A DNA stretch of 64,000 nucleotides, taken from NCBI RefSeq assembly GCF_004331645.1, contig NZ_SJSK01000001.1, positions 992,001 through 1,056,000 on the forward strand, given 5' to 3'. Shown here in pieces: positions 1-64,000 of the stretch. The DNA comes from Pedobacter frigiditerrae (GTDB lineage Bacteria > Bacteroidota > Bacteroidia > Sphingobacteriales > Sphingobacteriaceae). Within the stretch, counting starts at the first letter, position 1. Every line of letters starts with the position of its first letter. The translations under genes and the position numbers were made by a program. A model generated the notes under the pieces. That model saw nothing but the letters and a program-made list of their open reading frames with translations. It ran no database searches and was not told the origin of the DNA.

Positions 1-801
1 GAACTATTCGAAAAAGCAAATGAAATCATCGGTTTTCGCATTAGCGATATCATGTTTAGTGGCACAGATGAAGAGTTAAAACAAACTAATGTTACACAGC
101 CTGCTATCTTTTTACATTCGGTAATTTTAGCTAAGGTTTTAGGAGATGACTTTAAACCTGATATGGTAGCTGGACATTCTTTAGGGGAATTTTCTGCACT
201 AGTATCTGCAAATGCTTTGTCTTTTGAAGATGGGTTAAGATTGGTAATCGCTCGTGCAAATGCAATGCAAAAAGCTTGTGAAATTCAGCCATCAACTATG
301 GCAGCAATTTTAGGTTTGGCAGATGAAGTTGTAGAAGAAATTTGTGCTGGTATAGATGCGGTGGTAGTTCCTGCTAACTATAACTGTCCTGGGCAATTAG
401 TAATCTCAGGAAGCATTGAAGGAATTGATGAAGCTTGCGAAAAATTAACAGCTGCAGGTGCAAAAAGAGCATTGAAATTAAATGTTGGTGGAGCATTTCA
501 TTCGCCATTAATGGAGCCAGCCAAAGTAGAGTTGCAAGCGGCTATTGAGCGTACAAATATTTTATCTCCAATTTGCCCAATTTACCAGAACGTAAATGCT
601 AAGCCAACTACAGACCCTGCAACTATTAAAGAAAACTTAATAGCACAATTAACCGGAGCTGTTAGGTGGACACAAACCGCCACGAATATGATAGCCGACG
701 GTGCTACAGAATTTGTTGAGGTGGGGCCAGGAAATGTGCTACAGGGTTTAGTGAAAAAAGTAAGTAGAGAAGTACAAACTAGTAGTGCTACAATGTTATA
801 G
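1..801 (+). CDS. fabD: Malonyl-CoA:ACP transacylase, 3' part (start lies outside the window)
   Basis: The open frame runs in from base 1, so the N-terminus is missing; the first internal Met is at 52 and is not a start. FabD transfers malonyl from CoA to acyl carrier protein for type II fatty acid synthesis in the cytoplasm. Seen: the nucleophile elbow GHSLGEFSA with the catalytic Ser codon at 178-180, the VGGAFHSPLM segment with the catalytic His, and the FVEVGPGNVLQGLVKK tail typical of FabD. The 266 residues present, plus a missing N-terminal stretch with the oxyanion-hole glutamine, fit the usual length of about 290-310. The next gene follows after 35 bases. Identification is secure. Confidence 0.95.
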   Translation, partial: ELFEKANEIIGFRISDIMFSGTDEELKQTNVTQPAIFLHSVILAKVLGDDFKPDMVAGHSLGEFSALVSANALSFEDGLRLVIARANAMQKACEIQPSTMAAILGLADEVVEEICAGIDAVVVPANYNCPGQLVISGSIEGIDEACEKLTAAGAKRALKLNVGGAFHSPLMEPAKVELQAAIERTNILSPICPIYQNVNAKPTTDPATIKENLIAQLTGAVRWTQTATNMIADGATEFVEVGPGNVLQGLVKKVSREVQTSSATML

Positions 802-836
802 TTATAAAATTTATACCTTTTATTAAACAAAATAAA

Positions 837-3800
837 GTGAGTATTGGAGGTAAGATTAGGTTTCTGTTATTACTTTTAGGGATATGCTGTATTATTACAG
901 CATTATCTTTAAATAATTCAATTACAAAAAGCGACCTCCTTGCTCATGAAGCCGAAGAGTTACAGCAAAATTTAGATGTAAAACAGCAATTAGTTCAAAA
1001 TTATCTTTCTAGTCCAGAAAAGATAATTGAGCTAAAAAGACTTAATAAAAATGATAAGCTGGCACTTAATTTTATAGCCACTTATCGCGAGAATGGTATA
1101 AATGTTTTAGTTTATAAAAATGAAAAACTAGAGTTTTGGAGTTCGGCCAAGGCCTTTCCTACTAATATTTCATTGATAAAAGAGGGGTCTTCCCTCAAGC
1201 AATTATCTAATGGTTATTACGAACTGATAAAAAAGACGGTTGATGACTATGTTTTTATCTTCTTAATATCTTTAAAATCGCAATACAGTATTGAAAACCA
1301 ATACTTAAAGAATCAAATATCTCCTGAGCTTTTCTCACGAAACACCTTAGATTTAGGTACTTTTACCGATAAGGATGTACAAGAAATCTTTAGCCTTAAT
1401 AAAGATTACCTATTTACTGTAAAGCTTACAGACGAAGTTTCTAAAAACATGTATGCCGATATACAACTGTGGTTGTGGATTGTTGGCTTACTTAGTATTT
1501 GCGCATTTGTAAATTCTTACTGTTCATGGTTGGCAAAAAGAGGTTTTGCATTATCGGCAACTTTAGTGTTAACCTTGTTTTTTGCAGGTGTTCGCTTATC
1601 AGATTTGCAGTTTTTTTGGTTCAATCATCAATTTAATTTGTCAATCTTTAGCCCCTATGTTTATGCACAGGGTGAATTTTTACCTTCTCTAGGAGATTTA
1701 TTCCTACATGTAATTGCTTTAACTTGGATTGGATTTTTTGCTTATGTCCATAGGCATGAATATGTCCTGCCTAAATGGATGATCAAAAGTAAAATCGTTG
1801 GTTTAACATACCATTTTTTAATATTAGTTGGTCTTGCATTAGCTGCTTTTTTGTTTGATGAAATCTTTTTTGGATTGATTAACAACTCCAAAATAAACCT
1901 TGATATCACCAATATAATAAGCTTGGGATGGATTAGTTGGATCAGTATTTTAACACTCTGTTTAGCTTGGTTTAACGTTTACCTGTTTAGTAATGTTACA
2001 ATTGAGGTAAGTAAACAATTGAATGTCACAAATAGAGAAAGACTAATCGTTTTTTTAACCTTACTTACAGGGTTGTTCATCTATAAGTTAATAGATGATT
2101 TTAACGTATTCTTTTTGGTATATGCATTACTGATTTTCATAATTGGATGGAACAATTATATTCAATTTCGCAAATTTTCTGTCGGTATTTTTGCCTTACT
2201 TTTTTTATGTATGGCATTTCTTACATCTATTAAATACACCAAGTTTGGTTCAATAAAGGAACACGAAAATAGGAGAGCTATTGCCGAGAAATTATTAAAT
2301 GCTGATGATCCAAAGGTGATTAATTCTATTGAAAGTTTTGAGAAAGGAGTTTCTTCAGACTCCTCGATAGTTAAATATTTTAAATCACCAATGGTGATGC
2401 AGAGTTTTAGCTTTCATAATTATGTTACAAAAACCTATTTGGATGGTTATTTATCAAGGTTTGAGTACAAAATGTATGAATACAATAATTTGGGTACTGC
2501 CCTAAAAATAAATGAACAGTTAATTCCCTTATCAAAATATAAAAACCTAGTTACATCTGGTGCGATTAAAACCCAAGAAAACAGCTTTTCTTATCGGATT
2601 AATGACACATTTGGCTTTCAAATTTACTTTGGTATAATTCCAATTTTTGAAGGGACAAACCTTTTAGGGACACTAGTTATAGAATTGAAATCTCAACCTT
2701 ATGATTATAATAGTCATTTCCCAGATTTATTAATCGATGGAAAACTCAAAAGTGATGAAGATTTTACAGATTATTCCATTGCCTTTTATAAAGACAACAA
2801 GTTGTATGCTCAGTCTGGTAAGTATACTTATGCCATGGTTAACACGAGGTTTAAAGGGGAGATTGGAAAAGTAGAGTTTGTTAATGATGAAGAAAAAGAT
2901 GTTACCAATGTGGGTGGTACAGATGGAGCAAGCTATAATCACGCAACCTATCGACCAGACAACTCTAAACTTATTGTTATAAGTAGGGAAAAGGTGCCAT
3001 ATCTAGAGCGATTGGCCACGTTGTCATTTTTCTTCTTAGTGTTTATTTTATTTGGAATTGCGGTTTATATTTTAATATTTATCATTAAAAACATCAGCGG
3101 CAATACTTCTGGGTGGTTTAATCTTAACCGCTATTTAATGATAAATGCAAATAAGATCCTATATAAAACTCGTATTCAAGTGTCTATTGTTTTATCAGTA
3201 GTTGCTACTTTATTAATAGTAGGTTGGGCAACTTTTTTCTATATCAGGAAAGAATACCAGACCCAACAGGAAAATACTATTAGAGAGAAAATCAGAAAGG
3301 TTCAATTGGCTTATGAGAAACAGATTTTAAATACTGGGTCAATTAGAAATGATGATGAAACACAATTTGAGTTTAATCAGTTTGCTGATGTTAATTCAGC
3401 CTTTTTAAATCTTTACGATATAGATGGAAATCTGTGGTTAACTTCTCTTCCAAAAATGTTCGATTTAGGCATAGTTGGAAAAAAAATAGGGCCAAAAGCA
3501 TTTATCGAATTGAGTTTAATGCAAAGATCGGAGTTCTTAAATACGGCTGAAAAAATAGGCACGTTTCAATACGCTGCTGCTTATGCTCCGATTAGGAATG
3601 CACAAAACAAAACCATAGCTTATATCGGTATGCCATATTATGCGAATGAATCAGATTATCAGGCTAAGATTGGCTTATTTATAAATACATTAATTAATAT
3701 TTACGCACTCGTTTTTGTATTGATTGGTGTACTTGCTGTATTCTTGGCTAATCAGATTACAAACCCTTTAACATTTATTCAGGAGAACATTCGCAAAACT

Positions 3801-4595
3801 AAACTTGGACAAAAGAATAGGCCTATTGTTTGGCATCGTCAAGATGAAATTGGCGCTTTGGTAAAGGAGTATAATAAAATGATTGCTGCATTGGAATTGA
3901 GTGCCACAAAGCTAGCTAGATCAGAGAGAGAAAGTGCTTGGCGAGAAATGGCAAAACAGGTTGCTCACGAGATTAAAAATCCCTTAACGCCATTAAAATT
4001 AGGTGTTCAATTATTAGAGAAGTCTTGGAAAGAAGGTGATCCAAATTTTGAAAAGAAATTCGCGAGTTTTAACAAGTCATTTATAGAGCAAATTGATAGC
4101 TTGGCAACCATTGCATCTGAGTTTTCAAATTTTGCTAAGATGCCTGATACCAAATTAGAAGAGTTAGAATTGCTCCCCATCATAGAACAAACAATAGGCG
4201 TATTTAACACGGCAGAGAATGTAGAAATTCTAGTTTTAAACCGAACAAATAAAAAGATTACTGTTCTTGGAGATAAGGATCAATTATTGAGAACTTTTAA
4301 TAATCTTTTAAAAAATGCCATTGAAGCTAGCGAAGGAAAAGAAAAATGCATTATAAAAATTCATCTATTAAATGATGAAAAGAATGTTTTTGTGGAAGTT
4401 CAAGATAATGGAAAGGGCATAGAAGCAATTCTAAAAGATAAGATATTTGTGCCCAATTTTACAACTAAATCATCTGGAACAGGGCTTGGACTTGCTTTCG
4501 TGAAACAAGCAATAGAGAATGCTGGTGGTACAGTAGATTTTACTTCAGAAATTAATATGGGAACTACATTTAATTTAATCTTTCCCTTGGTTTAG
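837..4595 (+). CDS. Very large multi-pass sensor histidine kinase (NtrY-like output)
   Basis: A 1252-residue membrane sensor kinase. A GTG start at 837 is the only good start near fabD. Predicted layout: one membrane helix at about 7-25, an extracytoplasmic stretch, a block of about eight helices at 210-468, a second extracytoplasmic domain, helices near 722-750, 779-803 and 945-975, a HAMP linker, a HisKA helix with phosphoacceptor His1044 in VAHEIKNPLTPLK, and a GHKL ATPase with N box NLLKNAIEA, DNGKGIE and GTGLGL. The HEIKNPLTPLK box is that of NtrY-type kinases. No response regulator is adjacent, so it looks orphan here. Length is far above the usual 400-700 residues because of the two sensory blocks. 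The signal sensed cannot be told from sequence. Confidence 0.9.
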   Translation: MSIGGKIRFLLLLLGICCIITALSLNNSITKSDLLAHEAEELQQNLDVKQQLVQNYLSSPEKIIELKRLNKNDKLALNFIATYRENGINVLVYKNEKLEFWSSAKAFPTNISLIKEGSSLKQLSNGYYELIKKTVDDYVFIFLISLKSQYSIENQYLKNQISPELFSRNTLDLGTFTDKDVQEIFSLNKDYLFTVKLTDEVSKNMYADIQLWLWIVGLLSICAFVNSYCSWLAKRGFALSATLVLTLFFAGVRLSDLQFFWFNHQFNLSIFSPYVYAQGEFLPSLGDLFLHVIALTWIGFFAYVHRHEYVLPKWMIKSKIVGLTYHFLILVGLALAAFLFDEIFFGLINNSKINLDITNIISLGWISWISILTLCLAWFNVYLFSNVTIEVSKQLNVTNRERLIVFLTLLTGLFIYKLIDDFNVFFLVYALLIFIIGWNNYIQFRKFSVGIFALLFLCMAFLTSIKYTKFGSIKEHENRRAIAEKLLNADDPKVINSIESFEKGVSSDSSIVKYFKSPMVMQSFSFHNYVTKTYLDGYLSRFEYKMYEYNNLGTALKINEQLIPLSKYKNLVTSGAIKTQENSFSYRINDTFGFQIYFGIIPIFEGTNLLGTLVIELKSQPYDYNSHFPDLLIDGKLKSDEDFTDYSIAFYKDNKLYAQSGKYTYAMVNTRFKGEIGKVEFVNDEEKDVTNVGGTDGASYNHATYRPDNSKLIVISREKVPYLERLATLSFFFLVFILFGIAVYILIFIIKNISGNTSGWFNLNRYLMINANKILYKTRIQVSIVLSVVATLLIVGWATFFYIRKEYQTQQENTIREKIRKVQLAYEKQILNTGSIRNDDETQFEFNQFADVNSAFLNLYDIDGNLWLTSLPKMFDLGIVGKKIGPKAFIELSLMQRSEFLNTAEKIGTFQYAAAYAPIRNAQNKTIAYIGMPYYANESDYQAKIGLFINTLINIYALVFVLIGVLAVFLANQITNPLTFIQENIRKTKLGQKNRPIVWHRQDEIGALVKEYNKMIAALELSATKLARSERESAWREMAKQVAHEIKNPLTPLKLGVQLLEKSWKEGDPNFEKKFASFNKSFIEQIDSLATIASEFSNFAKMPDTKLEELELLPIIEQTIGVFNTAENVEILVLNRTNKKITVLGDKDQLLRTFNNLLKNAIEASEGKEKCIIKIHLLNDEKNVFVEVQDNGKGIEAILKDKIFVPNFTTKSSGTGLGLAFVKQAIENAGGTVDFTSEINMGTTFNLIFPLV

Positions 4596-4599
4596 TGGT

Positions 4600-5523
4600 T
4601 TATCTAAGTGCTATTTGGCTTTTCCCCATCACATATCCATCAGCATATAAAATAATTTCATAATTGCCTTTTATAAACTCTTTAGGGTTAGTCCAATCAA
4701 TTTTGTAGATAGTTTCATCATCATTATATGAAAACTCAATAGCACTGCTGTATTGCATTTGCTGCCCATCAATTTCAAATAAGTTATTTTCATTAGCAAT
4801 TAAATTTCCTGCAGGATCAAATACTCTTAAATATACTTTATGGTAATTTTTTTCTGCTAATGGATTAGCAACAATTGCAAAATTTATTGATAATTTATTA
4901 GCAGTGCTTGCTCTTGTAACCGAGATATTTTTACCACTGCTTTTAACTTTATAGGCCTCAATTTTTATGTTACTTGCCTTTAATGCAGCGCCAACCTTCA
5001 CTTTTGCATTTAAATTCTCGTTTTCTCTTTCTAGAGTTTCGGCTTTTTCACTGTAATTATTTACAGATGTTCTTAAGCTGTCACGTTCGCTTTTTAAGTA
5101 TAGATTTTCTTTTTCTAGTCTAACGATTTGATCATTATAGTTTTTAACAAATTCCCTAAGCTCTTCAATCTGTTTTTTGGCCTTGTCTAAGTCACCCTGA
5201 GTAAGTTGTCCTTTTTGCAATGCAGATTTAAGTTCTGCAATCTTATCTCTAGCTATTTTTTGTTCTTGCGTTAACTTATCGTTTAAGACAATATTTAATG
5301 AGTTTACTTTATCGAGTTCGGCCTCTATTTTTTCAACCTCTAAGTTTAGACGTTCTTTTTCTGTACTTACAGTTACAAATCGGCTACTTTGCTGCTTGTC
5401 TTTGATGTACAAATAGGCATTTATGCCTAATAAAGCTGTGATAACAATAACTAAGAAAACAACCTTATTTCTATCAACTTTATTTACAGGTTCTTGATCT
5501 TGCATAATGTGATTAAAATTCAT
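4600..5523 (-). CDS. Membrane-anchored coiled-coil protein of unknown function
   Basis: 307 residues. A short cytoplasmic N-terminus is followed by one hydrophobic helix at about 23-41 (VVFLVIVITALLGINAYLYI), then a long heptad-rich, charged coiled coil to about residue 170 (repeated LEKENLYLKSERDSL-like stretches), then a C-terminal all-beta domain of about 110 residues ending YADGYVMGKSQIALR. The topology suggests a single-pass protein with its coiled coil and beta domain in the periplasm. I recognise no named family with certainty; similar hypothetical proteins occur in Bacteroidota. Two starts are possible (Met1, or Met7 at about 5505). It is convergent with the kinase gene, with only four bases between the stop codons. 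Confidence 0.75.
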   Translation of the reverse strand: MNFNHIMQDQEPVNKVDRNKVVFLVIVITALLGINAYLYIKDKQQSSRFVTVSTEKERLNLEVEKIEAELDKVNSLNIVLNDKLTQEQKIARDKIAELKSALQKGQLTQGDLDKAKKQIEELREFVKNYNDQIVRLEKENLYLKSERDSLRTSVNNYSEKAETLERENENLNAKVKVGAALKASNIKIEAYKVKSSGKNISVTRASTANKLSINFAIVANPLAEKNYHKVYLRVFDPAGNLIANENNLFEIDGQQMQYSSAIEFSYNDDETIYKIDWTNPKEFIKGNYEIILYADGYVMGKSQIALR

Positions 5524-5732
5524 TTACACCTAAGATATGAGCTAAATCTTAGTGCCTTTATTGTTTTAATGGACAGCTAACATAATATAAAAAAATGAAA
5601 ATTGTAAAAATAGTAGCACTTTTGTATAAGATTAAAGCAAAAAATCGTTTACTACACTAAAGTTTTAAATATTAGCACTGTACTTTGAACACTACAAATC
5701 AATCCAAATATTCTTCTCGTAATATAAATTTA

Positions 5733-7271
5733 ATGCATAAAAGCACTATTTGCACACTTTTACTCTTAATTGCTTTCCCATTTTTTTTAATCGCTCAAAA
5801 CACTACAAAAATTGCTCCAAAACGCGAATTTAGAGGGGTTTGGGTAGCTTCTGTAAGTAATATAGACTGGCCTTCAAAACAAGGGTTAACTGCAGATCAA
5901 CAAAAACAAGAGCTCATCGCCATATTAGAGCAACACAAAAAAAGTGGTTTAAATGCTGTAATGTTACAGATTAGGCCAACTGCTGATGCACTTTATGCAA
6001 AGTCTAGAGAGCTCTGGAGCCATTGGTTAATGGGCAAGCAAGGTTTAGCGCCTGCGCCTGGTTACGACCCGTTAGAATTCGCCATTAAAGAAGCTCATTT
6101 TAGAGGAATGGAACTTCATGCTTGGTTTAATCCATACAGAGCAACAATGACAGCTGCACAGCTAGTAAGCCCAGATCACATGGTGAAGAAACGACCTGAA
6201 TTGTTTTATAACTACGGCGGACAAAAATTATTTGACCCAGGATTACCTGAAGTTAGAGAATATATTACACAGATTATTTTAGATGTGGTAAAAGGCTATG
6301 ATATTGATGGGGTTCATTTCGATGATTACTTTTATCCATATCAAATAGCAGGTCAAAGAATTAGCGATAACGCAACCTTTTCAAAATATCGTAATGGTTT
6401 TACCAATATTAACGATTGGCGTAGGAACAATGTTGATTTATTAATTAAGATGGTAAACGATAGTGTTCATCATTACAAAAAGTATGTAAAATTTGGTGTT
6501 AGTCCATTTGGTATTTGGCGAAATTATAGAGAAGATACCTTAGGCTCAAAAACCAATGGTTTATCTAATTATGAAGAGCTTTATGCAGATTCTAGGAAGT
6601 GGATAAAAGAAGGTTGGGTAGATTACATTAACCCTCAAATTTATTTCACCTTTAATAGGTCTGCAGCTCCTTTTGGTGTATTGCTAGATTGGTGGGGCAA
6701 TAATACTTTTGGCAGGCATTTGTACATTGGACAAGCTGCTTATTTAGTTAACACCGTGACACGGGTAGATCCCACTTGGATGAAATTGAACGAAGTGCCC
6801 AATCAGATTAGAGCAATGCGACAAAACAATAGGGTACAAGGAAGCATTTTTTTTAGCTCTAAATCCCTTTCTACTAATGCAAAATCTTTAACAGATTCTT
6901 TAAGAAATGATTTTTATAAATACCCAGCGTTGCCACCGCAAATGCCTTGGTTAGATGATGTAATGCCTAATCAACCTCAAACATTAATCGCAGACGCACT
7001 ACCTGATGGAGTTAATTTAAAATGGACAAAGCCATTTGCTGCAAAAGATGGAGAAACAGCTTCGGGCTACGTAATTTATCGCTTTGTTGAAGGAGAAAAG
7101 ATAAATGTGTTGGATCCTAAAAACATCTTGCATATCAGCTTTCAGGATTTTACTTTTTATTTAGATAGCAGTGTTGAAAAAGGAAAAAGATATAACTACT
7201 TAGTTACTGCTTTAGATAGGTTAAAAAACGAAAGTGAACCAAGTGGGCCAGTAGGGGTGCAAGCAAAATAA
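5733..7271 (+). CDS. Secreted family-10-like glycosyl hydrolase (GHL10/DUF187) with C-terminal Fn3-like domain
   Basis: The frame is open from a TTG at 5685, but I choose ATG 5733 because it gives a clean signal peptide (MHKSTICTLLLLIAFPFFLIAQ). The mature protein opens with FRGVWVASVSNIDWPS, the hallmark of the GHL10 family, a predicted TIM barrel of about 350 residues (GLNAVMLQIRPTADALY, HAWFNPYRATM, GVHFDDYFYP, KFGVSPFGIW). Residues after about 410 look like a fibronectin III domain (VNLKWTKPF, GYVIYRF, YNYLVTALD). Family members act on cell-surface or external glycans, but the substrate is not known from sequence. The gene stands alone on the plus strand; a hairpin follows directly. Confidence 0.85.
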   Translation: MHKSTICTLLLLIAFPFFLIAQNTTKIAPKREFRGVWVASVSNIDWPSKQGLTADQQKQELIAILEQHKKSGLNAVMLQIRPTADALYAKSRELWSHWLMGKQGLAPAPGYDPLEFAIKEAHFRGMELHAWFNPYRATMTAAQLVSPDHMVKKRPELFYNYGGQKLFDPGLPEVREYITQIILDVVKGYDIDGVHFDDYFYPYQIAGQRISDNATFSKYRNGFTNINDWRRNNVDLLIKMVNDSVHHYKKYVKFGVSPFGIWRNYREDTLGSKTNGLSNYEELYADSRKWIKEGWVDYINPQIYFTFNRSAAPFGVLLDWWGNNTFGRHLYIGQAAYLVNTVTRVDPTWMKLNEVPNQIRAMRQNNRVQGSIFFSSKSLSTNAKSLTDSLRNDFYKYPALPPQMPWLDDVMPNQPQTLIADALPDGVNLKWTKPFAAKDGETASGYVIYRFVEGEKINVLDPKNILHISFQDFTFYLDSSVEKGKRYNYLVTALDRLKNESEPSGPVGVQAK

Positions 7272-7273
7272 AA

Positions 7274-7299
7274 AAGGCTAGCCAAATTTGACTAGCCTT
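7274..7299. terminator. Hairpin between convergent genes
   Basis: AAGGCTAG at 7274-7281 pairs with CTAGCCTT at 7292-7299 around a 10-base loop. Read on the minus strand it is followed by TTTTTATTTT, so it mainly serves the LVIVD lipoprotein gene. It also lies three bases after the stop of the plus-strand hydrolase and may act both ways. Confidence 0.7.
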
Positions 7300-7317
7300 A
7301 CTTTAAAAGAACGGTGC

Positions 7318-8553
7318 CTAATTGAAAATTGATGTAGGTAACGATGTTTGTACTTTAATTTTGCTTAATTGGGTCAACTTAGACGCATTGCTATAGTTGA
7401 ATTGATAAACACCATCTTCTCCAGTTACAATTAATGATTTGGGGCCAGCAATTACATCAAAGCTCTTGATATTATCTAAATGTTGTAGGAGATTATTTCC
7501 AATTGCATTTTTGTCGGTAATATTAAAACTTTTTAAGCCGAACGTACCCTCACATAAGAATAAATTATTTCCACTTACGCTTAAGCCGTGCGGGTTTTTC
7601 ATTGGGAAAACGGCCACTTGTTTAGGTTGTGTTGGGTCTTCTATATCAACTACCTCTAATTGATTAACGGCTTGTCTGCAGAAATTGCCGGTGCGCAAAG
7701 TTACGTAAGCATATTTCCCCTGTACTACTACTGGGTCGCAGGCAATTACATGGCTATAAGTAGATAGTTTTACTGGGTTGCTCGCATCAGTAGCATTAAA
7801 AATATGCATGCCATTATTAGTGCCTATAAAAAGTTTGTTCTCGTATGGAAAAATAGTCTCTACCCCCCAAGCTAAATTTATTGTCTTTACGAAAGTGGGA
7901 TTTGATACAGTTCTTACATCAAACAAGCTTAAGTCTGCTTGCCCTACTGTATAAAGATACTGGTTCATTAAAGTAAACCTCGCCATAGAGCCACCCTGCC
8001 CTGATGAGCTATTAGTTGCACTTGATGAGGCATACATCGCCATATCTTTATTGTAATAAGTTTCCTTATTAATTAAAGTGTCTTTGTAAGTTACTACATA
8101 CTTTTGTACTCCATTACCAGAAATATAGAACTGTTTAAAAACATCGTTTAATCTTTTTACTTGCTTAATATTTGTGATGTTCGATATGTCAAAAGCCAAT
8201 AAATCTACATAACTGTCTGCATATAAGATATTGTTGCTAATGGCAAGGTCTACGTTGCCTGGTATTTGCAAAAAAGCCAAGTTCACAGGCTGGCTTGGGT
8301 TAACATTATTATAGATGTGGATGCCCTTGTTTGGTTCGTTAATGAAAAGCAAATCATTGTAAGCATAAATTTTCCCAGTTTTCCTAGTTTGGGTAGCCTT
8401 AGTAGGCCCCACAGGTAATGCCCTCATGGCGTCCACAGACATCACTTTTGCTATTTGGATAAGCTCTAATTTATAAGTGTTATTTTTTTTGCACTGAGTA
8501 AATGTCACAATAGTTAATACTGGGAGCAACCAGTTAAGTAATTTTTTTTTCAT
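7318..8553 (-). CDS. LVIVD-repeat outer-surface lipoprotein
   Basis: 411 residues with a lipoprotein signal (MKKKLLNWLLPVLTIVTFTQC, Cys21 as the acylated residue). The body is a run of beta-propeller-like repeats with the LVIVD signature: short blocks such as DISNITNIKQVKRL, DVRTVSNPTFVKTI, NATDASNPVKLSTY and DIEDPTQPKQVAVF, each followed by a strand with a YVT- or LFLCEG-like turn. Proteins of this family are surface-exposed and probably bind partners rather than catalyse; the ligand is unknown. It is the last gene of a minus-strand group after the M16 peptidase, but a weak terminator lies between, so it may have its own promoter. Confidence 0.85.
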   Translation of the reverse strand: MKKKLLNWLLPVLTIVTFTQCKKNNTYKLELIQIAKVMSVDAMRALPVGPTKATQTRKTGKIYAYNDLLFINEPNKGIHIYNNVNPSQPVNLAFLQIPGNVDLAISNNILYADSYVDLLAFDISNITNIKQVKRLNDVFKQFYISGNGVQKYVVTYKDTLINKETYYNKDMAMYASSSATNSSSGQGGSMARFTLMNQYLYTVGQADLSLFDVRTVSNPTFVKTINLAWGVETIFPYENKLFIGTNNGMHIFNATDASNPVKLSTYSHVIACDPVVVQGKYAYVTLRTGNFCRQAVNQLEVVDIEDPTQPKQVAVFPMKNPHGLSVSGNNLFLCEGTFGLKSFNITDKNAIGNNLLQHLDNIKSFDVIAGPKSLIVTGEDGVYQFNYSNASKLTQLSKIKVQTSLPTSIFN

Positions 8554-8615
8554 GGTTTGTTGGTTTTATTTATATTACGTAACAAACTGTTAAAACGCTA
8601 CAATGAGGTTAAATA

Positions 8616-8645
8616 AAAAAGGACGCCTGTAATAGCATCCTTTTT
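8616..8645 (-). terminator. Terminator of the M16 peptidase gene
   Basis: AAAAAGGACGC at 8616-8626 pairs with GCATCCTTTTT at 8635-8645, with one C-A mismatch and an 8-base loop. On the minus strand it lies just past the stop at 8660 and ends in a T run. Confidence 0.6.
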
Positions 8646-8659
8646 GTGTGTTGATTTTG

Positions 8660-11518
8660 TTATTTTTCTGGTACAAGTACCAAACGAATGTAATTATCAC
8701 CATTTAAATATTTTTGGGCTGCCGCTTTTGTACTGGCCACATCAACTGCATCCAATCTCTGCTTATCTCCCAATAATTGTTCAACGTTATCGCCATATTT
8801 TAAGCGATTAGATAGATACCCTAACCAAAATCCATTATCCCTTAAGCTTAGCTCTTCTTGTCTTGCTTCTTCAGATTTAAATTTCTTCAAATCATCAGCA
8901 GTTGCTCCATTTACTTTAAATGAATTTACCTCTTCTAAAGCGGCATTAATTAACTTATCAACGTTAGCTTTTGAGCAGTTAAATGAAATGGTGAAATAAT
9001 AGTGAGCTGAAGGGTATTTTTGAACACTTAAATCTACACCAGGGCTATAGACACCACTTTCTTTTTCACGTAAACGCTCTAATATTTTAATTTCTAATGC
9101 GGCTTTTAAAGCGTCTAGCTGAATATTATTATCCGCATTGTAAACATAGTCATCATGAAACATCAATTGTACAGTTGCTTTATCTTCTAAGCCTTTGTAA
9201 ACTGTTTTACTCACTTTTCCTTTTGGAGGATTGATGCCATTATCTACAAAATTCTCGTTTTTATTTAAAGCGGGTAAGCTTGCTAAATAAGTAGTAATAA
9301 AAGGTTTCAATTTCTCTACCTCGAAGTTACCAACGAATACAAAGGTTTGTCCGCTAGCATCAGCAAAACGCTCTTTATAAAAAGCATAAGCTTTATCTAA
9401 AGAAATTTTATCAATGTCCTGTAAAGTTGTTGGCATCCCACGTTTGTGGTAATTTGCCATAACAGCTTGTACAGTATCTGCATATACGCTTGTTGGACTA
9501 CTATTTTTATTAGCGGTGATTACTTTAAAATCACTAATGTTCTTGTTAAAGATGTCAACGTCTTTGCGAGGATTGGTAGCACGAGCATATATTAATTGAA
9601 AAGCTGTTTCTAAATCTTTTGGCGATGAACTGCCAGAAAAACCTTGATATTCTGAGTCGATATAAGCCGAGGCATTTGCTGTTTTACCAGCTAAATATTT
9701 GGTTAATTGAGTTGGATTAAAATCCCCAACGCCACTTTGAGCAACCAGATTCGCATTTTCTGCAGATTGGAAATCATCATTACTTGCTAATGAAGAGCCA
9801 CCTTTACCAAATGAAGTGAAAATTACTTGGTCATTTTTAAAATCGGTAGGTTTTAAAATCACTTTAATGCCATTGTTTAAAACCAAAGTAGTGATGCCAA
9901 CTTTGTCATTTTTTGTTTCACTAACAATTTTTCCTGCTGTAGGCATTTGAGCAATGAGTGGTTTATTTACCGTATTGTCAACATAAGGAGTTACTCCATT
10001 GCCTGCTGTTTTAATAGCAGCAATTAACTGTGCTTCCGTTGGTAAATCTTTAGCATCTTTTTCTGGAGCCTGTACAACTATAATCTGGTTGTTTTTAGTT
10101 ACTAAAGTTTTTGCCAAGGCATTAACTTCTGTTAAAGTTAAAGTGGTTAATATTTTTTTCGTTTCTGCGTATCTATAATCGGCAGAAGGAATACTACTTC
10201 CAGTTAAAAAATTCTCTAAATATTGTTGTACGTATACAGCAGACTTAGTTTTATCTTTTTCCTTGTATTGTTTTTCCATTCCCGCTTCAATTTTCTTTTT
10301 AACGGTTTCAAATTCGCCAGCAGTAAAACCAAATTTTGCCATACGCTCATTTTCTGCTAAAGCAGCTTTCAATGCTTTATCTAGACCAGCTGTAGTAGGC
10401 GAAACGGCAATGGTTGTTAAAGCGCTAATACCCCAAACCAAACCGCCTTGGTAGCTGCCATAGGTGCTTTGTGCAAATAAGAATGGTGCACCACCTTTTT
10501 GTGTCAGTTCTTGTATACGGCCAGCTAACATATTGTTAATCATAGATTGAATTAAGCTCTTTTTATAATCTGAATCAGTTTTAACAGATCCTTCGCGTTG
10601 TTTGTATATAACTTGAGCAACATTGTATGGTTGTTCTTTATCGGTTGCAATTTTAACTAAAGGCTGTGCATTATCTGGCAAGTCGTAATTAATTCTAGTT
10701 TTAGGAGATGCAGGATTCTTTAAATCAGAGAAGTTCTGTTTGATTAAGTTTTCTACTTCTTTAACATCGAAATCACCTACTGCAATTACCGACTGTAAGT
10801 TTGGGCGATACCAGTCTGCATAGAACGAACGAATTTTATCATGGGTAAAGCTGTTTAAAATCTCTACTTTACCTATCGGGATGCGTTTTGCATACTGAGA
10901 GTTTGCCAATAGAAATGGTAATAATTGATTGCTCATTCTTTGCTGAGCATTTTTACCGCGTTGACGATCTTCTTCAACAATTACACCTCTTTCATTATCA
11001 ATTTCCTTTCCGTCCATGGTCACTTTTCCCGCCCAGTTGGCTAATATTTTAAAGCCAGTTTTAAAAACCTCGACACTGTCTGTAGGAATAGGTAACTGAT
11101 AAACTGTTTGGTTAAAACCGGTATAGGCATTTAAATCTGCACCAAAACGCACGCCTGCTTTTTGCAGATAATTAATCATTTCATTTTTAGGAAAGTCCTT
11201 AGTTCCATTAAAAGCCATATGCTCCGTAAAGTGCGCTAGGCCTTGTTGTTCTTCATTCTCCATCAATGAACCTATTTTGTTAGCTAGATAAAGCTCTGCT
11301 CTTTTATTAGGTTCAGTGTTTTTGCGAATATAATAGGTTAACCCATTAGGTAATTTTCCAATAATAACATTTGGATCATTAGGAATTATCTTGCCGACAA
11401 TCGGTTTTGTAGTGGCTTTAGCTATAGGAGCTTTTACAGTGGTTTTCTTTTGTTGTGCCAATACAGGTTGTATAAATAAACCTGAAGCTAGCGCATAAAT
11501 TAGATAGTATTTTTTCAT
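8660..11518 (-). CDS. Secreted M16 family zinc metallopeptidase (two-half insulinase-like)
   Basis: 952 residues with a signal peptide (cut near LAQQKK). The N-terminal half carries the inverted zinc motif HFTEH at residues 96-100, and the downstream acidic stretch ERGVIVEEDRQRG supplies the third zinc ligand. The second half (from about 540) repeats the fold without HxxEH, as expected for single-chain pitrilysin-type M16 proteases, and has the R/Y substrate-binding loop in the last 200 residues. It probably degrades peptides in the periplasm or at the surface. It lies 53 bases downstream of the acyltransferase gene on the same strand. Specificity cannot be read from the sequence. Confidence 0.92.
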   Translation of the reverse strand: MKKYYLIYALASGLFIQPVLAQQKKTTVKAPIAKATTKPIVGKIIPNDPNVIIGKLPNGLTYYIRKNTEPNKRAELYLANKIGSLMENEEQQGLAHFTEHMAFNGTKDFPKNEMINYLQKAGVRFGADLNAYTGFNQTVYQLPIPTDSVEVFKTGFKILANWAGKVTMDGKEIDNERGVIVEEDRQRGKNAQQRMSNQLLPFLLANSQYAKRIPIGKVEILNSFTHDKIRSFYADWYRPNLQSVIAVGDFDVKEVENLIKQNFSDLKNPASPKTRINYDLPDNAQPLVKIATDKEQPYNVAQVIYKQREGSVKTDSDYKKSLIQSMINNMLAGRIQELTQKGGAPFLFAQSTYGSYQGGLVWGISALTTIAVSPTTAGLDKALKAALAENERMAKFGFTAGEFETVKKKIEAGMEKQYKEKDKTKSAVYVQQYLENFLTGSSIPSADYRYAETKKILTTLTLTEVNALAKTLVTKNNQIIVVQAPEKDAKDLPTEAQLIAAIKTAGNGVTPYVDNTVNKPLIAQMPTAGKIVSETKNDKVGITTLVLNNGIKVILKPTDFKNDQVIFTSFGKGGSSLASNDDFQSAENANLVAQSGVGDFNPTQLTKYLAGKTANASAYIDSEYQGFSGSSSPKDLETAFQLIYARATNPRKDVDIFNKNISDFKVITANKNSSPTSVYADTVQAVMANYHKRGMPTTLQDIDKISLDKAYAFYKERFADASGQTFVFVGNFEVEKLKPFITTYLASLPALNKNENFVDNGINPPKGKVSKTVYKGLEDKATVQLMFHDDYVYNADNNIQLDALKAALEIKILERLREKESGVYSPGVDLSVQKYPSAHYYFTISFNCSKANVDKLINAALEEVNSFKVNGATADDLKKFKSEEARQEELSLRDNGFWLGYLSNRLKYGDNVEQLLGDKQRLDAVDVASTKAAAQKYLNGDNYIRLVLVPEK

Positions 11519-11571
11519 AAATAGTTTTAATTGTTTGATAGGTTAGATGTTAAATGAAATAATATGTTTCA

Positions 11572-12720
11572 CTAAACTTTAATAATTATGTTTTTCTTGT
11601 ACATGATCCAAAGTATTACATAAAAAAACAAGATAAATGTAATTGCATAAGCTAACGATGCATTTATTGGAGAAAAATAAGGTGGAAAAAATGTCTGATA
11701 AAACCAACTTAAAGCGCCAGCTTCATCGCCATTTGCTTGTTTGATTTTTATCATGTTTAGCAAACGCGGCATCAAGCCGGATACAAAAAACACTGTAATT
11801 GCATTTACACCATAAACCACAAAGGGTTTTGTAAAACGATTATAGTTATTTACATCAATTATCCAATAAGACAGCGCTAAGACGATAGTTGCCAATCCGC
11901 CAGTATATAAAACATAAGAACTGGTCCATAATGCTTTGTTAATGGGAAATTCTAGGTCCCAAAGCAAGCCAGCCAATACAGAAACAGTACCTACGGAGAA
12001 TAGCCAAGCAATTTTTTTGGCTGGGTCTACGTCTTTTCTTTTCAGGTAAACGCCAACCAAAATGCCAAATAAGCCAGTTGCTATTGCAGGTAAAGTGCTT
12101 AAAATTCCTTCTGGATCCCAAGTTTTGGATGACTTCCATAAATGCGCTTCCGTTAAAATTGTACGATCTAACCAAGCCCCTAGGTTGGTTTCTTTTTCTA
12201 GGTTTGCATACCCAACTCCTGGCACAGGAACAAATATCATTAAAGCCCAATAAGTGATAAGAATGATAATAATTGCCCTAAAAATATTCTTTTCAGAAAG
12301 TTTTAAGAATAAAATTGAAGAGATAAAAAATACTACTCCAATTCTTTGCAAAACACCAGGAATTCGGACATGTTTAATCGCTTCTATAAAATCAAAATCA
12401 CTAAATTTTCGGGGAAATATGGATAGAAATATCCCTAGACCAAAAAGAATCAACCCTCTTTTTAATGCTTTTAAAATGGTTTTGTTATGACTTGATGGAT
12501 CTAGTTTTTTGCTGCCCATGGCATAAGCTATAGACACACCAACTATAAAAAGAAAGAAAGGGAAAACAAGGTCGGTTGGTGTGCAACCATTCCACTCTGC
12601 GTGTTCGAGTGGAGCATAAATATGGCCCCAACTACCTGGGTTATTAACCAAAATCATTGTGGCAACAGTAAGGCCACGGAAAAAATCGAGCGATAATAAC
12701 CGCCGAGGTTTTAGTTCCAT
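11572..12720 (-). CDS. Multi-pass N-acyltransferase of the HGSNAT/NagX type (DUF5009)
   Basis: 382 residues with about ten hydrophobic helices. The N-terminus RRLLSLDFFRGLTVATMILVNNPG and the following EWNGCTPTDLVFPFFLFIVG are the signature of bacterial relatives of heparan-alpha-glucosaminide N-acetyltransferase, which pass acetyl groups across a membrane to amino sugars. It sits between nagB and an M16 peptidase on the minus strand and near anmK, so a role in amino-sugar handling is a reasonable inference. It is sometimes annotated as NagX; biochemical function in this lineage is not established. A long inverted repeat separates it from nagB. Confidence 0.85.
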   Translation of the reverse strand: MELKPRRLLSLDFFRGLTVATMILVNNPGSWGHIYAPLEHAEWNGCTPTDLVFPFFLFIVGVSIAYAMGSKKLDPSSHNKTILKALKRGLILFGLGIFLSIFPRKFSDFDFIEAIKHVRIPGVLQRIGVVFFISSILFLKLSEKNIFRAIIIILITYWALMIFVPVPGVGYANLEKETNLGAWLDRTILTEAHLWKSSKTWDPEGILSTLPAIATGLFGILVGVYLKRKDVDPAKKIAWLFSVGTVSVLAGLLWDLEFPINKALWTSSYVLYTGGLATIVLALSYWIIDVNNYNRFTKPFVVYGVNAITVFFVSGLMPRLLNMIKIKQANGDEAGALSWFYQTFFPPYFSPINASLAYAITFILFFYVILWIMYKKNIIIKV

Positions 12721-12727
12721 TTTGTCA

Positions 12728-12799
12728 ATTTAAAATTATCCTCTATGTCCTTTATACGCTGTAAAGAATTAAGAACTAATATAGAGGATAATTTTAAAT
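12728..12799. repeat. 19-bp perfect inverted repeat with 34-base spacer in the nagB-acyltransferase gap
   Basis: ATTTAAAATTATCCTCTAT at 12728-12746 is the exact reverse complement of 12781-12799; a G-T pair extends the stem by one. The stem fills most of the 104-base gap between nagB and the acyltransferase gene. It lacks the GC-rich top and T run of an ordinary terminator in either direction. It could be an mRNA-stabilising or processing stem, a bidirectional weak terminator, or a decayed mobile-element end. Confidence 0.8.
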
Positions 12800-12824
12800 G
12801 TTTTTCTAAAAGAACTATTAGTTA

Positions 12825-14744
12825 TTAGAATTTAAATCTCACAAAAGCCTCCATAGCCTCGTAGTCAGCCAGGCCCAAATTATCATAAGATTTAGCAGTT
12901 TCCCTGTTTCTATCTTCAGCTCTTTGCCAAAACTCTCTAGCATCGTCACCTGGGAAAACCGCTCTATCTTTTTGAGATTGATGTTTGAAAATGGCGAATT
13001 TTTTACGTTCAACCTCTTGTGGACTAAGGGGAACTGCCATCTCGATTTCGTGTGTTTCAAATTCTAACCAAGCACCTCTATACATCCATAGCCAACAATC
13101 CTTAACCCAGCTTTCGGTTTTGTCTAATCTTCTTAATGCTTCAATTATGATGTTAAAACAAACAATATGAGTGCCGTGTGGATCTTCAAAATCGCCCGCA
13201 GCAAAAACTTGTTCTGGTTTTATTTTTTGAAGTAATTCCATAGTTAATAGTACATCCGCTTCTGTAACAGGATTTTTTACATTTTTACCGCTTTCGTAAA
13301 ATGGTAACGCCATAAAATGGATATGATCATCATCTAATCCGCAATAACGAGCGCCAGCAATTGCTTCTCCTTTTCTAATCAAACCTTTAACGGTTTGTAT
13401 TTCTGGAATGTCAACTTGATTTGGTTTCTTTTGCTCTATAAATTGACGCATTTTTGCATAGGTATCCCTCATCTGAGGCTGAGGCATTCCCATTTTTTCA
13501 GAGAAATCAATGTTGAATTCTACGAAACGTAATGCATCATCATCCCATACAGCTGTATTTCCAGAAGTCTGATATGCAACATGTACATCATGTTTTTGAT
13601 CTACCAAACGAATGAATGTTCCACCCATGGAAATTACATCATCATCAGGATGTGGAGAGAAAATGATTACTCTTTTTTTAGCAGGTTCAGCTCTTTCTGG
13701 TCGCTGACTGTCATCTGCATTAGGTTTTCCTCCTGGCCAACCAGTGATAGTATGTTGTAATTTATTAAAAATGTGGATGTTAATATTGTAAACCGGTCCT
13801 TTTTCTAAGGCCAGTTGAGCCATTCCATTATTGTTAAAATCGTCTTCAGTTAGTTTTAGAATTGGCTTGTTTAGCTTGTTAGCTAACCAAATAACGGCTT
13901 TTCTAGATAAAGACTCTGTCCAAATACAATCTTTAACTAACCATGGTGTATCAAATCTTGTTAATAACGAAGCTGCTTCTTCATCTAAGATAAACTCAAC
14001 GTTATCGGATAATTGTAAGTAGGTTGCAGGAACATCACTAGACATCTCACCTTCAACAGCTTTTTTAATAATTGATGCTTTTTTTCTGTTCCAAGCCATC
14101 AAAACAATTTCTCTTGCTTTGAAAATGGTGCCAATTCCCATTGTTATGGCTTTTGTTGGTACAAAAGACTTTCCTCCGAAATCTCTTGCCGCGTCTCTCC
14201 GGGTAAGGTCGTCTAATGTTACTAAACGAGTACCCGAGTTTGGCGCAGATCCTGGCTCATTAAAACCAATGTGGCCAGTACGGCCAATACCTAAAATTTG
14301 CATATCTAAGCCGCCATATTCACCAATTTTGTTCTCATACGCTAAACAAAAGGCAGGGATGTCCTCTAGCTTTAATGTGCCATCTGGTATATGTACATTG
14401 TTTTTATCAATGTCAATATGGTCAAATAAATTTTCATTCATAAACGAAACGTAACTCTGTGCAGCGGTTGCCTGCATAGGGTAGTATTCATCTAGATTAA
14501 AAGTAATTACATTCTTAAAGCTTAAGCCCTCTTCTTGATGTAGTCGGACCAATTCTGCATAAACAGCAATTGGGGTTGCACCGGTAGCTAAACCAAGTAC
14601 AGCATTTAAATTTTTTGCTTGTTTTTCTTTAATAATGCTCGCAATACGATGCGCTACATTGATAGAAGCTTCCTTAGGATTTTTGAAAACAGTAACTGGG
14701 AGTTTTTCGAACCTCGTCTCTTCTAATAGATTTAATCGTGCCAT
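12825..14744 (-). CDS. nagB: Glucosamine-6-phosphate deaminase fused to PIG-L family deacetylase
   Basis: I place the start at ATG 14744, giving 639 residues beginning MARLNLLEETRFEKLPV; the frame stays open upstream to 14807 but that extension has no likely start. Residues 1-280 are a NagB/6PGL-type isomerase-deaminase (LGLATGATPIAVY, NLDEYYPM, GIGRTGHIGFNEPGSAP) that turns glucosamine-6-P into fructose-6-P and ammonia. Residues from about 355 are a PIG-L/LmbE domain with the zinc motif SPHPDDDVISMGG, a family that removes N-acetyl groups from amino sugars. The fusion is usual in Bacteroidota. It diverges from anmK over a 148-base gap, so the pair likely shares regulation. Confidence 0.95.
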   Translation of the reverse strand: MARLNLLEETRFEKLPVTVFKNPKEASINVAHRIASIIKEKQAKNLNAVLGLATGATPIAVYAELVRLHQEEGLSFKNVITFNLDEYYPMQATAAQSYVSFMNENLFDHIDIDKNNVHIPDGTLKLEDIPAFCLAYENKIGEYGGLDMQILGIGRTGHIGFNEPGSAPNSGTRLVTLDDLTRRDAARDFGGKSFVPTKAITMGIGTIFKAREIVLMAWNRKKASIIKKAVEGEMSSDVPATYLQLSDNVEFILDEEAASLLTRFDTPWLVKDCIWTESLSRKAVIWLANKLNKPILKLTEDDFNNNGMAQLALEKGPVYNINIHIFNKLQHTITGWPGGKPNADDSQRPERAEPAKKRVIIFSPHPDDDVISMGGTFIRLVDQKHDVHVAYQTSGNTAVWDDDALRFVEFNIDFSEKMGMPQPQMRDTYAKMRQFIEQKKPNQVDIPEIQTVKGLIRKGEAIAGARYCGLDDDHIHFMALPFYESGKNVKNPVTEADVLLTMELLQKIKPEQVFAAGDFEDPHGTHIVCFNIIIEALRRLDKTESWVKDCWLWMYRGAWLEFETHEIEMAVPLSPQEVERKKFAIFKHQSQKDRAVFPGDDAREFWQRAEDRNRETAKSYDNLGLADYEAMEAFVRFKF

Positions 14745-14861
14745 TAATCTGTTATTATTTAGTGAACGGAGCGGTAAATATAGAGAGTAATGCACAATTT
14801 TCACCAAAGGTTAATTACTTTTATTGCAAGTATTTTTAAAGATAGCGTTAGCGTATCAAAT

Positions 14862-14871
14862 CAAACGTTTG
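14862..14871. promoter_or_regulatory. Palindrome in the nagB-anmK divergent promoter region
   Basis: CAAACGTTTG is a perfect 10-bp palindrome, and the flanks ATCAAACGTTTGTTTAAT add partial symmetry. It is 21 bases before the anmK start and about 118 bases before nagB. Position and symmetry suit an operator for a regulator of amino-sugar genes; no such regulator is adjacent, so the assignment is inference. Confidence 0.4.
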
Positions 14872-14892
14872 TTTAATTGTAAATAAAATTTT

Positions 14893-16089
14893 ATGAATAA
14901 TTCCATTCAAAAGCTCTATTCCATTGCTAATAAAAATGAGCGATTAATTATCGGATTGATGTCGGGAACTTCTATGGATGGACTTGACATTGCCCTTTGT
15001 TGCTGTAAAGATCATGGCAGCCAAACACAGGTAGAGTTATTGAACTTTATCACTATGCCTTATCAGGATGATTTTAGGGCCGATGTTAAAAGTATATTTT
15101 CTAGGAGAGATGCAGATTTACAGAAAGTGTGCTTATTAAATGAATGGATTGGACTTACACATGCAAATTTGATTTTGGAAGCTTTAAAGAAATGGAATGT
15201 CTCAGCAGAGGAAGTTGACATGATAGCTAGCCATGGACAAACGATATTCCATGCGCCTAAATCTTTACATCAACTCGATAACTATCCAAATGCCACTTTA
15301 CAAATAGGAGATGGTGATCATATTGCGGTTAAAACGGGTATCATTACCATTTCAGACTTTAGGCAGAAGCATTTGGCAGCAGGTGGAGAAGGAGCTCCAT
15401 TGGCTGTTTATGGAGATTATTTGATTTTTAGCAAAACAGGAGAAGATAGGATCATGCTAAATATTGGGGGTATTGCCAATTTTACATTTTTACCTGGAGA
15501 TAGGGATGCATCCAGAGTCTTTTCAACAGATGTTGGGCCTGGGAATACATTAATGGACCATTTCATTCAGCAAAATTATCCTGGCGAATATTATGATCAA
15601 GATGGGAAGATAGCAAAATCAGGTAATTTGAATTCCGACTTGCTTAATGCATTGTTAAAAAATGATTTCTTCTCAATTGATTTTCCTAAAACAACAGGGC
15701 CAGAACTATTTAGTTTGACCTATTTAATGCAAGCACAAGAGCTAAGTAATACAATAGATTTAGCTAAGGAAGATGTGCTTGCTACGCTTTGTCATTTCTC
15801 AGCAAAAGGAATAATCAATGCAATCATGAGAACAATTGATTCATCGGCCATACCAAAAATATTCATGAGTGGTGGTGGTATGCACAACCCTTTGTTGGTA
15901 GCGCTTTTAAAAGAAGCTTTGCCCAATGCCATTTTTAGTACTACTGATGAATTGGAAATTAATCCAGATGCCAAGGAAGCTGTTCTTTTCGCTTTGTTGG
16001 CTAATGAAACCCTGGCTGGAAACCCAATAAATTTTGGTGAACGTGAAGGTGTGCCTTCTGTTTGCATGGGTAAAATAAGCTTGCCTTAG
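14893..16089 (+). CDS. anmK: Anhydro-N-acetylmuramic acid kinase
   Basis: 398 residues. The N-terminal phosphate-binding motif IGLMSGTSMDGLDIALC and the later GGIANFTFLPG, STDVGPGNTLMD and FMSGGGMHNPLL blocks identify AnmK, which opens and phosphorylates 1,6-anhydro-MurNAc from cell-wall turnover to give MurNAc-6-phosphate. The cytoplasmic enzyme feeds the same pool that NagB drains, and the divergent nagB/PIG-L gene makes a compact peptidoglycan recycling locus. Length matches the family. ATG 14893 is preceded by an AT-rich leader rather than a strong Shine-Dalgarno, as is common in this phylum. Confidence 0.96.
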   Translation: MNNSIQKLYSIANKNERLIIGLMSGTSMDGLDIALCCCKDHGSQTQVELLNFITMPYQDDFRADVKSIFSRRDADLQKVCLLNEWIGLTHANLILEALKKWNVSAEEVDMIASHGQTIFHAPKSLHQLDNYPNATLQIGDGDHIAVKTGIITISDFRQKHLAAGGEGAPLAVYGDYLIFSKTGEDRIMLNIGGIANFTFLPGDRDASRVFSTDVGPGNTLMDHFIQQNYPGEYYDQDGKIAKSGNLNSDLLNALLKNDFFSIDFPKTTGPELFSLTYLMQAQELSNTIDLAKEDVLATLCHFSAKGIINAIMRTIDSSAIPKIFMSGGGMHNPLLVALLKEALPNAIFSTTDELEINPDAKEAVLFALLANETLAGNPINFGEREGVPSVCMGKISLP

Positions 16090-16312
16090 CAATGCTCGGC
16101 GGTAATTTCAAATAGCCTATGCTGCATGTTTTATTAGCTTAGCTTGTAACATCAACGTCTGAGTTCAAGCTTTCCAAGGATACCTACAGTTTTTAATCCT
16201 CAACATTCTTTCCTCCCAAGCTATGGAAAAGCGTTGTTAAGGAACAGTTGACCATTTAAACGTAGTTAACAAGTATTTAATTCGGATATACCAGGGGCAA
16301 TGGCCCTATTAT

Positions 16313-16356
16313 ATCCCTGTAAGATCCCTGCTAAGTCCCTGTTAAACCCCTGTTAG
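16313..16356. repeat. Four tandem copies of an 11-base CCCTGnTAAG unit
   Basis: The units are ATCCCTGTAAG, ATCCCTGCTAAG, TCCCTGTTAAA and CCCCTGTTAG, back to back and 10-12 bases long. The period is close to one helical turn. Copies differ slightly, so the array is not a fresh slippage product. Function unknown; similar 11-base arrays lie at 30250-30293. Confidence 0.8.
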
Positions 16357-16416
16357 AGTATAGCGATACTGATAAGCCTACTACTGCGGTATTCATTGGT
16401 TAGTTAATTAATGTTA

Positions 16417-16451
16417 GTTTGTTTATAAAAATGTTTAGTGGTTAAACAAAC
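16417..16451. promoter_or_regulatory. Inverted repeat upstream of susC-1, candidate operator
   Basis: GTTTGTTTA at 16417-16425 is the reverse complement of TAAACAAAC at 16443-16451; an overlapping imperfect palindrome, TGTTTA-GTGGT-TAAACA, spans 16432-16448. It lies about 100 bases before the susC start, the right place for an operator or promoter-overlapping regulator site. The nearby DeoR-family gene is one candidate binder. Confidence 0.4.
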
Positions 16452-16549
16452 ATTTTTTACATCTTTAATAGATTTTTCAAAGCAGTTAATGGCATGAAAA
16501 ATAAACTAATCAGCTTTGGCTGTAATTCTAACCATTTAAATTTTTAAGT

Positions 16550-19500
16550 ATGACGAGATTTTACACGTTACGCTGTTCAAAACTCCTTTTTTTGTTTTTA
16601 ACGCCAACCTTTATCCTGCTGCTGTTCTCTTCAGCAAGTGCACAAACGAATCGTTATGTAATTAGTGGTAAAGTGATAGAGGAATCCACTAAAGCCCCAA
16701 TTCCTGGCGCAGGTGTTAAAGTACAAGGCACTACCTTTGCGATAGCTGCTAACAGTGATGGTACTTATTCTCTAGTTGCTAACCTTGCGCCTGGAACTTA
16801 TCAGCTTGCAGCCACTTATATTGGTTATAAAACGATTACTAAACAAATTACTTTGGGCAGTAACAACAATGTGTCCGCTGATTTTTCTTTAGCTCAAGAT
16901 GCAATGGGCTTAGACGAAGTTATTGTAACGGGTACTTCTCAAGGTACCACAAGGAAGCAATTGGGAAGTTATGTAAGTACGGTTAAAGGAGATGATTTAA
17001 ATAAAGCGCCAAGTGGTAATGCCTTAGCTTCTTTACAAGGTAAAACGCCTGGTGCTCAAATTAGCCAAAATTCTGGTGATCCAGCAGGAGGTATATCTGT
17101 AAGGTTAAGGGGAGTTAGTTCTGTAAACTCTTCTTCAGAGCCTTTATATATTATTGATGGCGTAATTGTGAATAATGCTACCACCAGGGTTACCAACACC
17201 TCTTCTAACTATGATGGAGGGAACTTTATAGGTAACATTGGTCAGAATAGAATGGTAGATATTAACCCTGCAGATATTGACCGAATTGAAGTGTTAAATG
17301 GTGCTGCGGCAGCTGCAATTTATGGCTCGAGAGCAAATGCAGGGGTAATTCAAATTTTTACAAAAAGAGGGAAATCAGGAGCTACACAGGTTAATTTTAA
17401 TACAAGTTTAACGATTAGCGAATTACGCAAACAGATAGATGTAAATCAATCTCCTACTAAATTTGGAGGCTCTGTAGATTTGGTTACTCAAGATGTTTTA
17501 TCTCCTGCGTTAACAACTACAACTCCTGTAACTAGGTATAATTATCAAGATTATATTTTTCATACAGGTGTAGGTACTGATAATGCTGTAACTGTTGCTG
17601 GAGGAAATGAGAATACTAAGTTTTATACTTCTGCTGGTTATTTTTCTAACCAAGGTATTATACAAAATACAGATTTTAAACGCATTAACTTCAGAGCAAA
17701 CCTTGATCAAGTAATTAATAAATGGGCTAAAATGACTGCTGGGTTTAACTATATCCACAGTAATGCTAATGAAAAGCCAGATGGGAACTCGTTCTTCTCA
17801 CCTATGAACTCTGTAACCATTTTAGGTAATTTCCATGATATTTTTACGAGAGACGCACTGGGCAATTTAAAAGCTGTTGGTGAGCGTGGTCGTGTAAATC
17901 CAGTATCTGTAATTGAAGACATTAAACAACGCCAATTTACCAATCGTGTTATTGCAAATGCTGGATTAAAACTAACTCCAGTTAAAAACTTAACTATAGA
18001 TTACACAATGGGTTTGGATAACTCAATCCAAAATGGAACTACTTATATTCCTCCTTTTGCTTATAATGTAAGTACAGGTTTTTATGGAGGTGGTCCAACC
18101 TTAGATCCGTCATTAAATGGTTATGCAAGTGCGGCTAACGCAACCACAACTTTATTTAATAATGAATTAAACTTTACTTATGATACAAAAATATCTGAAG
18201 TACTAAGTTCTACTACGCAACTCGGAGGTTCTTATCAGTATCAAAAAGATTTATATAGTTTAACAAACGGACGTGGCTTGGCTCCATTTGTACAAGTAGT
18301 AAATGGCGCTAGTACAATGTTAACAGGTGCAGACAGTAGATCTGAGTTTTCTATTAGCGGTGCATATTTACAACAGAATTTTAAATATAAAGATCACTTG
18401 TTTTTAACTGGAGCAATTAGGGTAGATCAGTCTACCGTATTTGGTGAAGACAATAGAACACAATTCTATCCAAAAGCAAATGTGAGTTATGTTTTATCAT
18501 CTGCAGAATATTGGAAAGATCTTGGGGTGTCTTCATGGTGGAATACATTTAAGATAAGGGCTGCTTATGGCCAATCGGGTAACTTAACGGGTATTGGTGC
18601 ATATGACCGATTTAATGTTTATTTGCCAAATGCGTTAAACAGTAAAACTACGCTTACCTCAAGGTCTGTTTTAGCAAATACGGATGTAGTGCCGGAGCGT
18701 CAAGAAGAGCTAGAGATTGGTACAGACATGTCGTTTTTTAACAATAGATTAGGTTTAACCTTTAGCTATTATAACAAAACCGTATCGGATTTACTTTTGG
18801 AAGTTTCTGTTGCTCCTACTACGGGATTCTCTAGTTTGTTAGATAATATTAGTGGTACGCTTAAAAACAAAGGTGTTGAACTAATGCTTACTGGTGTGCC
18901 TATTAAATCACAAGATTTTACGTGGACATCAACTTTAATTTACAACAGAAACAGGAACAAAATTATTGGCTCTGGTGCACGACAAACATTTTCTACAAAT
19001 CCCGGAGCACCTGTATCTATTATAGATGGTTATCCGATAGGTGTATTTTATGGAACATATTTCGAGAGAAATTCTGACGGAAATATAGTTACAAACGCTG
19101 CAGGAATTCCTTTAACAGCTGGTCAAGCGGCAGGTAACGTGCAACGTAAGGTTATTGGAGATCCTAATCCTGATTACACGGGCTCATTTGTAAATGAATT
19201 TACCTTTAAGAAATTAAGTTTACGTGTGCAACTAGATGCAGTACAAGGAGGCGATGTATGGAATGCAGATTGGAGAACAAGACAAGGGGTAGGTAATGGA
19301 AAGATAGCAGAGGCAGAGCAAAGGGGGCAATTACCTCGAGGTTATGTTGCTGGAGTTTATAATGTTGAAGAATGGCGCATAGACGATGGATCTTTCGTAA
19401 AACTGAGGGAAATTTCTTTAAGTTATAATATCGGACACGTAAAATTCATCAAGAATTTAGCTGTTAATTTAAGTGGTAGGAACTTATTCTCTTGGGATAA

Positions 19501-19621
19501 TTATAAAGGTTATGATCCAGAATTAAACTCTGGTGGCCAATCTACTCTTTTAAGAAATATTGATTTCGGTCCAGTACCTATTCCTAGAACTTTCTCTTTA
19601 GGCTTGCAAGCAAAATTCTAA
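16550..19621 (+). CDS. SusC/RagA TonB-dependent outer-membrane transporter (locus 1)
   Basis: 1023 residues. Signal peptide to about residue 31 (SSASAQ), then a carboxypeptidase-regulatory-like beta domain (ISGKVIEESTKAPIPGAGVKV), then a TonB box region LDEVIVTGT, the plug domain (ASLQGKTPGAQISQNSGDP, VRLRGVSSVNSSSEPLYIIDG, IEVLNGAAAAAIYGSRANAG) and a beta barrel ending in PRTFSLGLQAKF with the terminal Phe used for barrel insertion. It imports glycans or peptides with its SusD partner, 16 bases downstream. Position next to the anmK/nagB block hints at an amino-sugar substrate, which is inference only. Confidence 0.95.
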   Translation: MTRFYTLRCSKLLFLFLTPTFILLLFSSASAQTNRYVISGKVIEESTKAPIPGAGVKVQGTTFAIAANSDGTYSLVANLAPGTYQLAATYIGYKTITKQITLGSNNNVSADFSLAQDAMGLDEVIVTGTSQGTTRKQLGSYVSTVKGDDLNKAPSGNALASLQGKTPGAQISQNSGDPAGGISVRLRGVSSVNSSSEPLYIIDGVIVNNATTRVTNTSSNYDGGNFIGNIGQNRMVDINPADIDRIEVLNGAAAAAIYGSRANAGVIQIFTKRGKSGATQVNFNTSLTISELRKQIDVNQSPTKFGGSVDLVTQDVLSPALTTTTPVTRYNYQDYIFHTGVGTDNAVTVAGGNENTKFYTSAGYFSNQGIIQNTDFKRINFRANLDQVINKWAKMTAGFNYIHSNANEKPDGNSFFSPMNSVTILGNFHDIFTRDALGNLKAVGERGRVNPVSVIEDIKQRQFTNRVIANAGLKLTPVKNLTIDYTMGLDNSIQNGTTYIPPFAYNVSTGFYGGGPTLDPSLNGYASAANATTTLFNNELNFTYDTKISEVLSSTTQLGGSYQYQKDLYSLTNGRGLAPFVQVVNGASTMLTGADSRSEFSISGAYLQQNFKYKDHLFLTGAIRVDQSTVFGEDNRTQFYPKANVSYVLSSAEYWKDLGVSSWWNTFKIRAAYGQSGNLTGIGAYDRFNVYLPNALNSKTTLTSRSVLANTDVVPERQEELEIGTDMSFFNNRLGLTFSYYNKTVSDLLLEVSVAPTTGFSSLLDNISGTLKNKGVELMLTGVPIKSQDFTWTSTLIYNRNRNKIIGSGARQTFSTNPGAPVSIIDGYPIGVFYGTYFERNSDGNIVTNAAGIPLTAGQAAGNVQRKVIGDPNPDYTGSFVNEFTFKKLSLRVQLDAVQGGDVWNADWRTRQGVGNGKIAEAEQRGQLPRGYVAGVYNVEEWRIDDGSFVKLREISLSYNIGHVKFIKNLAVNLSGRNLFSWDNYKGYDPELNSGGQSTLLRNIDFGPVPIPRTFSLGLQAKF

Positions 19622-19637
19622 TTTAAAAACCCTTTTT

Positions 19638-20933
19638 ATGAAAAATTTAAAATCAAAATATATAGGTTATACATTTCTCTTTACGGCAATCACATTTTCG
19701 GTTGCCTGTAACAAAGAGTATTTAAACCCAAATGCAGCAACGGCTGATGATGTATTAACCTCTGCAAAAGGATTAACGGGAGTAACAGTTGGCCTGCAAA
19801 AAAGTTACTCTACTACAAGGCCTAGCGTACTTTATGCATCTATTACGTTAAATGGATTAACCACCAATGAATTGATATCTATCAATACTGGTAATACAAA
19901 TGAAGAAAGATTAGTTGCTGGTGGCGTACAAGTTGATGGGTCAAATACCATATTAGGTAACGTTTGGACTGGTGCCAATAAAATAATTTACGATGCTGAC
20001 AATGTAATTAACAATGCTGCGGCGTTGCCAGATAAAAACTATGCCGCTGGCTTAATTGCTCATGCAAGTATCTTTAAGGCCTTGGCATTAGGTAATTTGT
20101 CAGAGTTTTGGGAGAATGTTCCGGCGAGTACGGGAAAAAACGTTCAATTTGTTACCAGGATTGAAGGTTACAATAAGGCAATTGCCACTATTGATAATGC
20201 AATAGCTGTGATTGCTGCAAATCCAATTAGCACTTCATTTTCAGGCAATATTCCGGGAGGAATTGATATTGTAAATACACTGAATGCATTGAAAGCCCGT
20301 TATGCTTTGTTCGCCGGCAACTATGCGTTGGCACTAACCGCTGCAAATGCAGTAGATTTAACCAAAAAATCTACCTTTACATACGATGCATTAAACCTTA
20401 ACCCGCTTTTTGAAATTGCCACCTCTACAAATAACGTCATACAGCCTAAAAATCTAAATTTAGGTCAAACAGGTGTAAATGTGCCAGATGCTGGTGATTT
20501 AAGAATACCGTTTTACACAACTGTAAATACTACTGTTCGTATCAATGGTTTTGGTGTAGGAACCTTTACTCAAATTCCTGTCTATTTACCAGGTGAAATC
20601 ACCTTGATCAAAGCGGAGGCCTATGCACGTCAAGCTACTCCCAATTTATCAAGCTCATTAACGGAGCTTAATAAGATAGTAACGAAAACAGCAGCAACTG
20701 ACCCATTCGGTCTAGGGGCTGCTTTACCAATGTTAACTGGACCATATACACAGCAACAGTTATTAGATTTGATTTACAAGCATCGTTGTATTGAGCTATT
20801 TATGTCTGGCTTAAAATTAGATGACATGAGGCGTTTTAATCAGCCTTTGGCGGATCGGAAAAGAAATTTCTTCCCATATCCGTTTCAAGAACGAGATAAT
20901 AACCCTAATACACCAGCAAATCCGACGTTTTAA
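19638..20933 (+). CDS. SusD/RagB-family substrate-binding lipoprotein (locus 1)
   Basis: 431 residues with a lipoprotein signal (TFSVAC). It has the alpha-helical TPR-like SusD fold: YLNPNAATADDVLTSAKGLTGV near the N-terminus and a C-terminal block with LPGEITLIKAEAYARQ, DLIYKHRCIELFMSGLKLDDMRRF and the final FPYPFQERDNNPNTP, all common to RagB/SusD proteins. It caps the SusC barrel and binds the substrate at the cell surface. Somewhat shorter than typical SusD proteins (450-600). It shares an operon with the SusC gene and ends in a strong bidirectional terminator. Confidence 0.93.
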   Translation: MKNLKSKYIGYTFLFTAITFSVACNKEYLNPNAATADDVLTSAKGLTGVTVGLQKSYSTTRPSVLYASITLNGLTTNELISINTGNTNEERLVAGGVQVDGSNTILGNVWTGANKIIYDADNVINNAAALPDKNYAAGLIAHASIFKALALGNLSEFWENVPASTGKNVQFVTRIEGYNKAIATIDNAIAVIAANPISTSFSGNIPGGIDIVNTLNALKARYALFAGNYALALTAANAVDLTKKSTFTYDALNLNPLFEIATSTNNVIQPKNLNLGQTGVNVPDAGDLRIPFYTTVNTTVRINGFGVGTFTQIPVYLPGEITLIKAEAYARQATPNLSSSLTELNKIVTKTAATDPFGLGAALPMLTGPYTQQQLLDLIYKHRCIELFMSGLKLDDMRRFNQPLADRKRNFFPYPFQERDNNPNTPANPTF

Positions 20934-20940
20934 AAATAAG

Positions 20941-20964
20941 AAAGGGGAGCGAAAGTTCCCCTTT
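20941..20964. terminator. Bidirectional terminator between susD-1 and the DeoR gene
   Basis: AAAGGGGA at 20941-20948 pairs with TCCCCTTT at 20957-20964 around GCGAAAGT. A-rich and T-rich flanks on both sides suit termination of both convergent genes. Confidence 0.85.
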
Positions 20965-20969
20965 TCTGT

Positions 20970-21716
20970 TTATAGGATTTTAAGATTTTTGATTTGATAG
21001 TTCACTAATTTTTCGTCGGTAGAATCGAGCTCGGTAATTAAATAGGTGATGTTCTCTAAAGCAGCAACCTTAAGCCTTAAGGAGATATTTAATTTTTCTG
21101 AAATACATAGAACTGCAGATTTCCTTGAAGAACTCATCATTGTTTTTTTCAATTGATTAATCTCCCAATCTGTATCAGTTAATCCATTTGTTGGGTGTAT
21201 GGCACTGGTGCCTAGCAAACATAAATCTGCATTAATTTCTGAAAGCTGGCTTATTACGTGGCCTCCATAAGTAATTTGCGAATTCTTCGAAAATAGTCCT
21301 CCAATTAGGATTACTTCAACTTTTCTGTACTTTGCTAATTCAACTGCAACTAATGGGCTTATTGTGAAAAAAGTTGCATGTAGGTTCTCAGGTAGTTGTT
21401 TAACCAGTTCAATAATGGTTGTCCCGCCCCCTGTCAAAACTACCATGCCATCTTTAATTAACTTCGTAGTTTTTTTAGCAATATTTATTTTAGCCTCTTT
21501 TGCGTAAACAGAACTATCATCAAAAGTAGAATGGTAAGATTTAGAAAGTGCACCGCCATGAACTTTATACAAAAGATTGTCATCAGCCATTTCTTGCAAA
21601 TCCCTTCTAATTGTATCTTCCGAAACATTTAATAATTGCACAAGATCTGATGTTAAAACCCTGTTATGCAGGTTAATTTGCTTCATGACGAAGTCATGTC
21701 TTTCTTTTTTTAGCAT
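20970..21716 (-). CDS. DeoR-family transcriptional regulator
   Basis: 248 residues. N-terminal DeoR winged helix-turn-helix (LTSDLVQLLNVSEDTIRRDLQEMADDNLLYKVHGGAL), then a sugar-phosphate-sensing DeoRC domain with VLTGGGTTIIELVKQLP, VILIGGLFSKNSQITYGG and LGTSAIHPTNGLTDTDWEI. Members repress sugar catabolic genes and are released by a phosphorylated sugar. It is convergent with SusCD-1 and divergent from SusCD-2, and may control either, or the nearby amino-sugar genes. The regulator-to-target link is inference. Confidence 0.92.
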   Translation of the reverse strand: MLKKERHDFVMKQINLHNRVLTSDLVQLLNVSEDTIRRDLQEMADDNLLYKVHGGALSKSYHSTFDDSSVYAKEAKINIAKKTTKLIKDGMVVLTGGGTTIIELVKQLPENLHATFFTISPLVAVELAKYRKVEVILIGGLFSKNSQITYGGHVISQLSEINADLCLLGTSAIHPTNGLTDTDWEINQLKKTMMSSSRKSAVLCISEKLNISLRLKVAALENITYLITELDSTDEKLVNYQIKNLKIL

Positions 21717-21944
21717 AAAAAATAGCTTTTAGGAATATACAATTATAAAATTAAAAATTATATGCGGTTTTTTGCGGGTTTCTGCAATATTAATTTGTTA
21801 TAGCTGTTAATTTTTGTTAAAATAATTCTTTTAATAGTGAAAAACATTTATGATATTTACTTAACTATTAATAAAATGCGCATTTGTGCGTGTTTTGCAA
21901 GAACAAAACAATCAACAAACAAAACTTATTTTTTAACCAAAACC

Positions 21945-24900
21945 ATGTTTATGAAAAAAAAATTACTCATGCTGTTTTTGGGCATTTTTCTAACGGCTAT
22001 CCAAGCGATGGCTCAACAGGTAACTGTTACTGGAAAAATAACTTCTGCAGAAGATGGATTGCCCATTCCAGGTGCTTCTGTAAAAATTAAAGGTACAGCC
22101 ATTGCTGTTCAAACAAGTACAACAGGAACTTACTCGATTAAAACGAAAGCGGGAGATGTACTGCAGTTCGTTTATTTGGGTTTGTTAACTCAGGAAAGAA
22201 CGGTAGGTTCAAATACTGTAATTAATGTGGATTTGCTTTCTGACACAAACAAATTAAACGAGGTAATTGTTACGGCACAAGGTATTGAACGTACCAAGAG
22301 GTCTTTAGGGTATGATGCTCAATCGGTAAAAGGAGCAGAAATAGCACAAACTCAACGAGAAAATTTCATTAATGGATTGCAGGGTCGTGTAGCTGGTTTA
22401 ACTATTACGCCAACCAATGGTACCCCAGGTGCGTCCTCATCTATTATTATTCGTGGTGCGATTTCCCTAGATGGAGATAATCAGCCGCTTTTTGTTGTTG
22501 ATGGTTTGCCAATTTCAAACAATACTTTCGATGAGTATAAGTTAGTTGGAACTGGAAGTATCAACAGAAACAATGATTATGGCAATAGGGCGATGGACAT
22601 TAATCCTGAAGAAATTGAATCTATAACCATTTTAAAAGGACCAGAAGCTGCTGCTCTTTATGGTACGCAAGGGGCTTCAGGTGCAGTGGTAATTACTACC
22701 AAAAAAGCGAAAGCTGGAAAAGCAACGGTAAGTTACAGCAACAATTTCAGGCTTACTGAAGTTTATCGATATCCAGATATTCAAACCGTCTATGGTGGTG
22801 GTGCAGGAGGTATTTTTGACGAAGAAATTAGAACCAGAACTTATTTTGGAGCTAAGTATCCTGATAGATTTCAACGTTATGATAATTTAGGCGCATTCTA
22901 TCAAACTGGATTTGCACAAAGGCACAATGCTTCTGTTGATGGTGGTACCGAAGCACTATCGTTTAGAGCAGGTGTAAGTTATGTAAAAGAAAATGGTGTA
23001 ATTGAAGGCACAGGTTTAACAAGTTTAAATGCGAAACTAAGTGGTAGAGCTGTGATTAGCCCAAAGCTCACATTAGACGCTTCATTTAATATGATTACCA
23101 ACAAAACAGATAAAACATATAAAGGTGCAAATAGTCCTATGTTTAGTGTGCTAACTTGGCCAGTTGTTGATGATATTAGAAATATTTATACCTCAACTGG
23201 AGCAAGAAGAACTATTACTGGTAGCTTAGGTGGGGAGTTGGATAATCCAATATGGGCGATGCAAAATAATCCAAACTGGGATAAAACGGGGCGTATAATT
23301 GGTAACTTCTCTTTGACATATAAACCATTAAACTGGTTAACAATGGTTGCAAGAGCGGGTGCGGATGTATATACTTTGCAAGGCTTGGGTGCTTATCATC
23401 CCGAATCATATAGTGCAAATTTCGCTTCAAACACAAATGTTGGAGGAGGAATAAATACATTTTCTGAAAACGTCTATTTATATAATGGAAACTTTGTTGC
23501 GACAGCTAGAAAGACATTCGGTAAATTCAAACCAACTTTATCAATTGGTTATGATGTAAACGATAAAAGGGACCAAACTACTGCTCAATTTGGCACTAGG
23601 TTTTACCAAGCTGATTTTTATAGTATAAATAATACAGATCCCACTACTCAACGTGTTCAATATTCAGATGTCTATACACGTAGAAGCGGTGTGTTTGCTC
23701 AAACTGAATTAAACTATGATGATTTAGTATATTTAACCCTAACAGGGCGTCAGGATTTTTCTTCTACATTAAACCCAGGTGGAGATATCGCATTTTTCTA
23801 TCCAGCAACTGCACTAAGCTTTGTCTTCTCTGACCTTCCTGTTTTTAAAAAAATGAGCTGGTTATCTGAAGGTAAATTGAGAGCCTCTTGGGGAAGAAGT
23901 GGTAAAGATCCACGACAAGCTTATGTAAAGGCAACTCGATTAATTGCGCAAACCACTACTGGAGGGGGGTTTGCCGCTGACGTAACTTTAGGTAATCCTA
24001 ATTTAAAAGCGGAGTTTACAGAAACTACAGATATTGGTATCGACTTGGCATTTTTGAAAAATAGACTATCATTTAATTTTTCTTATTACAAAACGACAAG
24101 TGACGGTCAGATTACCGCACCTCGTTTAAGTTACGCTACAGGAGCCATTTTAGCTTATATCAATAGCGGAAAAATTGAAAATAAAGGGTTTGAATTAACG
24201 GTATTGGGTACTCCAATTAAAAACAATAATTTCGCTTGGGATGTAAAAGCTAATTTTACTAGAGCACGAGGTAAGTTGATTTCTTTACCTGGTGGTCAAG
24301 AGACTTTTTACTTATCTGACAGTTGGTTCGCAGGTAATACAAGAAAGCAATATTTTGTAGGTCAGTCAACCTCTGCGATGGCAGGAACTCAATATTTAAC
24401 AAATAATAAAGGTGAGTTATTAATTAGTCCAGTTAGCGGTATGCCAATTGCAGATGTAAATTACACATCAATTGGAGATGCTGCCCCAGACCTTGGTGTG
24501 GGTATTAACAATACATTCACCTATAAAAACTTCAGTATGTCGTTTTTATTAGACCTACGCGCTGGTGGCGACATATACAACGGAACTGAAGCATATTTAT
24601 ATGCAAGAGGTATGTCGGTTTTATCTCTAGATCGTGAAACACCACGTATCATTAAAGGGGTAATGAGAGACGGCTTAGAAAACAGTGATACGCCAACACC
24701 AAATAATATCGTGGTTATTCCATACATCTCTACAGGCTACTACACAAACCTTAATGTTAAAGATTTTATGGAGAAAGATATCAATTGGATCAGACTGAAA
24801 GACGTGACTTTACGATATAACTTACCAAAAAAGTTGTTTGAAGGAAGCAAGACATTTAAAAGAGCAAGTGTGTTCGTTACTGGAACAGACCTTTTACTTA

Positions 24901-25037
24901 CGACCAATTATAAAGGCGTAGACCCATCTGTAAATGGTTTAAGTGCAGCCTCAGGTGGTACAGGAGGTATAGGCATTGATTACGGCTCATTCGGATTGCC
25001 AAGAACATATACCATGGGTTTAAGTGTTGGATTTTAA
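21945..25037 (+). CDS. SusC/RagA TonB-dependent outer-membrane transporter (locus 2)
   Basis: The frame is open from a GTG at 21837, but the real start is ATG 21945 or 21951, which gives a normal signal peptide (MKKKLLMLFLGIFLTAIQAMAQ) and about 1030 residues. Then come a carboxypeptidase-regulatory-like domain (VTGKITSAEDGLPIPGASV), the LNEVIVTAQG TonB-box region, the plug (FINGLQGRVAGLTITPTNG, ESITILKGPEAAALYGTQGA) and a barrel ending PRTYTMGLSVGF. First gene of a three-gene operon with a SusD-like and a DUF4397 lipoprotein. The substrate is not evident. Confidence 0.95.
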   Translation: MFMKKKLLMLFLGIFLTAIQAMAQQVTVTGKITSAEDGLPIPGASVKIKGTAIAVQTSTTGTYSIKTKAGDVLQFVYLGLLTQERTVGSNTVINVDLLSDTNKLNEVIVTAQGIERTKRSLGYDAQSVKGAEIAQTQRENFINGLQGRVAGLTITPTNGTPGASSSIIIRGAISLDGDNQPLFVVDGLPISNNTFDEYKLVGTGSINRNNDYGNRAMDINPEEIESITILKGPEAAALYGTQGASGAVVITTKKAKAGKATVSYSNNFRLTEVYRYPDIQTVYGGGAGGIFDEEIRTRTYFGAKYPDRFQRYDNLGAFYQTGFAQRHNASVDGGTEALSFRAGVSYVKENGVIEGTGLTSLNAKLSGRAVISPKLTLDASFNMITNKTDKTYKGANSPMFSVLTWPVVDDIRNIYTSTGARRTITGSLGGELDNPIWAMQNNPNWDKTGRIIGNFSLTYKPLNWLTMVARAGADVYTLQGLGAYHPESYSANFASNTNVGGGINTFSENVYLYNGNFVATARKTFGKFKPTLSIGYDVNDKRDQTTAQFGTRFYQADFYSINNTDPTTQRVQYSDVYTRRSGVFAQTELNYDDLVYLTLTGRQDFSSTLNPGGDIAFFYPATALSFVFSDLPVFKKMSWLSEGKLRASWGRSGKDPRQAYVKATRLIAQTTTGGGFAADVTLGNPNLKAEFTETTDIGIDLAFLKNRLSFNFSYYKTTSDGQITAPRLSYATGAILAYINSGKIENKGFELTVLGTPIKNNNFAWDVKANFTRARGKLISLPGGQETFYLSDSWFAGNTRKQYFVGQSTSAMAGTQYLTNNKGELLISPVSGMPIADVNYTSIGDAAPDLGVGINNTFTYKNFSMSFLLDLRAGGDIYNGTEAYLYARGMSVLSLDRETPRIIKGVMRDGLENSDTPTPNNIVVIPYISTGYYTNLNVKDFMEKDINWIRLKDVTLRYNLPKKLFEGSKTFKRASVFVTGTDLLLTTNYKGVDPSVNGLSAASGGTGGIGIDYGSFGLPRTYTMGLSVGF

Positions 25038-25049
25038 ATTTAAAAAACG

Positions 25050-26597
25050 ATGAAAAAAATATTTTTAATATTAATCGCATTTGCTATTACATTCTCAGGA
25101 TGTAAGAAGTATTTTGATATTAATACCGATCCAGCTACACCGCAGGATCCGGATAGTAAAACATTAACACCTCCTTTGTTTGCACAAATGGAGCGTGGTA
25201 TACAATTCGATGCACGATATCTTGGTGGACTTGTGCAGTATTTTGGTGGTGCTGTAAATGTTGGTGAAACACATGGCTGGTTAGTAAATAGTGATGCTAT
25301 GGGTGAAATTTGGCGTACAAATTACTACGGATTAGGAGCAAACTTGAATTTGATCATTCAAGATAGTGAAAAGAAACAAGAATATAATTATGTAGGTTTA
25401 GCACAAGCTTTAAAAGCTTGGGGATGGCAAATAACTACGGATTATCATGGAGATATCATCTTGAAACAAGCTTATGAGCCAAATCGTTTTGTGTTCGACT
25501 ACGATCCACAACAGGATGTATATGCTGAAGTGGTAAGGTTGGCTAACGAATCAATTAAAAGCTTTAGTAGGACAGATGGTACAGGTACACCAGCGAAAAT
25601 GGCAGGGTATGATTTAGCCTATAATGGTGATGCAGCCAAATGGATTAAATTTAACTATGGTTTGTTAGCTAGAAACGCAAATAACTTGATTAACAAAACA
25701 ACTTATAATGCAGATAAGGTAATTGAGTACGCAGATAAGGCATTAGCAAGCAACGCAGATAACTTTATCGTGCCAAATACAGGTAGTACGGCTGTAAATG
25801 GAAACTTTTTTGGTCCCCTAAGAGCCAACTTAGGCGCTTATCGCCAAACAAGAATAATAGTTGGTTTGTTAGATGGCACCTACTTTACTGGCACTGCTGG
25901 TGCAGTAGTGGATCCTCGTAGAAATAATATGATTACTGCTTCAGTAGATCTTGTTTTTAGAGGTACTAATCCCGGTTCAGTTGATGGGGGTACAGTTGCA
26001 GGTAAAAATCAAATTCCAAATGTTTTTGGGGTTTTAGGTGGGGTAACTCCCGCTGCAGGGCAAGGAAAATATTTATTTAAGGATAATGCGGGTTTTCCTA
26101 TCATGACTTTTGCTGAGATGCAATTTATCAAAGCTGAAGCAGCCTTTAGATCTGGTAAATTAGAAATGGCGCTTGCTGCCTATCAAAATGGTATTTCAGC
26201 AAGCATCGACTTCGTAAGTGCTTTAGGTACAGTGATAACTCCTGCTGAAAAAACTGCTTATATGACCAGTGCGTCAGTAAGACAAACTGCTGCAACGCTT
26301 ACTTTGAAAGATATCATGTTGCAAAAATACCTTGCGTTATATGGATATGGCTTTGTGGAAACTTGGTGCGATTTGCGTAAATATCATTACAATGTTGGAG
26401 ATTCAAATGGGAATAATCCATATCTGAATGCTTATGTATTCCCCGGATCATTTTTTGTGGATAATGGTGGAAAACCAGCTCAACGTTATCGCCCAAGATA
26501 CAATTCAGAATATCTTTGGAATGTTGCAGCATTGAAAAAAATTGGTGCAGATAAAAATGATTATCATACAGTTAAAATGTGGTTTTCTGAACCTTAA
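25050..26597 (+). CDS. SusD/RagB-like lipoprotein, SusD-like_2 type (locus 2)
   Basis: 515 residues with a lipoprotein signal (FAITFSGC, Cys18-19 region). DINTDPATPQDPDSKTLTPPLFAQMERG near the N-terminus and the C-terminal MTFAEMQFIKAEAAFRSGKLEMALAAYQNGI are features of the SusD/RagB-like_2 subfamily. Starts 12 bases after the SusC stop, so the two are co-translated. Expected to sit on the outer face of the outer membrane as the lid of the SusC transporter. Confidence 0.92.
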   Translation: MKKIFLILIAFAITFSGCKKYFDINTDPATPQDPDSKTLTPPLFAQMERGIQFDARYLGGLVQYFGGAVNVGETHGWLVNSDAMGEIWRTNYYGLGANLNLIIQDSEKKQEYNYVGLAQALKAWGWQITTDYHGDIILKQAYEPNRFVFDYDPQQDVYAEVVRLANESIKSFSRTDGTGTPAKMAGYDLAYNGDAAKWIKFNYGLLARNANNLINKTTYNADKVIEYADKALASNADNFIVPNTGSTAVNGNFFGPLRANLGAYRQTRIIVGLLDGTYFTGTAGAVVDPRRNNMITASVDLVFRGTNPGSVDGGTVAGKNQIPNVFGVLGGVTPAAGQGKYLFKDNAGFPIMTFAEMQFIKAEAAFRSGKLEMALAAYQNGISASIDFVSALGTVITPAEKTAYMTSASVRQTAATLTLKDIMLQKYLALYGYGFVETWCDLRKYHYNVGDSNGNNPYLNAYVFPGSFFVDNGGKPAQRYRPRYNSEYLWNVAALKKIGADKNDYHTVKMWFSEP

Positions 26598-26614
26598 CTC
26601 TTAATTAAAGAAAG

Positions 26615-27415
26615 ATGAAAAAAATAATATATCTCATTTTTGCTTGTGTAGCTATACTCAGCGCATGCAAAAAAGGAAAATTTGTTGAAAATACAGAATA
26701 TGAACGACTTGGTGTAGCTGATCCGAAGTATACCTATTTGAAATTCTTGAATGTAACTCCAAGTAGTCCAACAATTAATTTTTACATTGATGGTGCGAAA
26801 TTTACATCAGGCCAGTCTACTTCTGGTGTTGAAAACGCAGGTTATAATTACACTACTGCTACGAGTTTATACCCTGATTTTGGGTATGCAGTTACTGCTC
26901 CAGGTTCTCGTAAGTTAACAGCTAAAATTATCCCTTCGGTAACAGTAGATCCATCATTAGAGGTGTTAAATACAACTATTACGCCAGCTGCAGGTAAATA
27001 TTATACGATATTTACATCTGGTGTATACAGCACTACTAATAAATCAGTTGGTCCTGTATTAGTTGTTGAAGATGTTAGGCCTGCGCTAGATACTTCTAAA
27101 GTTTTTGTAAGAGTGATTAATTTATACAATGGAGGCCCTAATGTTGATCTGATAAGAAATTCTACAGGTACAAAATTAGTGAGCAATCTTCCCTATGGTG
27201 CGGCATCACCTTTCGCAGAAATTGGTAGTCCGGGTGTTGGTGTTGCGCCTGCTGTTTTGTACACCCTAAATAATGCAGCTACAAATACGGCTTTAGCAAG
27301 CAATGTATCTTACAGTTTTACAAAAGGTAGGGCATATACGATTTTCCTTAAAGGAATTTTAGGTAATGCAACTTTCCCGCTCACCTTAACTAACTATACT
27401 ACATTTTATTATTAA
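26615..27415 (+). CDS. DUF4397-domain surface lipoprotein
   Basis: 266 residues with lipobox ILSAC. YLKFLNVTPSSPTINFYIDGAKF and later VRVINLYNGGPNVDLIRNSTG mark two DUF4397 beta-sandwich units in tandem. It follows the SusD-like gene by 17 bases, so it is the third gene of the operon and likely an accessory surface glycan-binding or assembly protein. DUF4397 has no established biochemical role. A strong terminator follows. Confidence 0.85.
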   Translation: MKKIIYLIFACVAILSACKKGKFVENTEYERLGVADPKYTYLKFLNVTPSSPTINFYIDGAKFTSGQSTSGVENAGYNYTTATSLYPDFGYAVTAPGSRKLTAKIIPSVTVDPSLEVLNTTITPAAGKYYTIFTSGVYSTTNKSVGPVLVVEDVRPALDTSKVFVRVINLYNGGPNVDLIRNSTGTKLVSNLPYGAASPFAEIGSPGVGVAPAVLYTLNNAATNTALASNVSYSFTKGRAYTIFLKGILGNATFPLTLTNYTTFYY

Positions 27416-27432
27416 GGATAAAAATCCTAATT

Positions 27433-27461
27433 AAACCAAGTCAATTTGACTTGGTTTTTTT
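27433..27461 (+). terminator. Terminator of the SusCD-2 operon
   Basis: AAACCAAGTC at 27433-27442 pairs with GACTTGGTTT at 27448-27457, followed by a T run. It sits only about 19 bases before the next start codon. Confidence 0.9.
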
Positions 27462-27479
27462 GTATCTTAACTTCCTGAA

Positions 27480-30110
27480 ATGAAAAGAATCCTTGTTTTT
27501 TTATTTTTAGGGTTTAGTGCAATAACACTTCAAGCCGCAACTTTTACAGTTACCTCTAATGCTGATGCTGGAGCAGGCACGCTTAGAGAAGCTATTACCT
27601 TAGCAAATGCAAATGGAACAACCACTAAAGACTATATTCATTTCAATATTATCGGTACAGCAAGAACTGATGTAAGTATCTCCTTAGAAAACGAGTTACC
27701 TATTTTAACTAGCAATATTGTTATTGATGGTACCACACAGGTTTTAAATTTATTAGGCAATCCAAATATTAAAATAGCGTTAGTTAGGGCTGGTTCTACT
27801 TTTTTTAGCGGCTTAAGGTTGGATAACGCAAGTGCTGTAGAAATTTATGGCATTAGTTTTAGTAATTTTAGATCTGATCCACTTGGCGCTGTAGACGAAA
27901 AAAAAGCAGCGATTTTCCTATATAATTCCAAAGATGTAATTATTGGTGCTCCTTTAAAGCAGAATTGTTTCAGTAACAGTTATGCGGGTATATTATCTCC
28001 ATTTGTAATCCCTCGTTTTGATAATGTCAATATTAAAATTTCCTCAAATATTCTTGGTTTGAGCGAAGATGGTATGACGGCCCAACCAAATGAATCTGCT
28101 ATTGATGTTAGTTTTTTAAATAACAGTACAATTGGTGGCGATACTCAAGTAGAAGGTAATTTACTTGGGTCAAATACAAGAGCGGGAATTGCTGTTGCAG
28201 GTGCTACAAATGATATAAAAATAAGCTATAATAAGATAGGTTTAAATATTAATAACTCACAAGTTATTTCTTCGGCAGCTAGAGGTGTAATGGTAAATGG
28301 AGAATCAGCTATGCCATTGATAAAGAATAACATAATAGTGGGACAGTTACTAGGGTTATATTTGGATTATGCAAATGGCGGGTTCAAAGTTGAAGGTAAC
28401 TCAATAGGTACTGGTCCAATTGGAACAGAAAACTATGGTAACACAACTGGCATACACGTAAGGTTTTGCAATAAAGGCGTAATAGGCGGGAATTCGACAA
28501 CTGATGGAAATTCAATTGCCTATAATAAAACGGGGGTATTAATTGAAATTGCCTATCCCATCTCTATGTATAAAAATAGTTTCTATTGTAATACAGAGGC
28601 TGTACTTTTTAAAAATTTGTCAGACCCAACCAAGATTGTAAAAGCAAGAATCACCACTATTACATCCAATAAAATAAGTGGGACATATTTGCCTAATGCT
28701 ACAGTTGAGCTTTTTTATGCAGGATCTTGCCTAGATTGTCAAGGTAAAACATGGCTTGCAACGGTTGTGGCAGATGCAAATGGAGCTTGGAGTTACAATG
28801 GGCCTATAACTGGTCAGGTTACCAGTATGGGTACCAATACCGACGGTGCATCCTCATCATTTTCTAAGCCTGATATTGATGATGCATTCAGGAGGGTTTT
28901 ACCAAGCGTATGCGGACAAGCGAATGGAAGTATAACTTTAATGCGGGCCTATGATTATACATCTTTAGCCTGGTATAATTCTAATGGAGACATAGTTGGC
29001 ACTGATTTAACGTTAATAAATGTGCCCGCTGGCAATTATTATTTAAAAGTGGGTCAAAATGGTGGTTGTGATATTATATCAGCGACTTATAATGTGCCAA
29101 CTAGCGCCATCCTCATCAATGAAACTGCAAAAAAAATAGTGGATGCGAATTGTACTTCGTCAAATGGTAGCATCAAAGGGATAACCGTTTCAAACAATAT
29201 GCCCAAGACATGGTATAATGCTGCAGCGCAAATCGTAAGTACAAGCAATGATTTATTAGATATGCCAATTGGCAACTACTATTTTACAGTAGGCACTGGA
29301 AGTTGCTTAGTGAAATCGGCAACTTATGTTATTCAAAATGGGGCCACTACTTATGAGCTTAGAGATTTTGTGATTACCGAAGCAAGCTGTGGTAGACCTA
29401 CAGGTAGCATTAAAATAACAGGTTATAGTACCTCCACTGATTATACATTTAAATGGTTTGATAGTGATGGTAAAGTAATGGGTACATCATTAGCAGTAAG
29501 TAATTTGTTCAAAGGCAATTACAAGTTAATGGCGTACAACATAAATACTTGTTCAAATTTAGTTGGAGAGTTTATAGTCCCTGAAGCGAAGATGCCAATG
29601 ATAAATTTTGATTCCATGCAAAAGTTTCTTAGCTGTGATGGTAAATCAGTGAGTACGACTGGTTTGAGTATCGATGGATCTACGAGCCCATATACTTTCA
29701 AATGGACCGACGAAAATGGCAATATAGTTTCTGATCAATTGAATTTTAAAGGGATATCAATAGGAAGATATCAATTAATGGTTACAGATAAATACGGGTG
29801 TATAAGTGGTACAGCTCCGATAGATTTTACCTTAATTAAGAATAGCGCTTTAAGTTTTGCCAATTCCATTACCCCAAACGGAGATGGTATTAATGATGTT
29901 TGGGAAATAAAAGGGGCTCAGAGTTATCCTGATGGTGATTTCAGTGTTTTTAATAGAAATGGGAATAGGGTTTTTTATTCAAAAGGTTATTCAAAACCTT
30001 TTGACGGACTAAATAAGGGCAATATTTTGCCCGTTGGCACCTACTATTATATTATAGACTTAAAGACAGACTGTGGTAATATGAGTGGGAGCTTAACCAT
30101 TTTAAGATAA
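27480..30110 (+). CDS. Secreted parallel beta-helix protein with SprB-like repeats and a gliding/type IX C-terminal domain
   Basis: 876 residues. Signal peptide (to about LQAA), then a right-handed beta-helix region starting FTVTSNADAGAGTLREAITLANANG and running to about 400 with many NNS/GNS turns. From about 470 there are four related Ig-like repeats, each with a Cys near its start and a pattern of W/F-x-x-x-x-G-x-(I/V) then GNYYLKV-like turn. The last 85 residues (SITPNGDGINDVWEI, VFNRNGNRVFY, LPVGTYYYIIDL) are the gliding motility-associated type-B sorting domain exported by the type IX system. Probably a surface adhesin or glycan-interacting protein; no catalytic residues identified. Confidence 0.88.
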   Translation: MKRILVFLFLGFSAITLQAATFTVTSNADAGAGTLREAITLANANGTTTKDYIHFNIIGTARTDVSISLENELPILTSNIVIDGTTQVLNLLGNPNIKIALVRAGSTFFSGLRLDNASAVEIYGISFSNFRSDPLGAVDEKKAAIFLYNSKDVIIGAPLKQNCFSNSYAGILSPFVIPRFDNVNIKISSNILGLSEDGMTAQPNESAIDVSFLNNSTIGGDTQVEGNLLGSNTRAGIAVAGATNDIKISYNKIGLNINNSQVISSAARGVMVNGESAMPLIKNNIIVGQLLGLYLDYANGGFKVEGNSIGTGPIGTENYGNTTGIHVRFCNKGVIGGNSTTDGNSIAYNKTGVLIEIAYPISMYKNSFYCNTEAVLFKNLSDPTKIVKARITTITSNKISGTYLPNATVELFYAGSCLDCQGKTWLATVVADANGAWSYNGPITGQVTSMGTNTDGASSSFSKPDIDDAFRRVLPSVCGQANGSITLMRAYDYTSLAWYNSNGDIVGTDLTLINVPAGNYYLKVGQNGGCDIISATYNVPTSAILINETAKKIVDANCTSSNGSIKGITVSNNMPKTWYNAAAQIVSTSNDLLDMPIGNYYFTVGTGSCLVKSATYVIQNGATTYELRDFVITEASCGRPTGSIKITGYSTSTDYTFKWFDSDGKVMGTSLAVSNLFKGNYKLMAYNINTCSNLVGEFIVPEAKMPMINFDSMQKFLSCDGKSVSTTGLSIDGSTSPYTFKWTDENGNIVSDQLNFKGISIGRYQLMVTDKYGCISGTAPIDFTLIKNSALSFANSITPNGDGINDVWEIKGAQSYPDGDFSVFNRNGNRVFYSKGYSKPFDGLNKGNILPVGTYYYIIDLKTDCGNMSGSLTILR

Positions 30111-30249
30111 TCGTCAACGCCAATTTCTCCTAGTAAATTCTTTCTGCATACCTTTTAAGGCCCATCATACTTTTGATGTTGGACAGTGCTTTATCGGTGT
30201 TGCTTACTATTGGTTCAAGCATTAACTGAGCATATAAAGAGCTTGCTAG

Positions 30250-30293
30250 AATGTAAGATAAACGAAGGATGAACGTAAGATGAACGTAAGATG
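30250..30293. repeat. Four tandem copies of an 11-base AACGTAAGATG unit
   Basis: Units at 30250-30260 (AATGTAAGATA), 30261-30271 (AACGAAGGATG), 30272-30282 and 30283-30293 (both AACGTAAGATG). They precede the small gene at 30342 by about 50 bases. The 11-base period matches the array at 16313 although the unit differs. Confidence 0.85.
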
Positions 30294-30341
30294 ATGAGTA
30301 TTTCAATAATATATCACTATCTTTAAGAAAAACAAAAATCT

Positions 30342-30632
30342 ATGGCAATCTCAAAAAACAATATCGTTACCGAAACCCTAAGCGGCAAGGTGGGTAACAT
30401 TATCTTTAAAAACTATGGAGGTAAAACAGTTATCAGCAAATACCCTGATATGTCTAAAGTTGTAAAGACCGAAAAGCAAAAAGAAAACCAACTGCAATTT
30501 AAAGCTGCGCAAGCGTATGCAAAAAGTATCATTTCAGACACCGAGAAAAAGCTAGCCTTTACTAAAACGATACCCAAAGACAAGACCGTTTACCAAGCTG
30601 CCATATCAAAATACCTGAAAGAGAACAAATGA
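30342..30632 (+). CDS. Small protein resembling the N-terminus of the DUF6266 family
   Basis: 96 residues, no signal peptide, no membrane helix, lysine-rich. The start MAISKNNIVTETLSGKVGNI followed by IFKNYGGKTVISKYPDMSK recalls the opening of Bacteroidota DUF6266 proteins, which also begin with a short hydrophobic-glycine stretch (SGKxGN) and a K/R-rich turn, but this protein is far shorter and lacks the long beta-rich remainder. It has a good ATG after a run of A residues. Function unknown. The 11-base repeats just upstream may belong to its promoter. Confidence 0.6.
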   Translation: MAISKNNIVTETLSGKVGNIIFKNYGGKTVISKYPDMSKVVKTEKQKENQLQFKAAQAYAKSIISDTEKKLAFTKTIPKDKTVYQAAISKYLKENK

Positions 30633-30770
30633 CTCAAGAGCTCAAGATTTATTGTTTTGCAGTAAAGAACGATTACAGCCAATCTTTGATGGGGGCCTTA
30701 GCTAACCATTTTAAGATAATACAGTATAACTCTCTAAAAATTTATATTTTTGCAATCAAAGTATTAAAAT

Positions 30771-30986
30771 ATGGCAAGCTTTACCCTAACCCCAGAATCT
30801 TGGGAAAGAGTTAAAATTAAATTTTTAAGAAAATACCGCGATTTAACTTCGGCTAACTTATCCTTTTCTCCAGGTCAAGAAGATCAGTTGGTACAACAGT
30901 TAATGTCTCTGGTTAAAAGAGATCAGGCATATATAGAGTTTACAATCAAAAAGGCATTAGCCGATCCAGCAGGTAATAGACTTTAG
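30771..30986 (+). CDS. CsbD-like small stress protein
   Basis: 71 residues. ESWERVKIKFLRKYRDLTSANL followed by FSPGQEDQLVQQLMSL follows the CsbD family pattern: W-x-x-x-K-x-x-x-x-x-K-W/Y-x-x-L-T, then a Gly and an E/D-x-L-x-x-x-L segment. CsbD proteins are small, charged, stress-induced cytoplasmic proteins of unknown mechanism. The start ATG at 30771 overlaps no other credible gene. It is followed 54 bases later by the S41 peptidase gene. Confidence 0.65.
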   Translation: MASFTLTPESWERVKIKFLRKYRDLTSANLSFSPGQEDQLVQQLMSLVKRDQAYIEFTIKKALADPAGNRL

Positions 30987-31040
30987 GGTCTATTTTATAT
31001 CACTATACTTTTTTGTAAGTTTAACACTAATTTAACGGGT

Positions 31041-32732
31041 ATGAAGAAAATTAAGATTAGTGTCTTGTTAATTGTTGCTTGTTCTGCATTGATAACACTT
31101 GCATTTAAGGAAGACTTATTCTTGGTTTCAAAAAACCTAGATATCTTTGCTTCTTTATATAAGGAAATCAATATCAACTATGTTGAAGAAACTAGTCCGG
31201 GCGATTTAATGAAAACCGGTATTGATGCCATGCTAGAGGGTTTAGATCCTTATACCGAGTATATTCCAGAATCGGAGATAGAAAACTATAAACTTAATTA
31301 TGTAAGTACCCAATATGGGGGGATAGGAGCAGGAACTTTATTTATTGAAGGAAAACTTTTTGTAAATGAAGTAAGTGAAGGAAACCCTGCAAATAAGCAA
31401 GATATCAAACCTGGGGACCAAATCGTAAAAATTAACGGCACAGATACCCAAGGTAAAGATCGTAGTCAAATTAGCCAGCTGCTTAGGGGGCCAAAAGGAT
31501 CGCCTTTAAATTTGGTGTTGATTAGAGAAGGAGCTGTTTTAAATAAAACCCTGGTAAGAGAAGAAATTAAACAGCCGAATGTTTCTTATTCCGGTATGCT
31601 AGAAGATCAAATTGGCTATATTAAATTAGACAAGTTTTTAGAAAATTCAGGGCAAGAAGTAAAGGATGCATTGACCAATATAAATAAATCTAACCCGAAA
31701 GGCATTATAATAGATTTAAGGAACAATGGGGGCGGTATCCTTCAAGAAGCGGTAAAGATTGTAAACCTATTTGTGCAAAAAGATATCTTGGTTGTTGTAC
31801 AAAAAGGTAGAAACCCAGAAAAAACAATCAGGTATCAAACTTTAAGCCAACCAATTTCACCTCAAGTTCCATTAGTTGTTCTAGTTAATGGGTCATCGGC
31901 TTCGGCTTCTGAGATTGTAGCGGGGGCTCTGCAAGATTTAGACAGGGCAATTGTAATTGGTCAACGTAGTTACGGCAAAGGCTTAGTGCAGCAAACATTT
32001 AATCTTCCTTATAATAGCTTGGTAAAAGTCACTGTAGCTAAATATTATACACCATCTGGGCGATGTATACAAGCGCTAGACTACGCTCATAAAGATGAAA
32101 ATGGAATTGCTGAGAAATTTGCAGATACTGCAATGAAAGCATTCGGAACTAAAGGGGGAAGAACTGTTTACAATGGCAATGGAGTTTACCCTGATGTTTT
32201 TGTTGAGCCAGTTAAATATAGCCCCATCACATTATCATTGGCCAACAAAAATCTTTTCTTTGATTACGCGAACGCCTATAAAAAGGCTAACAAGGATTTG
32301 CCTAATGTTAAAACATTTCAATTAAGTGATGTAAATTATACAGCGTTTGTTAATTCTTTGGCAAGCAAAGATTATAACTATACTTCAAAAACTGAACGTT
32401 TATTGTCAGATTTAAGATCTGAGGCAGAGAAGGAAAACAAATTAGCAGCCGTAAAAACAGATTTAGAAGAGTTGAAGTCAAAAATGCTAAGTGCAAAGAA
32501 AACAGATTTAATAACTCATAAAGCAGAGATTAAAAGAGTTTTAGAAACGCAAATTATAAGTAGATACTATTTTGAAAAGGGGAAAATAGAACAATCCTTT
32601 CAATATGATAAGGAAATAGCTCAAGCAAAGTCGCTTTTTAGCAATCAATCTCAAATTTTCGCTATCTTAAAGGGCGATGGCAGCTTTAAAGTGATAGGAA
32701 ATCCCTCTAAAATATCAAATTCAAATAATTAA
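31041..32732 (+). CDS. ctpA: S41 family C-terminal processing peptidase
   Basis: 563 residues with a signal or signal-anchor sequence (KISVLLIVACSALITLAF). An N-terminal helical region is followed by a PDZ domain (about 85-175, GPKGSPLNLVLIREG) and the S41 catalytic domain with YIKLDKFLENSGQE, IDLRNNGGGIL and NGSSASASEIVAGALQD. Catalytic residues by spacing are Ser288, Lys313 (RSYGKGLVQ) and Gln317. A Lys/Glu-rich C-terminal extension follows. The enzyme trims or degrades periplasmic proteins from their C-termini. It is monocistronic as far as can be seen. The symbol follows the family name; other paralogs probably exist in the genome. Confidence 0.93.
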   Translation: MKKIKISVLLIVACSALITLAFKEDLFLVSKNLDIFASLYKEININYVEETSPGDLMKTGIDAMLEGLDPYTEYIPESEIENYKLNYVSTQYGGIGAGTLFIEGKLFVNEVSEGNPANKQDIKPGDQIVKINGTDTQGKDRSQISQLLRGPKGSPLNLVLIREGAVLNKTLVREEIKQPNVSYSGMLEDQIGYIKLDKFLENSGQEVKDALTNINKSNPKGIIIDLRNNGGGILQEAVKIVNLFVQKDILVVVQKGRNPEKTIRYQTLSQPISPQVPLVVLVNGSSASASEIVAGALQDLDRAIVIGQRSYGKGLVQQTFNLPYNSLVKVTVAKYYTPSGRCIQALDYAHKDENGIAEKFADTAMKAFGTKGGRTVYNGNGVYPDVFVEPVKYSPITLSLANKNLFFDYANAYKKANKDLPNVKTFQLSDVNYTAFVNSLASKDYNYTSKTERLLSDLRSEAEKENKLAAVKTDLEELKSKMLSAKKTDLITHKAEIKRVLETQIISRYYFEKGKIEQSFQYDKEIAQAKSLFSNQSQIFAILKGDGSFKVIGNPSKISNSNN

Positions 32733-32973
32733 GCCTCTTTTCTTTTCATATTTGTAACTAAGAATTAAGTTTTAACTTGTTTTTTATCAATTATTTAACT
32801 CAAAACAAAATACTCTCACTAAGTGTTAAAAAGTGTTAAATTTTAACAACCTCATTTTCAGATACTTGTAAAATCAACCATTTTTTTTAGCACTCTAAAA
32901 TTTTGATTCCAAAGTAGTTTTATCCATATTTAGGGATTAATTAACTATTAACTAACCTAAATTTTATTAATTT

Positions 32974-35900
32974 ATGAAAAAACTTGTACTAAGTTTATTC
33001 ATCTTGTGTACACTTACTGTGGCCGCGTTCGCTCAAGAACGTACAGTAACAGGTACAATCAAAGCAAGTGAAGACGGACTACCTATCCCAGGTGCGTCCG
33101 TAAAAGTAAAAGAGGCTCCTGCAGTTGGAACAACAACAGGAGTAGATGGTAAGTTTACCTTAAAGGTGCCTGCAAACGGTAAAACTTTACAGGTTTCTTA
33201 CTTAGGTTACCTTACGCAAGAGGTAGCTATTTCAAATAATGCAGTGAATGTTTCTTTAGTTTTAGATTCTAAAACTTTAGATCAAGTAGTTGTTACAGCG
33301 GGTGGTGTTACCATTAAACGTCGTGAGCAAGGTAACCAATCAACAACTATTAATTCTCAACAATTAACACAAGCTAAAGCATTTAACGTTGCAACTGCCT
33401 TAACTGGTAAAGTTGCGGGTTTACAAGTAAATGCCGTAAGTTCTGGTGTTAACCCTAACGTGAGATTAGTATTACGTGGAAATCGTTCGTTATTAGGTAA
33501 TAACCAAGCTTTGGTTGTTGTGGATAACGTAATTGTACCAAACAATATCTTAGGTAACTTAAACCCTGAAGATATTGAAGACATTCAAGTATTGAATGGT
33601 GCTGGTGCAGCGTCTCTTTATGGTTCTGATGCATCAAATGGAGCTTTGATTATTACAACTAAAACTGGTAAACGTGGTGTTACCTCAATTACTGTTGGTC
33701 AAACTGTAAGTATTGAGCAGGTAAACTTCTTGCCTCAGTTACAGGAAGAGTTTGGTTCTGGTACTGGTAACGATGATATTCCAACCTATACTCCTTATGA
33801 AAATCAGCAGTATGGACCAAGATTTGATGGTTCAATGAGAATTATTGGTAAGCCATTAGCTGATGGTCGTATACAAACTGTTCCATATTCTCCATCTTCT
33901 CAAGGTAAAGATGATTTTTGGGATACAGGTATCGCTAGCCAGTCTGACTTTGCTATCTCTTCTGGAGATGATAAAGGCTCTTACTATTTATCATCTCAAT
34001 ATTTTGATCAGTCAGGTACTGTAAAAAATGATTTATACAACCGTTTCACTTTAAGATTAAATGGTAAAAAGGATTTAGGTAATAACGTTGATTTTAGCTT
34101 TAATGTTAACTATATCCAAAACAGATATAACTTAACTACAGCTACAGCTACAATTTTTGATAACGTTTTGCAGACTCCTGCTCAAATTCCATTGACTACT
34201 TATCAAAACTGGCAAACGGATGATTTTGCTCATCCAAATGGTTATTTTAATGAGTATTATGCTAACCCATACTTCACTATAGATAACAATAGACAATCAG
34301 TTAGAAATGATTATTTGACTGGTAACGTTCAGATTAAATGGTATCCTATCAAAGCGTTATCATTTATGTTCCGTACTAGTATTAATACACAAAATGCTTC
34401 TAACAAGGCATACACAGATAAATTTAACTATTCTACTTATAGATTAGGGCTAACTTCTAATTTTGCTAACATACAAGGTAGTGTAAGTGATGGTTCAAGT
34501 TTTAGCACTCAAATCAGTCCAGAGTTTCAAGCTCAGTACATTAAAAGATTAGGTAGTGATTTCTCTTTAAATACTATTTTAGGTGCTAGTTCTAGAAGTA
34601 ATACCACCAAAGGGGTATCTGTTAGCGCGAACAACTTGATTCAAGCTGGTTTATTTAACATTTCAAACAGTTTGGTTAATCCAGGTGCTGGAGAGAGTAA
34701 TGTTACTGTACGCCAAATGGGTATATATGCTGATGCTCGTTTAGGATTTAAAGATTATTTGTACTTGCACGTTACTGGTAGAAATGACTGGCGTTCAGTA
34801 CTATCTAAAGAAAATAGATCATTCTTCTATCCATCTGCAGATATCGCATTCATTGCTTCTGATGCAATCCCAGTGATTAAAAATTCTAAAATCATCAACT
34901 CATTAAAATTAAGAGCTGGTGTATCTAAAGTAGGTTTAGTAAATTTAGGTGTTGGAAGCAGTCCTACAGCAGGTGCTTACGCATTAACGCCAACATTTGG
35001 TCAAGCTTATGGCTACCCTTATAATGGTGTTGCTGGTTTCACTATCGGAAATCGTATTGTTGCTCCTAACATTAACCCAGAGATTACTAAAGGTTATGAA
35101 GGTGGTATGGATTTCGAATTATTCAAATCGAGAATTACTGGTGCCTTCACTTATTATAAAACTAATACTACAGACCAAACGGTTCCAGTTAGTGTACCTT
35201 CAAGTACTGGTTATACTTCTTTCTTAACTAATACTGGAGAAGTAGAAAATCACGGTATTGAAACTGCAGTTAGAGTAATTCCTGTGCAAAACAAAACTAA
35301 TGGTTTAGAGATTTCTGTTGGTGCTAACTATACTTACAATACAAACGAAGTATTATCTATTAGCCAAGACTTACCTCAATTAGGTTTGGCAAGTTCTGGT
35401 ACATCACAAGTAATTGCAAGACCAGGTTCTCCATTCCCTTTCTTAAAAGGAAGTACGTATGTGAGAGATTCTCAAGGTAGAATCATTGTAGATAGAGTTA
35501 CTGGTTTCCCTTCAGCTACTGTTTTAACATCAGATTTTGGTCAAACAGAGCCAGTTCACCGTTTAGGTTTAGATGCAACTGTTAATTTCAAAGGATTTAG
35601 ATTAGCCGGATTATTCGAATATAGAGGTGGTAACGTAATGTTTAACTCTGCCGGTAGTTTTGATTTTTCTGGTGCTGGTATTAGAACTACATATTTCAAT
35701 AGGGAGCGTTTTGTTGTTCCTAATTCATCTTATCTAGATCCAGTTAGCAATACTTATGTAGCTAATACAAGTATTACAACTAGAACTGGTGGTGTAGATT
35801 TCTGGACTAACGGACCAACCAATACAGCGGTAAATGAAAACTATTTATATTCTGCAGCATTCTGGAAACTTCGTGAGCTTTCATTAACGTATGAATTGCC

Positions 35901-36111
35901 GAAATCAGTTTTAAGTAGCCTTAAATATATTAAAGGTGCACGTATCAGTGTTCAAGGTAGAAATTTGTTCTTGTGGACTCCAAAAACAAACATCTACACA
36001 GATCCAGAGTATAGTGCTGCTGGTTCTGATAGTAATGCAATTGGATTTACATCTTTAGGACAAACTCCTCCAGCTAGATTCTTTGGCGCTACTCTTTCAT
36101 TAACATTATAA
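32974..36111 (+). CDS. SusC/RagA TonB-dependent outer-membrane transporter (locus 3)
   Basis: 1045 residues. Signal peptide MKKLVLSLFILCTLTVAAFAQ, carboxypeptidase-regulatory-like domain (VTGTIKASEDGLPIPGASV), TonB box region LDQVVVTAGG, plug (ALTGKVAGLQVNAVSSG, IEDIQVLNGAGAASLYGSDA) and a barrel ending PPARFFGATLSLTL. The 241-base leader has the direct repeat AAGTGTTAAA AAGTGTTAAA at 32821-32840. Codons are strongly biased to GGT, GCT and AAC-type choices compared with neighbours, suggesting high expression. Its SusD partner starts 13 bases later. Confidence 0.95.
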   Translation: MKKLVLSLFILCTLTVAAFAQERTVTGTIKASEDGLPIPGASVKVKEAPAVGTTTGVDGKFTLKVPANGKTLQVSYLGYLTQEVAISNNAVNVSLVLDSKTLDQVVVTAGGVTIKRREQGNQSTTINSQQLTQAKAFNVATALTGKVAGLQVNAVSSGVNPNVRLVLRGNRSLLGNNQALVVVDNVIVPNNILGNLNPEDIEDIQVLNGAGAASLYGSDASNGALIITTKTGKRGVTSITVGQTVSIEQVNFLPQLQEEFGSGTGNDDIPTYTPYENQQYGPRFDGSMRIIGKPLADGRIQTVPYSPSSQGKDDFWDTGIASQSDFAISSGDDKGSYYLSSQYFDQSGTVKNDLYNRFTLRLNGKKDLGNNVDFSFNVNYIQNRYNLTTATATIFDNVLQTPAQIPLTTYQNWQTDDFAHPNGYFNEYYANPYFTIDNNRQSVRNDYLTGNVQIKWYPIKALSFMFRTSINTQNASNKAYTDKFNYSTYRLGLTSNFANIQGSVSDGSSFSTQISPEFQAQYIKRLGSDFSLNTILGASSRSNTTKGVSVSANNLIQAGLFNISNSLVNPGAGESNVTVRQMGIYADARLGFKDYLYLHVTGRNDWRSVLSKENRSFFYPSADIAFIASDAIPVIKNSKIINSLKLRAGVSKVGLVNLGVGSSPTAGAYALTPTFGQAYGYPYNGVAGFTIGNRIVAPNINPEITKGYEGGMDFELFKSRITGAFTYYKTNTTDQTVPVSVPSSTGYTSFLTNTGEVENHGIETAVRVIPVQNKTNGLEISVGANYTYNTNEVLSISQDLPQLGLASSGTSQVIARPGSPFPFLKGSTYVRDSQGRIIVDRVTGFPSATVLTSDFGQTEPVHRLGLDATVNFKGFRLAGLFEYRGGNVMFNSAGSFDFSGAGIRTTYFNRERFVVPNSSYLDPVSNTYVANTSITTRTGGVDFWTNGPTNTAVNENYLYSAAFWKLRELSLTYELPKSVLSSLKYIKGARISVQGRNLFLWTPKTNIYTDPEYSAAGSDSNAIGFTSLGQTPPARFFGATLSLTL

Positions 36112-36124
36112 TTTGAGAAAAAAT

Positions 36125-37741
36125 ATGAAAAAGATATTAAATTGTTTATTAATAAGTGCCGTAGTAATAGGGTTTTCATCTTGTGAAAAGTTTCTAGATG
36201 TAAATACAAATCCTAATAGTGCTACAACAGCTACAGCTGCACTTGTATTGCCACAGGCAATTGTAGGAACGGCTTCGATCTCTAATACATTTAGCCAAAG
36301 CTATTCATACCCAGCTGGTATGTTTGCAAACGTAGCTGGTGTAGGTGGTTATGGTGCTACCCTAACTTATGCATATACTACATCAAGTTTTACAGGTCTT
36401 TGGACTTCAACACTTGATAATGCAACTGACTATAAATATGTAATTGATCAGAATGGAACTGATGCAACATTAGCATATAGTACTTCTATCGCTAGAATTA
36501 TGAAAGCTTTTGCATTTGCTAGAATGGTAGATCAATATAATGACATTCCTTATAGTAAAGCATTGCTGGGAACTGCTGCATTAACTCCTACTTATGATAA
36601 AGCAGAAGATGTTTACAAAGATTTAGTGAAAGAAACAACTGAAGCAATTGCTGCTATTACTGCTGCTCAAGCGTCTGCTGCTACTCAAGCAATTGCCTCA
36701 ACTGCAGACCCTCTGTTTAAAGGTGACATGGATAAATGGAAACGTTTTGCAAATACTTTAAGGTTACGTTTGTTAATTAAAATGGCAGGTGTGCCAGCTT
36801 TAACAGCTTACGCTACTCCTTTGTTTGCTACTACTGCCTCTGTTGGTTATTTAACCGATGATGCTTTGGTAAACCCAGGTTACCTTAAAGAAGCAGGTAG
36901 AATGAATCCTGTTTACGGATCTTTAGCAGCTAGTGCTACTAACGTACGTTCACAAACTTCTGCTACAACCACTAAATGGATGTTAGCATTTTATAATGGA
37001 GTGAAGTTTAATGATGTTGCTAGAGGATCAGTTATTTTTAGGGCATTCCCTAATACACCTGCAAATCAGTTAGGTGACGAGAGTGCAGGTGCGGTTGCTC
37101 CTATTGCTACTTATACTGCTTGGTTTACTGGTGCTGATTTTAACACTACTGCTTTAGGTGTAGCTAAAGGACCAACACAAGGTGCAGTAATTATGTTAAA
37201 AGCAGAAAGCGATTTCTTGCAAGCAGAAGCCCAAGCTCGTGGTTATATTACATCGGGTGACGCTGGTTTGGCTGCTTTTGAAAATGGTATTAAAGCCTCT
37301 TATAATTACTTGTACAAAAACGCATCAGATGTAGCTACTAAAACTGCTGCTGACGCAACAACTTTCTTGAACGATTATAAAGCTAATAATGCAACTAGTT
37401 GGAATGTAAATTATACATTAGCTCCTTTAGGAACAGATTATAACCAAAGTATTTTGGGTAGAAAAATCGAAGCAATCATTACTCAAAAATATATTGCATT
37501 GGCTAATATCCAGAATGATGAAGCGTTTAATGAGTACAGACGTACTGCATGGCCAAGGGTGGTAACTAATGGTGCTAATCCTCCAACAGATACATTTGCA
37601 TCAAAATCATCAGTTGCTACTACGCCAGATAAAATCATCACAAGAATTTTATATCCACAAGAAGAATATAACTTAAATCCTAGCAATGTGCCTACTAACA
37701 TTAGCTTGTATACTTCTAAAATATTCTGGGACGTAAATTAA
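36125..37741 (+). CDS. SusD/RagB-like lipoprotein (locus 3)
   Basis: The frame is open from a TTG at 36113, but ATG 36125 is preferred: it gives the clean lipoprotein signal MKKILNCLLISAVVIGFSSC. 538 residues. KFLDVNTNPNSATTATAALVLPQAI near the N-terminus and the VIMLKAESDFLQAEAQARGY and IITQKYIALANIQNDEAFNEYRRT blocks near the C-terminus are those of the SusD/RagB-like_2 group. Very high alanine and threonine content and the same codon bias as SusC-3 suggest strong expression. Expected partner and lid of the adjacent SusC. Confidence 0.93.
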   Translation: MKKILNCLLISAVVIGFSSCEKFLDVNTNPNSATTATAALVLPQAIVGTASISNTFSQSYSYPAGMFANVAGVGGYGATLTYAYTTSSFTGLWTSTLDNATDYKYVIDQNGTDATLAYSTSIARIMKAFAFARMVDQYNDIPYSKALLGTAALTPTYDKAEDVYKDLVKETTEAIAAITAAQASAATQAIASTADPLFKGDMDKWKRFANTLRLRLLIKMAGVPALTAYATPLFATTASVGYLTDDALVNPGYLKEAGRMNPVYGSLAASATNVRSQTSATTTKWMLAFYNGVKFNDVARGSVIFRAFPNTPANQLGDESAGAVAPIATYTAWFTGADFNTTALGVAKGPTQGAVIMLKAESDFLQAEAQARGYITSGDAGLAAFENGIKASYNYLYKNASDVATKTAADATTFLNDYKANNATSWNVNYTLAPLGTDYNQSILGRKIEAIITQKYIALANIQNDEAFNEYRRTAWPRVVTNGANPPTDTFASKSSVATTPDKIITRILYPQEEYNLNPSNVPTNISLYTSKIFWDVN

Positions 37742-37754
37742 TTTTATAGAAATT

Positions 37755-38735
37755 ATGAAAAAATATATTTTTAAATCAATTGGCCTTTTAGTTGCCATTG
37801 CAACTTTATCTTCATGTTTAAAAGATGATAGGTTGGTTTTAGATCCTGATAAGGGAACTAATGTTATTGAATTTCAAAACCCATCTGATATAGCAGTTCA
37901 TGGTAGCACATACGCATTGTATTCTATAGCATTTCCAATTGTTACTACTCCTACAGAGGTTCCAGTTACTGTAAGTTATTCTGGGCCGGCTGACGGAGCA
38001 CCAGAAGACATAACAGTTAGTGTTGGCTTAGGTGATGCTGCAACTATTACGCAATATAACACAGAGAATGCAAAAACATTTACTCTAATGGATCCTGCAG
38101 TTTATACTATAAATGCAACTTCTGTAGTAATACCTAAAGGTAAAAAAACTGCAACTTTTACTGTTTCAGTTAAAACTTCACTATTTGATTTAACTAAATC
38201 GTATGCTTTGCCATTAAAGATTAAAAGTGTTTCATCTGGTACAATTAGCTCTAACTTTAGTAATATTTTATTAAACCTTGCTGCAAAAAATAAATTTGAT
38301 GGTTCATATACCTATACATCAACAATTTTTGCGAATGATAGGCCTACAATTTTGCAAAATACAGAGTTTTTGTATCCTGTAGCTTATGATATTCAACTTA
38401 GAACATCTGGTGCAAATTCTAATGGCTTATGGAATGGAGCTTTTGGAGATTATTTGATTCCTATTCTTTCAAATACAGGTGGAGTTAGTGGATTTGGCTC
38501 AACAAACCTTCAGATTACGTTTGATCCAGCTACAAACAAAGTGCTTTCAGTTGTTAATGGTATTGCTGCACCAGCAAATGGTAGAGCGATGTCTCTTGAT
38601 CCTGCTGCACCAGCTACTACTAATTACTTTGATCCAGTTAGTCATAATGTTTATTTACAATTCTTTATGACACAACCTGGCTTTGCACCTACTAAAATTG
38701 TTGCAGTTTTAAAATATAAAGGTCCAAGACCATAA
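37755..38735 (+). CDS. DUF1735-type surface lipoprotein of the SusCD-3 operon
   Basis: 326 residues, lipobox ATLSSC. An N-terminal beta-sandwich with VSVGLGDAATITQYNTENAKTF, VYTINATSVVIPKGKKTATFTV and YALPLKIKSVSSG is the DUF1735 (BT_3987-like) domain found in lipoproteins of many SusCD loci and, in a few cases, in chitin- or glycan-related enzymes. The C-terminal half is a lipocalin-like beta domain (FDGSYTYTSTIF, LQITFDPATNK). It starts 13 bases after SusD. Likely a surface glycan-binding protein; ligand unknown. Confidence 0.87.
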   Translation: MKKYIFKSIGLLVAIATLSSCLKDDRLVLDPDKGTNVIEFQNPSDIAVHGSTYALYSIAFPIVTTPTEVPVTVSYSGPADGAPEDITVSVGLGDAATITQYNTENAKTFTLMDPAVYTINATSVVIPKGKKTATFTVSVKTSLFDLTKSYALPLKIKSVSSGTISSNFSNILLNLAAKNKFDGSYTYTSTIFANDRPTILQNTEFLYPVAYDIQLRTSGANSNGLWNGAFGDYLIPILSNTGGVSGFGSTNLQITFDPATNKVLSVVNGIAAPANGRAMSLDPAAPATTNYFDPVSHNVYLQFFMTQPGFAPTKIVAVLKYKGPRP

Positions 38736-38750
38736 TTATTTTAATCTAAA

Positions 38751-38837
38751 AAAAAGGGTTGCAAATTTTAGCAACCCTTTTTAGTTTAAGAAAAGATATA
38801 GTTATAAAAAAAGCTCCAAAATTTTGGAGCTTTTTTT
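38751..38837. terminator. Two hairpins closing the SusCD-3 operon and the ferredoxin operon
   Basis: First: AAAAAGGGTTGC at 38751-38762 pairs with 38771-38782. Second: AAAAAAAGCTCCAAAA at 38806 onward pairs with TTTTGGAGCTTTTTTT ending at 38837. Both have A- and T-rich flanks and could act in either direction; by position the first serves the plus-strand operon and the second the minus-strand one. Confidence 0.9.
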
Positions 38838-38863
38838 ATTGGTAAGTTTAGGATATGTATAGT

Positions 38864-39193
38864 TTAATCCATCGCGTGCAAACGAACTTTAAGTCCGTCC
38901 ATTATAGGGCTTAATTGTAACTGACAAGCTAATCTAGAGTTAGGTAATAAATCAGGTAAGGTATCAAGCATGGCATATTCGTCATCAGACATTTCGTTTA
39001 GCTTTTCCTCACCTTCCATTACATCTACACAGCAGGTAGCGCATAATGCCATCCCGCCACAAGTGGCTAAAACATCATACTCACTGGCTTTTAGAAACTC
39101 CATTAGACTTAACCCCATATCTGTAGGGGCAGTTAACGTGCTTTTATTGCCTTCACGGTCTTCAACTTCAATTGTAATGTCTATTGTTTCCAT
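38864..39193 (-). CDS. 2Fe-2S ferredoxin
   Basis: 109 residues, cytoplasmic. The cluster motif ATCGGMALCATCC, with a further Cys in SRLACQL, fits the adrenodoxin-type C-x5-C-x2-C...C pattern. GEEKLNEMSDDEYAMLD between them is the acidic partner-docking region of that group. Two bases downstream of the oxidoreductase gene on the same strand, so the two form an electron-transfer pair; the final acceptor is not known from the window. Confidence 0.92.
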   Translation of the reverse strand: METIDITIEVEDREGNKSTLTAPTDMGLSLMEFLKASEYDVLATCGGMALCATCCVDVMEGEEKLNEMSDDEYAMLDTLPDLLPNSRLACQLQLSPIMDGLKVRLHAMD

Positions 39194-39195
39194 TC

Positions 39196-40206
39196 TTAAA
39201 ATTCTGTTACACCGTTAACAGTTGTATATTTCATGGTGTATTTAATGCCTGGGTTCATGTATTGATATGCACTATGACTCATTAAAGCAGCCTCATGAAA
39301 GCCACATAAAATTAACTTTAATTTATTAGTGTAAGTATTAATGTCACCAATTGCGTATATACCCGGTATATTGGTCGAGTAGTCATCTGTATTTACCTCA
39401 ATGGCGCTCTTGCTTATGTTTAAATTCCATTGCTCTATAGGGCCTAATTTAGGGCTTAAGCCGAATAAAGGGATTAGGTGGTCTGCTTCATAGGTTGTGG
39501 TTTCCATTGTGCGGTTATGGATTACTTCTACGTTTTCTAATTTACCTTCCCCAGAAACCGAATTTAGGTTGCTATTTAAAACAAGGTTGATCTTTCCACT
39601 TTCAGCTAATTCCATCACTTTATTTACAGAATCAGGGGCACCACGGAAACTTTCACTTCTATGTACCAAGGTTAATTCAGAAACAACATCTGCCAAGAAA
39701 ATAGTCCAGTCTAATGCAGAGTCACCTCCGCCTGCAATAACCATTTTCTGACCACGATATTTCTCTGGGTCTAGGATCATGTAATTAACACCTCTACCAT
39801 TTTCAAATTGCTCTAAGCCAGCAACAGCCGGTTTGCGAGGTTCGAAACAACCTAAACCACCAGCAATAACCACAACTTTAGCTTCAATGATGGTTCCCAT
39901 ATTAGTGGTTAACACAAAATCAGCTTCGCCACGTTTTTCTAAACCTTCTATTCTTTCACCTAAAGTATAACCTGGGTGGAAAGGTTTAGCCTGTTCAACC
40001 AAATTATCTACTAACTCTTGAGCTAATACAGTTGGGTATCCTGGAATGTCGTAAATGGGTTTTTTAGGATATATTTCTGAAAGTTGACCACCTACTTGAG
40101 GTAAGTAATCAATTAAATGGCAACGCATTTTTAATAAGCCAGCTTCGAAGATGGCAAATAAACCAACAGGACCGGCGCCAATTATGGCTATATCAGTAGA
40201 GATCAT
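39196..40206 (-). CDS. Thioredoxin-reductase-like ferredoxin-NADP reductase
   Basis: 336 residues. N-terminal FAD motif IIGAGPVGLFAIFEAGL, central nucleotide motif VIAGGGDSALDWTIFL with VHRSESFRGAP, and C-terminal IPGIYAIGDINTYTNKLKLILCGFHEAAL. The CxxC redox pair of thioredoxin reductases is absent, which marks this as the ferredoxin/flavodoxin-NADP reductase branch of that family. Its gene is directly upstream of the 2Fe-2S ferredoxin gene, its likely partner. Upstream gap to the prolyl oligopeptidase gene is 141 bases. Confidence 0.92.
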   Translation of the reverse strand: MISTDIAIIGAGPVGLFAIFEAGLLKMRCHLIDYLPQVGGQLSEIYPKKPIYDIPGYPTVLAQELVDNLVEQAKPFHPGYTLGERIEGLEKRGEADFVLTTNMGTIIEAKVVVIAGGLGCFEPRKPAVAGLEQFENGRGVNYMILDPEKYRGQKMVIAGGGDSALDWTIFLADVVSELTLVHRSESFRGAPDSVNKVMELAESGKINLVLNSNLNSVSGEGKLENVEVIHNRTMETTTYEADHLIPLFGLSPKLGPIEQWNLNISKSAIEVNTDDYSTNIPGIYAIGDINTYTNKLKLILCGFHEAALMSHSAYQYMNPGIKYTMKYTTVNGVTEF

Positions 40207-40347
40207 TTACAAAAAGTTTAATGCAAAGTTACGAAATCAGCCACATTATTTAGACATATTCTACATTATTTTAATAAAATCTATTAATTTGGTCGTTTTT
40301 AATTAGTCTGCCAATTAATATTCACTTAATCAGAATTTAATTCCGAC

Positions 40348-42474
40348 TTAATAGCTCATACCCAAATTCTGAAATACAAAACTCCATACATCTGCAGCTT
40401 CCTCAATCATTTTTGCAGTTGGTTTACCCGCTCCATGGCCTGCTTTTGTCTCAATTCTAATTAACATTGGGTTGGTTCCTTTGTATTTTTCTTGAAGAGT
40501 TGCTACAAATTTGAAAGAGTGTGCAGGTACTACTCGATCATCATGGTCTGCCGTTGTAATTAAAGTAGCTGGATATTTTAAATTAGCTTTAACATTATGT
40601 AGGGGCGAATATTTGATTAAATAATCAAAATCTTCTTTTTTATCGCTACTTCCATATTCAACTGCCCATCCCCAACCGACTGTAAATTTGTGGTAACGTA
40701 ACATATCTAAAACACCAACCGCCGGTAATGCAACCTTAAACAATTCTGGTCTTTGAGTCATGCAAGCCCCAACTAAAAGTCCGCCATTGGAACCTCCAGA
40801 GATTGCAATTTTATCGGCGTTAGTATATTTTTCTTTAATGAGGTATTCGGCAGCAGCGATAAAATCATCAAATACATTTTGTTTCTTTTCTAGCATACCT
40901 GCTTTGTGCCAAGCTTCGCCGTATTCACTTCCGCCACGCAAACTAGGTTGGACATAGATGCCGCCCTTTTCTAAAAATAACATTCTAGACAGGCTAAAAC
41001 TAGGAGTTAAAGAAATTTGGAAACCACCGTAAGCATAAAGGAAAACAGGATTGTTTCCATCTAATTTAATTCCTTTTTTATGCACAATAAACATGGGTAC
41101 TTTGGTTCCATCTTTTGATGGATAAAATACTTGCTTGGTTTCATAATCATCAGTATTGAACTTTAATTCTGATTTTTTATACAGCACCGATTCCCCTTCT
41201 CTTATATTGTAATGATAAGTTATGCCCGGGGTAGTAAAATTTGTAAAGGAATAGAAGAATTCTTGATCTTCCTTAAAGCCGCCAAAACCACCTACCGTGC
41301 CAATATCAGGAAGTTTTACATCTTTCAGTTTTTTTCCAGTTAAGTCAAACTGAACAATATTTGTGCTGGCATCTTTTAAATAAGAAGCCCATAAAAATCC
41401 TCCTCCAGTACTCACACTCTCCATTGCCAATTGAGATTCTGGGATAATTTTTTGCCAGTTTTTAGGGTGTGAATTTTTTGGATCTACCAATACAACTTGT
41501 TTGTTCGGAGCACCTAAGTCAGTGTTCACTAATAATTTATCGCCAATATTATCAATCACATTGTGATTGTTTTCAAAACCTTTAACTAACAATTCGATTT
41601 TGTTAGTTGATGATGCGAAGTCTTGATAGAACAATGCATTTCCTGAAGTTCCTGCACTAGCATAAATAACCAGAAAGTGCTCATCTTCGGTAACCTGTGC
41701 TCCGAAATATAAGTTTGGGTTTGTTTTGTCTTCAAATACCAATTGATCGTTTTTTTGCAAATCGCCAAGTTTATGATAATAGACTTTCTGATATTTATTA
41801 GCTGCCGATAACTCCATTCCTTTTGCTGGCTCATCATATCTGCTGTAATAAAATCCATCGCCTTTCCAGGCCGCACCAGAAAATTTAGTCCATTTTAATT
41901 CGTCAACCAATTTTTTCTTTGTGGCAATTTCCATCACATAAATATTGCTCCAGTCAGAACCAGATTGGGCGATAGAGTACGCAACATATTTTTTGTTATT
42001 AGAAAAGCCTAACAAGGAAATTGATACGGTTCCATCTTTAGATAGTTGATTTGGATCTAAAAGAACTTCCTCTTTCCCATTTAATCCTTTTTTTAAGAAC
42101 CAAATGCTTTGGTTTTGCAATCCGTCATTTTTGGTGAAAAAGTAATATTCTCCAACCTTAAATGGTGCAGATTCTTTAGGATAATTCCAGATTTCTGTTA
42201 AGCGCTTTTTGAAATCTTCTCTATACGGAATTTGTGATAGGTAATTCTGTGTTACTTTGTTTTGCGCATCAACCCATTTTTTTGTTTCTGTGGAGGTGTC
42301 ATTTTCTAACCAACGATAAGGGTCTGCTATAGTTGTGCCGAAATAACTATCAGTTGTTGAATCTTTTTTTGTTTCTGGATATGCCATTAAAGTGATTTTT
42401 TCTGCTGGTTTTTTACCTGGATTACAGGCAAGTAGTGGGACTGCAAATAAGCTGAAAATGAGTGGGTTTTTCAT
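40348..42474 (-). CDS. Prolyl oligopeptidase family (S9A) serine peptidase, lipoprotein
   Basis: 708 residues with lipobox AVPLLAC. Seven-bladed propeller (about 40-410, starting YPETKKDSTTDSYFGTTIADPYRWLEN, the S9A N-terminal hallmark) followed by an alpha/beta hydrolase with nucleophile motif ISGGSNGGLL (Ser near residue 555), an Asp in TADHDDRVVP and His in ETKAGHGAGK. Cuts after proline in short peptides. The lipoprotein signal places it in the periplasm or at the outer membrane. Monocistronic. Confidence 0.95.
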   Translation of the reverse strand: MKNPLIFSLFAVPLLACNPGKKPAEKITLMAYPETKKDSTTDSYFGTTIADPYRWLENDTSTETKKWVDAQNKVTQNYLSQIPYREDFKKRLTEIWNYPKESAPFKVGEYYFFTKNDGLQNQSIWFLKKGLNGKEEVLLDPNQLSKDGTVSISLLGFSNNKKYVAYSIAQSGSDWSNIYVMEIATKKKLVDELKWTKFSGAAWKGDGFYYSRYDEPAKGMELSAANKYQKVYYHKLGDLQKNDQLVFEDKTNPNLYFGAQVTEDEHFLVIYASAGTSGNALFYQDFASSTNKIELLVKGFENNHNVIDNIGDKLLVNTDLGAPNKQVVLVDPKNSHPKNWQKIIPESQLAMESVSTGGGFLWASYLKDASTNIVQFDLTGKKLKDVKLPDIGTVGGFGGFKEDQEFFYSFTNFTTPGITYHYNIREGESVLYKKSELKFNTDDYETKQVFYPSKDGTKVPMFIVHKKGIKLDGNNPVFLYAYGGFQISLTPSFSLSRMLFLEKGGIYVQPSLRGGSEYGEAWHKAGMLEKKQNVFDDFIAAAEYLIKEKYTNADKIAISGGSNGGLLVGACMTQRPELFKVALPAVGVLDMLRYHKFTVGWGWAVEYGSSDKKEDFDYLIKYSPLHNVKANLKYPATLITTADHDDRVVPAHSFKFVATLQEKYKGTNPMLIRIETKAGHGAGKPTAKMIEEAADVWSFVFQNLGMSY

Positions 42475-42625
42475 GTCAAAATAAATTATTTACTAATATA
42501 TGTTTTTCAGTTCTTAAAGTTTTAATCGCAAAAGGGCACAAAAGGTATTGAATACTTGGCGATTAGCCTTTTGCCTTAGTCTTTAAGCTTTTTGCTTTAA
42601 GCTTTTTAAATTACCTTTGGGATTG

Positions 42626-43375
42626 ATGATGGCAAAGAATATTTATTTCGCTTCTGATTTTCATTTGGGTTCGCCTAGTTATGTTGAAAGTCGCAAAAGA
42701 GAAGAACGCATTGTAAATTGGCTAAATTTTATTGAGCCAAATTGTGGTGAGCTTTTTTTAATGGGCGATGTGTTTGACTTTTGGTTTGAATACAAAACTG
42801 TTATACCAAAAGGATTTATCCGTTTGCAAGGGAAATTAGCTCAAATGGCCGATGGCGGCATAAAAATCTATTTCTTTAAGGGCAATCATGACATGTGGGT
42901 AAACGATTATTTTACTAAGGAAATGGGGATTGAAATTGTTAGTGATGAACTTATTATTGATAGGAGTGGGAAGAAATTTTATTTGCACCATGGAGACGGA
43001 TTAGGGCCGGGCGATGCGAAATATAAATTCTTGCGTAAGATTTTTAGAAATCCTTTTTGCCAGTGGGCATTTTCAATGTTGCCGCCTCGTATTGGATTAT
43101 CAATTGCCAATGGCTGGTCTGGAAGTAGCAGACTTGCCAGCGATGAAAAAGAAGAATTTTTAGGAGAAGAGAATGAATGGTTAGCCATTTATGCCAAAGA
43201 ACAATTAGCTAAACAACACTTCGACTACTTTATTTTTGGGCATAGACATTTGCCATTAGACATTAAGCTAAGTAATAATAGCAGGTATGTAAACATAGGG
43301 GAGTGGATTAATTACAGCTCTTATGGTGTTTTTGATGGTGAAGATTTAAGATTGGAATACTTTAAGGGTAATTAG
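42626..43375 (+). CDS. lpxH: UDP-2,3-diacylglucosamine diphosphatase-like metallophosphoesterase
   Basis: The frame is open from a TTG at 42617; ATG 42626 or 42629 are the likely starts (MAKNIYFASDFHLGSP). About 249 residues. Metallophosphoesterase motifs in order: DFHLGS, GDVFDFWFEY, FFKGNHDMW, LHHGDGLGPGD and FGHRHLP. With the size and the ELFLMGDVFDFWFEYK stretch these match LpxH, which hydrolyses UDP-2,3-diacylglucosamine to lipid X in lipid A synthesis at the inner membrane. A possible -7 element TACCTTTG (42613-42620) overlaps the start region, so the transcript may be nearly leaderless. Confidence 0.88.
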   Translation: MMAKNIYFASDFHLGSPSYVESRKREERIVNWLNFIEPNCGELFLMGDVFDFWFEYKTVIPKGFIRLQGKLAQMADGGIKIYFFKGNHDMWVNDYFTKEMGIEIVSDELIIDRSGKKFYLHHGDGLGPGDAKYKFLRKIFRNPFCQWAFSMLPPRIGLSIANGWSGSSRLASDEKEEFLGEENEWLAIYAKEQLAKQHFDYFIFGHRHLPLDIKLSNNSRYVNIGEWINYSSYGVFDGEDLRLEYFKGN

Positions 43376-43493
43376 TATAAAGTATCGAGTATCAAGACGT
43401 GATGGTTACAAAACTGTTAACGGAAAACTGCAAACTGAGGATTTTTCCTTATTTTTGCATTCTTATTTGGCACAGGTTTGTGTTTAGTAAACC

Positions 43494-43514
43494 CCTGCCT
43501 GCGGCAGGCAGGCG
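43494..43514. repeat. GC-rich extragenic palindrome
   Basis: CCTGCCTGC and GCAGGCAGG form a 9-bp perfect inverted repeat with a single central base, in an otherwise AT-rich leader of prfA. This palindrome is widespread in Bacteroidota genomes as a REP-like element. It could also act as an RNA hairpin in the prfA leader. Confidence 0.7.
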
Positions 43515-43575
43515 ATTGAAACTAAAAATGCTTTGTTTATTGTAGCGAAGCAGATTTTCAAAAGAATTTAATACT

Positions 43576-44649
43576 ATGTTAGAAAAATTAGAAGCGATAA
43601 AATTGCGTTGGGAAGATGTAGAAGAGCAATTGAGCAATCCTGATACGATGCAGGATATGAAGCGTTTTGCAGCTTTAAACAAAGAATATAAAGACTTGGG
43701 CAAAATTGTGGATGAATATAAAATCTACAAAAATGTAATGAGTAACATTGACGCCAACAAAGATATTTTGAGTTCTGAGAAGGATCCAGAAATGCGTGAA
43801 ATGGCAAAAGAAGAACTGGACATGCTATTGGTTCAACAGGAGAAAATGGAAGAAGAAATTCGCTTGATGTTGATACCAAAAGACCCAGAAGACGCTAAGA
43901 ATGCAGTTTTTGAGATTAGGGGTGGAACAGGCGGAGATGAGGCAGCTTTGTTTGCTGGAGATTTATACCGGATGTATAGTCGTTATTTTGACACCAAAGG
44001 TTGGAAAGTTGAGACCGTAGATGTAACAGAAGGTACTGCAGGCGGGTATAAAGAGGTAATTTTAAAGGTTAGTGGCGATGATGTGTATGGTCAGTTAAAA
44101 TATGAATCTGGTGTGCATCGTGTACAACGAGTTCCCGATACAGAAACACAAGGTAGGGTGCATACTTCAGCAGCATCAGTTGCTGTTTTGCCAGAGGCAG
44201 AAGAAATTGATTTGTACATTAATCCAGCGGATATTGAACTGCATACTTCACGTTCTGGAGGTGCAGGGGGTCAGAATGTAAACAAGGTTGAAACAAAAGT
44301 TCAATTAACACATAAACCATCTGGAATTGTAGTGGTTTGTCAACAAGATAGATCGCAGTTAGGTAACCGTTTAATTGCAATGGAGATGTTGCGTAGTAAA
44401 TTATACGACATAGAATTGCAGAAAAAGAATGGTGATGTTGCGGCAAGACGTAAGACGATGGTATCAACTGGAGATAGGTCAGCTAAGATCAGAACTTACA
44501 ATTATCCACAAGGAAGGGTAACAGATCACCGTATTGGCTTAACCTTGTATAACCTAAATGGCGTAATGGATGGTGGGGTGCAAGAGTTAATTGATGCTTT
44601 GCAGTTTGCAGAGAATGCAGAGAAGATGAAAGAAGGTGCTGTAATTTAG
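43576..44649 (+). CDS. prfA: Peptide chain release factor 1
   Basis: 357 residues. Recognises UAA and UAG and releases the finished peptide on the ribosome. Seen: the GGQ motif at residues 231-233 in [11 protein letters not shown], the [13 protein letters not shown] start of the PCRF domain, and the [24 protein letters not shown] anticodon-recognition region. Length is standard. ATG 43576 follows an AT-rich leader with a GC palindrome. Followed by tRNA-Asp after 94 bases. Confidence 0.98.
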
Positions 44650-44675
44650 GTTGTTACAATTATTTTAAAATATTT

Positions 44676-44706
44676 GTTGTAAAATAAATTAAAGACGCTA
44701 TATTTG
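44676..44706 (+). promoter_or_regulatory. Promoter of tRNA-Asp
   Basis: GTTG at 44676-44679 (-33 element TTG at 44677-44679) and TATATTTG at 44699-44706 (-7 element TAnnTTTG) are separated by 19 bases, an exact fit to the Bacteroidota housekeeping promoter. The tRNA starts 38 bases after the -7 element. Confidence 0.75.
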
Positions 44707-44743
44707 CAATCCCGAAACGAAAGAGATTTTGTTTTAGGAAAAC

Positions 44744-44817
44744 GGATCGGTAGTTCAGCTGGTTAGAATGCCGCCCTGTCACGGCGGAGGTCGCGGGTTC
44801 GAGTCCCGTCCGGTCCG
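44744..44817 (+). tRNA. tRNA-Asp (anticodon GUC)
   Basis: 74 bases. Acceptor stem GGATCGG/CCGGTCC with one T-G pair, anticodon stem CCGCC/GGCGG (44771-44775 and 44783-44787), loop CTGTCAC with anticodon GTC at 44778-44780, T arm CGCGGGTTCGAGTCCCG. Discriminator G at 44817; CCA is not encoded. A terminator follows at 44841. The accessory island begins directly downstream. Confidence 0.97.
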
Positions 44818-44840
44818 CATAATGAAATTCTAGAACACCT

Positions 44841-44869
44841 AAATCCTGTAGTCATTGATTACAGGATTT
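44841..44869 (+). terminator. Terminator of tRNA-Asp
   Basis: AAATCCTGTA at 44841-44850 pairs with TACAGGATTT at 44860-44869, followed by TTTGTTTTT. Confidence 0.9.
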
Positions 44870-44962
44870 TTTGTTTTTAGGCGTTGATGTTTGCTTAATG
44901 ATTATTTCTACAATAATCTCTGCAAGAAATTTTAGAAAGTCCTCTTCATCTTGATTTTCCAT
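44852..44962 (-). CDS. Possible 36-residue remnant ORF behind tRNA-Asp
   Basis: Reading MENQDEEDFLKFLAEIIVEI then a Lys/Asn-rich tail, ending in TGA inside the tRNA terminator hairpin. Short acidic-then-FLAEIIVE ORFs of this type are familiar to me from the tRNA-proximal ends of Bacteroidota integrative elements, but that is recollection, not a search result. It may be a decayed remnant or chance. The rest of the 450-base gap to 45267 shows no other gene. Confidence 0.3.
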   Translation of the reverse strand: MENQDEEDFLKFLAEIIVEIIIKQTSTPKNKKSCNQ

Positions 44963-45267
44963 AATTTTTACATTTATAATTTATACTTTCTTGTTATTAC
45001 GATACTGTAATCTTTAGTAGCTAATTCGACACAGCAATAGAAAGACAAAGAGAGTCTTTTAAACGTACAATTCAGTAACTGGATATTCTCAAAATATAAG
45101 AAATTATAAAGCCGCCGAATAGAAATGTATCGGAAAAGGCAAAAACGACCTTTTGATTTGTACAAGGAATTTGTAAAAATTGGTGTTAATACGCTGAATT
45201 AAAATACAATTAAGATTTGTTTTTGGTATTTTTTTAGTTATTATTGATATAGGTTACCTAAATTCCC

Positions 45268-46128
45268 ATGGCTCTCTCAAAATATGCTCCTATTACCGAA
45301 GTAGTGGATGATGGTTTACGAATCCCAGAAGTTGGAGAATGGGGATTGGAAAAATATAGATTGGTGGGACATTATGCAGATCTATTTACTTCAACAATGA
45401 AGTCAAAGTGGGAAAATTTAGTCTATATTGATTTATTTTCCTCGAGTGGGTATGCAAGAATAGAGACTACGGGAAAAATCGTAAAATCCTCAGCGATGAT
45501 AGCACTTTCATTGTCTAACCCCTTTACCAAGTATATTTTTTGCGACGAAAATGAACTTCTTATAAATGATCTTGAAATTAGGGTAAAAAGAGATTTTCCC
45601 AATTTGAATACAGTATTTGTCAAGGGAAATTGCAATACAAAGATAAACGAAATCCTAAGCCATATCCCACAATTCAGCAAGACCAATCGTGTGCTAAGTT
45701 TTTGTTTTGTAGACCCGTTTGCACTTGAGATTCATTTTTTAACGTTAAAGTTGTTAGGTAGACTGAAAATGGATTTTCTTATTTTAATAGCAACAGGTAT
45801 GGCTGCAAAAAGAAACGAGAATAATTATAGTAAGCCAAATAATAAGACAATAGAAAATTTCCTTCAAGATCCTGATTGGAGAAATGACTATAAGGGAGAT
45901 ATTGACACTGCTGACCAGTCTTTTACACAATTTGTAACGGGAAGATTAAAGTCTAGCTTTAAACTTTTGGAGTATAATGATATTGAAGATTTTCATCCCG
46001 TACGATATAGACTTAACGGGAAATCCGTATTATTGTATCATTTAGCGTTCTTTTCCAAGGACAAACAAGGAAATAAATTTTGGAATATTTCTAAAAGTTA
46101 CGTTAATGAACAAACATCATTGTTTTGA
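45268..46128 (+). CDS. tcmP: Three-Cys-motif partner protein TcmP, copy 1
   Basis: 286 residues, no signal peptide or membrane helix. Begins with a TcmP-type helix (WGLEKYRLVGHYADLFTSTM), then YIDLFSSSGYAR, which aligns with the DxFAGSG motif of copy 2 and resembles motif I of SAM-dependent methyltransferases; then GNCNTKINEIL, FCFVDPFALEIHF and KMDFLILIATGMAAKR. Its gene is 19 bases upstream of the Gp37/Gp68-type gene, the association that names the family. Role unknown. Note that the motif-I glycine pattern here is SSSG rather than AGSG, so cofactor binding may differ from copy 2. Confidence 0.82.
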   Translation: MALSKYAPITEVVDDGLRIPEVGEWGLEKYRLVGHYADLFTSTMKSKWENLVYIDLFSSSGYARIETTGKIVKSSAMIALSLSNPFTKYIFCDENELLINDLEIRVKRDFPNLNTVFVKGNCNTKINEILSHIPQFSKTNRVLSFCFVDPFALEIHFLTLKLLGRLKMDFLILIATGMAAKRNENNYSKPNNKTIENFLQDPDWRNDYKGDIDTADQSFTQFVTGRLKSSFKLLEYNDIEDFHPVRYRLNGKSVLLYHLAFFSKDKQGNKFWNISKSYVNEQTSLF

Positions 46129-46147
46129 TCAATAAGTAAACATCATT

Positions 46148-46906
46148 ATGGCAGAATCAACGATAGAATGGACTGAGTTAACATGGAATCCTGTAACTGG
46201 CTGTAAAAAAATTAGCCCTGGATGTAAATTCTGTTATGCAGAAGTAATGTCCAGACGTTTGAAGGCAATGAGAGTTGGTAAATACAAGGATGGATTTAAA
46301 ATCAGAATTCACCCAGAATCATTGAATATACCCTTTACTTGGAAAAAGCCAAAGGTGGTTTTCGTAAATTCCATGAGTGATTTATTCCATGATGAAATCC
46401 CGCTTGATTTTATTAAGGCAGTTTTTGCTGTAATGAATTCAACCCCACAGCATACCTATCAAGTCCTTACCAAGCGTTCAGATAGGCTGCTGGCAATTGC
46501 AAGAGAATTAAATTGGACACAAAATATTTGGATGGGGGTTTCTGTTGAAAATGAAAAGTATGTTCATAGGGTTGTTGAGTTAAGTCAAACTCCGGCACGG
46601 ACCAAATTTCTATCCATAGAGCCACTGTTAGGGCCGATAAAGTCATTACCTCTGAATAATATAGATTGGGTAATTGTAGGAGGCGAATCGGGGCATGGCG
46701 CAAGACCAGTAAAATTTGAATGGATAGATTATATTAGACAGCAATGTGAAAGCCTCGATGTTCCTTTTTTCTTTAAGCAATGGGGCAAACCAAAATTCAA
46801 TAATAACCCTGATGATCCTACAATTGATAAAGAACATCCAAGACATGCTAAGGGAGGCTGCGAACTTGATGGTGTAATTTATAGGGAATTACCGATTGCA
46901 ATCTAA
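46148..46906 (+). CDS. Phage Gp37/Gp68-type three-Cys-motif protein (DUF5131)
   Basis: 252 residues. Starts STIEWTELTWNPVTGC and continues GCKFCYAEVMSRRL: Cys19, Cys26 and Cys29 form the C-x6-C-x2-C cluster that defines the family and resembles a radical-SAM iron-sulfur site with altered spacing. The rest follows a TIM-barrel pattern (VFVNSMSDLFHDEIP, YQVLTKRSDRL, IWMGVSVEN, FLSIEPLLGPI, DWVIVGGESGHGARP, FFFKQWG). Such proteins occur in phages, plasmids and islands beside TcmP. Chemistry is not established. Its stop codon TAA abuts the stop codon of TcmP copy 2 with no base between. Confidence 0.88.
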   Translation: MAESTIEWTELTWNPVTGCKKISPGCKFCYAEVMSRRLKAMRVGKYKDGFKIRIHPESLNIPFTWKKPKVVFVNSMSDLFHDEIPLDFIKAVFAVMNSTPQHTYQVLTKRSDRLLAIARELNWTQNIWMGVSVENEKYVHRVVELSQTPARTKFLSIEPLLGPIKSLPLNNIDWVIVGGESGHGARPVKFEWIDYIRQQCESLDVPFFFKQWGKPKFNNNPDDPTIDKEHPRHAKGGCELDGVIYRELPIAI

Positions 46907-47740
46907 CTATTGAAATCTAGGCTTAATTACATCATTAGCAATCTTTATTGCAGTTGTATTGTTTGTCGCTAAGTAGAAATGATACATAGGTGAATTTTTA
47001 GAATTCCTTAGTACATAAGGTTGGGATACATATTTGAAAACGGTTTTCAGTCTTTCTTGATATAATTTGGCCGCCCTTACAATTGCATTACTTAATTTTT
47101 GACCATTTTCAACATCTCCGAATAAGTTGATTCTTTGATCGGCATAAAAATAGTTCCTTATCTCATCCTCTTGCATGCCTAAAAAAATCTTCAACCTATT
47201 AACCCATGTATCGCTGATATTCCCATCTTTTTTCAATAATCTGGTTACACCCATTCCTAATGGCACGAGAATCCACATGTCAACGCCCAAGCCTTTTAGT
47301 GTAGTTAACGACTCCCATTTTACTTGCATTCCTTTGGGGTCTATAAATGCTAAAACTTTTGTAAACTCATTTTCAGGTTTAAGCAGATAATTGGCCATAT
47401 CCTTTATCTTTACATTACAGTCTTCGGATTTAACGAAGCAATTTCTACTGGGATACGGAAATTTTATATCTATTTGTGCTTTTAAGTTTTCGGCATATTT
47501 CTTAACCAGTTCTACGAAATAGTATATATCGAAGATTTTCGGATCATCGATAGCCAGAACTCTAAGCGCGGCACCTTGGATGATGTCTTCATCTTGTTTT
47601 TCGATATCTCCAGATCCTGCAAACCCATCAAAATAAATAAGTTTGAAAGATTGGTTTGTCATGACCTTTAGGTAGGCCTGGGTATATGAGGTTACAATTT
47701 CTATTTTTTGACTAGTCCAGTTACCGCCAAAATTATTCAT
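46907..47740 (-). CDS. tcmP: Three-Cys-motif partner protein TcmP, copy 2
   Basis: 277 residues. WTSQKIEIVTSYTQAYLKVM, then IYFDGFAGSGDIE (methyltransferase-like motif I), FVELVKKYAENL, EDCNVKIKDMA, AFIDPKGMQVKWESL and GVDMWILVPLGMGVTRLLKK, then a helical region and a C-terminal LRNSKNSPMYHFYLATNNTTA. It aligns along its length with copy 1 (shared D-x-F-x-x-S-G, CN-x-KI, DP, D-(F/M)-x-IL and GM-x-x-x-R) but the two are diverged, so they are old paralogs rather than a recent duplication. Convergent with the Gp37/Gp68-type gene. Confidence 0.85.
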   Translation of the reverse strand: MNNFGGNWTSQKIEIVTSYTQAYLKVMTNQSFKLIYFDGFAGSGDIEKQDEDIIQGAALRVLAIDDPKIFDIYYFVELVKKYAENLKAQIDIKFPYPSRNCFVKSEDCNVKIKDMANYLLKPENEFTKVLAFIDPKGMQVKWESLTTLKGLGVDMWILVPLGMGVTRLLKKDGNISDTWVNRLKIFLGMQEDEIRNYFYADQRINLFGDVENGQKLSNAIVRAAKLYQERLKTVFKYVSQPYVLRNSKNSPMYHFYLATNNTTAIKIANDVIKPRFQ

Positions 47741-47860
47741 TAAAAATAAGTAAGAGATTTAGTATTAGATGATTATTGTAAGGTAAGTTAAATAATTTTT
47801 TTTATTCTCCCTTGATAGTCTTGATTGCCACAAATTTTATATATACTATTGTATAGTAAT

Positions 47861-48502
47861 ATGCCTGCACTTGACCTAACCAACACTTGGCTTTTTCGAA
47901 TTATCCATGTCGATAATTTAGAATACCTGCTTGAGCATGGCATGTTCCACAAATCACATATAAACGCCGACCCAAATTACATTAATATTGGCGATAGTAT
48001 CCTTATCCAGCAAAGAAACGATCATGATGTTGGGATTAATCCTCCTAATGGTCAGTTAGGAGAATACGTTCCCTTCTATTTCGGTGGATTATCTCCAATG
48101 TTACTGAATATAAAAACTGGACACAGGGGAATTACGCGAAGACCTCAAGAAGAAATTATCTATATTTGTTGCAGCATTCAGAGTATTCTTGATAAATGTG
48201 AATTGTGGTGTTTTACCGATGGGCACGCTAAAAATGCCATTACAACGTTTTATAATCAAATTAATGACCTTAGTCATGTTGATTTAAAGCTTGCTGGAGA
48301 ACGGTACTGGCATAATACTGATGAAGATTTTGACAAAATGAGAAAGAAACAGGCAGAGTTTTTAGTCAAATTCCACGTTCCTCCAGAATGCATAAGTAAT
48401 ATTATTGTTTACAACGAGGATGCTAGCAAAAGGGTTAGTAAATTAGTTACTGAATCCACAAATAAAATAAAGGTTCATATTTCAAAAAACTTCTATTATT
48501 AA
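47861..48502 (+). CDS. darT: DarT-type DNA ADP-ribosyltransferase toxin (DUF4433)
   Basis: The frame is open from a TTG at 47825, but I choose ATG 47861 (MPALDLTNTWLFRIIHVDNL), giving 213 residues. Family features: the N-terminal LFRIIHVDNLEYLLEHGM NAD-site helix, YVPFYFGGLSPML, and catalytic Glu166 in MRKKQAEFLVKF. DarT attaches ADP-ribose to thymidine bases in single-stranded DNA, blocking replication; in several bacteria it stops phage. Its stop TAA shares one base with the ATG of darG, so the pair is translationally coupled. In the usual order of this system, toxin before antitoxin. Confidence 0.92.
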   Translation: MPALDLTNTWLFRIIHVDNLEYLLEHGMFHKSHINADPNYINIGDSILIQQRNDHDVGINPPNGQLGEYVPFYFGGLSPMLLNIKTGHRGITRRPQEEIIYICCSIQSILDKCELWCFTDGHAKNAITTFYNQINDLSHVDLKLAGERYWHNTDEDFDKMRKKQAEFLVKFHVPPECISNIIVYNEDASKRVSKLVTESTNKIKVHISKNFYY

Positions 48503-49557
48503 TGCGATACATTAAAGGGAATTTATTAGAGGCGAATACTGAAGCTCTTGTCAATACCGTAAATACGGTAGGGGTTATGGGTAAGGGGATTGCTCTGCAA
48601 TTTAAAGAAATGTTCCCTCATAATTATAAACTTTACTTGGCCGCATGTAAAAATGGATTACTCCTTCCCGGAAAATTATTAGCAGTTAAGGACCAAACCC
48701 TACAAGGAGAAAAACTAATTATTAATTTTCCAACAAAAACTGAATGGTTCAAAAAATCTCAATATGATTATATTGAAAATGGCTTAAAAGAACTGGCAAA
48801 ATTAGTTGTTGAGCAAAATATCAAAAGCATTGCGATCCCACCTTTAGGATGTGGAAATGGTGGCTTGAAATGGGATAAAGTTAGGCCAATGATCGAAAAA
48901 TATTTGGGTGATTTAAAAGACGTCGACATAATTGTTTATGAGCCAAACGAGCAAGTCAAACAAATCCTTAAGGCGCAAGATTCAAAAAAGGAGGTGAAAC
49001 TTTCTCCGGCTAAAGCAATGCTTTTGTACGCTATGTATTATTATGATTCTTTAGGGGAAAATACTAGTCTCTTTATTGCGAATAAATTAGCCTATTTCTT
49101 ACAAAGACTTGGTGATCCCAGTTTAAAGAGCTTGAAATTCACTGCCCATCATTATGGACCTTATAGTGTGCAGGTGGAACATATGGTATATGGCTTGAAT
49201 GGCAAATTTATAAAGGGATTAGAACAGATGCAAGTTAAGGCATTTGAACCGCTTGAACTACAATATGATAAGTTGCAAGAGGTTAGCGACTATGTTAAAA
49301 AGGAACTATCTGTTGAACAAAGAAATATTATTAGGCAATTAACAAAACTTATAGATGGCTATCAGTCAGCATTATCAATAGAAATACTGGCGACTGTTGA
49401 TTTTATTAAAAAACAGAATCCAGGTATTTCTAAGGAAGCAGCAATAATTAAAATCAAAAATTGGTCGGAAAGAAAAAGCGAGCTATTCTTAGATAAGTAC
49501 TTAGATATAGCTTGGAAGCATTTAGACGATTACAGTCAAAATTTAAATATAGCCTGA
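48502..49557 (+). CDS. darG: DarG-type macro-domain antitoxin with C-terminal DarT-binding domain
   Basis: 351 residues. Residues 1-150 are a macro domain (YIKGNLLEANTEALVNTVNT, GVMGKGIALQFKEMFP, IAIPPLGCGNGGLKW) that removes ADP-ribose from thymidine in DNA, reversing DarT. Residues from about 170 (PAKAMLLYAMYYYDSLGE, FIANKLAYFLQRLGDP, KFTAHHYGPYSVQVEHM, CWLWM-free helical tail with IKIKNWSERK) form the DarG C-terminal domain that masks DarT directly. Overlaps the darT stop by one base. No terminator follows at once; the next is at 49843. Confidence 0.92.
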   Translation: MRYIKGNLLEANTEALVNTVNTVGVMGKGIALQFKEMFPHNYKLYLAACKNGLLLPGKLLAVKDQTLQGEKLIINFPTKTEWFKKSQYDYIENGLKELAKLVVEQNIKSIAIPPLGCGNGGLKWDKVRPMIEKYLGDLKDVDIIVYEPNEQVKQILKAQDSKKEVKLSPAKAMLLYAMYYYDSLGENTSLFIANKLAYFLQRLGDPSLKSLKFTAHHYGPYSVQVEHMVYGLNGKFIKGLEQMQVKAFEPLELQYDKLQEVSDYVKKELSVEQRNIIRQLTKLIDGYQSALSIEILATVDFIKKQNPGISKEAAIIKIKNWSERKSELFLDKYLDIAWKHLDDYSQNLNIA

Positions 49558-49799
49558 AGAAACTAATCTCCTAAATTTCTGATAACTCTGTTCGACTATT
49601 TCTGTTAAGGCTGATTATTTCTAGTGATTCATTTTAATTTCCTTATGATCTTCATCAATTTCTTATGTTGTTTTTATTAATAAAATGACAGCAACAATTC
49701 TTTTAAAATGATATTAAATAGCAAAAATTTAAGGTATATCTTCTTTCTTATTATTTAGTACTTCCTTTATAACAGCTAAAATTCCTTCTAAATGTTCTA

Positions 49800-49821
49800 G
49801 TGGGTTCCCATTCTCCCCGCT
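49800..49821 (+). other. Possible fragment of a tRNA 3' end
   Basis: GTGGGTTCCCATTCTCCCCGCT reads like a T arm plus the 3' acceptor strand of a tRNA (GTGGGTTC...CCCAT, then TCTCCCC and G) with about five T-loop bases missing. It is followed 22 bases later by a terminator, as after a tRNA gene. It does not match the tRNA-Asp 3' end, so it is not a simple att duplication of that site. Could be chance. Confidence 0.25.
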
Positions 49822-49842
49822 GGTTATTGAACCAAATCATTT

Positions 49843-49875
49843 AAAAGCCTGTTTTTCGTATGAAAACAGGCTTTT
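49843..49875 (+). terminator. Strong terminator at the right end of the island
   Basis: AAAAGCCTGTTTT at 49843-49855 pairs with AAAACAGGCTTTT at 49863-49875, followed by a T-rich stretch. It is 285 bases after darG and could close that operon or a lost tRNA. Confidence 0.9.
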
Positions 49876-49879
49876 TTGT

Positions 49880-50061
49880 TTTCAGCGCACCCCAAAATAT
49901 TCAGGGAACCCAGCCACAAAAATTATATTCGCTATCTGGATATCGTAAATGGTAGTAAACTAGAGTTTAACCTACAAGATGCACCTGATGTAAATTGGGG
50001 AACTAAGATTGGAAATGAGCCCAAGGGGATTGTAGGACAAAACTTAGCCAGAAAAAATTAA
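49880..50061 (+). pseudogene. C-terminal remnant resembling a GH92 alpha-mannosidase
   Basis: The open frame has no start of its own and reads HKNYIRYLDIVNGSKLEF, then a few residues later DVNWGTKIGNEP and a short tail to a stop at 50061. The order I-x-x-x-DI-x-x-G-x-x-L-x-F...P-x-x-NWG is that of the extreme C-terminus of GH92 enzymes (typically I-x-H-x-DI-x-x-GG-x-L-x-F-x-MG...PN-x-x-WG). Only about 50 residues remain and everything upstream is unrelated, so this is a truncated gene, probably cut when the island arrived or was rearranged. Family assignment is by eye. Confidence 0.5.
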
Positions 50062-50158
50062 GAGGTGCATCAAAAAAATCACAATGGTTAATTTATGTTA
50101 AATTTCAACAGAAATTTGACCAAGTTAAATTTTTTTATTTTCTTCAAGTAAAAAAAAC

Positions 50159-50458
50159 ATGGCTAAGAACTTCTTGATCGTATTGGTGCTATTTCTAGCG
50201 TTTGGCTGTAAAAAATACAGTGATGATGATACTACGCTCTACAAGTGGAATAGAGATTTATACAGAGCGAGGGTACATAATGATAATCCTGCAATGTTTT
50301 ATTCGAAAGATCCAAAGATTTCAGGTAATCCGGATGCAATTTTTTTAAGTTCAGATTATGTTATTTTGACAGAATACCGAAAGGATAAACAGCAAGACAG
50401 TATCTATAAAGCCAGTGGGAGGATGCAAGTTTATAAATATGAAAAGGTGGATAATTGA
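50159..50458 (+). CDS. Small lipoprotein of unknown function
   Basis: 99 residues with lipobox LAFGC (LVLFLAFGCKKYSDDD). The mature part is short, charged and Tyr-rich, with FLSSDYVILTEYRKDKQQDS. I recognise no family. It stands alone: the previous bases are the pseudogene region and the next gene is 333 bases away. ATG 50159 follows a run of A residues. Confidence 0.7.
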   Translation: MAKNFLIVLVLFLAFGCKKYSDDDTTLYKWNRDLYRARVHNDNPAMFYSKDPKISGNPDAIFLSSDYVILTEYRKDKQQDSIYKASGRMQVYKYEKVDN

Positions 50459-50791
50459 TCATTTTAAGTCAGCGAATTAGGGCTTGGTTAAACTGAAGTT
50501 CAAAAGTTGTATTCCGAAAGGTATTTGCAATCATTACCATCTTAAATAGCCCTGCGATTTTTGCAGTTAGACCATAAGGGGTGATATGCTTTCTTCGCTT
50601 TTTTAACACGCCATTTGGGATAGAAGTTTGGAGATGCAAGGAATGTTGGATTGAATACCTTATGTATTAAAGTTAACTAGTGCTATAAATATCTGGGTTA
50701 TCTGTTAATATCATGTGGTTATTAGCTAAAATACACTTATAGAAACAAACAGGTTTTTCATAGTTTAGCTCATTGATAAAAATGATTAAAT
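50459..50791. other. 333-base gap with a degenerate minus-strand frame
   Basis: No intact gene. On the minus strand, ending at the TCA at 50469-50471, a frame of about 60 codons reads through TPYGLTAKIAGLFKMVMIAN and ends FNQALIR; it has coding-like composition but no start or partner sequence that I can name, and may be a gene remnant. The right end is the leader of the arabinofuranosidase gene. Confidence 0.4.
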
Positions 50792-53700
50792 ATGAAAATG
50801 TATAAAGTTTTCTTACATGTCACTTTGGTTGTTGTTGGTTTAATCCAGAGTGTTAACACCGTTAAGGCACAAAATGGAGACCAGATATTAGATGGAATAG
50901 GTGAAACAGGAATGGTTGCACGTTACGTGTTTAACGGAGATACCAAAGACTGGTCTCGAAATAATTTGCATGCTAAATTTCAAGGTACCGAAATTAATTT
51001 TGTGAATGACAATCGATTTGGAAAGGTATTGTCACTCTCTGGCAATAGCAATTCTTTTATTAAGATTCCTGGTGACGCACTAACAGATGTAGAATCACTA
51101 AGTATATCAGGTTGGATATACCTGCGCTCTGAGCAAGTTGGCCAACTTTTTTTTGATTTCGGTAAGGACGCCACTAGGCGTTTTTTTGTTGCGCCAATAG
51201 GTACTAGTGCTAAAAAAGGCTATCAAGCGTTGATAACAACTAAGGAAGGAAATAAATACGAGGTGGTTTCTTCGGCTATAGAAATGAATAAGTGGATTCA
51301 TCTGGCCATAGTGATAGATGTTTCATCAAAATCCATGGTTAGCTATGTTGATGGTAAGGACATAGGAGAAGCTAAGGATATACCAATGGAGTTAAACGCT
51401 GTATTCGGTCAGCAAGCAGGAGAAAAACTGCTTTATATTGGCAAGTCACTAGCGCCAGGAGATCCCTATCTCAATGCCATGATTCATGATTTTCGCATTT
51501 ACCGTGTTCCACTCAATAGCAGGCAGATTGCCGGAATTTATCGCAATGCCCAAAAAGGGCTTAACGAAGGTTTGGTAAATACAACCGGTAAGAAAGAGGA
51601 TGAGCTTCAGCAATTTTCTAAAACCGAAGCGCAGCTTTATAATACTTACCTAATTCGTGTTTCTGATGTGAAAGTGGAAACGGCTGTAGGAAATTTGCCG
51701 CGATTACCCGCTTATGTACAGGGAACTTACCGAAATGAAATCAAAGGCCCAAAAGTGCGTGTGTTATGGCCATCTCCAATTAACAATAGTGCGGTTCTGA
51801 AAGCAGGAAGCTATGTTGTTACAGGCCATGTTGCAGGAACGGATTTTAAACCAAAGGCTATAGTAACAATAAAGGACTCCTTTAGATCAACCACTCCAGT
51901 TTTAAAGCTAGCTTCGTTTCATTTAGATCAAGTTTTGTTAAAGACAGATGCTCATGGGCATAAAACCAAATTTATCGAGAATCGTGATAAGTTTATAAAA
52001 ACATTGGCTAAAACCGATCCTAATTCGTTTCTCTATATGTTTCGTGATGCTTTTGGCCAGAAACAACCTGAGGGAGCGAAACCTTTGGGTGTTTGGGATA
52101 CTCAGGACACCAAATTAAGGGGGCATGCTACAGGTCACTACCTTACGGCAATTGCACAAGCCTATGCCGCTACAGGATACGACAAGGAACTTCAGGCCAA
52201 TTTTTCCAAAAAAATGGAGTATATGATAAACACCCTTTACGCATTAGCACAACTATCTGGAAAGGCCAAAGAACCCGGAGGGGCATTTGTGTCTGACCCT
52301 ACTGCTGTTCCATATGGTACGGGGAAATCAGCTTATGATTCAGATCTGAGTGAAACGGGTATCCGTACCGATTATTGGAACTGGGGGAAAGGATTTATCA
52401 GCGCGTATCCTCCGGATCAGTTGATCATGTTAGAAAGTGGGGCCAAGTATGGAGGACAAAAGAACCAGATTTGGGCGCCGTATTATACCTTGCATAAAAT
52501 TTTAGCTGGCTTAATAGACGTATATGAAGTGAGTGGTAATAAAAAAGCCATTGAAACAGCTACGGGTATGAGCGACTGGGTATATGCCCGCTTAAGCAAG
52601 TTGCCACAAGATACACTCATAAAGATGTGGAATACGTACATTGCTGGTGAGTTTGGGGGAATGAATGAAGTAATGGCTCGTTTGTACAGGATTACGGGCG
52701 ACCAGAAATACCTAAAAACTGCACAATTATTTGATAATATCAAAGTATTTTTTGGTGATCCAGCGCATTCACATGGACTGGCCAAAAATGTGGATCTTTT
52801 CCGTGGATTACATGCCAACCAACATATACCACAAGTTGTCGGGAGTATCGAAACCTACCGTGTTTCCAATGATCCTGAATATTACAAAGTGGCCGATAAT
52901 TTCTGGCATAAGATGGTTAGTGATTATATGTATAGTATTGGAGGAGTTGCAGGCGCACGTAATCCAGCCAATGCAGAATGTTTTATTGCTCAACCAGCAA
53001 CATTGTATGAAAACGGCTTTTCAATGGGTGGGCAGAATGAAACTTGTGCCACCTACAATATGCTAAAATTAACCAGCGACCTGTTTCTCTTCGATCCGCG
53101 GGCAGAGTTAATGGATTATTATGAACGTAGCTTATATAACCATATTCTAGCTTCTGTAGCCGAGAATAGCCCAGCCAATACCTATCATGTGCCACTTGGA
53201 CCGGGATCTATCAAGCAATTTGGTAATCCGGATATGACAGGCTTTACGTGTTGCAATGGTACGGCAATAGAGAGTAATACTAAGCTACAAAATTCAATTT
53301 ACTTTAAAAGCAAGGATAACCAGGCACTTTATGTCAATCTATACATACCCTCAACACTAGATTGGACAGAACGTAAAGTAAAGGTGATGCAGACAACTGA
53401 TTTCCCAAAGGAAGATCATACCCGCCTGACGATTAAGGGCAGTGGGAAATTTGAGGTCAATGTGCGTGTGCCAGGCTGGGCTACTAAAGGATTCTTTGTA
53501 AAAATCAACGGTGTAGCCCAAAAGCTTCAAACTAAACCAGGTAGTTACCTGAAAATTAGCCGTAGTTGGAGAGATGGCGATATCATAGAGCTGAGAATGC
53601 CTTTCCAGTTTCACCTAGACCCGGTTATGGATCAGCAGAATATTGCCAGTCTGTTTTACGGACCAATATTATTAGCAGCTCAGGAGCCTGAAGCTAGAAA

Positions 53701-53857
53701 AGAATGGCGCAAGGTAAGCCTTAATGCTGAAGATATAGGCAAGTCAATTAAAGGCGATCCCAAGCAGTTGCAATTCACGATTGATGATGTTGTTTTTAAA
53801 CCTTTTTATGAAACTTACGGTCGTCACTCGGTTTACCTAGATGTTAAGTTAAAATAG
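50792..53857 (+). CDS. Secreted LamG plus beta-L-arabinofuranosidase (GH127/GH146-type, DUF1680)
   Basis: 1021 residues with a signal peptide (VVVGLIQSVNTVKAQ). Residues about 35-255 are a LamG/concanavalin-like binding domain (VARYVFNGDTKDWSRNN, LSISGWIYLRS, IHDFRIYRVPL). From about 365 (LASFHLDQVLLKTDAHGHK) lies the (alpha/alpha)6 DUF1680 catalytic domain. The cysteine-zinc site is visible: Glu750 and Cys752 (QNETCATYNM) with Cys820-Cys821 (FTCCNGTA), where the first of the pair is the expected nucleophile; Glu729 (AECF) is a candidate acid/base. The C-terminal SLFYGPILLAAQEPE and PFYETYGRHSVYLD regions resemble DUF4986 and DUF6805, typical of GH146. First of three co-directional secreted proteins. 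Confidence 0.88.
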   Translation: MKMYKVFLHVTLVVVGLIQSVNTVKAQNGDQILDGIGETGMVARYVFNGDTKDWSRNNLHAKFQGTEINFVNDNRFGKVLSLSGNSNSFIKIPGDALTDVESLSISGWIYLRSEQVGQLFFDFGKDATRRFFVAPIGTSAKKGYQALITTKEGNKYEVVSSAIEMNKWIHLAIVIDVSSKSMVSYVDGKDIGEAKDIPMELNAVFGQQAGEKLLYIGKSLAPGDPYLNAMIHDFRIYRVPLNSRQIAGIYRNAQKGLNEGLVNTTGKKEDELQQFSKTEAQLYNTYLIRVSDVKVETAVGNLPRLPAYVQGTYRNEIKGPKVRVLWPSPINNSAVLKAGSYVVTGHVAGTDFKPKAIVTIKDSFRSTTPVLKLASFHLDQVLLKTDAHGHKTKFIENRDKFIKTLAKTDPNSFLYMFRDAFGQKQPEGAKPLGVWDTQDTKLRGHATGHYLTAIAQAYAATGYDKELQANFSKKMEYMINTLYALAQLSGKAKEPGGAFVSDPTAVPYGTGKSAYDSDLSETGIRTDYWNWGKGFISAYPPDQLIMLESGAKYGGQKNQIWAPYYTLHKILAGLIDVYEVSGNKKAIETATGMSDWVYARLSKLPQDTLIKMWNTYIAGEFGGMNEVMARLYRITGDQKYLKTAQLFDNIKVFFGDPAHSHGLAKNVDLFRGLHANQHIPQVVGSIETYRVSNDPEYYKVADNFWHKMVSDYMYSIGGVAGARNPANAECFIAQPATLYENGFSMGGQNETCATYNMLKLTSDLFLFDPRAELMDYYERSLYNHILASVAENSPANTYHVPLGPGSIKQFGNPDMTGFTCCNGTAIESNTKLQNSIYFKSKDNQALYVNLYIPSTLDWTERKVKVMQTTDFPKEDHTRLTIKGSGKFEVNVRVPGWATKGFFVKINGVAQKLQTKPGSYLKISRSWRDGDIIELRMPFQFHLDPVMDQQNIASLFYGPILLAAQEPEARKEWRKVSLNAEDIGKSIKGDPKQLQFTIDDVVFKPFYETYGRHSVYLDVKLK

Positions 53858-53985
53858 AAATGTTTTGAGTTTTATATTTCCATTTTAAGGTAAAAGAATG
53901 CTAATATCAGTTAAATTATGAGCTAAGATATTTTTAAGGCCTATTTATCTTTAGTGATTATTTAAAACATAAAATTCCTGAACCA

Positions 53986-55335
53986 ATGCAATTTAATTCC
54001 TTGCCAAAAGGCATATTCTTTACACTGATTGCCTGTTTCTTGTATCCAAATGTGAGTAAGTCCATCCAATCTGAAAAAGATAAAATGGAGAAGGAGGCCT
54101 ATATCCCTGCAAAGGTATGGAGGGTGCCAGAGAACAACGATTATACCAATGATAATAGTGAATACAGCGACAAAAGGCGGATAGAATCTGATAATATCGT
54201 TATTTTTTGGGCCAAAGAATTTGGAGAAGACCCAATGCAAAATGCAGAACCGAACAAACGTTTTAATGTGCGTGATGCGTTAAAGGAATGTGAGCGATTC
54301 TATCAAAGTTATGTAAATGACTTAAAATTGGTGCAAAAGGGAAAATCGCTTACTGATAAGTATAAAATATTGGTATATGTAATAGGGGGCACAGAACAAA
54401 CTGCCTTTGGTGGTGGAGCCGAAAATAAGATTGGTGTTTTATGGACACCAGCTGTACGAATGAATAAAGCACCTTATGGCGCCTTGGCCCATGAGCTAGG
54501 CCACTCTTTTCAATACCTGGCCAGTAACGACAATAGCACTGGGATGGGCGGGCCCATCATGGAAATGTCGGCACAATACATGCTTTGGCAAAACTATCCA
54601 GAATGGATGACTTTCGAAAACTACCATTTGGTAGATTTCATGAAGAAAACACATTATGCATTTCTGCATCCTACTAACATGTACCATAGCCCATACGTAA
54701 TAGAGTATTGGTCTAATAAGCATGGAGTAGATTTTTTTGGTAAATTGATGCGTGAGGTAAAAACAGGTGAAGATCCGGTAATGGTTTATAAACGTGTAAC
54801 TGGTCTTAGTCAAGAACAATTTAATGATGAAATTTTTGATGCTTCACGTCGGTTCATTACCTGGGATATGAAACACATAGAAAATGTGTCCAGGAAATAT
54901 GCCAATCAACACAATAGTACATTTAATGCGGTAACTGGAGGATGGTATCGGATTGCAGCAAACAATTGCCTGCAAAATTACGGGTATAATGGCATCAAGC
55001 TAAAGGTTCCCGCTGTTGGAACTAAAGTTCAATTGGATTTTAAGGGTATAGCAGGAGCTGATGGTTTTAGGGCAATAAAAACTGATATGGCAGGATGGAG
55101 ATATGGTTTTTTGGCAGTTAACAAGGATGGGAGGCGTGTATATGGTGATGTGAATGGCAATGCAATTGGTGCCGTTACCTTTAAAGTGCCTAATGATACC
55201 GAATATTTATGGTTAGTGGTAAGTGGGGCTCCAAAAGAACATTGGTCAGTATCTGGAAAAGACGAAAATAACGAGCAGTGGCCTTATGAGATTAAACTTA
55301 CAGGCACAAGCTTAGACGAATCAGTGGTTAAATAG
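53986..55335 (+). CDS. DUF6055-type secreted protein with an HExxH metallopeptidase-like motif
   Basis: 449 residues with an N-terminal signal (GIFFTLIACFLYPNVSKS). The central ALAHELGHSFQYLA carries HELGH, an HExxH zinc motif, preceded by NKIGVLWTPAVRMNKAPYG and followed by GGPIMEMSAQYMLWQNYPEW. The layout fits DUF6055, a family seen near glycan-degrading genes. The last 130 residues form a beta domain (VQLDFKGIAGADGFRAI, YLWLVVSGAPKEHW). It lies 128 bases after the arabinofuranosidase gene and 166 before the DUF5695 gene. It may process a glycoprotein, but the substrate is inferred only from context. Confidence 0.7.
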   Translation: MQFNSLPKGIFFTLIACFLYPNVSKSIQSEKDKMEKEAYIPAKVWRVPENNDYTNDNSEYSDKRRIESDNIVIFWAKEFGEDPMQNAEPNKRFNVRDALKECERFYQSYVNDLKLVQKGKSLTDKYKILVYVIGGTEQTAFGGGAENKIGVLWTPAVRMNKAPYGALAHELGHSFQYLASNDNSTGMGGPIMEMSAQYMLWQNYPEWMTFENYHLVDFMKKTHYAFLHPTNMYHSPYVIEYWSNKHGVDFFGKLMREVKTGEDPVMVYKRVTGLSQEQFNDEIFDASRRFITWDMKHIENVSRKYANQHNSTFNAVTGGWYRIAANNCLQNYGYNGIKLKVPAVGTKVQLDFKGIAGADGFRAIKTDMAGWRYGFLAVNKDGRRVYGDVNGNAIGAVTFKVPNDTEYLWLVVSGAPKEHWSVSGKDENNEQWPYEIKLTGTSLDESVVK

Positions 55336-55501
55336 AATATTTAAACTTTATGTGGCGTGGCTGATATTTGCACCAGCTCATTGTTGAAAAAAATATCGTT
55401 GATCCTAATATTTTGCCGATTTTACGCTTTAAGCCTCATTAATAACCTTTATTAACAAAATATATTTTTAATTATTGTAATTCATTTAACTAAAATTAGA
55501 C

Positions 55502-58249
55502 ATGTTAAAAAATAAATTCTCAGTTCTCCTATTTTTACTCACTATAGTATTGCTGTGTGAAAGCCCCATTGCATTAATGGCTCAATCGCCATGGAAAGCC
55601 CTTGCAAAAAGACAATCTACTTTAGGATTGGAAAAAGGCTATACTACATTAAATGCCGGGTCATTTAATCTTAAGTTGGTTAATTCCTCGCAAACTGTTG
55701 CAGGCTTGATACCGAAATTGGTAAAGGGTTTTGATTTTACTCCCGGTGATAGCTTAAAAGTGCGGAGTGCAGATGGACTTTATCATTTGGGTGATATTAA
55801 CTTAAGATTAAGAACTGGTAGCGAAACTGAATGGAAAAAATACAATACTGCTGCCAAACGTGCACCAATTAAAGCGTTAAAAGTAGCTGGCAGTGTAATT
55901 GCTGGGGCAGATCTTGCCGCAACATTGCCAAATGATATCCCCTTAGAGGTGAAAAGATTTTGGGAATTACAAGGTGGTCAGCTAATTCTTCGCTTTGAGT
56001 TGAAAAATAAAACTACTCTACCTGTAGAAATAGGTGCATTGGGCATTCCAATGATTTTTAATAATATTTTGGAAGGAAAGACTTTAGAAAAATCGCATTC
56101 TGATAATGTTTTCTACGATCCTTATATTGGAAAAGATGCAGGTTATCTGCAAGTAGCACGACTAAGCGGCCAACCATCAACATTAGTGATAACGCCTTAT
56201 GGAAAAACGCCATTTGAGGCCTACAATCCATTATTAGACGATCCAACACCGCGTGGAATTGTATTCGAAGGTTTTTATGAGTGGATGGTTTATAGTAAAG
56301 CTTACGCGGAAAATGAGTGGAAAAATGCTGAACAATGGAACACACCAACTTCAACCATTTTAAAAGCAGGGGAAACACGTAGTTTTGGTCTTAAATTTTT
56401 ACTTTCGGGGACTGTAAAGAGTATCGAAAGTACGTTGATAGCAAATAATAGACCTGTGGCTCTTTCGGTGCCTGGTTATGTATTGCCTCAAGATGTAAAT
56501 GCGAAATTATTTATTAAGTATAGTAAAAGTGTTAAATCTATATCAATTGAGCCACAAAACTCATTAACTGTAACATCGTCCACAGCAACAAAAAATGGTT
56601 GGAGAACATACCTAGTAAAAGGTAATACCTGGGGTAGGGCCAGATTAACCCTTACTTATGATGATGGGTTAACACAAACTATAAATTATAAAGTAATTAA
56701 GCCAGAAACGGAAGTAATTGCTGCCTATGGAAATTTCCTTACAACCAAACAGTGGTTTAATCAACCAGATCCTATATTTAAACGTAACCCATCAGCTATT
56801 ACCTACGATTATGAGAAGAAAGAACAAGTGGTACAAGATAGTAGAGCTTGGATTGCTGGTTTAAGTGATGAAGGTGGGGCAGGTAGCTGGTTAGGGGCAA
56901 TGATGAAACAATTGGTAAATCCAGATAAGGCTGAGGTTGACAAATTAAAGACCTTTGTAGATACAGTTATGTTTGGGCGTATACAAGTTAAAGAGGGTGC
57001 CAAGAAATTTGGCGTTAAGAAAAGTCTATTCTATTACGAGCCTGATTCGGTACCAAAAGATACGTATAGCAAAGATGTTAATTTTAAAACGTGGTCTGCT
57101 TGGCCAATTAAAGAGGCTAACAATTTAGGTAGGTCTTATAATTATCCGCACGTGGCTGCCGCTCATTGGACTTTATACCGATTGGCACGTAATTACAGGG
57201 GATTGGTTGAGGAACAAAAATGGATGGAACATCTTACTAATGCTGCCGAAACTGGTTTGGCAATGATAAAATTTGCACCTTATTATGCACAATTTGGACA
57301 AATGGAAGGAACGATCTTTTATTTGATTTTAAAAGACCTGCAAAATGAGGGTTTAACAGAAATGGCAACAAAGTTAGAGACGGCAATGAAGAAGCGCGCC
57401 GATCATTGGCGATCATTAGAATACCCTTTTGGTAGCGAAATGCCATGGGATTCTACTGGTCAGGAAGAAGTGTATGTATGGTCTAAATATTTTGGCTATA
57501 ATGATAAGGCCAATGTAACGCTTAATGCCATACTGGCTTATATGCCTGTGGTGCCACATTGGGCCTACAATGGTAATGCCCGTCGATATTGGGATTTCTT
57601 ATATGGAGGAAAACTTTCACGCATAGAACGGATGATACACCATTATGGGTCTGCTTTAAATGCGATACCAGTGTTAATGGATTACCGTCAAAATCCTGAT
57701 GATTTTTATCTCTTACGTACGGGTTACGGTGGTTTATTGGGAGGTATTGCCAATATTACCGAAGATGGTTTTGCGCCAACTGCTTTTCATGCCTTTCCAT
57801 CAACACTTAAAAATGATGGAATAACAGGAGATTATGGCTCTGGATTTTTTGGATATGCGGTTAACACCTCATCTTATTTAATTAACCACAAAGAATTTGG
57901 TTACTTAGGTTTTGGTGGCAATGTGTCTACAAGTGGCGATTTAGTTAAGCTTAAATTAACCACGGCAGCCAAATCAGCTGTTTATATTGCAAGTGCTGGA
58001 CTTTGGATTACCTTAGATGCGGGACAAATTGATGAGGTCTCATATCATAAAGTTTCTGGAGAAATTCGTTTAAAATTGAATGCTGCCAGCCAATATACAC
58101 CAAATGCGTTGATAAGGTTGGCACAGCCGGCTAAAGTGATTGGTGTAAGTAATTATACACTACAAAATAGTAGCGCAAAGAATCATGGGGCTTATCAAAT
58201 TGCGTTGGCCAATGGTGCAAATACCGAAGTTGTCATCACACAAAAGTAA
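55502..58249 (+). CDS. DUF5695-type secreted protein, probable glycan-degradation enzyme
   Basis: 915 residues with a signal peptide (LLCESPIALMAQ). The N-terminal half is a beta-sandwich region starting LGLEKGYTTLNAGSFNLKLVNSSQTVAGLIPK; the middle and C-terminal parts look like an (alpha/alpha)6 toroid (YNYPHVAAAHWTLYRLARNY, SGQEEVYVWSKYFGYND-type stretch, HHYGSALNAIPVLMDYRQNP) and a closing beta domain. This matches DUF5695 proteins of Bacteroidota, which sit in polysaccharide loci; catalytic activity has not, to my knowledge, been shown. Third of three co-directional genes; followed by a terminator. Confidence 0.65.
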   Translation: MLKNKFSVLLFLLTIVLLCESPIALMAQSPWKALAKRQSTLGLEKGYTTLNAGSFNLKLVNSSQTVAGLIPKLVKGFDFTPGDSLKVRSADGLYHLGDINLRLRTGSETEWKKYNTAAKRAPIKALKVAGSVIAGADLAATLPNDIPLEVKRFWELQGGQLILRFELKNKTTLPVEIGALGIPMIFNNILEGKTLEKSHSDNVFYDPYIGKDAGYLQVARLSGQPSTLVITPYGKTPFEAYNPLLDDPTPRGIVFEGFYEWMVYSKAYAENEWKNAEQWNTPTSTILKAGETRSFGLKFLLSGTVKSIESTLIANNRPVALSVPGYVLPQDVNAKLFIKYSKSVKSISIEPQNSLTVTSSTATKNGWRTYLVKGNTWGRARLTLTYDDGLTQTINYKVIKPETEVIAAYGNFLTTKQWFNQPDPIFKRNPSAITYDYEKKEQVVQDSRAWIAGLSDEGGAGSWLGAMMKQLVNPDKAEVDKLKTFVDTVMFGRIQVKEGAKKFGVKKSLFYYEPDSVPKDTYSKDVNFKTWSAWPIKEANNLGRSYNYPHVAAAHWTLYRLARNYRGLVEEQKWMEHLTNAAETGLAMIKFAPYYAQFGQMEGTIFYLILKDLQNEGLTEMATKLETAMKKRADHWRSLEYPFGSEMPWDSTGQEEVYVWSKYFGYNDKANVTLNAILAYMPVVPHWAYNGNARRYWDFLYGGKLSRIERMIHHYGSALNAIPVLMDYRQNPDDFYLLRTGYGGLLGGIANITEDGFAPTAFHAFPSTLKNDGITGDYGSGFFGYAVNTSSYLINHKEFGYLGFGGNVSTSGDLVKLKLTTAAKSAVYIASAGLWITLDAGQIDEVSYHKVSGEIRLKLNAASQYTPNALIRLAQPAKVIGVSNYTLQNSSAKNHGAYQIALANGANTEVVITQK

Positions 58250-58274
58250 GATAGGTTAATATTTAAAATTTAAA

Positions 58275-58306
58275 CCTCGAGGATGTAAAAATCTTCGGGG
58301 TTTTTT
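58275..58306 (+). terminator. Terminator of the DUF5695 gene
   Basis: CCTCGAGGAT at 58275-58284 pairs with ATCTTCGGGG at 58291-58300 (two G-T pairs), followed by TTTTTTG. Confidence 0.75.
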
Positions 58307-58580
58307 GTTTTTATCAAGACGTGAAGAGGCGGAAAACGTACTAAGTAGTGGGTTGTTGCAAGGTATGAAGAAATCTCAAAGCACAATTCTATAAGGGAGA
58401 TCACTTTGTGACTCACAGCAATTTAGCTATAGAATAGCGTGTAAAGCCATTATTTGCAGGACTTCGGTTACAATGCCCATTCTCTTACGTAATTCTATTA
58501 TTCCTAATATGGTTAGTTTTTGATTGCTAAACGATTTTGAATGAGGGGCTAGTATTGATCAATAATACCTATTATAAAAA

Positions 58581-58605
58581 AGGTCGAGATTTTAAGTCTC
58601 GACCT
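58581..58605 (-). terminator. Terminator of the GH97 gene
   Basis: AGGTCGAGA at 58581-58589 pairs perfectly with TCTCGACCT at 58597-58605; on the minus strand a T run follows, 18 bases past the GH97 stop codon. Confidence 0.9.
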
Positions 58606-58622
58606 AATTAGGTTACTTGTTT

Positions 58623-60587
58623 TTAATGAACAGGTGTTAGGATAGCGGTCCAACCACCACCCTTTTCCATATTAATTTCGATGGTATCACTTGCGGTTAT
58701 AGTGCTATTTGATATTTTATAATCGGCAGCATGCCTTGATGCATTAATACCATCACTTAGTACCTCCATTTTATACTGCGTGTTGTCTAAAAACGTAAGC
58801 GAAGCTTTAAATGTCCTTGCATTCCAGTCTGTCATACCCGAAATGTACCAATTGTTACCATTTTTACGTGCAACAACGGCATACTCTCCAACTTTACCTT
58901 CTAAGGCAATGGTTTTGTCCCAAATGGTTGGTATGCGAGAGATGAAATAGGTACAAAGACTATCTTTTAAGTAATTTGAAGGATTGTCGGCCAGCATTTG
59001 TAAAGGACTTTCGTACATCACATACATAGCCACCTGATGTGCTCTTGTACCCATGCTCATTGGTTCAGAGTAAACGATGTTAAAGTTTTTCTTTGTTGCA
59101 TTAAGCATAGCTCCTGGCGTGTAATCCATGGGGCCAGCGGCCATACGAATAAATGGTAACGTGAGATTATGTGTAGGTGTAATTTCTGTACTCCATTTGT
59201 TATTTTCGGCTCCTCTAACACCTTCGTAACTTAATACATTTGGATATTTACGGTTTAAGCCTACAGGTTTATAAGCGCCATGCAAATCAACCATTAGTTT
59301 ATATTTGGCTGCTGTTGCTGCAGTACGTTCATAAAAATTAACCATATACTGTTCGGCACGTGCCATGAAATCTACTTTTATGCCTTTTGCGCCCCATTTC
59401 GCATATTGAGCAAGGATGTTATCCATATCCTTATCTAAAGGCTCCCATAAAGTCCATAGCCAAATACCTACGTTTTTCGATTTTCCGTAGTCAATTAATG
59501 CTTGTATATCTATTGTTTTTGCAGGATTCAATAAATCGGTTGTTGTTCTAGTCCAACCTTCATCCAACATGATATAATCTAAGCCATAGGCTGATGCAAA
59601 ATCTATGTAATATTTATAGGTTTCGGTATTAATGCCTGCCTTAAAGTCCACACCATAAATATTATTGTCGTTCCACCAATCCCAAGCCACTTTACCAGGT
59701 TTTATCCAATCGGTATTGGTAATTACTGAAGGGGTAGAAAGCTTATAAGTTAAATTGTTTACAAGAAGGTCTTTATCGTCTTTACAGATGGCAATACTAC
59801 GCCATGGATATTTTCTTTGCCCAGTAGTTTTTGCAATATAATTAGCTAATTTGGTAATTTTAATACCACGATCTCTCACTGGAATACTTTCTGCAATTAC
59901 TTTTGGGAAACCAGCCGTAAGGTTTTTATCGCCTGTGCCAAATAGAAATAAATTAGGGTAATCGTATAAGTCAGCTTCGCTTACCAACAATTTAGTGCCA
60001 GATGCCGAAAACAATAACATTGGCAATGCTGCATGTTGATTATTGCTAAAAGCTGTTAAAACTGAGTCTTTATACAAGCTTTCGAAATGTGACAAAAAGT
60101 CTTTGTTCTCTTCTTGTGGCCAAAATACTCGGTTATTGCCACTAAAATTGAAATCGGCCGTTTCTCCAGTTACTTCGATCGAGCTTTCCTTTAAATTAGT
60201 TTCGAAACGATAGGCAACCCCATCATTATAGGCACGGAAATAAATGGTATAACCATCTTTAAAATCGAGTTTTAGTTCGTTAAAAAGGTTGATAATTTCC
60301 TTGCTTTTTACCGGAACGGTGGCAATGATTAAGTCGCTATGTAGTTTTAATTGCTGTTTAATTAAAACAGGATTAATTCCTGGCTGTACTTTATGATTTA
60401 AAAGTAATGCAATTGAACTTGGCTGCAAAAGCAATTCGGTGTCTTTACGTACAGACCATGTAACCTTGTCGCTAATTGCAATGCTAATCTTTATTTTATG
60501 ATCTGGCGATAACAGCTCATAATCTTTGGAAAATGCCCTGTTTGTAATCAATAGAGCGATAATAAATAAAATAGGTTTAATGTTCAT
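58623..60587 (-). CDS. GH97 glycoside hydrolase, retaining (alpha-galactosidase-like) type
   Basis: 654 residues with a signal peptide (IIALLITNRAFS). N-terminal beta-sandwich (LLSPDHKIKISIAISDK, typical GH97 opening), then a TIM barrel: KVAWDWWNDNNIYGVDFKAG, GLDYIMLDEGWTR, GAKGIKVDFMARAEQ and NVLSYEGVRGAE, then a C-terminal beta domain. Asp406 in KVDFM and Glu455 in YEGV are placed as the nucleophile and acid/base of the retaining branch, unlike the inverting SusB branch. It diverges from the AraC-type regulator across 340 bases. Substrate is likely an alpha-galactoside, perhaps side chains of an arabinose-containing glycan handled by the preceding genes; that link is inference. Confidence 0.88.
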   Translation of the reverse strand: MNIKPILFIIALLITNRAFSKDYELLSPDHKIKISIAISDKVTWSVRKDTELLLQPSSIALLLNHKVQPGINPVLIKQQLKLHSDLIIATVPVKSKEIINLFNELKLDFKDGYTIYFRAYNDGVAYRFETNLKESSIEVTGETADFNFSGNNRVFWPQEENKDFLSHFESLYKDSVLTAFSNNQHAALPMLLFSASGTKLLVSEADLYDYPNLFLFGTGDKNLTAGFPKVIAESIPVRDRGIKITKLANYIAKTTGQRKYPWRSIAICKDDKDLLVNNLTYKLSTPSVITNTDWIKPGKVAWDWWNDNNIYGVDFKAGINTETYKYYIDFASAYGLDYIMLDEGWTRTTTDLLNPAKTIDIQALIDYGKSKNVGIWLWTLWEPLDKDMDNILAQYAKWGAKGIKVDFMARAEQYMVNFYERTAATAAKYKLMVDLHGAYKPVGLNRKYPNVLSYEGVRGAENNKWSTEITPTHNLTLPFIRMAAGPMDYTPGAMLNATKKNFNIVYSEPMSMGTRAHQVAMYVMYESPLQMLADNPSNYLKDSLCTYFISRIPTIWDKTIALEGKVGEYAVVARKNGNNWYISGMTDWNARTFKASLTFLDNTQYKMEVLSDGINASRHAADYKISNSTITASDTIEINMEKGGGWTAILTPVH

Positions 60588-60727
60588 GATATGGTTTCTG
60601 CTACTGTAATTAAAAATGAAATTATAAAATTAACAGAACGGTATTGATATGATATTTCACTTGTTCTATCCATATTTTACCCAATTTTAAACAGGCCCTT
60701 AATACATCTTTTTCAAAGTATTTGCTC

Positions 60728-60755
60728 CGATAGTTTACCGATTTTTTCGATAGTT
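60728..60755. promoter_or_regulatory. Direct repeat spaced 20 bases, candidate AraC-type operator
   Basis: CGATAGTT occurs at 60728-60735 and 60748-60755, start to start 20 bases apart and in the same orientation, each followed by a TTA/TGA triplet. Direct half-sites about two helical turns apart suit an AraC-family dimer. They lie in the 340-base gap between the divergent GH97 and AraC genes, which holds no gene otherwise. Confidence 0.4.
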
Positions 60756-60927
60756 GATTTGCCTTTTCCAATTAATTACAAATTATTAAGAGGATGCCAA
60801 AGGCAATAAAAATAAACGTCACTTTAACGTATATTGACTAATGATGGTATAATTTTAACCGTTTCATTTATTTTTTCTTAAGTGCCTGTTAATATTTGTA
60901 AATTATGTAACTAAATATAAAAATAAA

Positions 60928-61833
60928 ATGAAAGTACTTCCATTTACCATGCTGGTTCCGGATGACAAAAGTGTTATATCGGAACAAATAGAATTACCAC
61001 ATTTTTATCAATATCTTCATCGTCATGACGAGTGGCAGCTGACCTGGGTACAAGAGGGGGAAGGTACATTGCTTGCAGGAAATAACATGCATTCTTTTAG
61101 CAAGGGAGATATATTTCTAATTGGTGCAAATCTCCCACATTTATTTAAAAGTAATCCAGAATATTTCATTTTGGATAACGATAAGAAGATCAAGGCCTGC
61201 TCCCTTTATTTTAATCCTAACGGAATTCTCAAATCCTTATTTCACTTGCCTGAAATGAGTTTGGTGAATGGCTTTTTAAGTAGCCATAAGCATGGATTTA
61301 AGATACCTGACCAGTATGCAAAAGAAATAGCCAAGGGGGTATTGGATGTCCACCATTCATCTGGTACGGATATCTTGTTTAGCTTTATTAAGTTTCTCAA
61401 TTCATTACAGGGCATCAATTCTAATCTAGAAGCTTTATGTTCAGAAGTATACTCTTCAGATATAACAGAAAATGAAGGTCGACGATTAAGTAATATCCTC
61501 AACTTTATCATGAGGAATTATAACAATCAGATTACCTTAGAGGATGTTGCAAATGCAGCATATATGACCCCACAAGCGTTTTGCCGCTATTTCAAGAAAC
61601 ATACTGGCCATACCTTTATCTCTTTCTTGAATGAGGTAAGGATTAACGATGCGTGCAAAAGCTTAATCTCAGGCCCAAAGGCAGATTGTATATCTGGTGT
61701 AGCCTATAAGGCCGGTTTTAATAGTATCACTAATTTTAACCGGGTGTTTAAAAATATCATTGGCAAGTCTCCTCGGGTTTATATGGATACTTATAATAGC
61801 GTAAGCAAGGTTAAAACAATGGCTTGTAGTTAA
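60928..61833 (+). CDS. AraC-family transcriptional regulator with cupin sensor domain
   Basis: 301 residues. The N-terminal cupin (HFYQYLHRHDEWQLTWVQEG, FSKGDIFLIGANLPHLFK) would bind the inducer; the C-terminal 100 residues hold two helix-turn-helix units of the AraC/XylS type (ITLEDVANAAYMTPQAFCRY and ISGVAYKAGFNSITNFNRVF) with the final KSPRVYMDTY. Diverges from GH97, and precedes the DUF885 gene by 17 bases. Probable activator of the local carbohydrate genes. Confidence 0.92.
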   Translation: MKVLPFTMLVPDDKSVISEQIELPHFYQYLHRHDEWQLTWVQEGEGTLLAGNNMHSFSKGDIFLIGANLPHLFKSNPEYFILDNDKKIKACSLYFNPNGILKSLFHLPEMSLVNGFLSSHKHGFKIPDQYAKEIAKGVLDVHHSSGTDILFSFIKFLNSLQGINSNLEALCSEVYSSDITENEGRRLSNILNFIMRNYNNQITLEDVANAAYMTPQAFCRYFKKHTGHTFISFLNEVRINDACKSLISGPKADCISGVAYKAGFNSITNFNRVFKNIIGKSPRVYMDTYNSVSKVKTMACS

Positions 61834-61850
61834 TTCAAATCCTTTAAGAT

Positions 61851-63620
61851 ATGCTTAAACCTATTTATTTTTCTAAAATCGTCTATAGCTTCCTTTTATT
61901 GGTTTTGGCAACAAGACCAAGTTTTGCGCAGAGCGCGCTTTATGAGCAAACCAGTGAAATGGGTACAACAATCATTTCCTATCAAAGAGATATTGCCGCT
62001 ATCCAAGATTTTTATAGCCCGTCTCCACCCAATAATGGGGGTGGCTTTTCATTTAGGGGCAATAATACCTATGCATCTCCCGAGCAAAGGAAGCGATTAA
62101 TTGAAGTAAATGCCGATTACTTGGTAAAGCTGAAGCTATTGACATTTGATAAATTCAGTATTTATGGGAAAGTTGATTATATCTTAATTAAGAAGCAGAT
62201 TACAGCTAACCTAGGGCAGTTAAAAGAGGATGTGCTTGTTTATAAAGAAATTGAAAAATACATTCCCTTTGCCAACGAAATTTACGAGCTGGAAAAATTA
62301 CGCAGAAGAGGTACATATCTACAGGGTTCTGTAATTGCAGTTCGACTTACTAAAATCATGGGTCGGGTTGACTCCGCATCAGCAGTCTTAAGAAAAACAA
62401 ATGATTTCCAGGGAATAAATTTATCCATTGCCAATCGTGCCGTGAATGGCTTGGTTTCTAGGGTTAAGAGTTTTATCGATTTTTATGTGAATTACGATCC
62501 AGAATTTACGTGGTGGGTGCCTAAGCCTGCTGAAGATTTGAGTGCGGCTTTAAATAAGTACGCTCAAAATTTTGTGGTAAAAACAGAAAAAAGAGAAGGT
62601 AATGAAATCATTGGTACGCCTATAGGAAGGGAAGAACTGCAAAGGCAAATCACAGCAGAAATGATTCCTTATACGCCTGAACAGCTTTTACAGCTTGCCG
62701 AAAAAGAATTTGCATTTTGTGATAAGGAATTACTAAAGGCATCGAAAGAAATGGGTTTTGGTACCAATTGGAAAAAAGCGCAAGAGCAGGTGAAAAATAG
62801 CTATGTCCCAGTTGGTAGGCAGCCCGAACTTATTGTAAAGCTACAAAATGATGCCCTTGAGTTTATTAAGGCTAATCAATTAATGGATATTCCCGATTTG
62901 GCCAACGAAACTTGGGAAATGGAAATGATGAGTGCACAAAGACAATTGGTAAATCCGTTTTTTACTGGAGGAAAAGAAATTAGTATCTCCTATCCAACAC
63001 AAGCAATGTCGCAAGAAGACAAGCTGATGAGCATGAGAGGCAATAACCCTTATTTTTCGAGAGGTACTGTACAGCATGAGTTATTGCCCGGACATCACCT
63101 GCAATATTACATGAACAATCGCTACAAAGATTATAGGGGACTATTTTCAACTCCTTTTAGTGGAGAAGGATGGCCATTATATTGGGAGTTATTGTTGTAC
63201 GATAAAGGATTTGCGAAAACACCTGAGGAAAAGATTGGGATGCTATTTTGGCGCATGCACCGTTGTGCGAGGATACTTTTTTCCATAAATTATCATTTAG
63301 GCAAGTGGAATCCGAAACAATGCATAGACTTTTTAGTAGACAGAGTGGGACACGAGAAAGCCAATGCCGAAGGTGAAGTAAGGCGTTCGTTTGAAGGCGG
63401 TTATAGTCCATTGTACCAAATAGCCTATCTGGTAGGTGGTTTGCAAATCATGGCATTAAAAAATGAATTGGTAGATAAGGGCAAAATGTCTTACAAGCAA
63501 TTTCATGATGCAGTAATCAAGGAGAATCAAATTCCGATTGAAATGATAAGGGCAACATTAACCAATCAAAATTTAACGCGAGACTTTACTACGCAATGGA
63601 AATTTTACGATTTTAAGTAA
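61851..63620 (+). CDS. DUF885-family secreted protein
   Basis: 589 residues with a signal peptide (LLLVLATRPSFAQ). The C-terminal region has TVQHELLPGHHLQYYMNNRY, the H-E-x-x-PGHH zinc-type signature of DUF885, followed by FSGEGWPLYWELLLYDKGF and HLGKWNPKQCIDFLVDRVGHEKANAEGEVRR. DUF885 proteins are predicted zinc-dependent hydrolases, related in fold to carboxypeptidases; no substrate is known. It shares a probable transcript with the AraC gene (17-base gap) and precedes a permease gene by 26 bases, which suggests peptide breakdown followed by amino-acid uptake. Confidence 0.85.
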   Translation: MLKPIYFSKIVYSFLLLVLATRPSFAQSALYEQTSEMGTTIISYQRDIAAIQDFYSPSPPNNGGGFSFRGNNTYASPEQRKRLIEVNADYLVKLKLLTFDKFSIYGKVDYILIKKQITANLGQLKEDVLVYKEIEKYIPFANEIYELEKLRRRGTYLQGSVIAVRLTKIMGRVDSASAVLRKTNDFQGINLSIANRAVNGLVSRVKSFIDFYVNYDPEFTWWVPKPAEDLSAALNKYAQNFVVKTEKREGNEIIGTPIGREELQRQITAEMIPYTPEQLLQLAEKEFAFCDKELLKASKEMGFGTNWKKAQEQVKNSYVPVGRQPELIVKLQNDALEFIKANQLMDIPDLANETWEMEMMSAQRQLVNPFFTGGKEISISYPTQAMSQEDKLMSMRGNNPYFSRGTVQHELLPGHHLQYYMNNRYKDYRGLFSTPFSGEGWPLYWELLLYDKGFAKTPEEKIGMLFWRMHRCARILFSINYHLGKWNPKQCIDFLVDRVGHEKANAEGEVRRSFEGGYSPLYQIAYLVGGLQIMALKNELVDKGKMSYKQFHDAVIKENQIPIEMIRATLTNQNLTRDFTTQWKFYDFK

Positions 63621-63646
63621 CCAAACAACCAACAAACCAAACAATT

Positions 63647-64000
63647 ATGGAAGAAAACACGATGCAATTTAAGCCTAGCCTTAAGTTGATGGATGCTACT
63701 ATGCTCGTTGCGGGTAGCATGATAGGCTCAGGAATATTTATCGTAAGTGCCGATATCACCAGAAATGTGGGCAGCAGTGGCTGGCTACTTGTTGTCTGGC
63801 TAATTACGGGGTTCATGACACTTACTGCTGCCCTTAGTTATGGCGAACTAAGTGCAATGTTTCCCAAGGCAGGTGGGCAATACATATACCTCAAAGAGGC
63901 ATACAACCCCTTAGTTAGTTTTTTATACGGATGGAGTTTTTTTACAGTGATACAAACCGCTACCATTGCAGCGGTAGGTGTAGCTTTTGCTAAGTTCACA
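63647..64000 (+). CDS. APC-family amino acid permease, 5' part
   Basis: 118 codons run off the window end. Start ATG 63647 (MEENTMQFKPSLKLMDATML). The GSMIGSGIFIVSADI segment is the conserved unwound TM1 substrate site of APC transporters, followed by GWLLVVWLITGFMTLTAALSYGELSAMFPKAGGQYIYLKEAY (here quoted in parts: YGELSAMFPKAGGQYIYLKE is the family hallmark) and YGWSFFTVIQTATIAAVGVA as TM3. Inner-membrane amino-acid or polyamine uptake. Likely in the same operon as DUF885. Confidence 0.9.
   Translation, partial: MEENTMQFKPSLKLMDATMLVAGSMIGSGIFIVSADITRNVGSSGWLLVVWLITGFMTLTAALSYGELSAMFPKAGGQYIYLKEAYNPLVSFLYGWSFFTVIQTATIAAVGVAFAKFT

Follow-up and report, generated by a model that had tools for sequence, protein, structure and literature searches.

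Which polymer is used by a locus of Pedobacter frigiditerrae that combines secreted glycosidases with DUF6055 and DUF5695? The original prediction, drawn from the window analysed here (the whole stretch of 64,000 nucleotides), proposed a glycoprotein carrying arabinofuranose and alpha-galactose, with arabinogalactan proteins given as an example.

Organization and extent of the locus

The four reading frames originally predicted lie at the coordinates and on the strands first assigned to them (Table 1), and Pfam bears out their domain names: LamG, Big_4, and the GH127-type catalytic and middle domains, DUF6055, DUF5695, and three GH97 domains. Signal peptides of the locus proteins were judged by eye. 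The locus was also predicted to have no adjacent SusCD importer, which is true inside the window only: when the same contig is read on, a convergent SusD/SusC pair appears 6.6 kb beyond the window end. The missing importer was thus a window-edge effect and, since the locus runs on past the window, the gene set first proposed is about half of it.

Table 1. Features of the locus (window coordinates) and the evidence for their assignment
Feature	Coordinates	Strand	Evidence
GH127/GH146-type beta-L-arabinofuranosidase (putative), LamG + Big_4 N-terminally	50792..53857	+	Pfam; nearest PDB 5opj, 223 bits
DUF6055, predicted HExxH gluzincin-type metallopeptidase, distant Svx relative	53986..55335	+	Pfam; NCBIfam Svx 66 bits; alignment
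DUF5695, large (alpha/alpha)6 putative enzyme, PL27 homologue	55502..58249	+	Pfam; AF2; structure match; profile match
GH97, putative retaining alpha-galactosidase type	58623..60587	-	Pfam; NCBIfam; PDB 3a24, 5e1q
AraC-type regulator	60928..61833	+	Pfam; equivalent position in P. polaris, G033
DUF885 putative peptidase	61851..63620	+	Pfam; HELLPGHH seen by eye
Amino-acid permease, 475 aa, start only in window	63647..64000, continues past edge	+	

Downstream of GH97, the genes for AraC, DUF885, the amino-acid permease and GH43 are followed by convergent ORF317, ORF265, SusD and SusC (69016-75266 in extended window coordinates). In Pedobacter polaris, whose DNA is 89% and 91% identical over two pieces starting at window position 53883, the continuation from AraC through the adjacent SusC/SusD pair is kept in identical order, including GH43>ORF317<ORF265<SusD<SusC<. 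The related genome G033 has this downstream order too, though less alike and with one extra small ORF, and reads DUF6055>DHDPS>ALDH>Hyp epimerase>DAO>DUF5695>GH97<AraC>DUF885>permease>DPP-IV>GH43>, then SusD<SusC<, placing all four hydroxyproline (Hyp) catabolism genes between DUF6055 and DUF5695. The GH127-type gene is the least stable locus member; in P. polaris it is absent from the 9.3 kb upstream of DUF6055. A scan for Bacteroidota promoters stayed at chance level (7 matches against 5.9 expected) and was dropped.

Glycoside hydrolases

The structure closest to the GH127-type protein, 5opj, is one we take to be BT0349 of GH146. Residues E750, C752, C820 and C821 align with 5opj and 8k7y as zinc-site residues, reproducing the Glu-Cys-Cys-Cys arrangement, including the nucleophile cysteine, described for GH127/GH146 (PMC10850190). 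The candidate acid/base E729 aligns with the GEAF glutamate of 6ex6, and the GH146 acid/base glutamate of 8k7y aligns elsewhere. According to the same source, Araf-beta1-Hyp is a substrate of GH146 members (PMC10850190). The GH43 protein weakly matches the model of arabinanase AbnB, an arabinan endo-arabinosidase (21 bits against a cut-off of 750).

In the case of GH97, the best PDB matches are 3a24 (E 5.6e-167) and 5e1q (E 3.4e-166). The motifs KVDF (D406) and SYEGV (E455) align with 3a24, with 5e1q having a glycine instead of D406; by alignment these two residues are the nucleophile and the acid/base, respectively, which is the catalytic pair of retaining GH97 members. The protein scores 744.9 bits over its whole length against NCBIfam NF053844, below the cut-off of 800, and its sequence matches the retaining alpha-galactosidase type, which would be its putative activity.

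DUF6055 and DUF5695

The HExxH motif predicted for DUF6055 (Pfam score 476 bits) is borne out as HELGH at residues 169-173. Together with E193, the candidate third zinc ligand by alignment, H169, E170 and H173 form the Svx-type HExxHx(8,28)E zinc site, invariant in six sequences. The protein reaches 66 bits (E 2.6e-18) with the NCBIfam Svx model NF040510, far under the cut-off of 625, and is on these grounds a predicted gluzincin distantly related to Svx of Pectobacterium, whose substrate is extensin (PMC13164431, PMC10815107, PMC9266454) and which has a left-handed beta-helix domain. A single-sequence search against the PDB gave no match up to E 1. The predicted model of DUF6055 is weak (pLDDT 62.8): its best structural match is modest (Z 10.2), a second look with VIA gave M30/M1/M60 zinc-peptidase matches, and the Foldseek matches were poor, small beta domains (CBM29, for example) making up many of them. 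In this weak model the C-terminal part, where a left-handed, acyltransferase-like beta-helix was sought, forms a beta domain some 130 residues long.

DUF5695 (Pfam score 1322 bits; AF2 model pLDDT 89.8) gave no match up to E 1 in a single-sequence search against the PDB. Its model matches the PL27 L-rhamnose-alpha-1,4-D-glucuronate lyase BACCELL_00875 with Z 34.5 over 639 residues (5no8) and Z 27.2 (5nok), and a profile match to the same enzyme reaches E 6.4e-16. With the beta-sandwich and (alpha/alpha)6 fold of PL27 also found, DUF5695 is a distant homologue of this lyase with a like fold. A DEG motif is common to both; WD, HY and RxYNY are shared in a weaker alignment stretch, which for RxYNY scores only 11 bits, and we take the PL27 catalytic base to be a tyrosine. 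Unlike BACCELL_00875, to which it is 15% identical, DUF5695 has an extra C-terminal beta-sandwich and residues H550 and E655. Owing to the (alpha/alpha)6 barrel, a GH121-like role was also considered and rejected, PL27 being favoured by a wide margin (Z 34.5 and 27.2 against 19.5 and lower); GH121 is not among the best 50 structure matches, which in itself excludes nothing. For a remote paralogue of DUF5695, no useful solved relative was found.

Both families had been described at the outset as having no established activity, and in the open-access texts searched, as far as these were available, we found no account of their function in bacteria; each does have a characterised distant relative, Svx for DUF6055 and PL27 for DUF5695.

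Genomic context of DUF5695

The neighbours of DUF5695 in 80 named loci were grouped into clusters, each named by one representative. At least two of the four Hyp-catabolism genes lie within 10 kb in 31 of these loci, and all four in 21; none of the four enzymes occurs in the fetched flank of 48, a part of which is due to contig ends. Within the same 10 kb, the counts are proline racemase 29, ALDH 28, DHDPS 27 and DAO 26 for catabolism, M1 23, DUF885 21, aminopeptidase P 19, DPP-IV 16 and M24 14 for peptidases, and GH127-type 39, GH43 13 and GH97 9 for glycosidases. DUF6055 is a rarer companion (only 6/80 loci), found within 15 kb in 11 of the 60 genomes having both. Loci with at least two Hyp genes include one from an Acidobacteria MAG and three from Flavobacteriaceae, in which the epimerase and DAO genes are the ones within reach.

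Among 300 genomes of the order, the proline-racemase/hydroxyproline-epimerase family PF05544 is present in 116/120 with DUF5695 versus 57/180 without. In 65 of the 95 genomes for which positions of both are listed, the two lie at most 15 kb apart; random placement in an assumed 5.3 Mb genome would give about 0.6%. Genome counts and distances were taken from related genomes. The distances use one main DUF5695 position per genome, together with DUF6055 positions that exceed the cut-off. They leave out weak second DUF5695 matches, the broken G051 gene, the weak G220 match and the short DUF6055 fragment in G176, but include the second full-length DUF5695 copy in G055; the presence counts cover all genomes concerned. 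A scan for GH88/105 was uninformative (match in 288/300 genomes).

In P. frigiditerrae itself the PF05544 protein is classed as a 4-hydroxyproline epimerase (595 bits, cut-off 376), adjoined by DAO, ALDH and DHDPS genes. By family, the trans-4-hydroxyproline pathway (epimerase, D-Hyp oxidase/dehydrogenase, deaminase, semialdehyde dehydrogenase) is present, the epimerase alone passing an equivalog cut-off and the other three being assigned by similarity to the neighbours' genes and by gene order. This operon stands on a different contig from the locus, and inside the locus in relatives. L-Arabinose genes also occur beside DUF5695 (ribulokinase in 5/5 FGGY genes tested, AraD in 2/2, L-arabinose isomerase in 2/3), where GH127-type, GH43 and GH51 enzymes recur.

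Target of the locus

These data support the predicted glycoprotein target with arabinofuranose and alpha-galactose, most strongly through the tie of DUF5695 loci to Hyp catabolism and proline-specific peptidases. The combination of beta-L-arabinofuranosidase, alpha-galactosidase and Svx-related peptidase puts extensins ahead of arabinogalactan proteins. We consider it probable that the locus serves the use of hydroxyproline-rich glycoproteins from plants (or green algae), with those of extensin type as the likeliest target. Extensin carries Ser-alpha-Gal and Hyp-Ara1-4, and carrot extensin is cleaved by Svx (PMC13164431). Against this reading, the Rha-GlcA cap that PL27 targets belongs to arabinogalactan protein, and a uronate on extensin is not described in the available parts of the cited papers. 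Also against it stand the separate contig of the Hyp operon in P. frigiditerrae, the missing GH127-type gene in P. polaris, the rarity of DUF6055 near DUF5695, the loci that show no Hyp enzyme, and the weak model and low Svx score of DUF6055.

Arabinogalactan protein is kept as a possible target because PL27, the homologue of DUF5695 (Z 34.5, profile E 6.4e-16), acts on it. Here DUF5695 would remove the rhamnose cap from glucuronate, GH97 the alpha-galactose from alpha-Gal-Araf side chains, and GH146/GH43 the arabinose, with peptidases cutting the core. Such cores are likewise Hyp-rich and alpha-Gal-Ara is reportedly present in gum arabic; PL27 releases rhamnose from gum arabic (PMC8377490), and terminal beta-Araf is found in arabinogalactan proteins (PMC10850190). 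We nevertheless regard this alternative as unlikely: the tested sugar-catabolic genes beside DUF5695 are those of L-arabinose (ribulokinase 5/5), and PL27 has Trp and Ala at the positions of the invariant H550 and E655, where the alignment itself is weak. A further 82 neighbours on the same strand were compared, one for each cluster and drawn from 151 listed; among the matches listed, GH43 is the sole glycosidase family with two matching members, beside one rhamnogalacturonan lyase. This is a weak argument, since the listing covers 25 of 129 families and clusters were counted, not loci.

That collagen or gelatin, hence animal hydroxyproline, is the substrate is scarcely credible, as arabinose is absent from collagen and GH127-type, GH43, GH51 and L-arabinose catabolism genes recur near DUF5695, although prolyl peptidases and Hyp catabolism fit it as well. 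It is also very improbable that this is an ordinary pectic arabinan/rhamnogalacturonan locus with two chance neighbours, given that DUF5695 keeps company with prolyl peptidases and Hyp catabolism much more often than chance would allow and that neither GH28 nor pectate lyase was found among the scanned locus proteins. The weak arabinan endo-arabinosidase match of GH43 speaks for it, as does the origin of BT0349 in a Bacteroides rhamnogalacturonan-I locus (PMC10850190), which on our assumption for 5opj is that of the closest solved relative of the GH146-type enzyme.

Proposed pathway and related systems

With this gene set a soil bacterium of the Pedobacter type most likely takes arabinose and galactose off plant cell-wall glycoproteins, cleaves their polypeptide core and lives on the sugar as well as the hydroxyproline. 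With an extensin-type glycoprotein as substrate, secreted GH146-type and GH43 enzymes would strip beta- and alpha-L-arabinofuranose from Hyp-arabinosides, and GH97 would take the single alpha-galactose off serine. DUF6055 and DUF885 may cut the Hyp/Pro-rich backbone, exposed or still glycosylated, while DUF5695 may break one further glycan bond. Glycopeptides and Hyp/Pro would be imported via SusC/SusD and the permease, AraC would sense the product, and hydroxyproline would pass via Hyp epimerase, D-Hyp oxidase, deaminase and semialdehyde dehydrogenase to alpha-ketoglutarate.

What is known of the breakdown of extensin, a cross-linked plant wall glycoprotein, comes mainly from bifidobacteria and soft-rot pathogens. 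The beta-arabinooligosaccharide system HypBA1/HypBA2/HypAA of Bifidobacterium longum (GH127, GH121 and HypAA) uses cysteine glycosidases and an importer of its own to take beta-L-Araf chains off hydroxyproline-rich glycoproteins (PMC7263609, PMC10850190), as the present locus is predicted to do. Unlike that system, which has an ABC importer, the present locus has SusCD and no GH121 among its Pfam matches, and it adds peptidases, GH97 and DUF5695 together with a link to Hyp catabolism. The company of Hyp and arabinose catabolism genes also separates DUF5695 from BACCELL_00875. The SusC/SusD pair, secreted glycosidases and AraC regulator are those of SusCD-type polysaccharide utilisation loci of Bacteroidota, from which this locus differs by its peptidases, its amino-acid permease and the complete operon for amino-acid catabolism that it includes in relatives. 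The available parts of the open-access literature on extensin/HRGP utilisation loci, including an in-silico paper on Latescibacteria (PMC4454575), do not describe this locus.

We tentatively propose, as a possibility short of probable, that DUF5695 constitutes a new family of carbohydrate-active proteins, related to PL27 and adapted to Hyp-linked extensin glycans, which with DUF6055 glycopeptidases, DUF885 and Hyp catabolism forms a widespread bacterial system, represented so far in Bacteroidota and a single Acidobacteria locus, using sugars, peptide and hydroxyproline of plant cell-wall glycoproteins together. If the readings proposed here are right, DUF5695 would be a candidate new CAZyme family, DUF5695 and bacterial DUF6055 would gain a specific, testable substrate, and the system would offer a genomic marker for hydroxyproline turnover in soil.

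Composition and extent of the locus

The four open reading frames and domain names of the original prediction agreed with the ORF listing and with Pfam, while its statement that no importer of the SusCD kind is adjacent proved an effect of the window edge. The locus has a SusCD pair on the contig beyond base 64000; after GH97 the genes follow in the order AraC, DUF885, amino-acid permease, GH43, ORF317, ORF265, SusD and SusC, with a second SusC-SusD pair beyond the first. The genome search returned one DUF5695 and one DUF6055 gene, both at the locus, and four GH127-type genes.

Features of the locus and of the surrounding window (positions above 64000 refer to the extended window)
Feature	Position	Strand	Content
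Three SusC-type genes	16550-37741		at least 13 kb upstream of locus; CHU_C protein and S41 peptidase interspersed
Putative partner of third SusC-type gene	36113-37741
Two TcmP genes and a DUF5131 gene	45268-47740		TcmP (three-Cys-motif partner) genes on either side of DUF5131
DarT, then macro-domain protein	47825-49557		between peptide release factor gene and GH127-type gene
Stretch without listed ORF of at least 120 aa	49557-50792		about 1.2 kb
Short reading	~49950-50060		by eye, resembles tail of broken secreted-protein gene
First gene	50792-53857	+	LamG, Big_4, GH127-type catalytic and middle domains (Pfam)
Second gene	53986-55335	+	DUF6055 across almost full length (Pfam)
Third gene	55502-58249	+	DUF5695, 1322 bits (Pfam)
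GH97 gene	58623-60587	-	convergent to the other three (Pfam)
Amino-acid permease	63647-		runs beyond window edge
GH43	past window edge		F5/8C and LamG domains
ORF317, ORF265, SusD, SusC	69016-75266	opposite to GH43

The nearest named relative at the locus is Pedobacter polaris (DUF5695 95%, SusD 94% and SusC 97% identical), in which DUF6055 and DUF5695 are followed by a reversed GH97, by AraC, DUF885, permease and GH43 in the forward direction, and by reversed ORF317, ORF265, SusD and SusC. In a second genome of the order (G264), DUF6055, GH43, SusC and SusD all run in one direction, and a third (G033) carries the module as one stretch: DUF6055, DHDPS, ALDH, Hyp epimerase, DAO and DUF5695, a reversed GH97, then AraC, DUF885, permease, DPP-IV and GH43, followed by SusD/SusC. 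Since gene order is conserved in the three relatives examined, the SusCD pair probably serves the substrate of the locus.

Elsewhere in the window, SusD-type partners were identified by Pfam for two of the upstream SusC-type genes, those whose partners the scan covered; these upstream genes are taken to belong to other loci. The DarT and macro-domain genes look like a DarTG-type toxin-antitoxin pair.

Genomic neighbours of DUF5695

Neighbours within 10 kb were clustered for the best 80 of 167 confirmed named DUF5695 loci, some of whose flanks end early at contig ends, and clusters were named from one representative each or through their resemblance to proteins of the window. GH127-type is the commonest partner (39 of 80); next come proline racemase/Hyp epimerase (29), aldehyde dehydrogenase (28), DHDPS-family (27) and DAO-family oxidase (26), SusC (25), M1 peptidase (23), DUF885 (21), SusD (20), aminopeptidase P (19), DPP-IV-type S9 (16), another M24 (14), GH43 (13) and AraC (12); GH97 (9), GH51 (9) and DUF6055 (6) are rarer.

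The steps of trans-4-hydroxy-L-proline catabolism, as outlined in PMC4364671, correspond to four of these enzyme families (proline racemase/Hyp epimerase, aldehyde dehydrogenase, DHDPS and DAO), the pairing with the later steps being in part presumptive. All four occur in 21 of the 80 loci, at least two in 31, one in a single locus and none in 48; the loci with Hyp enzymes include three from Flavobacteriaceae, in which only the epimerase and DAO fall inside the flank, one from a Sphingobacterium and one from an Acidobacteria MAG. L-arabinose genes adjoin DUF5695 in one locus each of Mucilaginibacter, Gemmatimonadetes, Longimicrobiales, Bacteroidales and Terriglobia. Among the genes tested beside DUF5695, FGGY genes, present in eight loci, were ribulokinases in 5/5 cases, and AraD (2/2) and L-arabinose isomerase (2/3) were also identified. 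Four loci (L086, L112, L117, L124) carry remote DUF5695 paralogues near DUF5695, with 18-21% identity to the window protein; a single-sequence search with the one tested (L124) returned no useful solved relative.

The GH127-type gene is the least constant member of the locus. Collinearity with P. polaris begins only at window 53883, and no GH127-type gene occurs in the 9.3 kb upstream of P. polaris DUF6055; proteins at least 55% identical to that of the window lie near DUF5695 in 18 of the 80 loci (one a contig-end fragment), in hosts that include Pedobacter, Pontibacter, Rufibacter and members of Flavobacteriaceae. The ORF-poor stretch preceding the gene may be an insertion scar, given the apparent broken-gene tail and the divergence from P. 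polaris upstream.

Association with hydroxyproline metabolism

Among 300 genomes of the order, DUF5695 is found in 120 (in G220 by a weak partial match only, in G051 as a broken gene), PF05544 (proline racemase/Hyp epimerase family) in 173, and DUF6055 above cut-off in 64. PF05544 accompanies DUF5695 in 116 of 120 genomes versus 57 of 180 without it, and DUF6055 in 64 of 64. PF05544 and DUF5695 are at most 15 kb apart in 65 of the 95 genomes with both places listed (about 0.6% expected for random placing in 5.3 Mb). The distance between DUF6055 and DUF5695 is no more than 15 kb in 11 of the 60 genomes that carry both, and no more than 40 kb in 19 (chance expectation at 40 kb about 1.5%). Because all 300 genomes are related, Fisher values exaggerate the association, and the distances are not independent. 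DUF6055 occurs in two lengths in these genomes (open frames of about 440-500 and 610-665 residues), which co-occur in several; the window carries the short form.

The window's own genome has its Hyp operon on another contig (C7). Its epimerase passes the cut-off for 4-hydroxyproline epimerase (595 against 376 bits); its oxidase, dehydrogenase and deaminase, which passed no equivalog cut-off among the matches listed, were named through similarity and gene order.

Predicted enzymes and substrate

The GH127-type enzyme has as its nearest solved relative 5opj, which we take to be BT0349 of GH146; the Zn ligands are conserved and the acid/base register is uncertain in the alignment. GH97 matches the alpha-galactosidase 3a24 over its full length with nucleophile and acid/base aligned, scoring 745 bits, under the cut-off of 800.

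In the alignment, the HExxH motif of DUF6055 is followed 20 residues later by an invariant Glu, and the protein gives a distant match to Svx, the Pectobacterium extensin-cleaving peptidase, across the peptidase region. The top structural matches of its weak model (pLDDT 62.8) are zinc peptidases, with M30 lugdulysin at Z 10.2 (264 aligned, 5.2 A), then M1 aminopeptidases and, lower, M60 glycopeptidases, all at modest Z values. The Svx fold is reported as closest to M60 ZmpB (PMC9266454), and a fungal DUF6055 protein has been placed in peptidase family M106 (PMC11241649).

The confident DUF5695 model (pLDDT 89.8, pTM 0.90) comprises a beta-sandwich, an Ig-like domain, an (alpha/alpha)6 barrel and a C-terminal beta-sandwich. 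Its best structural match is the PL27 lyase BACCELL_00875 (5no8; Z 34.5, 639 aligned, 3.1 A, 15% identity), the next-best other protein reaching Z 19.5, and a whole-sequence profile search confirms the homology (E 6.4e-16). DEG (from D456) is common to both in the stronger alignment stretch (36 bits). RxYNY (R544-Y548), E646, WD (697-698) and HY (714-715) are also common and H550 and E655 of DUF5695 are not shared, pairings that are tentative because their stretch scores 11 bits and could not stand alone.

This homology is the main argument for AGPs, rather than extensin, as the target, since PL27 enzymes free rhamnose from gum arabic via beta-elimination (PMC8377490). Svx is reported to cleave extensin from carrot, which carries Ser-alpha-Gal and Hyp-arabinosides as its glycans (PMC13164431), and extensin is the best fit for the GH146-type, GH97 and DUF6055 genes. 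The glycoprotein target originally proposed is retained at the level of the Hyp-rich class, with extensin preferred to the AGPs then suggested; we consider the extensin-type reading somewhat favoured. In the open-access literature searched, no account was found of DUF5695 function or of the module; breakdown of Hyp-arabinosides and extensin by bacteria is already known from other systems. A predicted beta-L-arabinofuranosidase, an alpha-galactosidase, an Svx-related peptidase and linked Hyp and proline-peptide metabolism together indicate that the locus very probably targets hydroxyproline-rich glycoproteins in general, a conclusion held more firmly because the extensin and AGP readings share this protein class.
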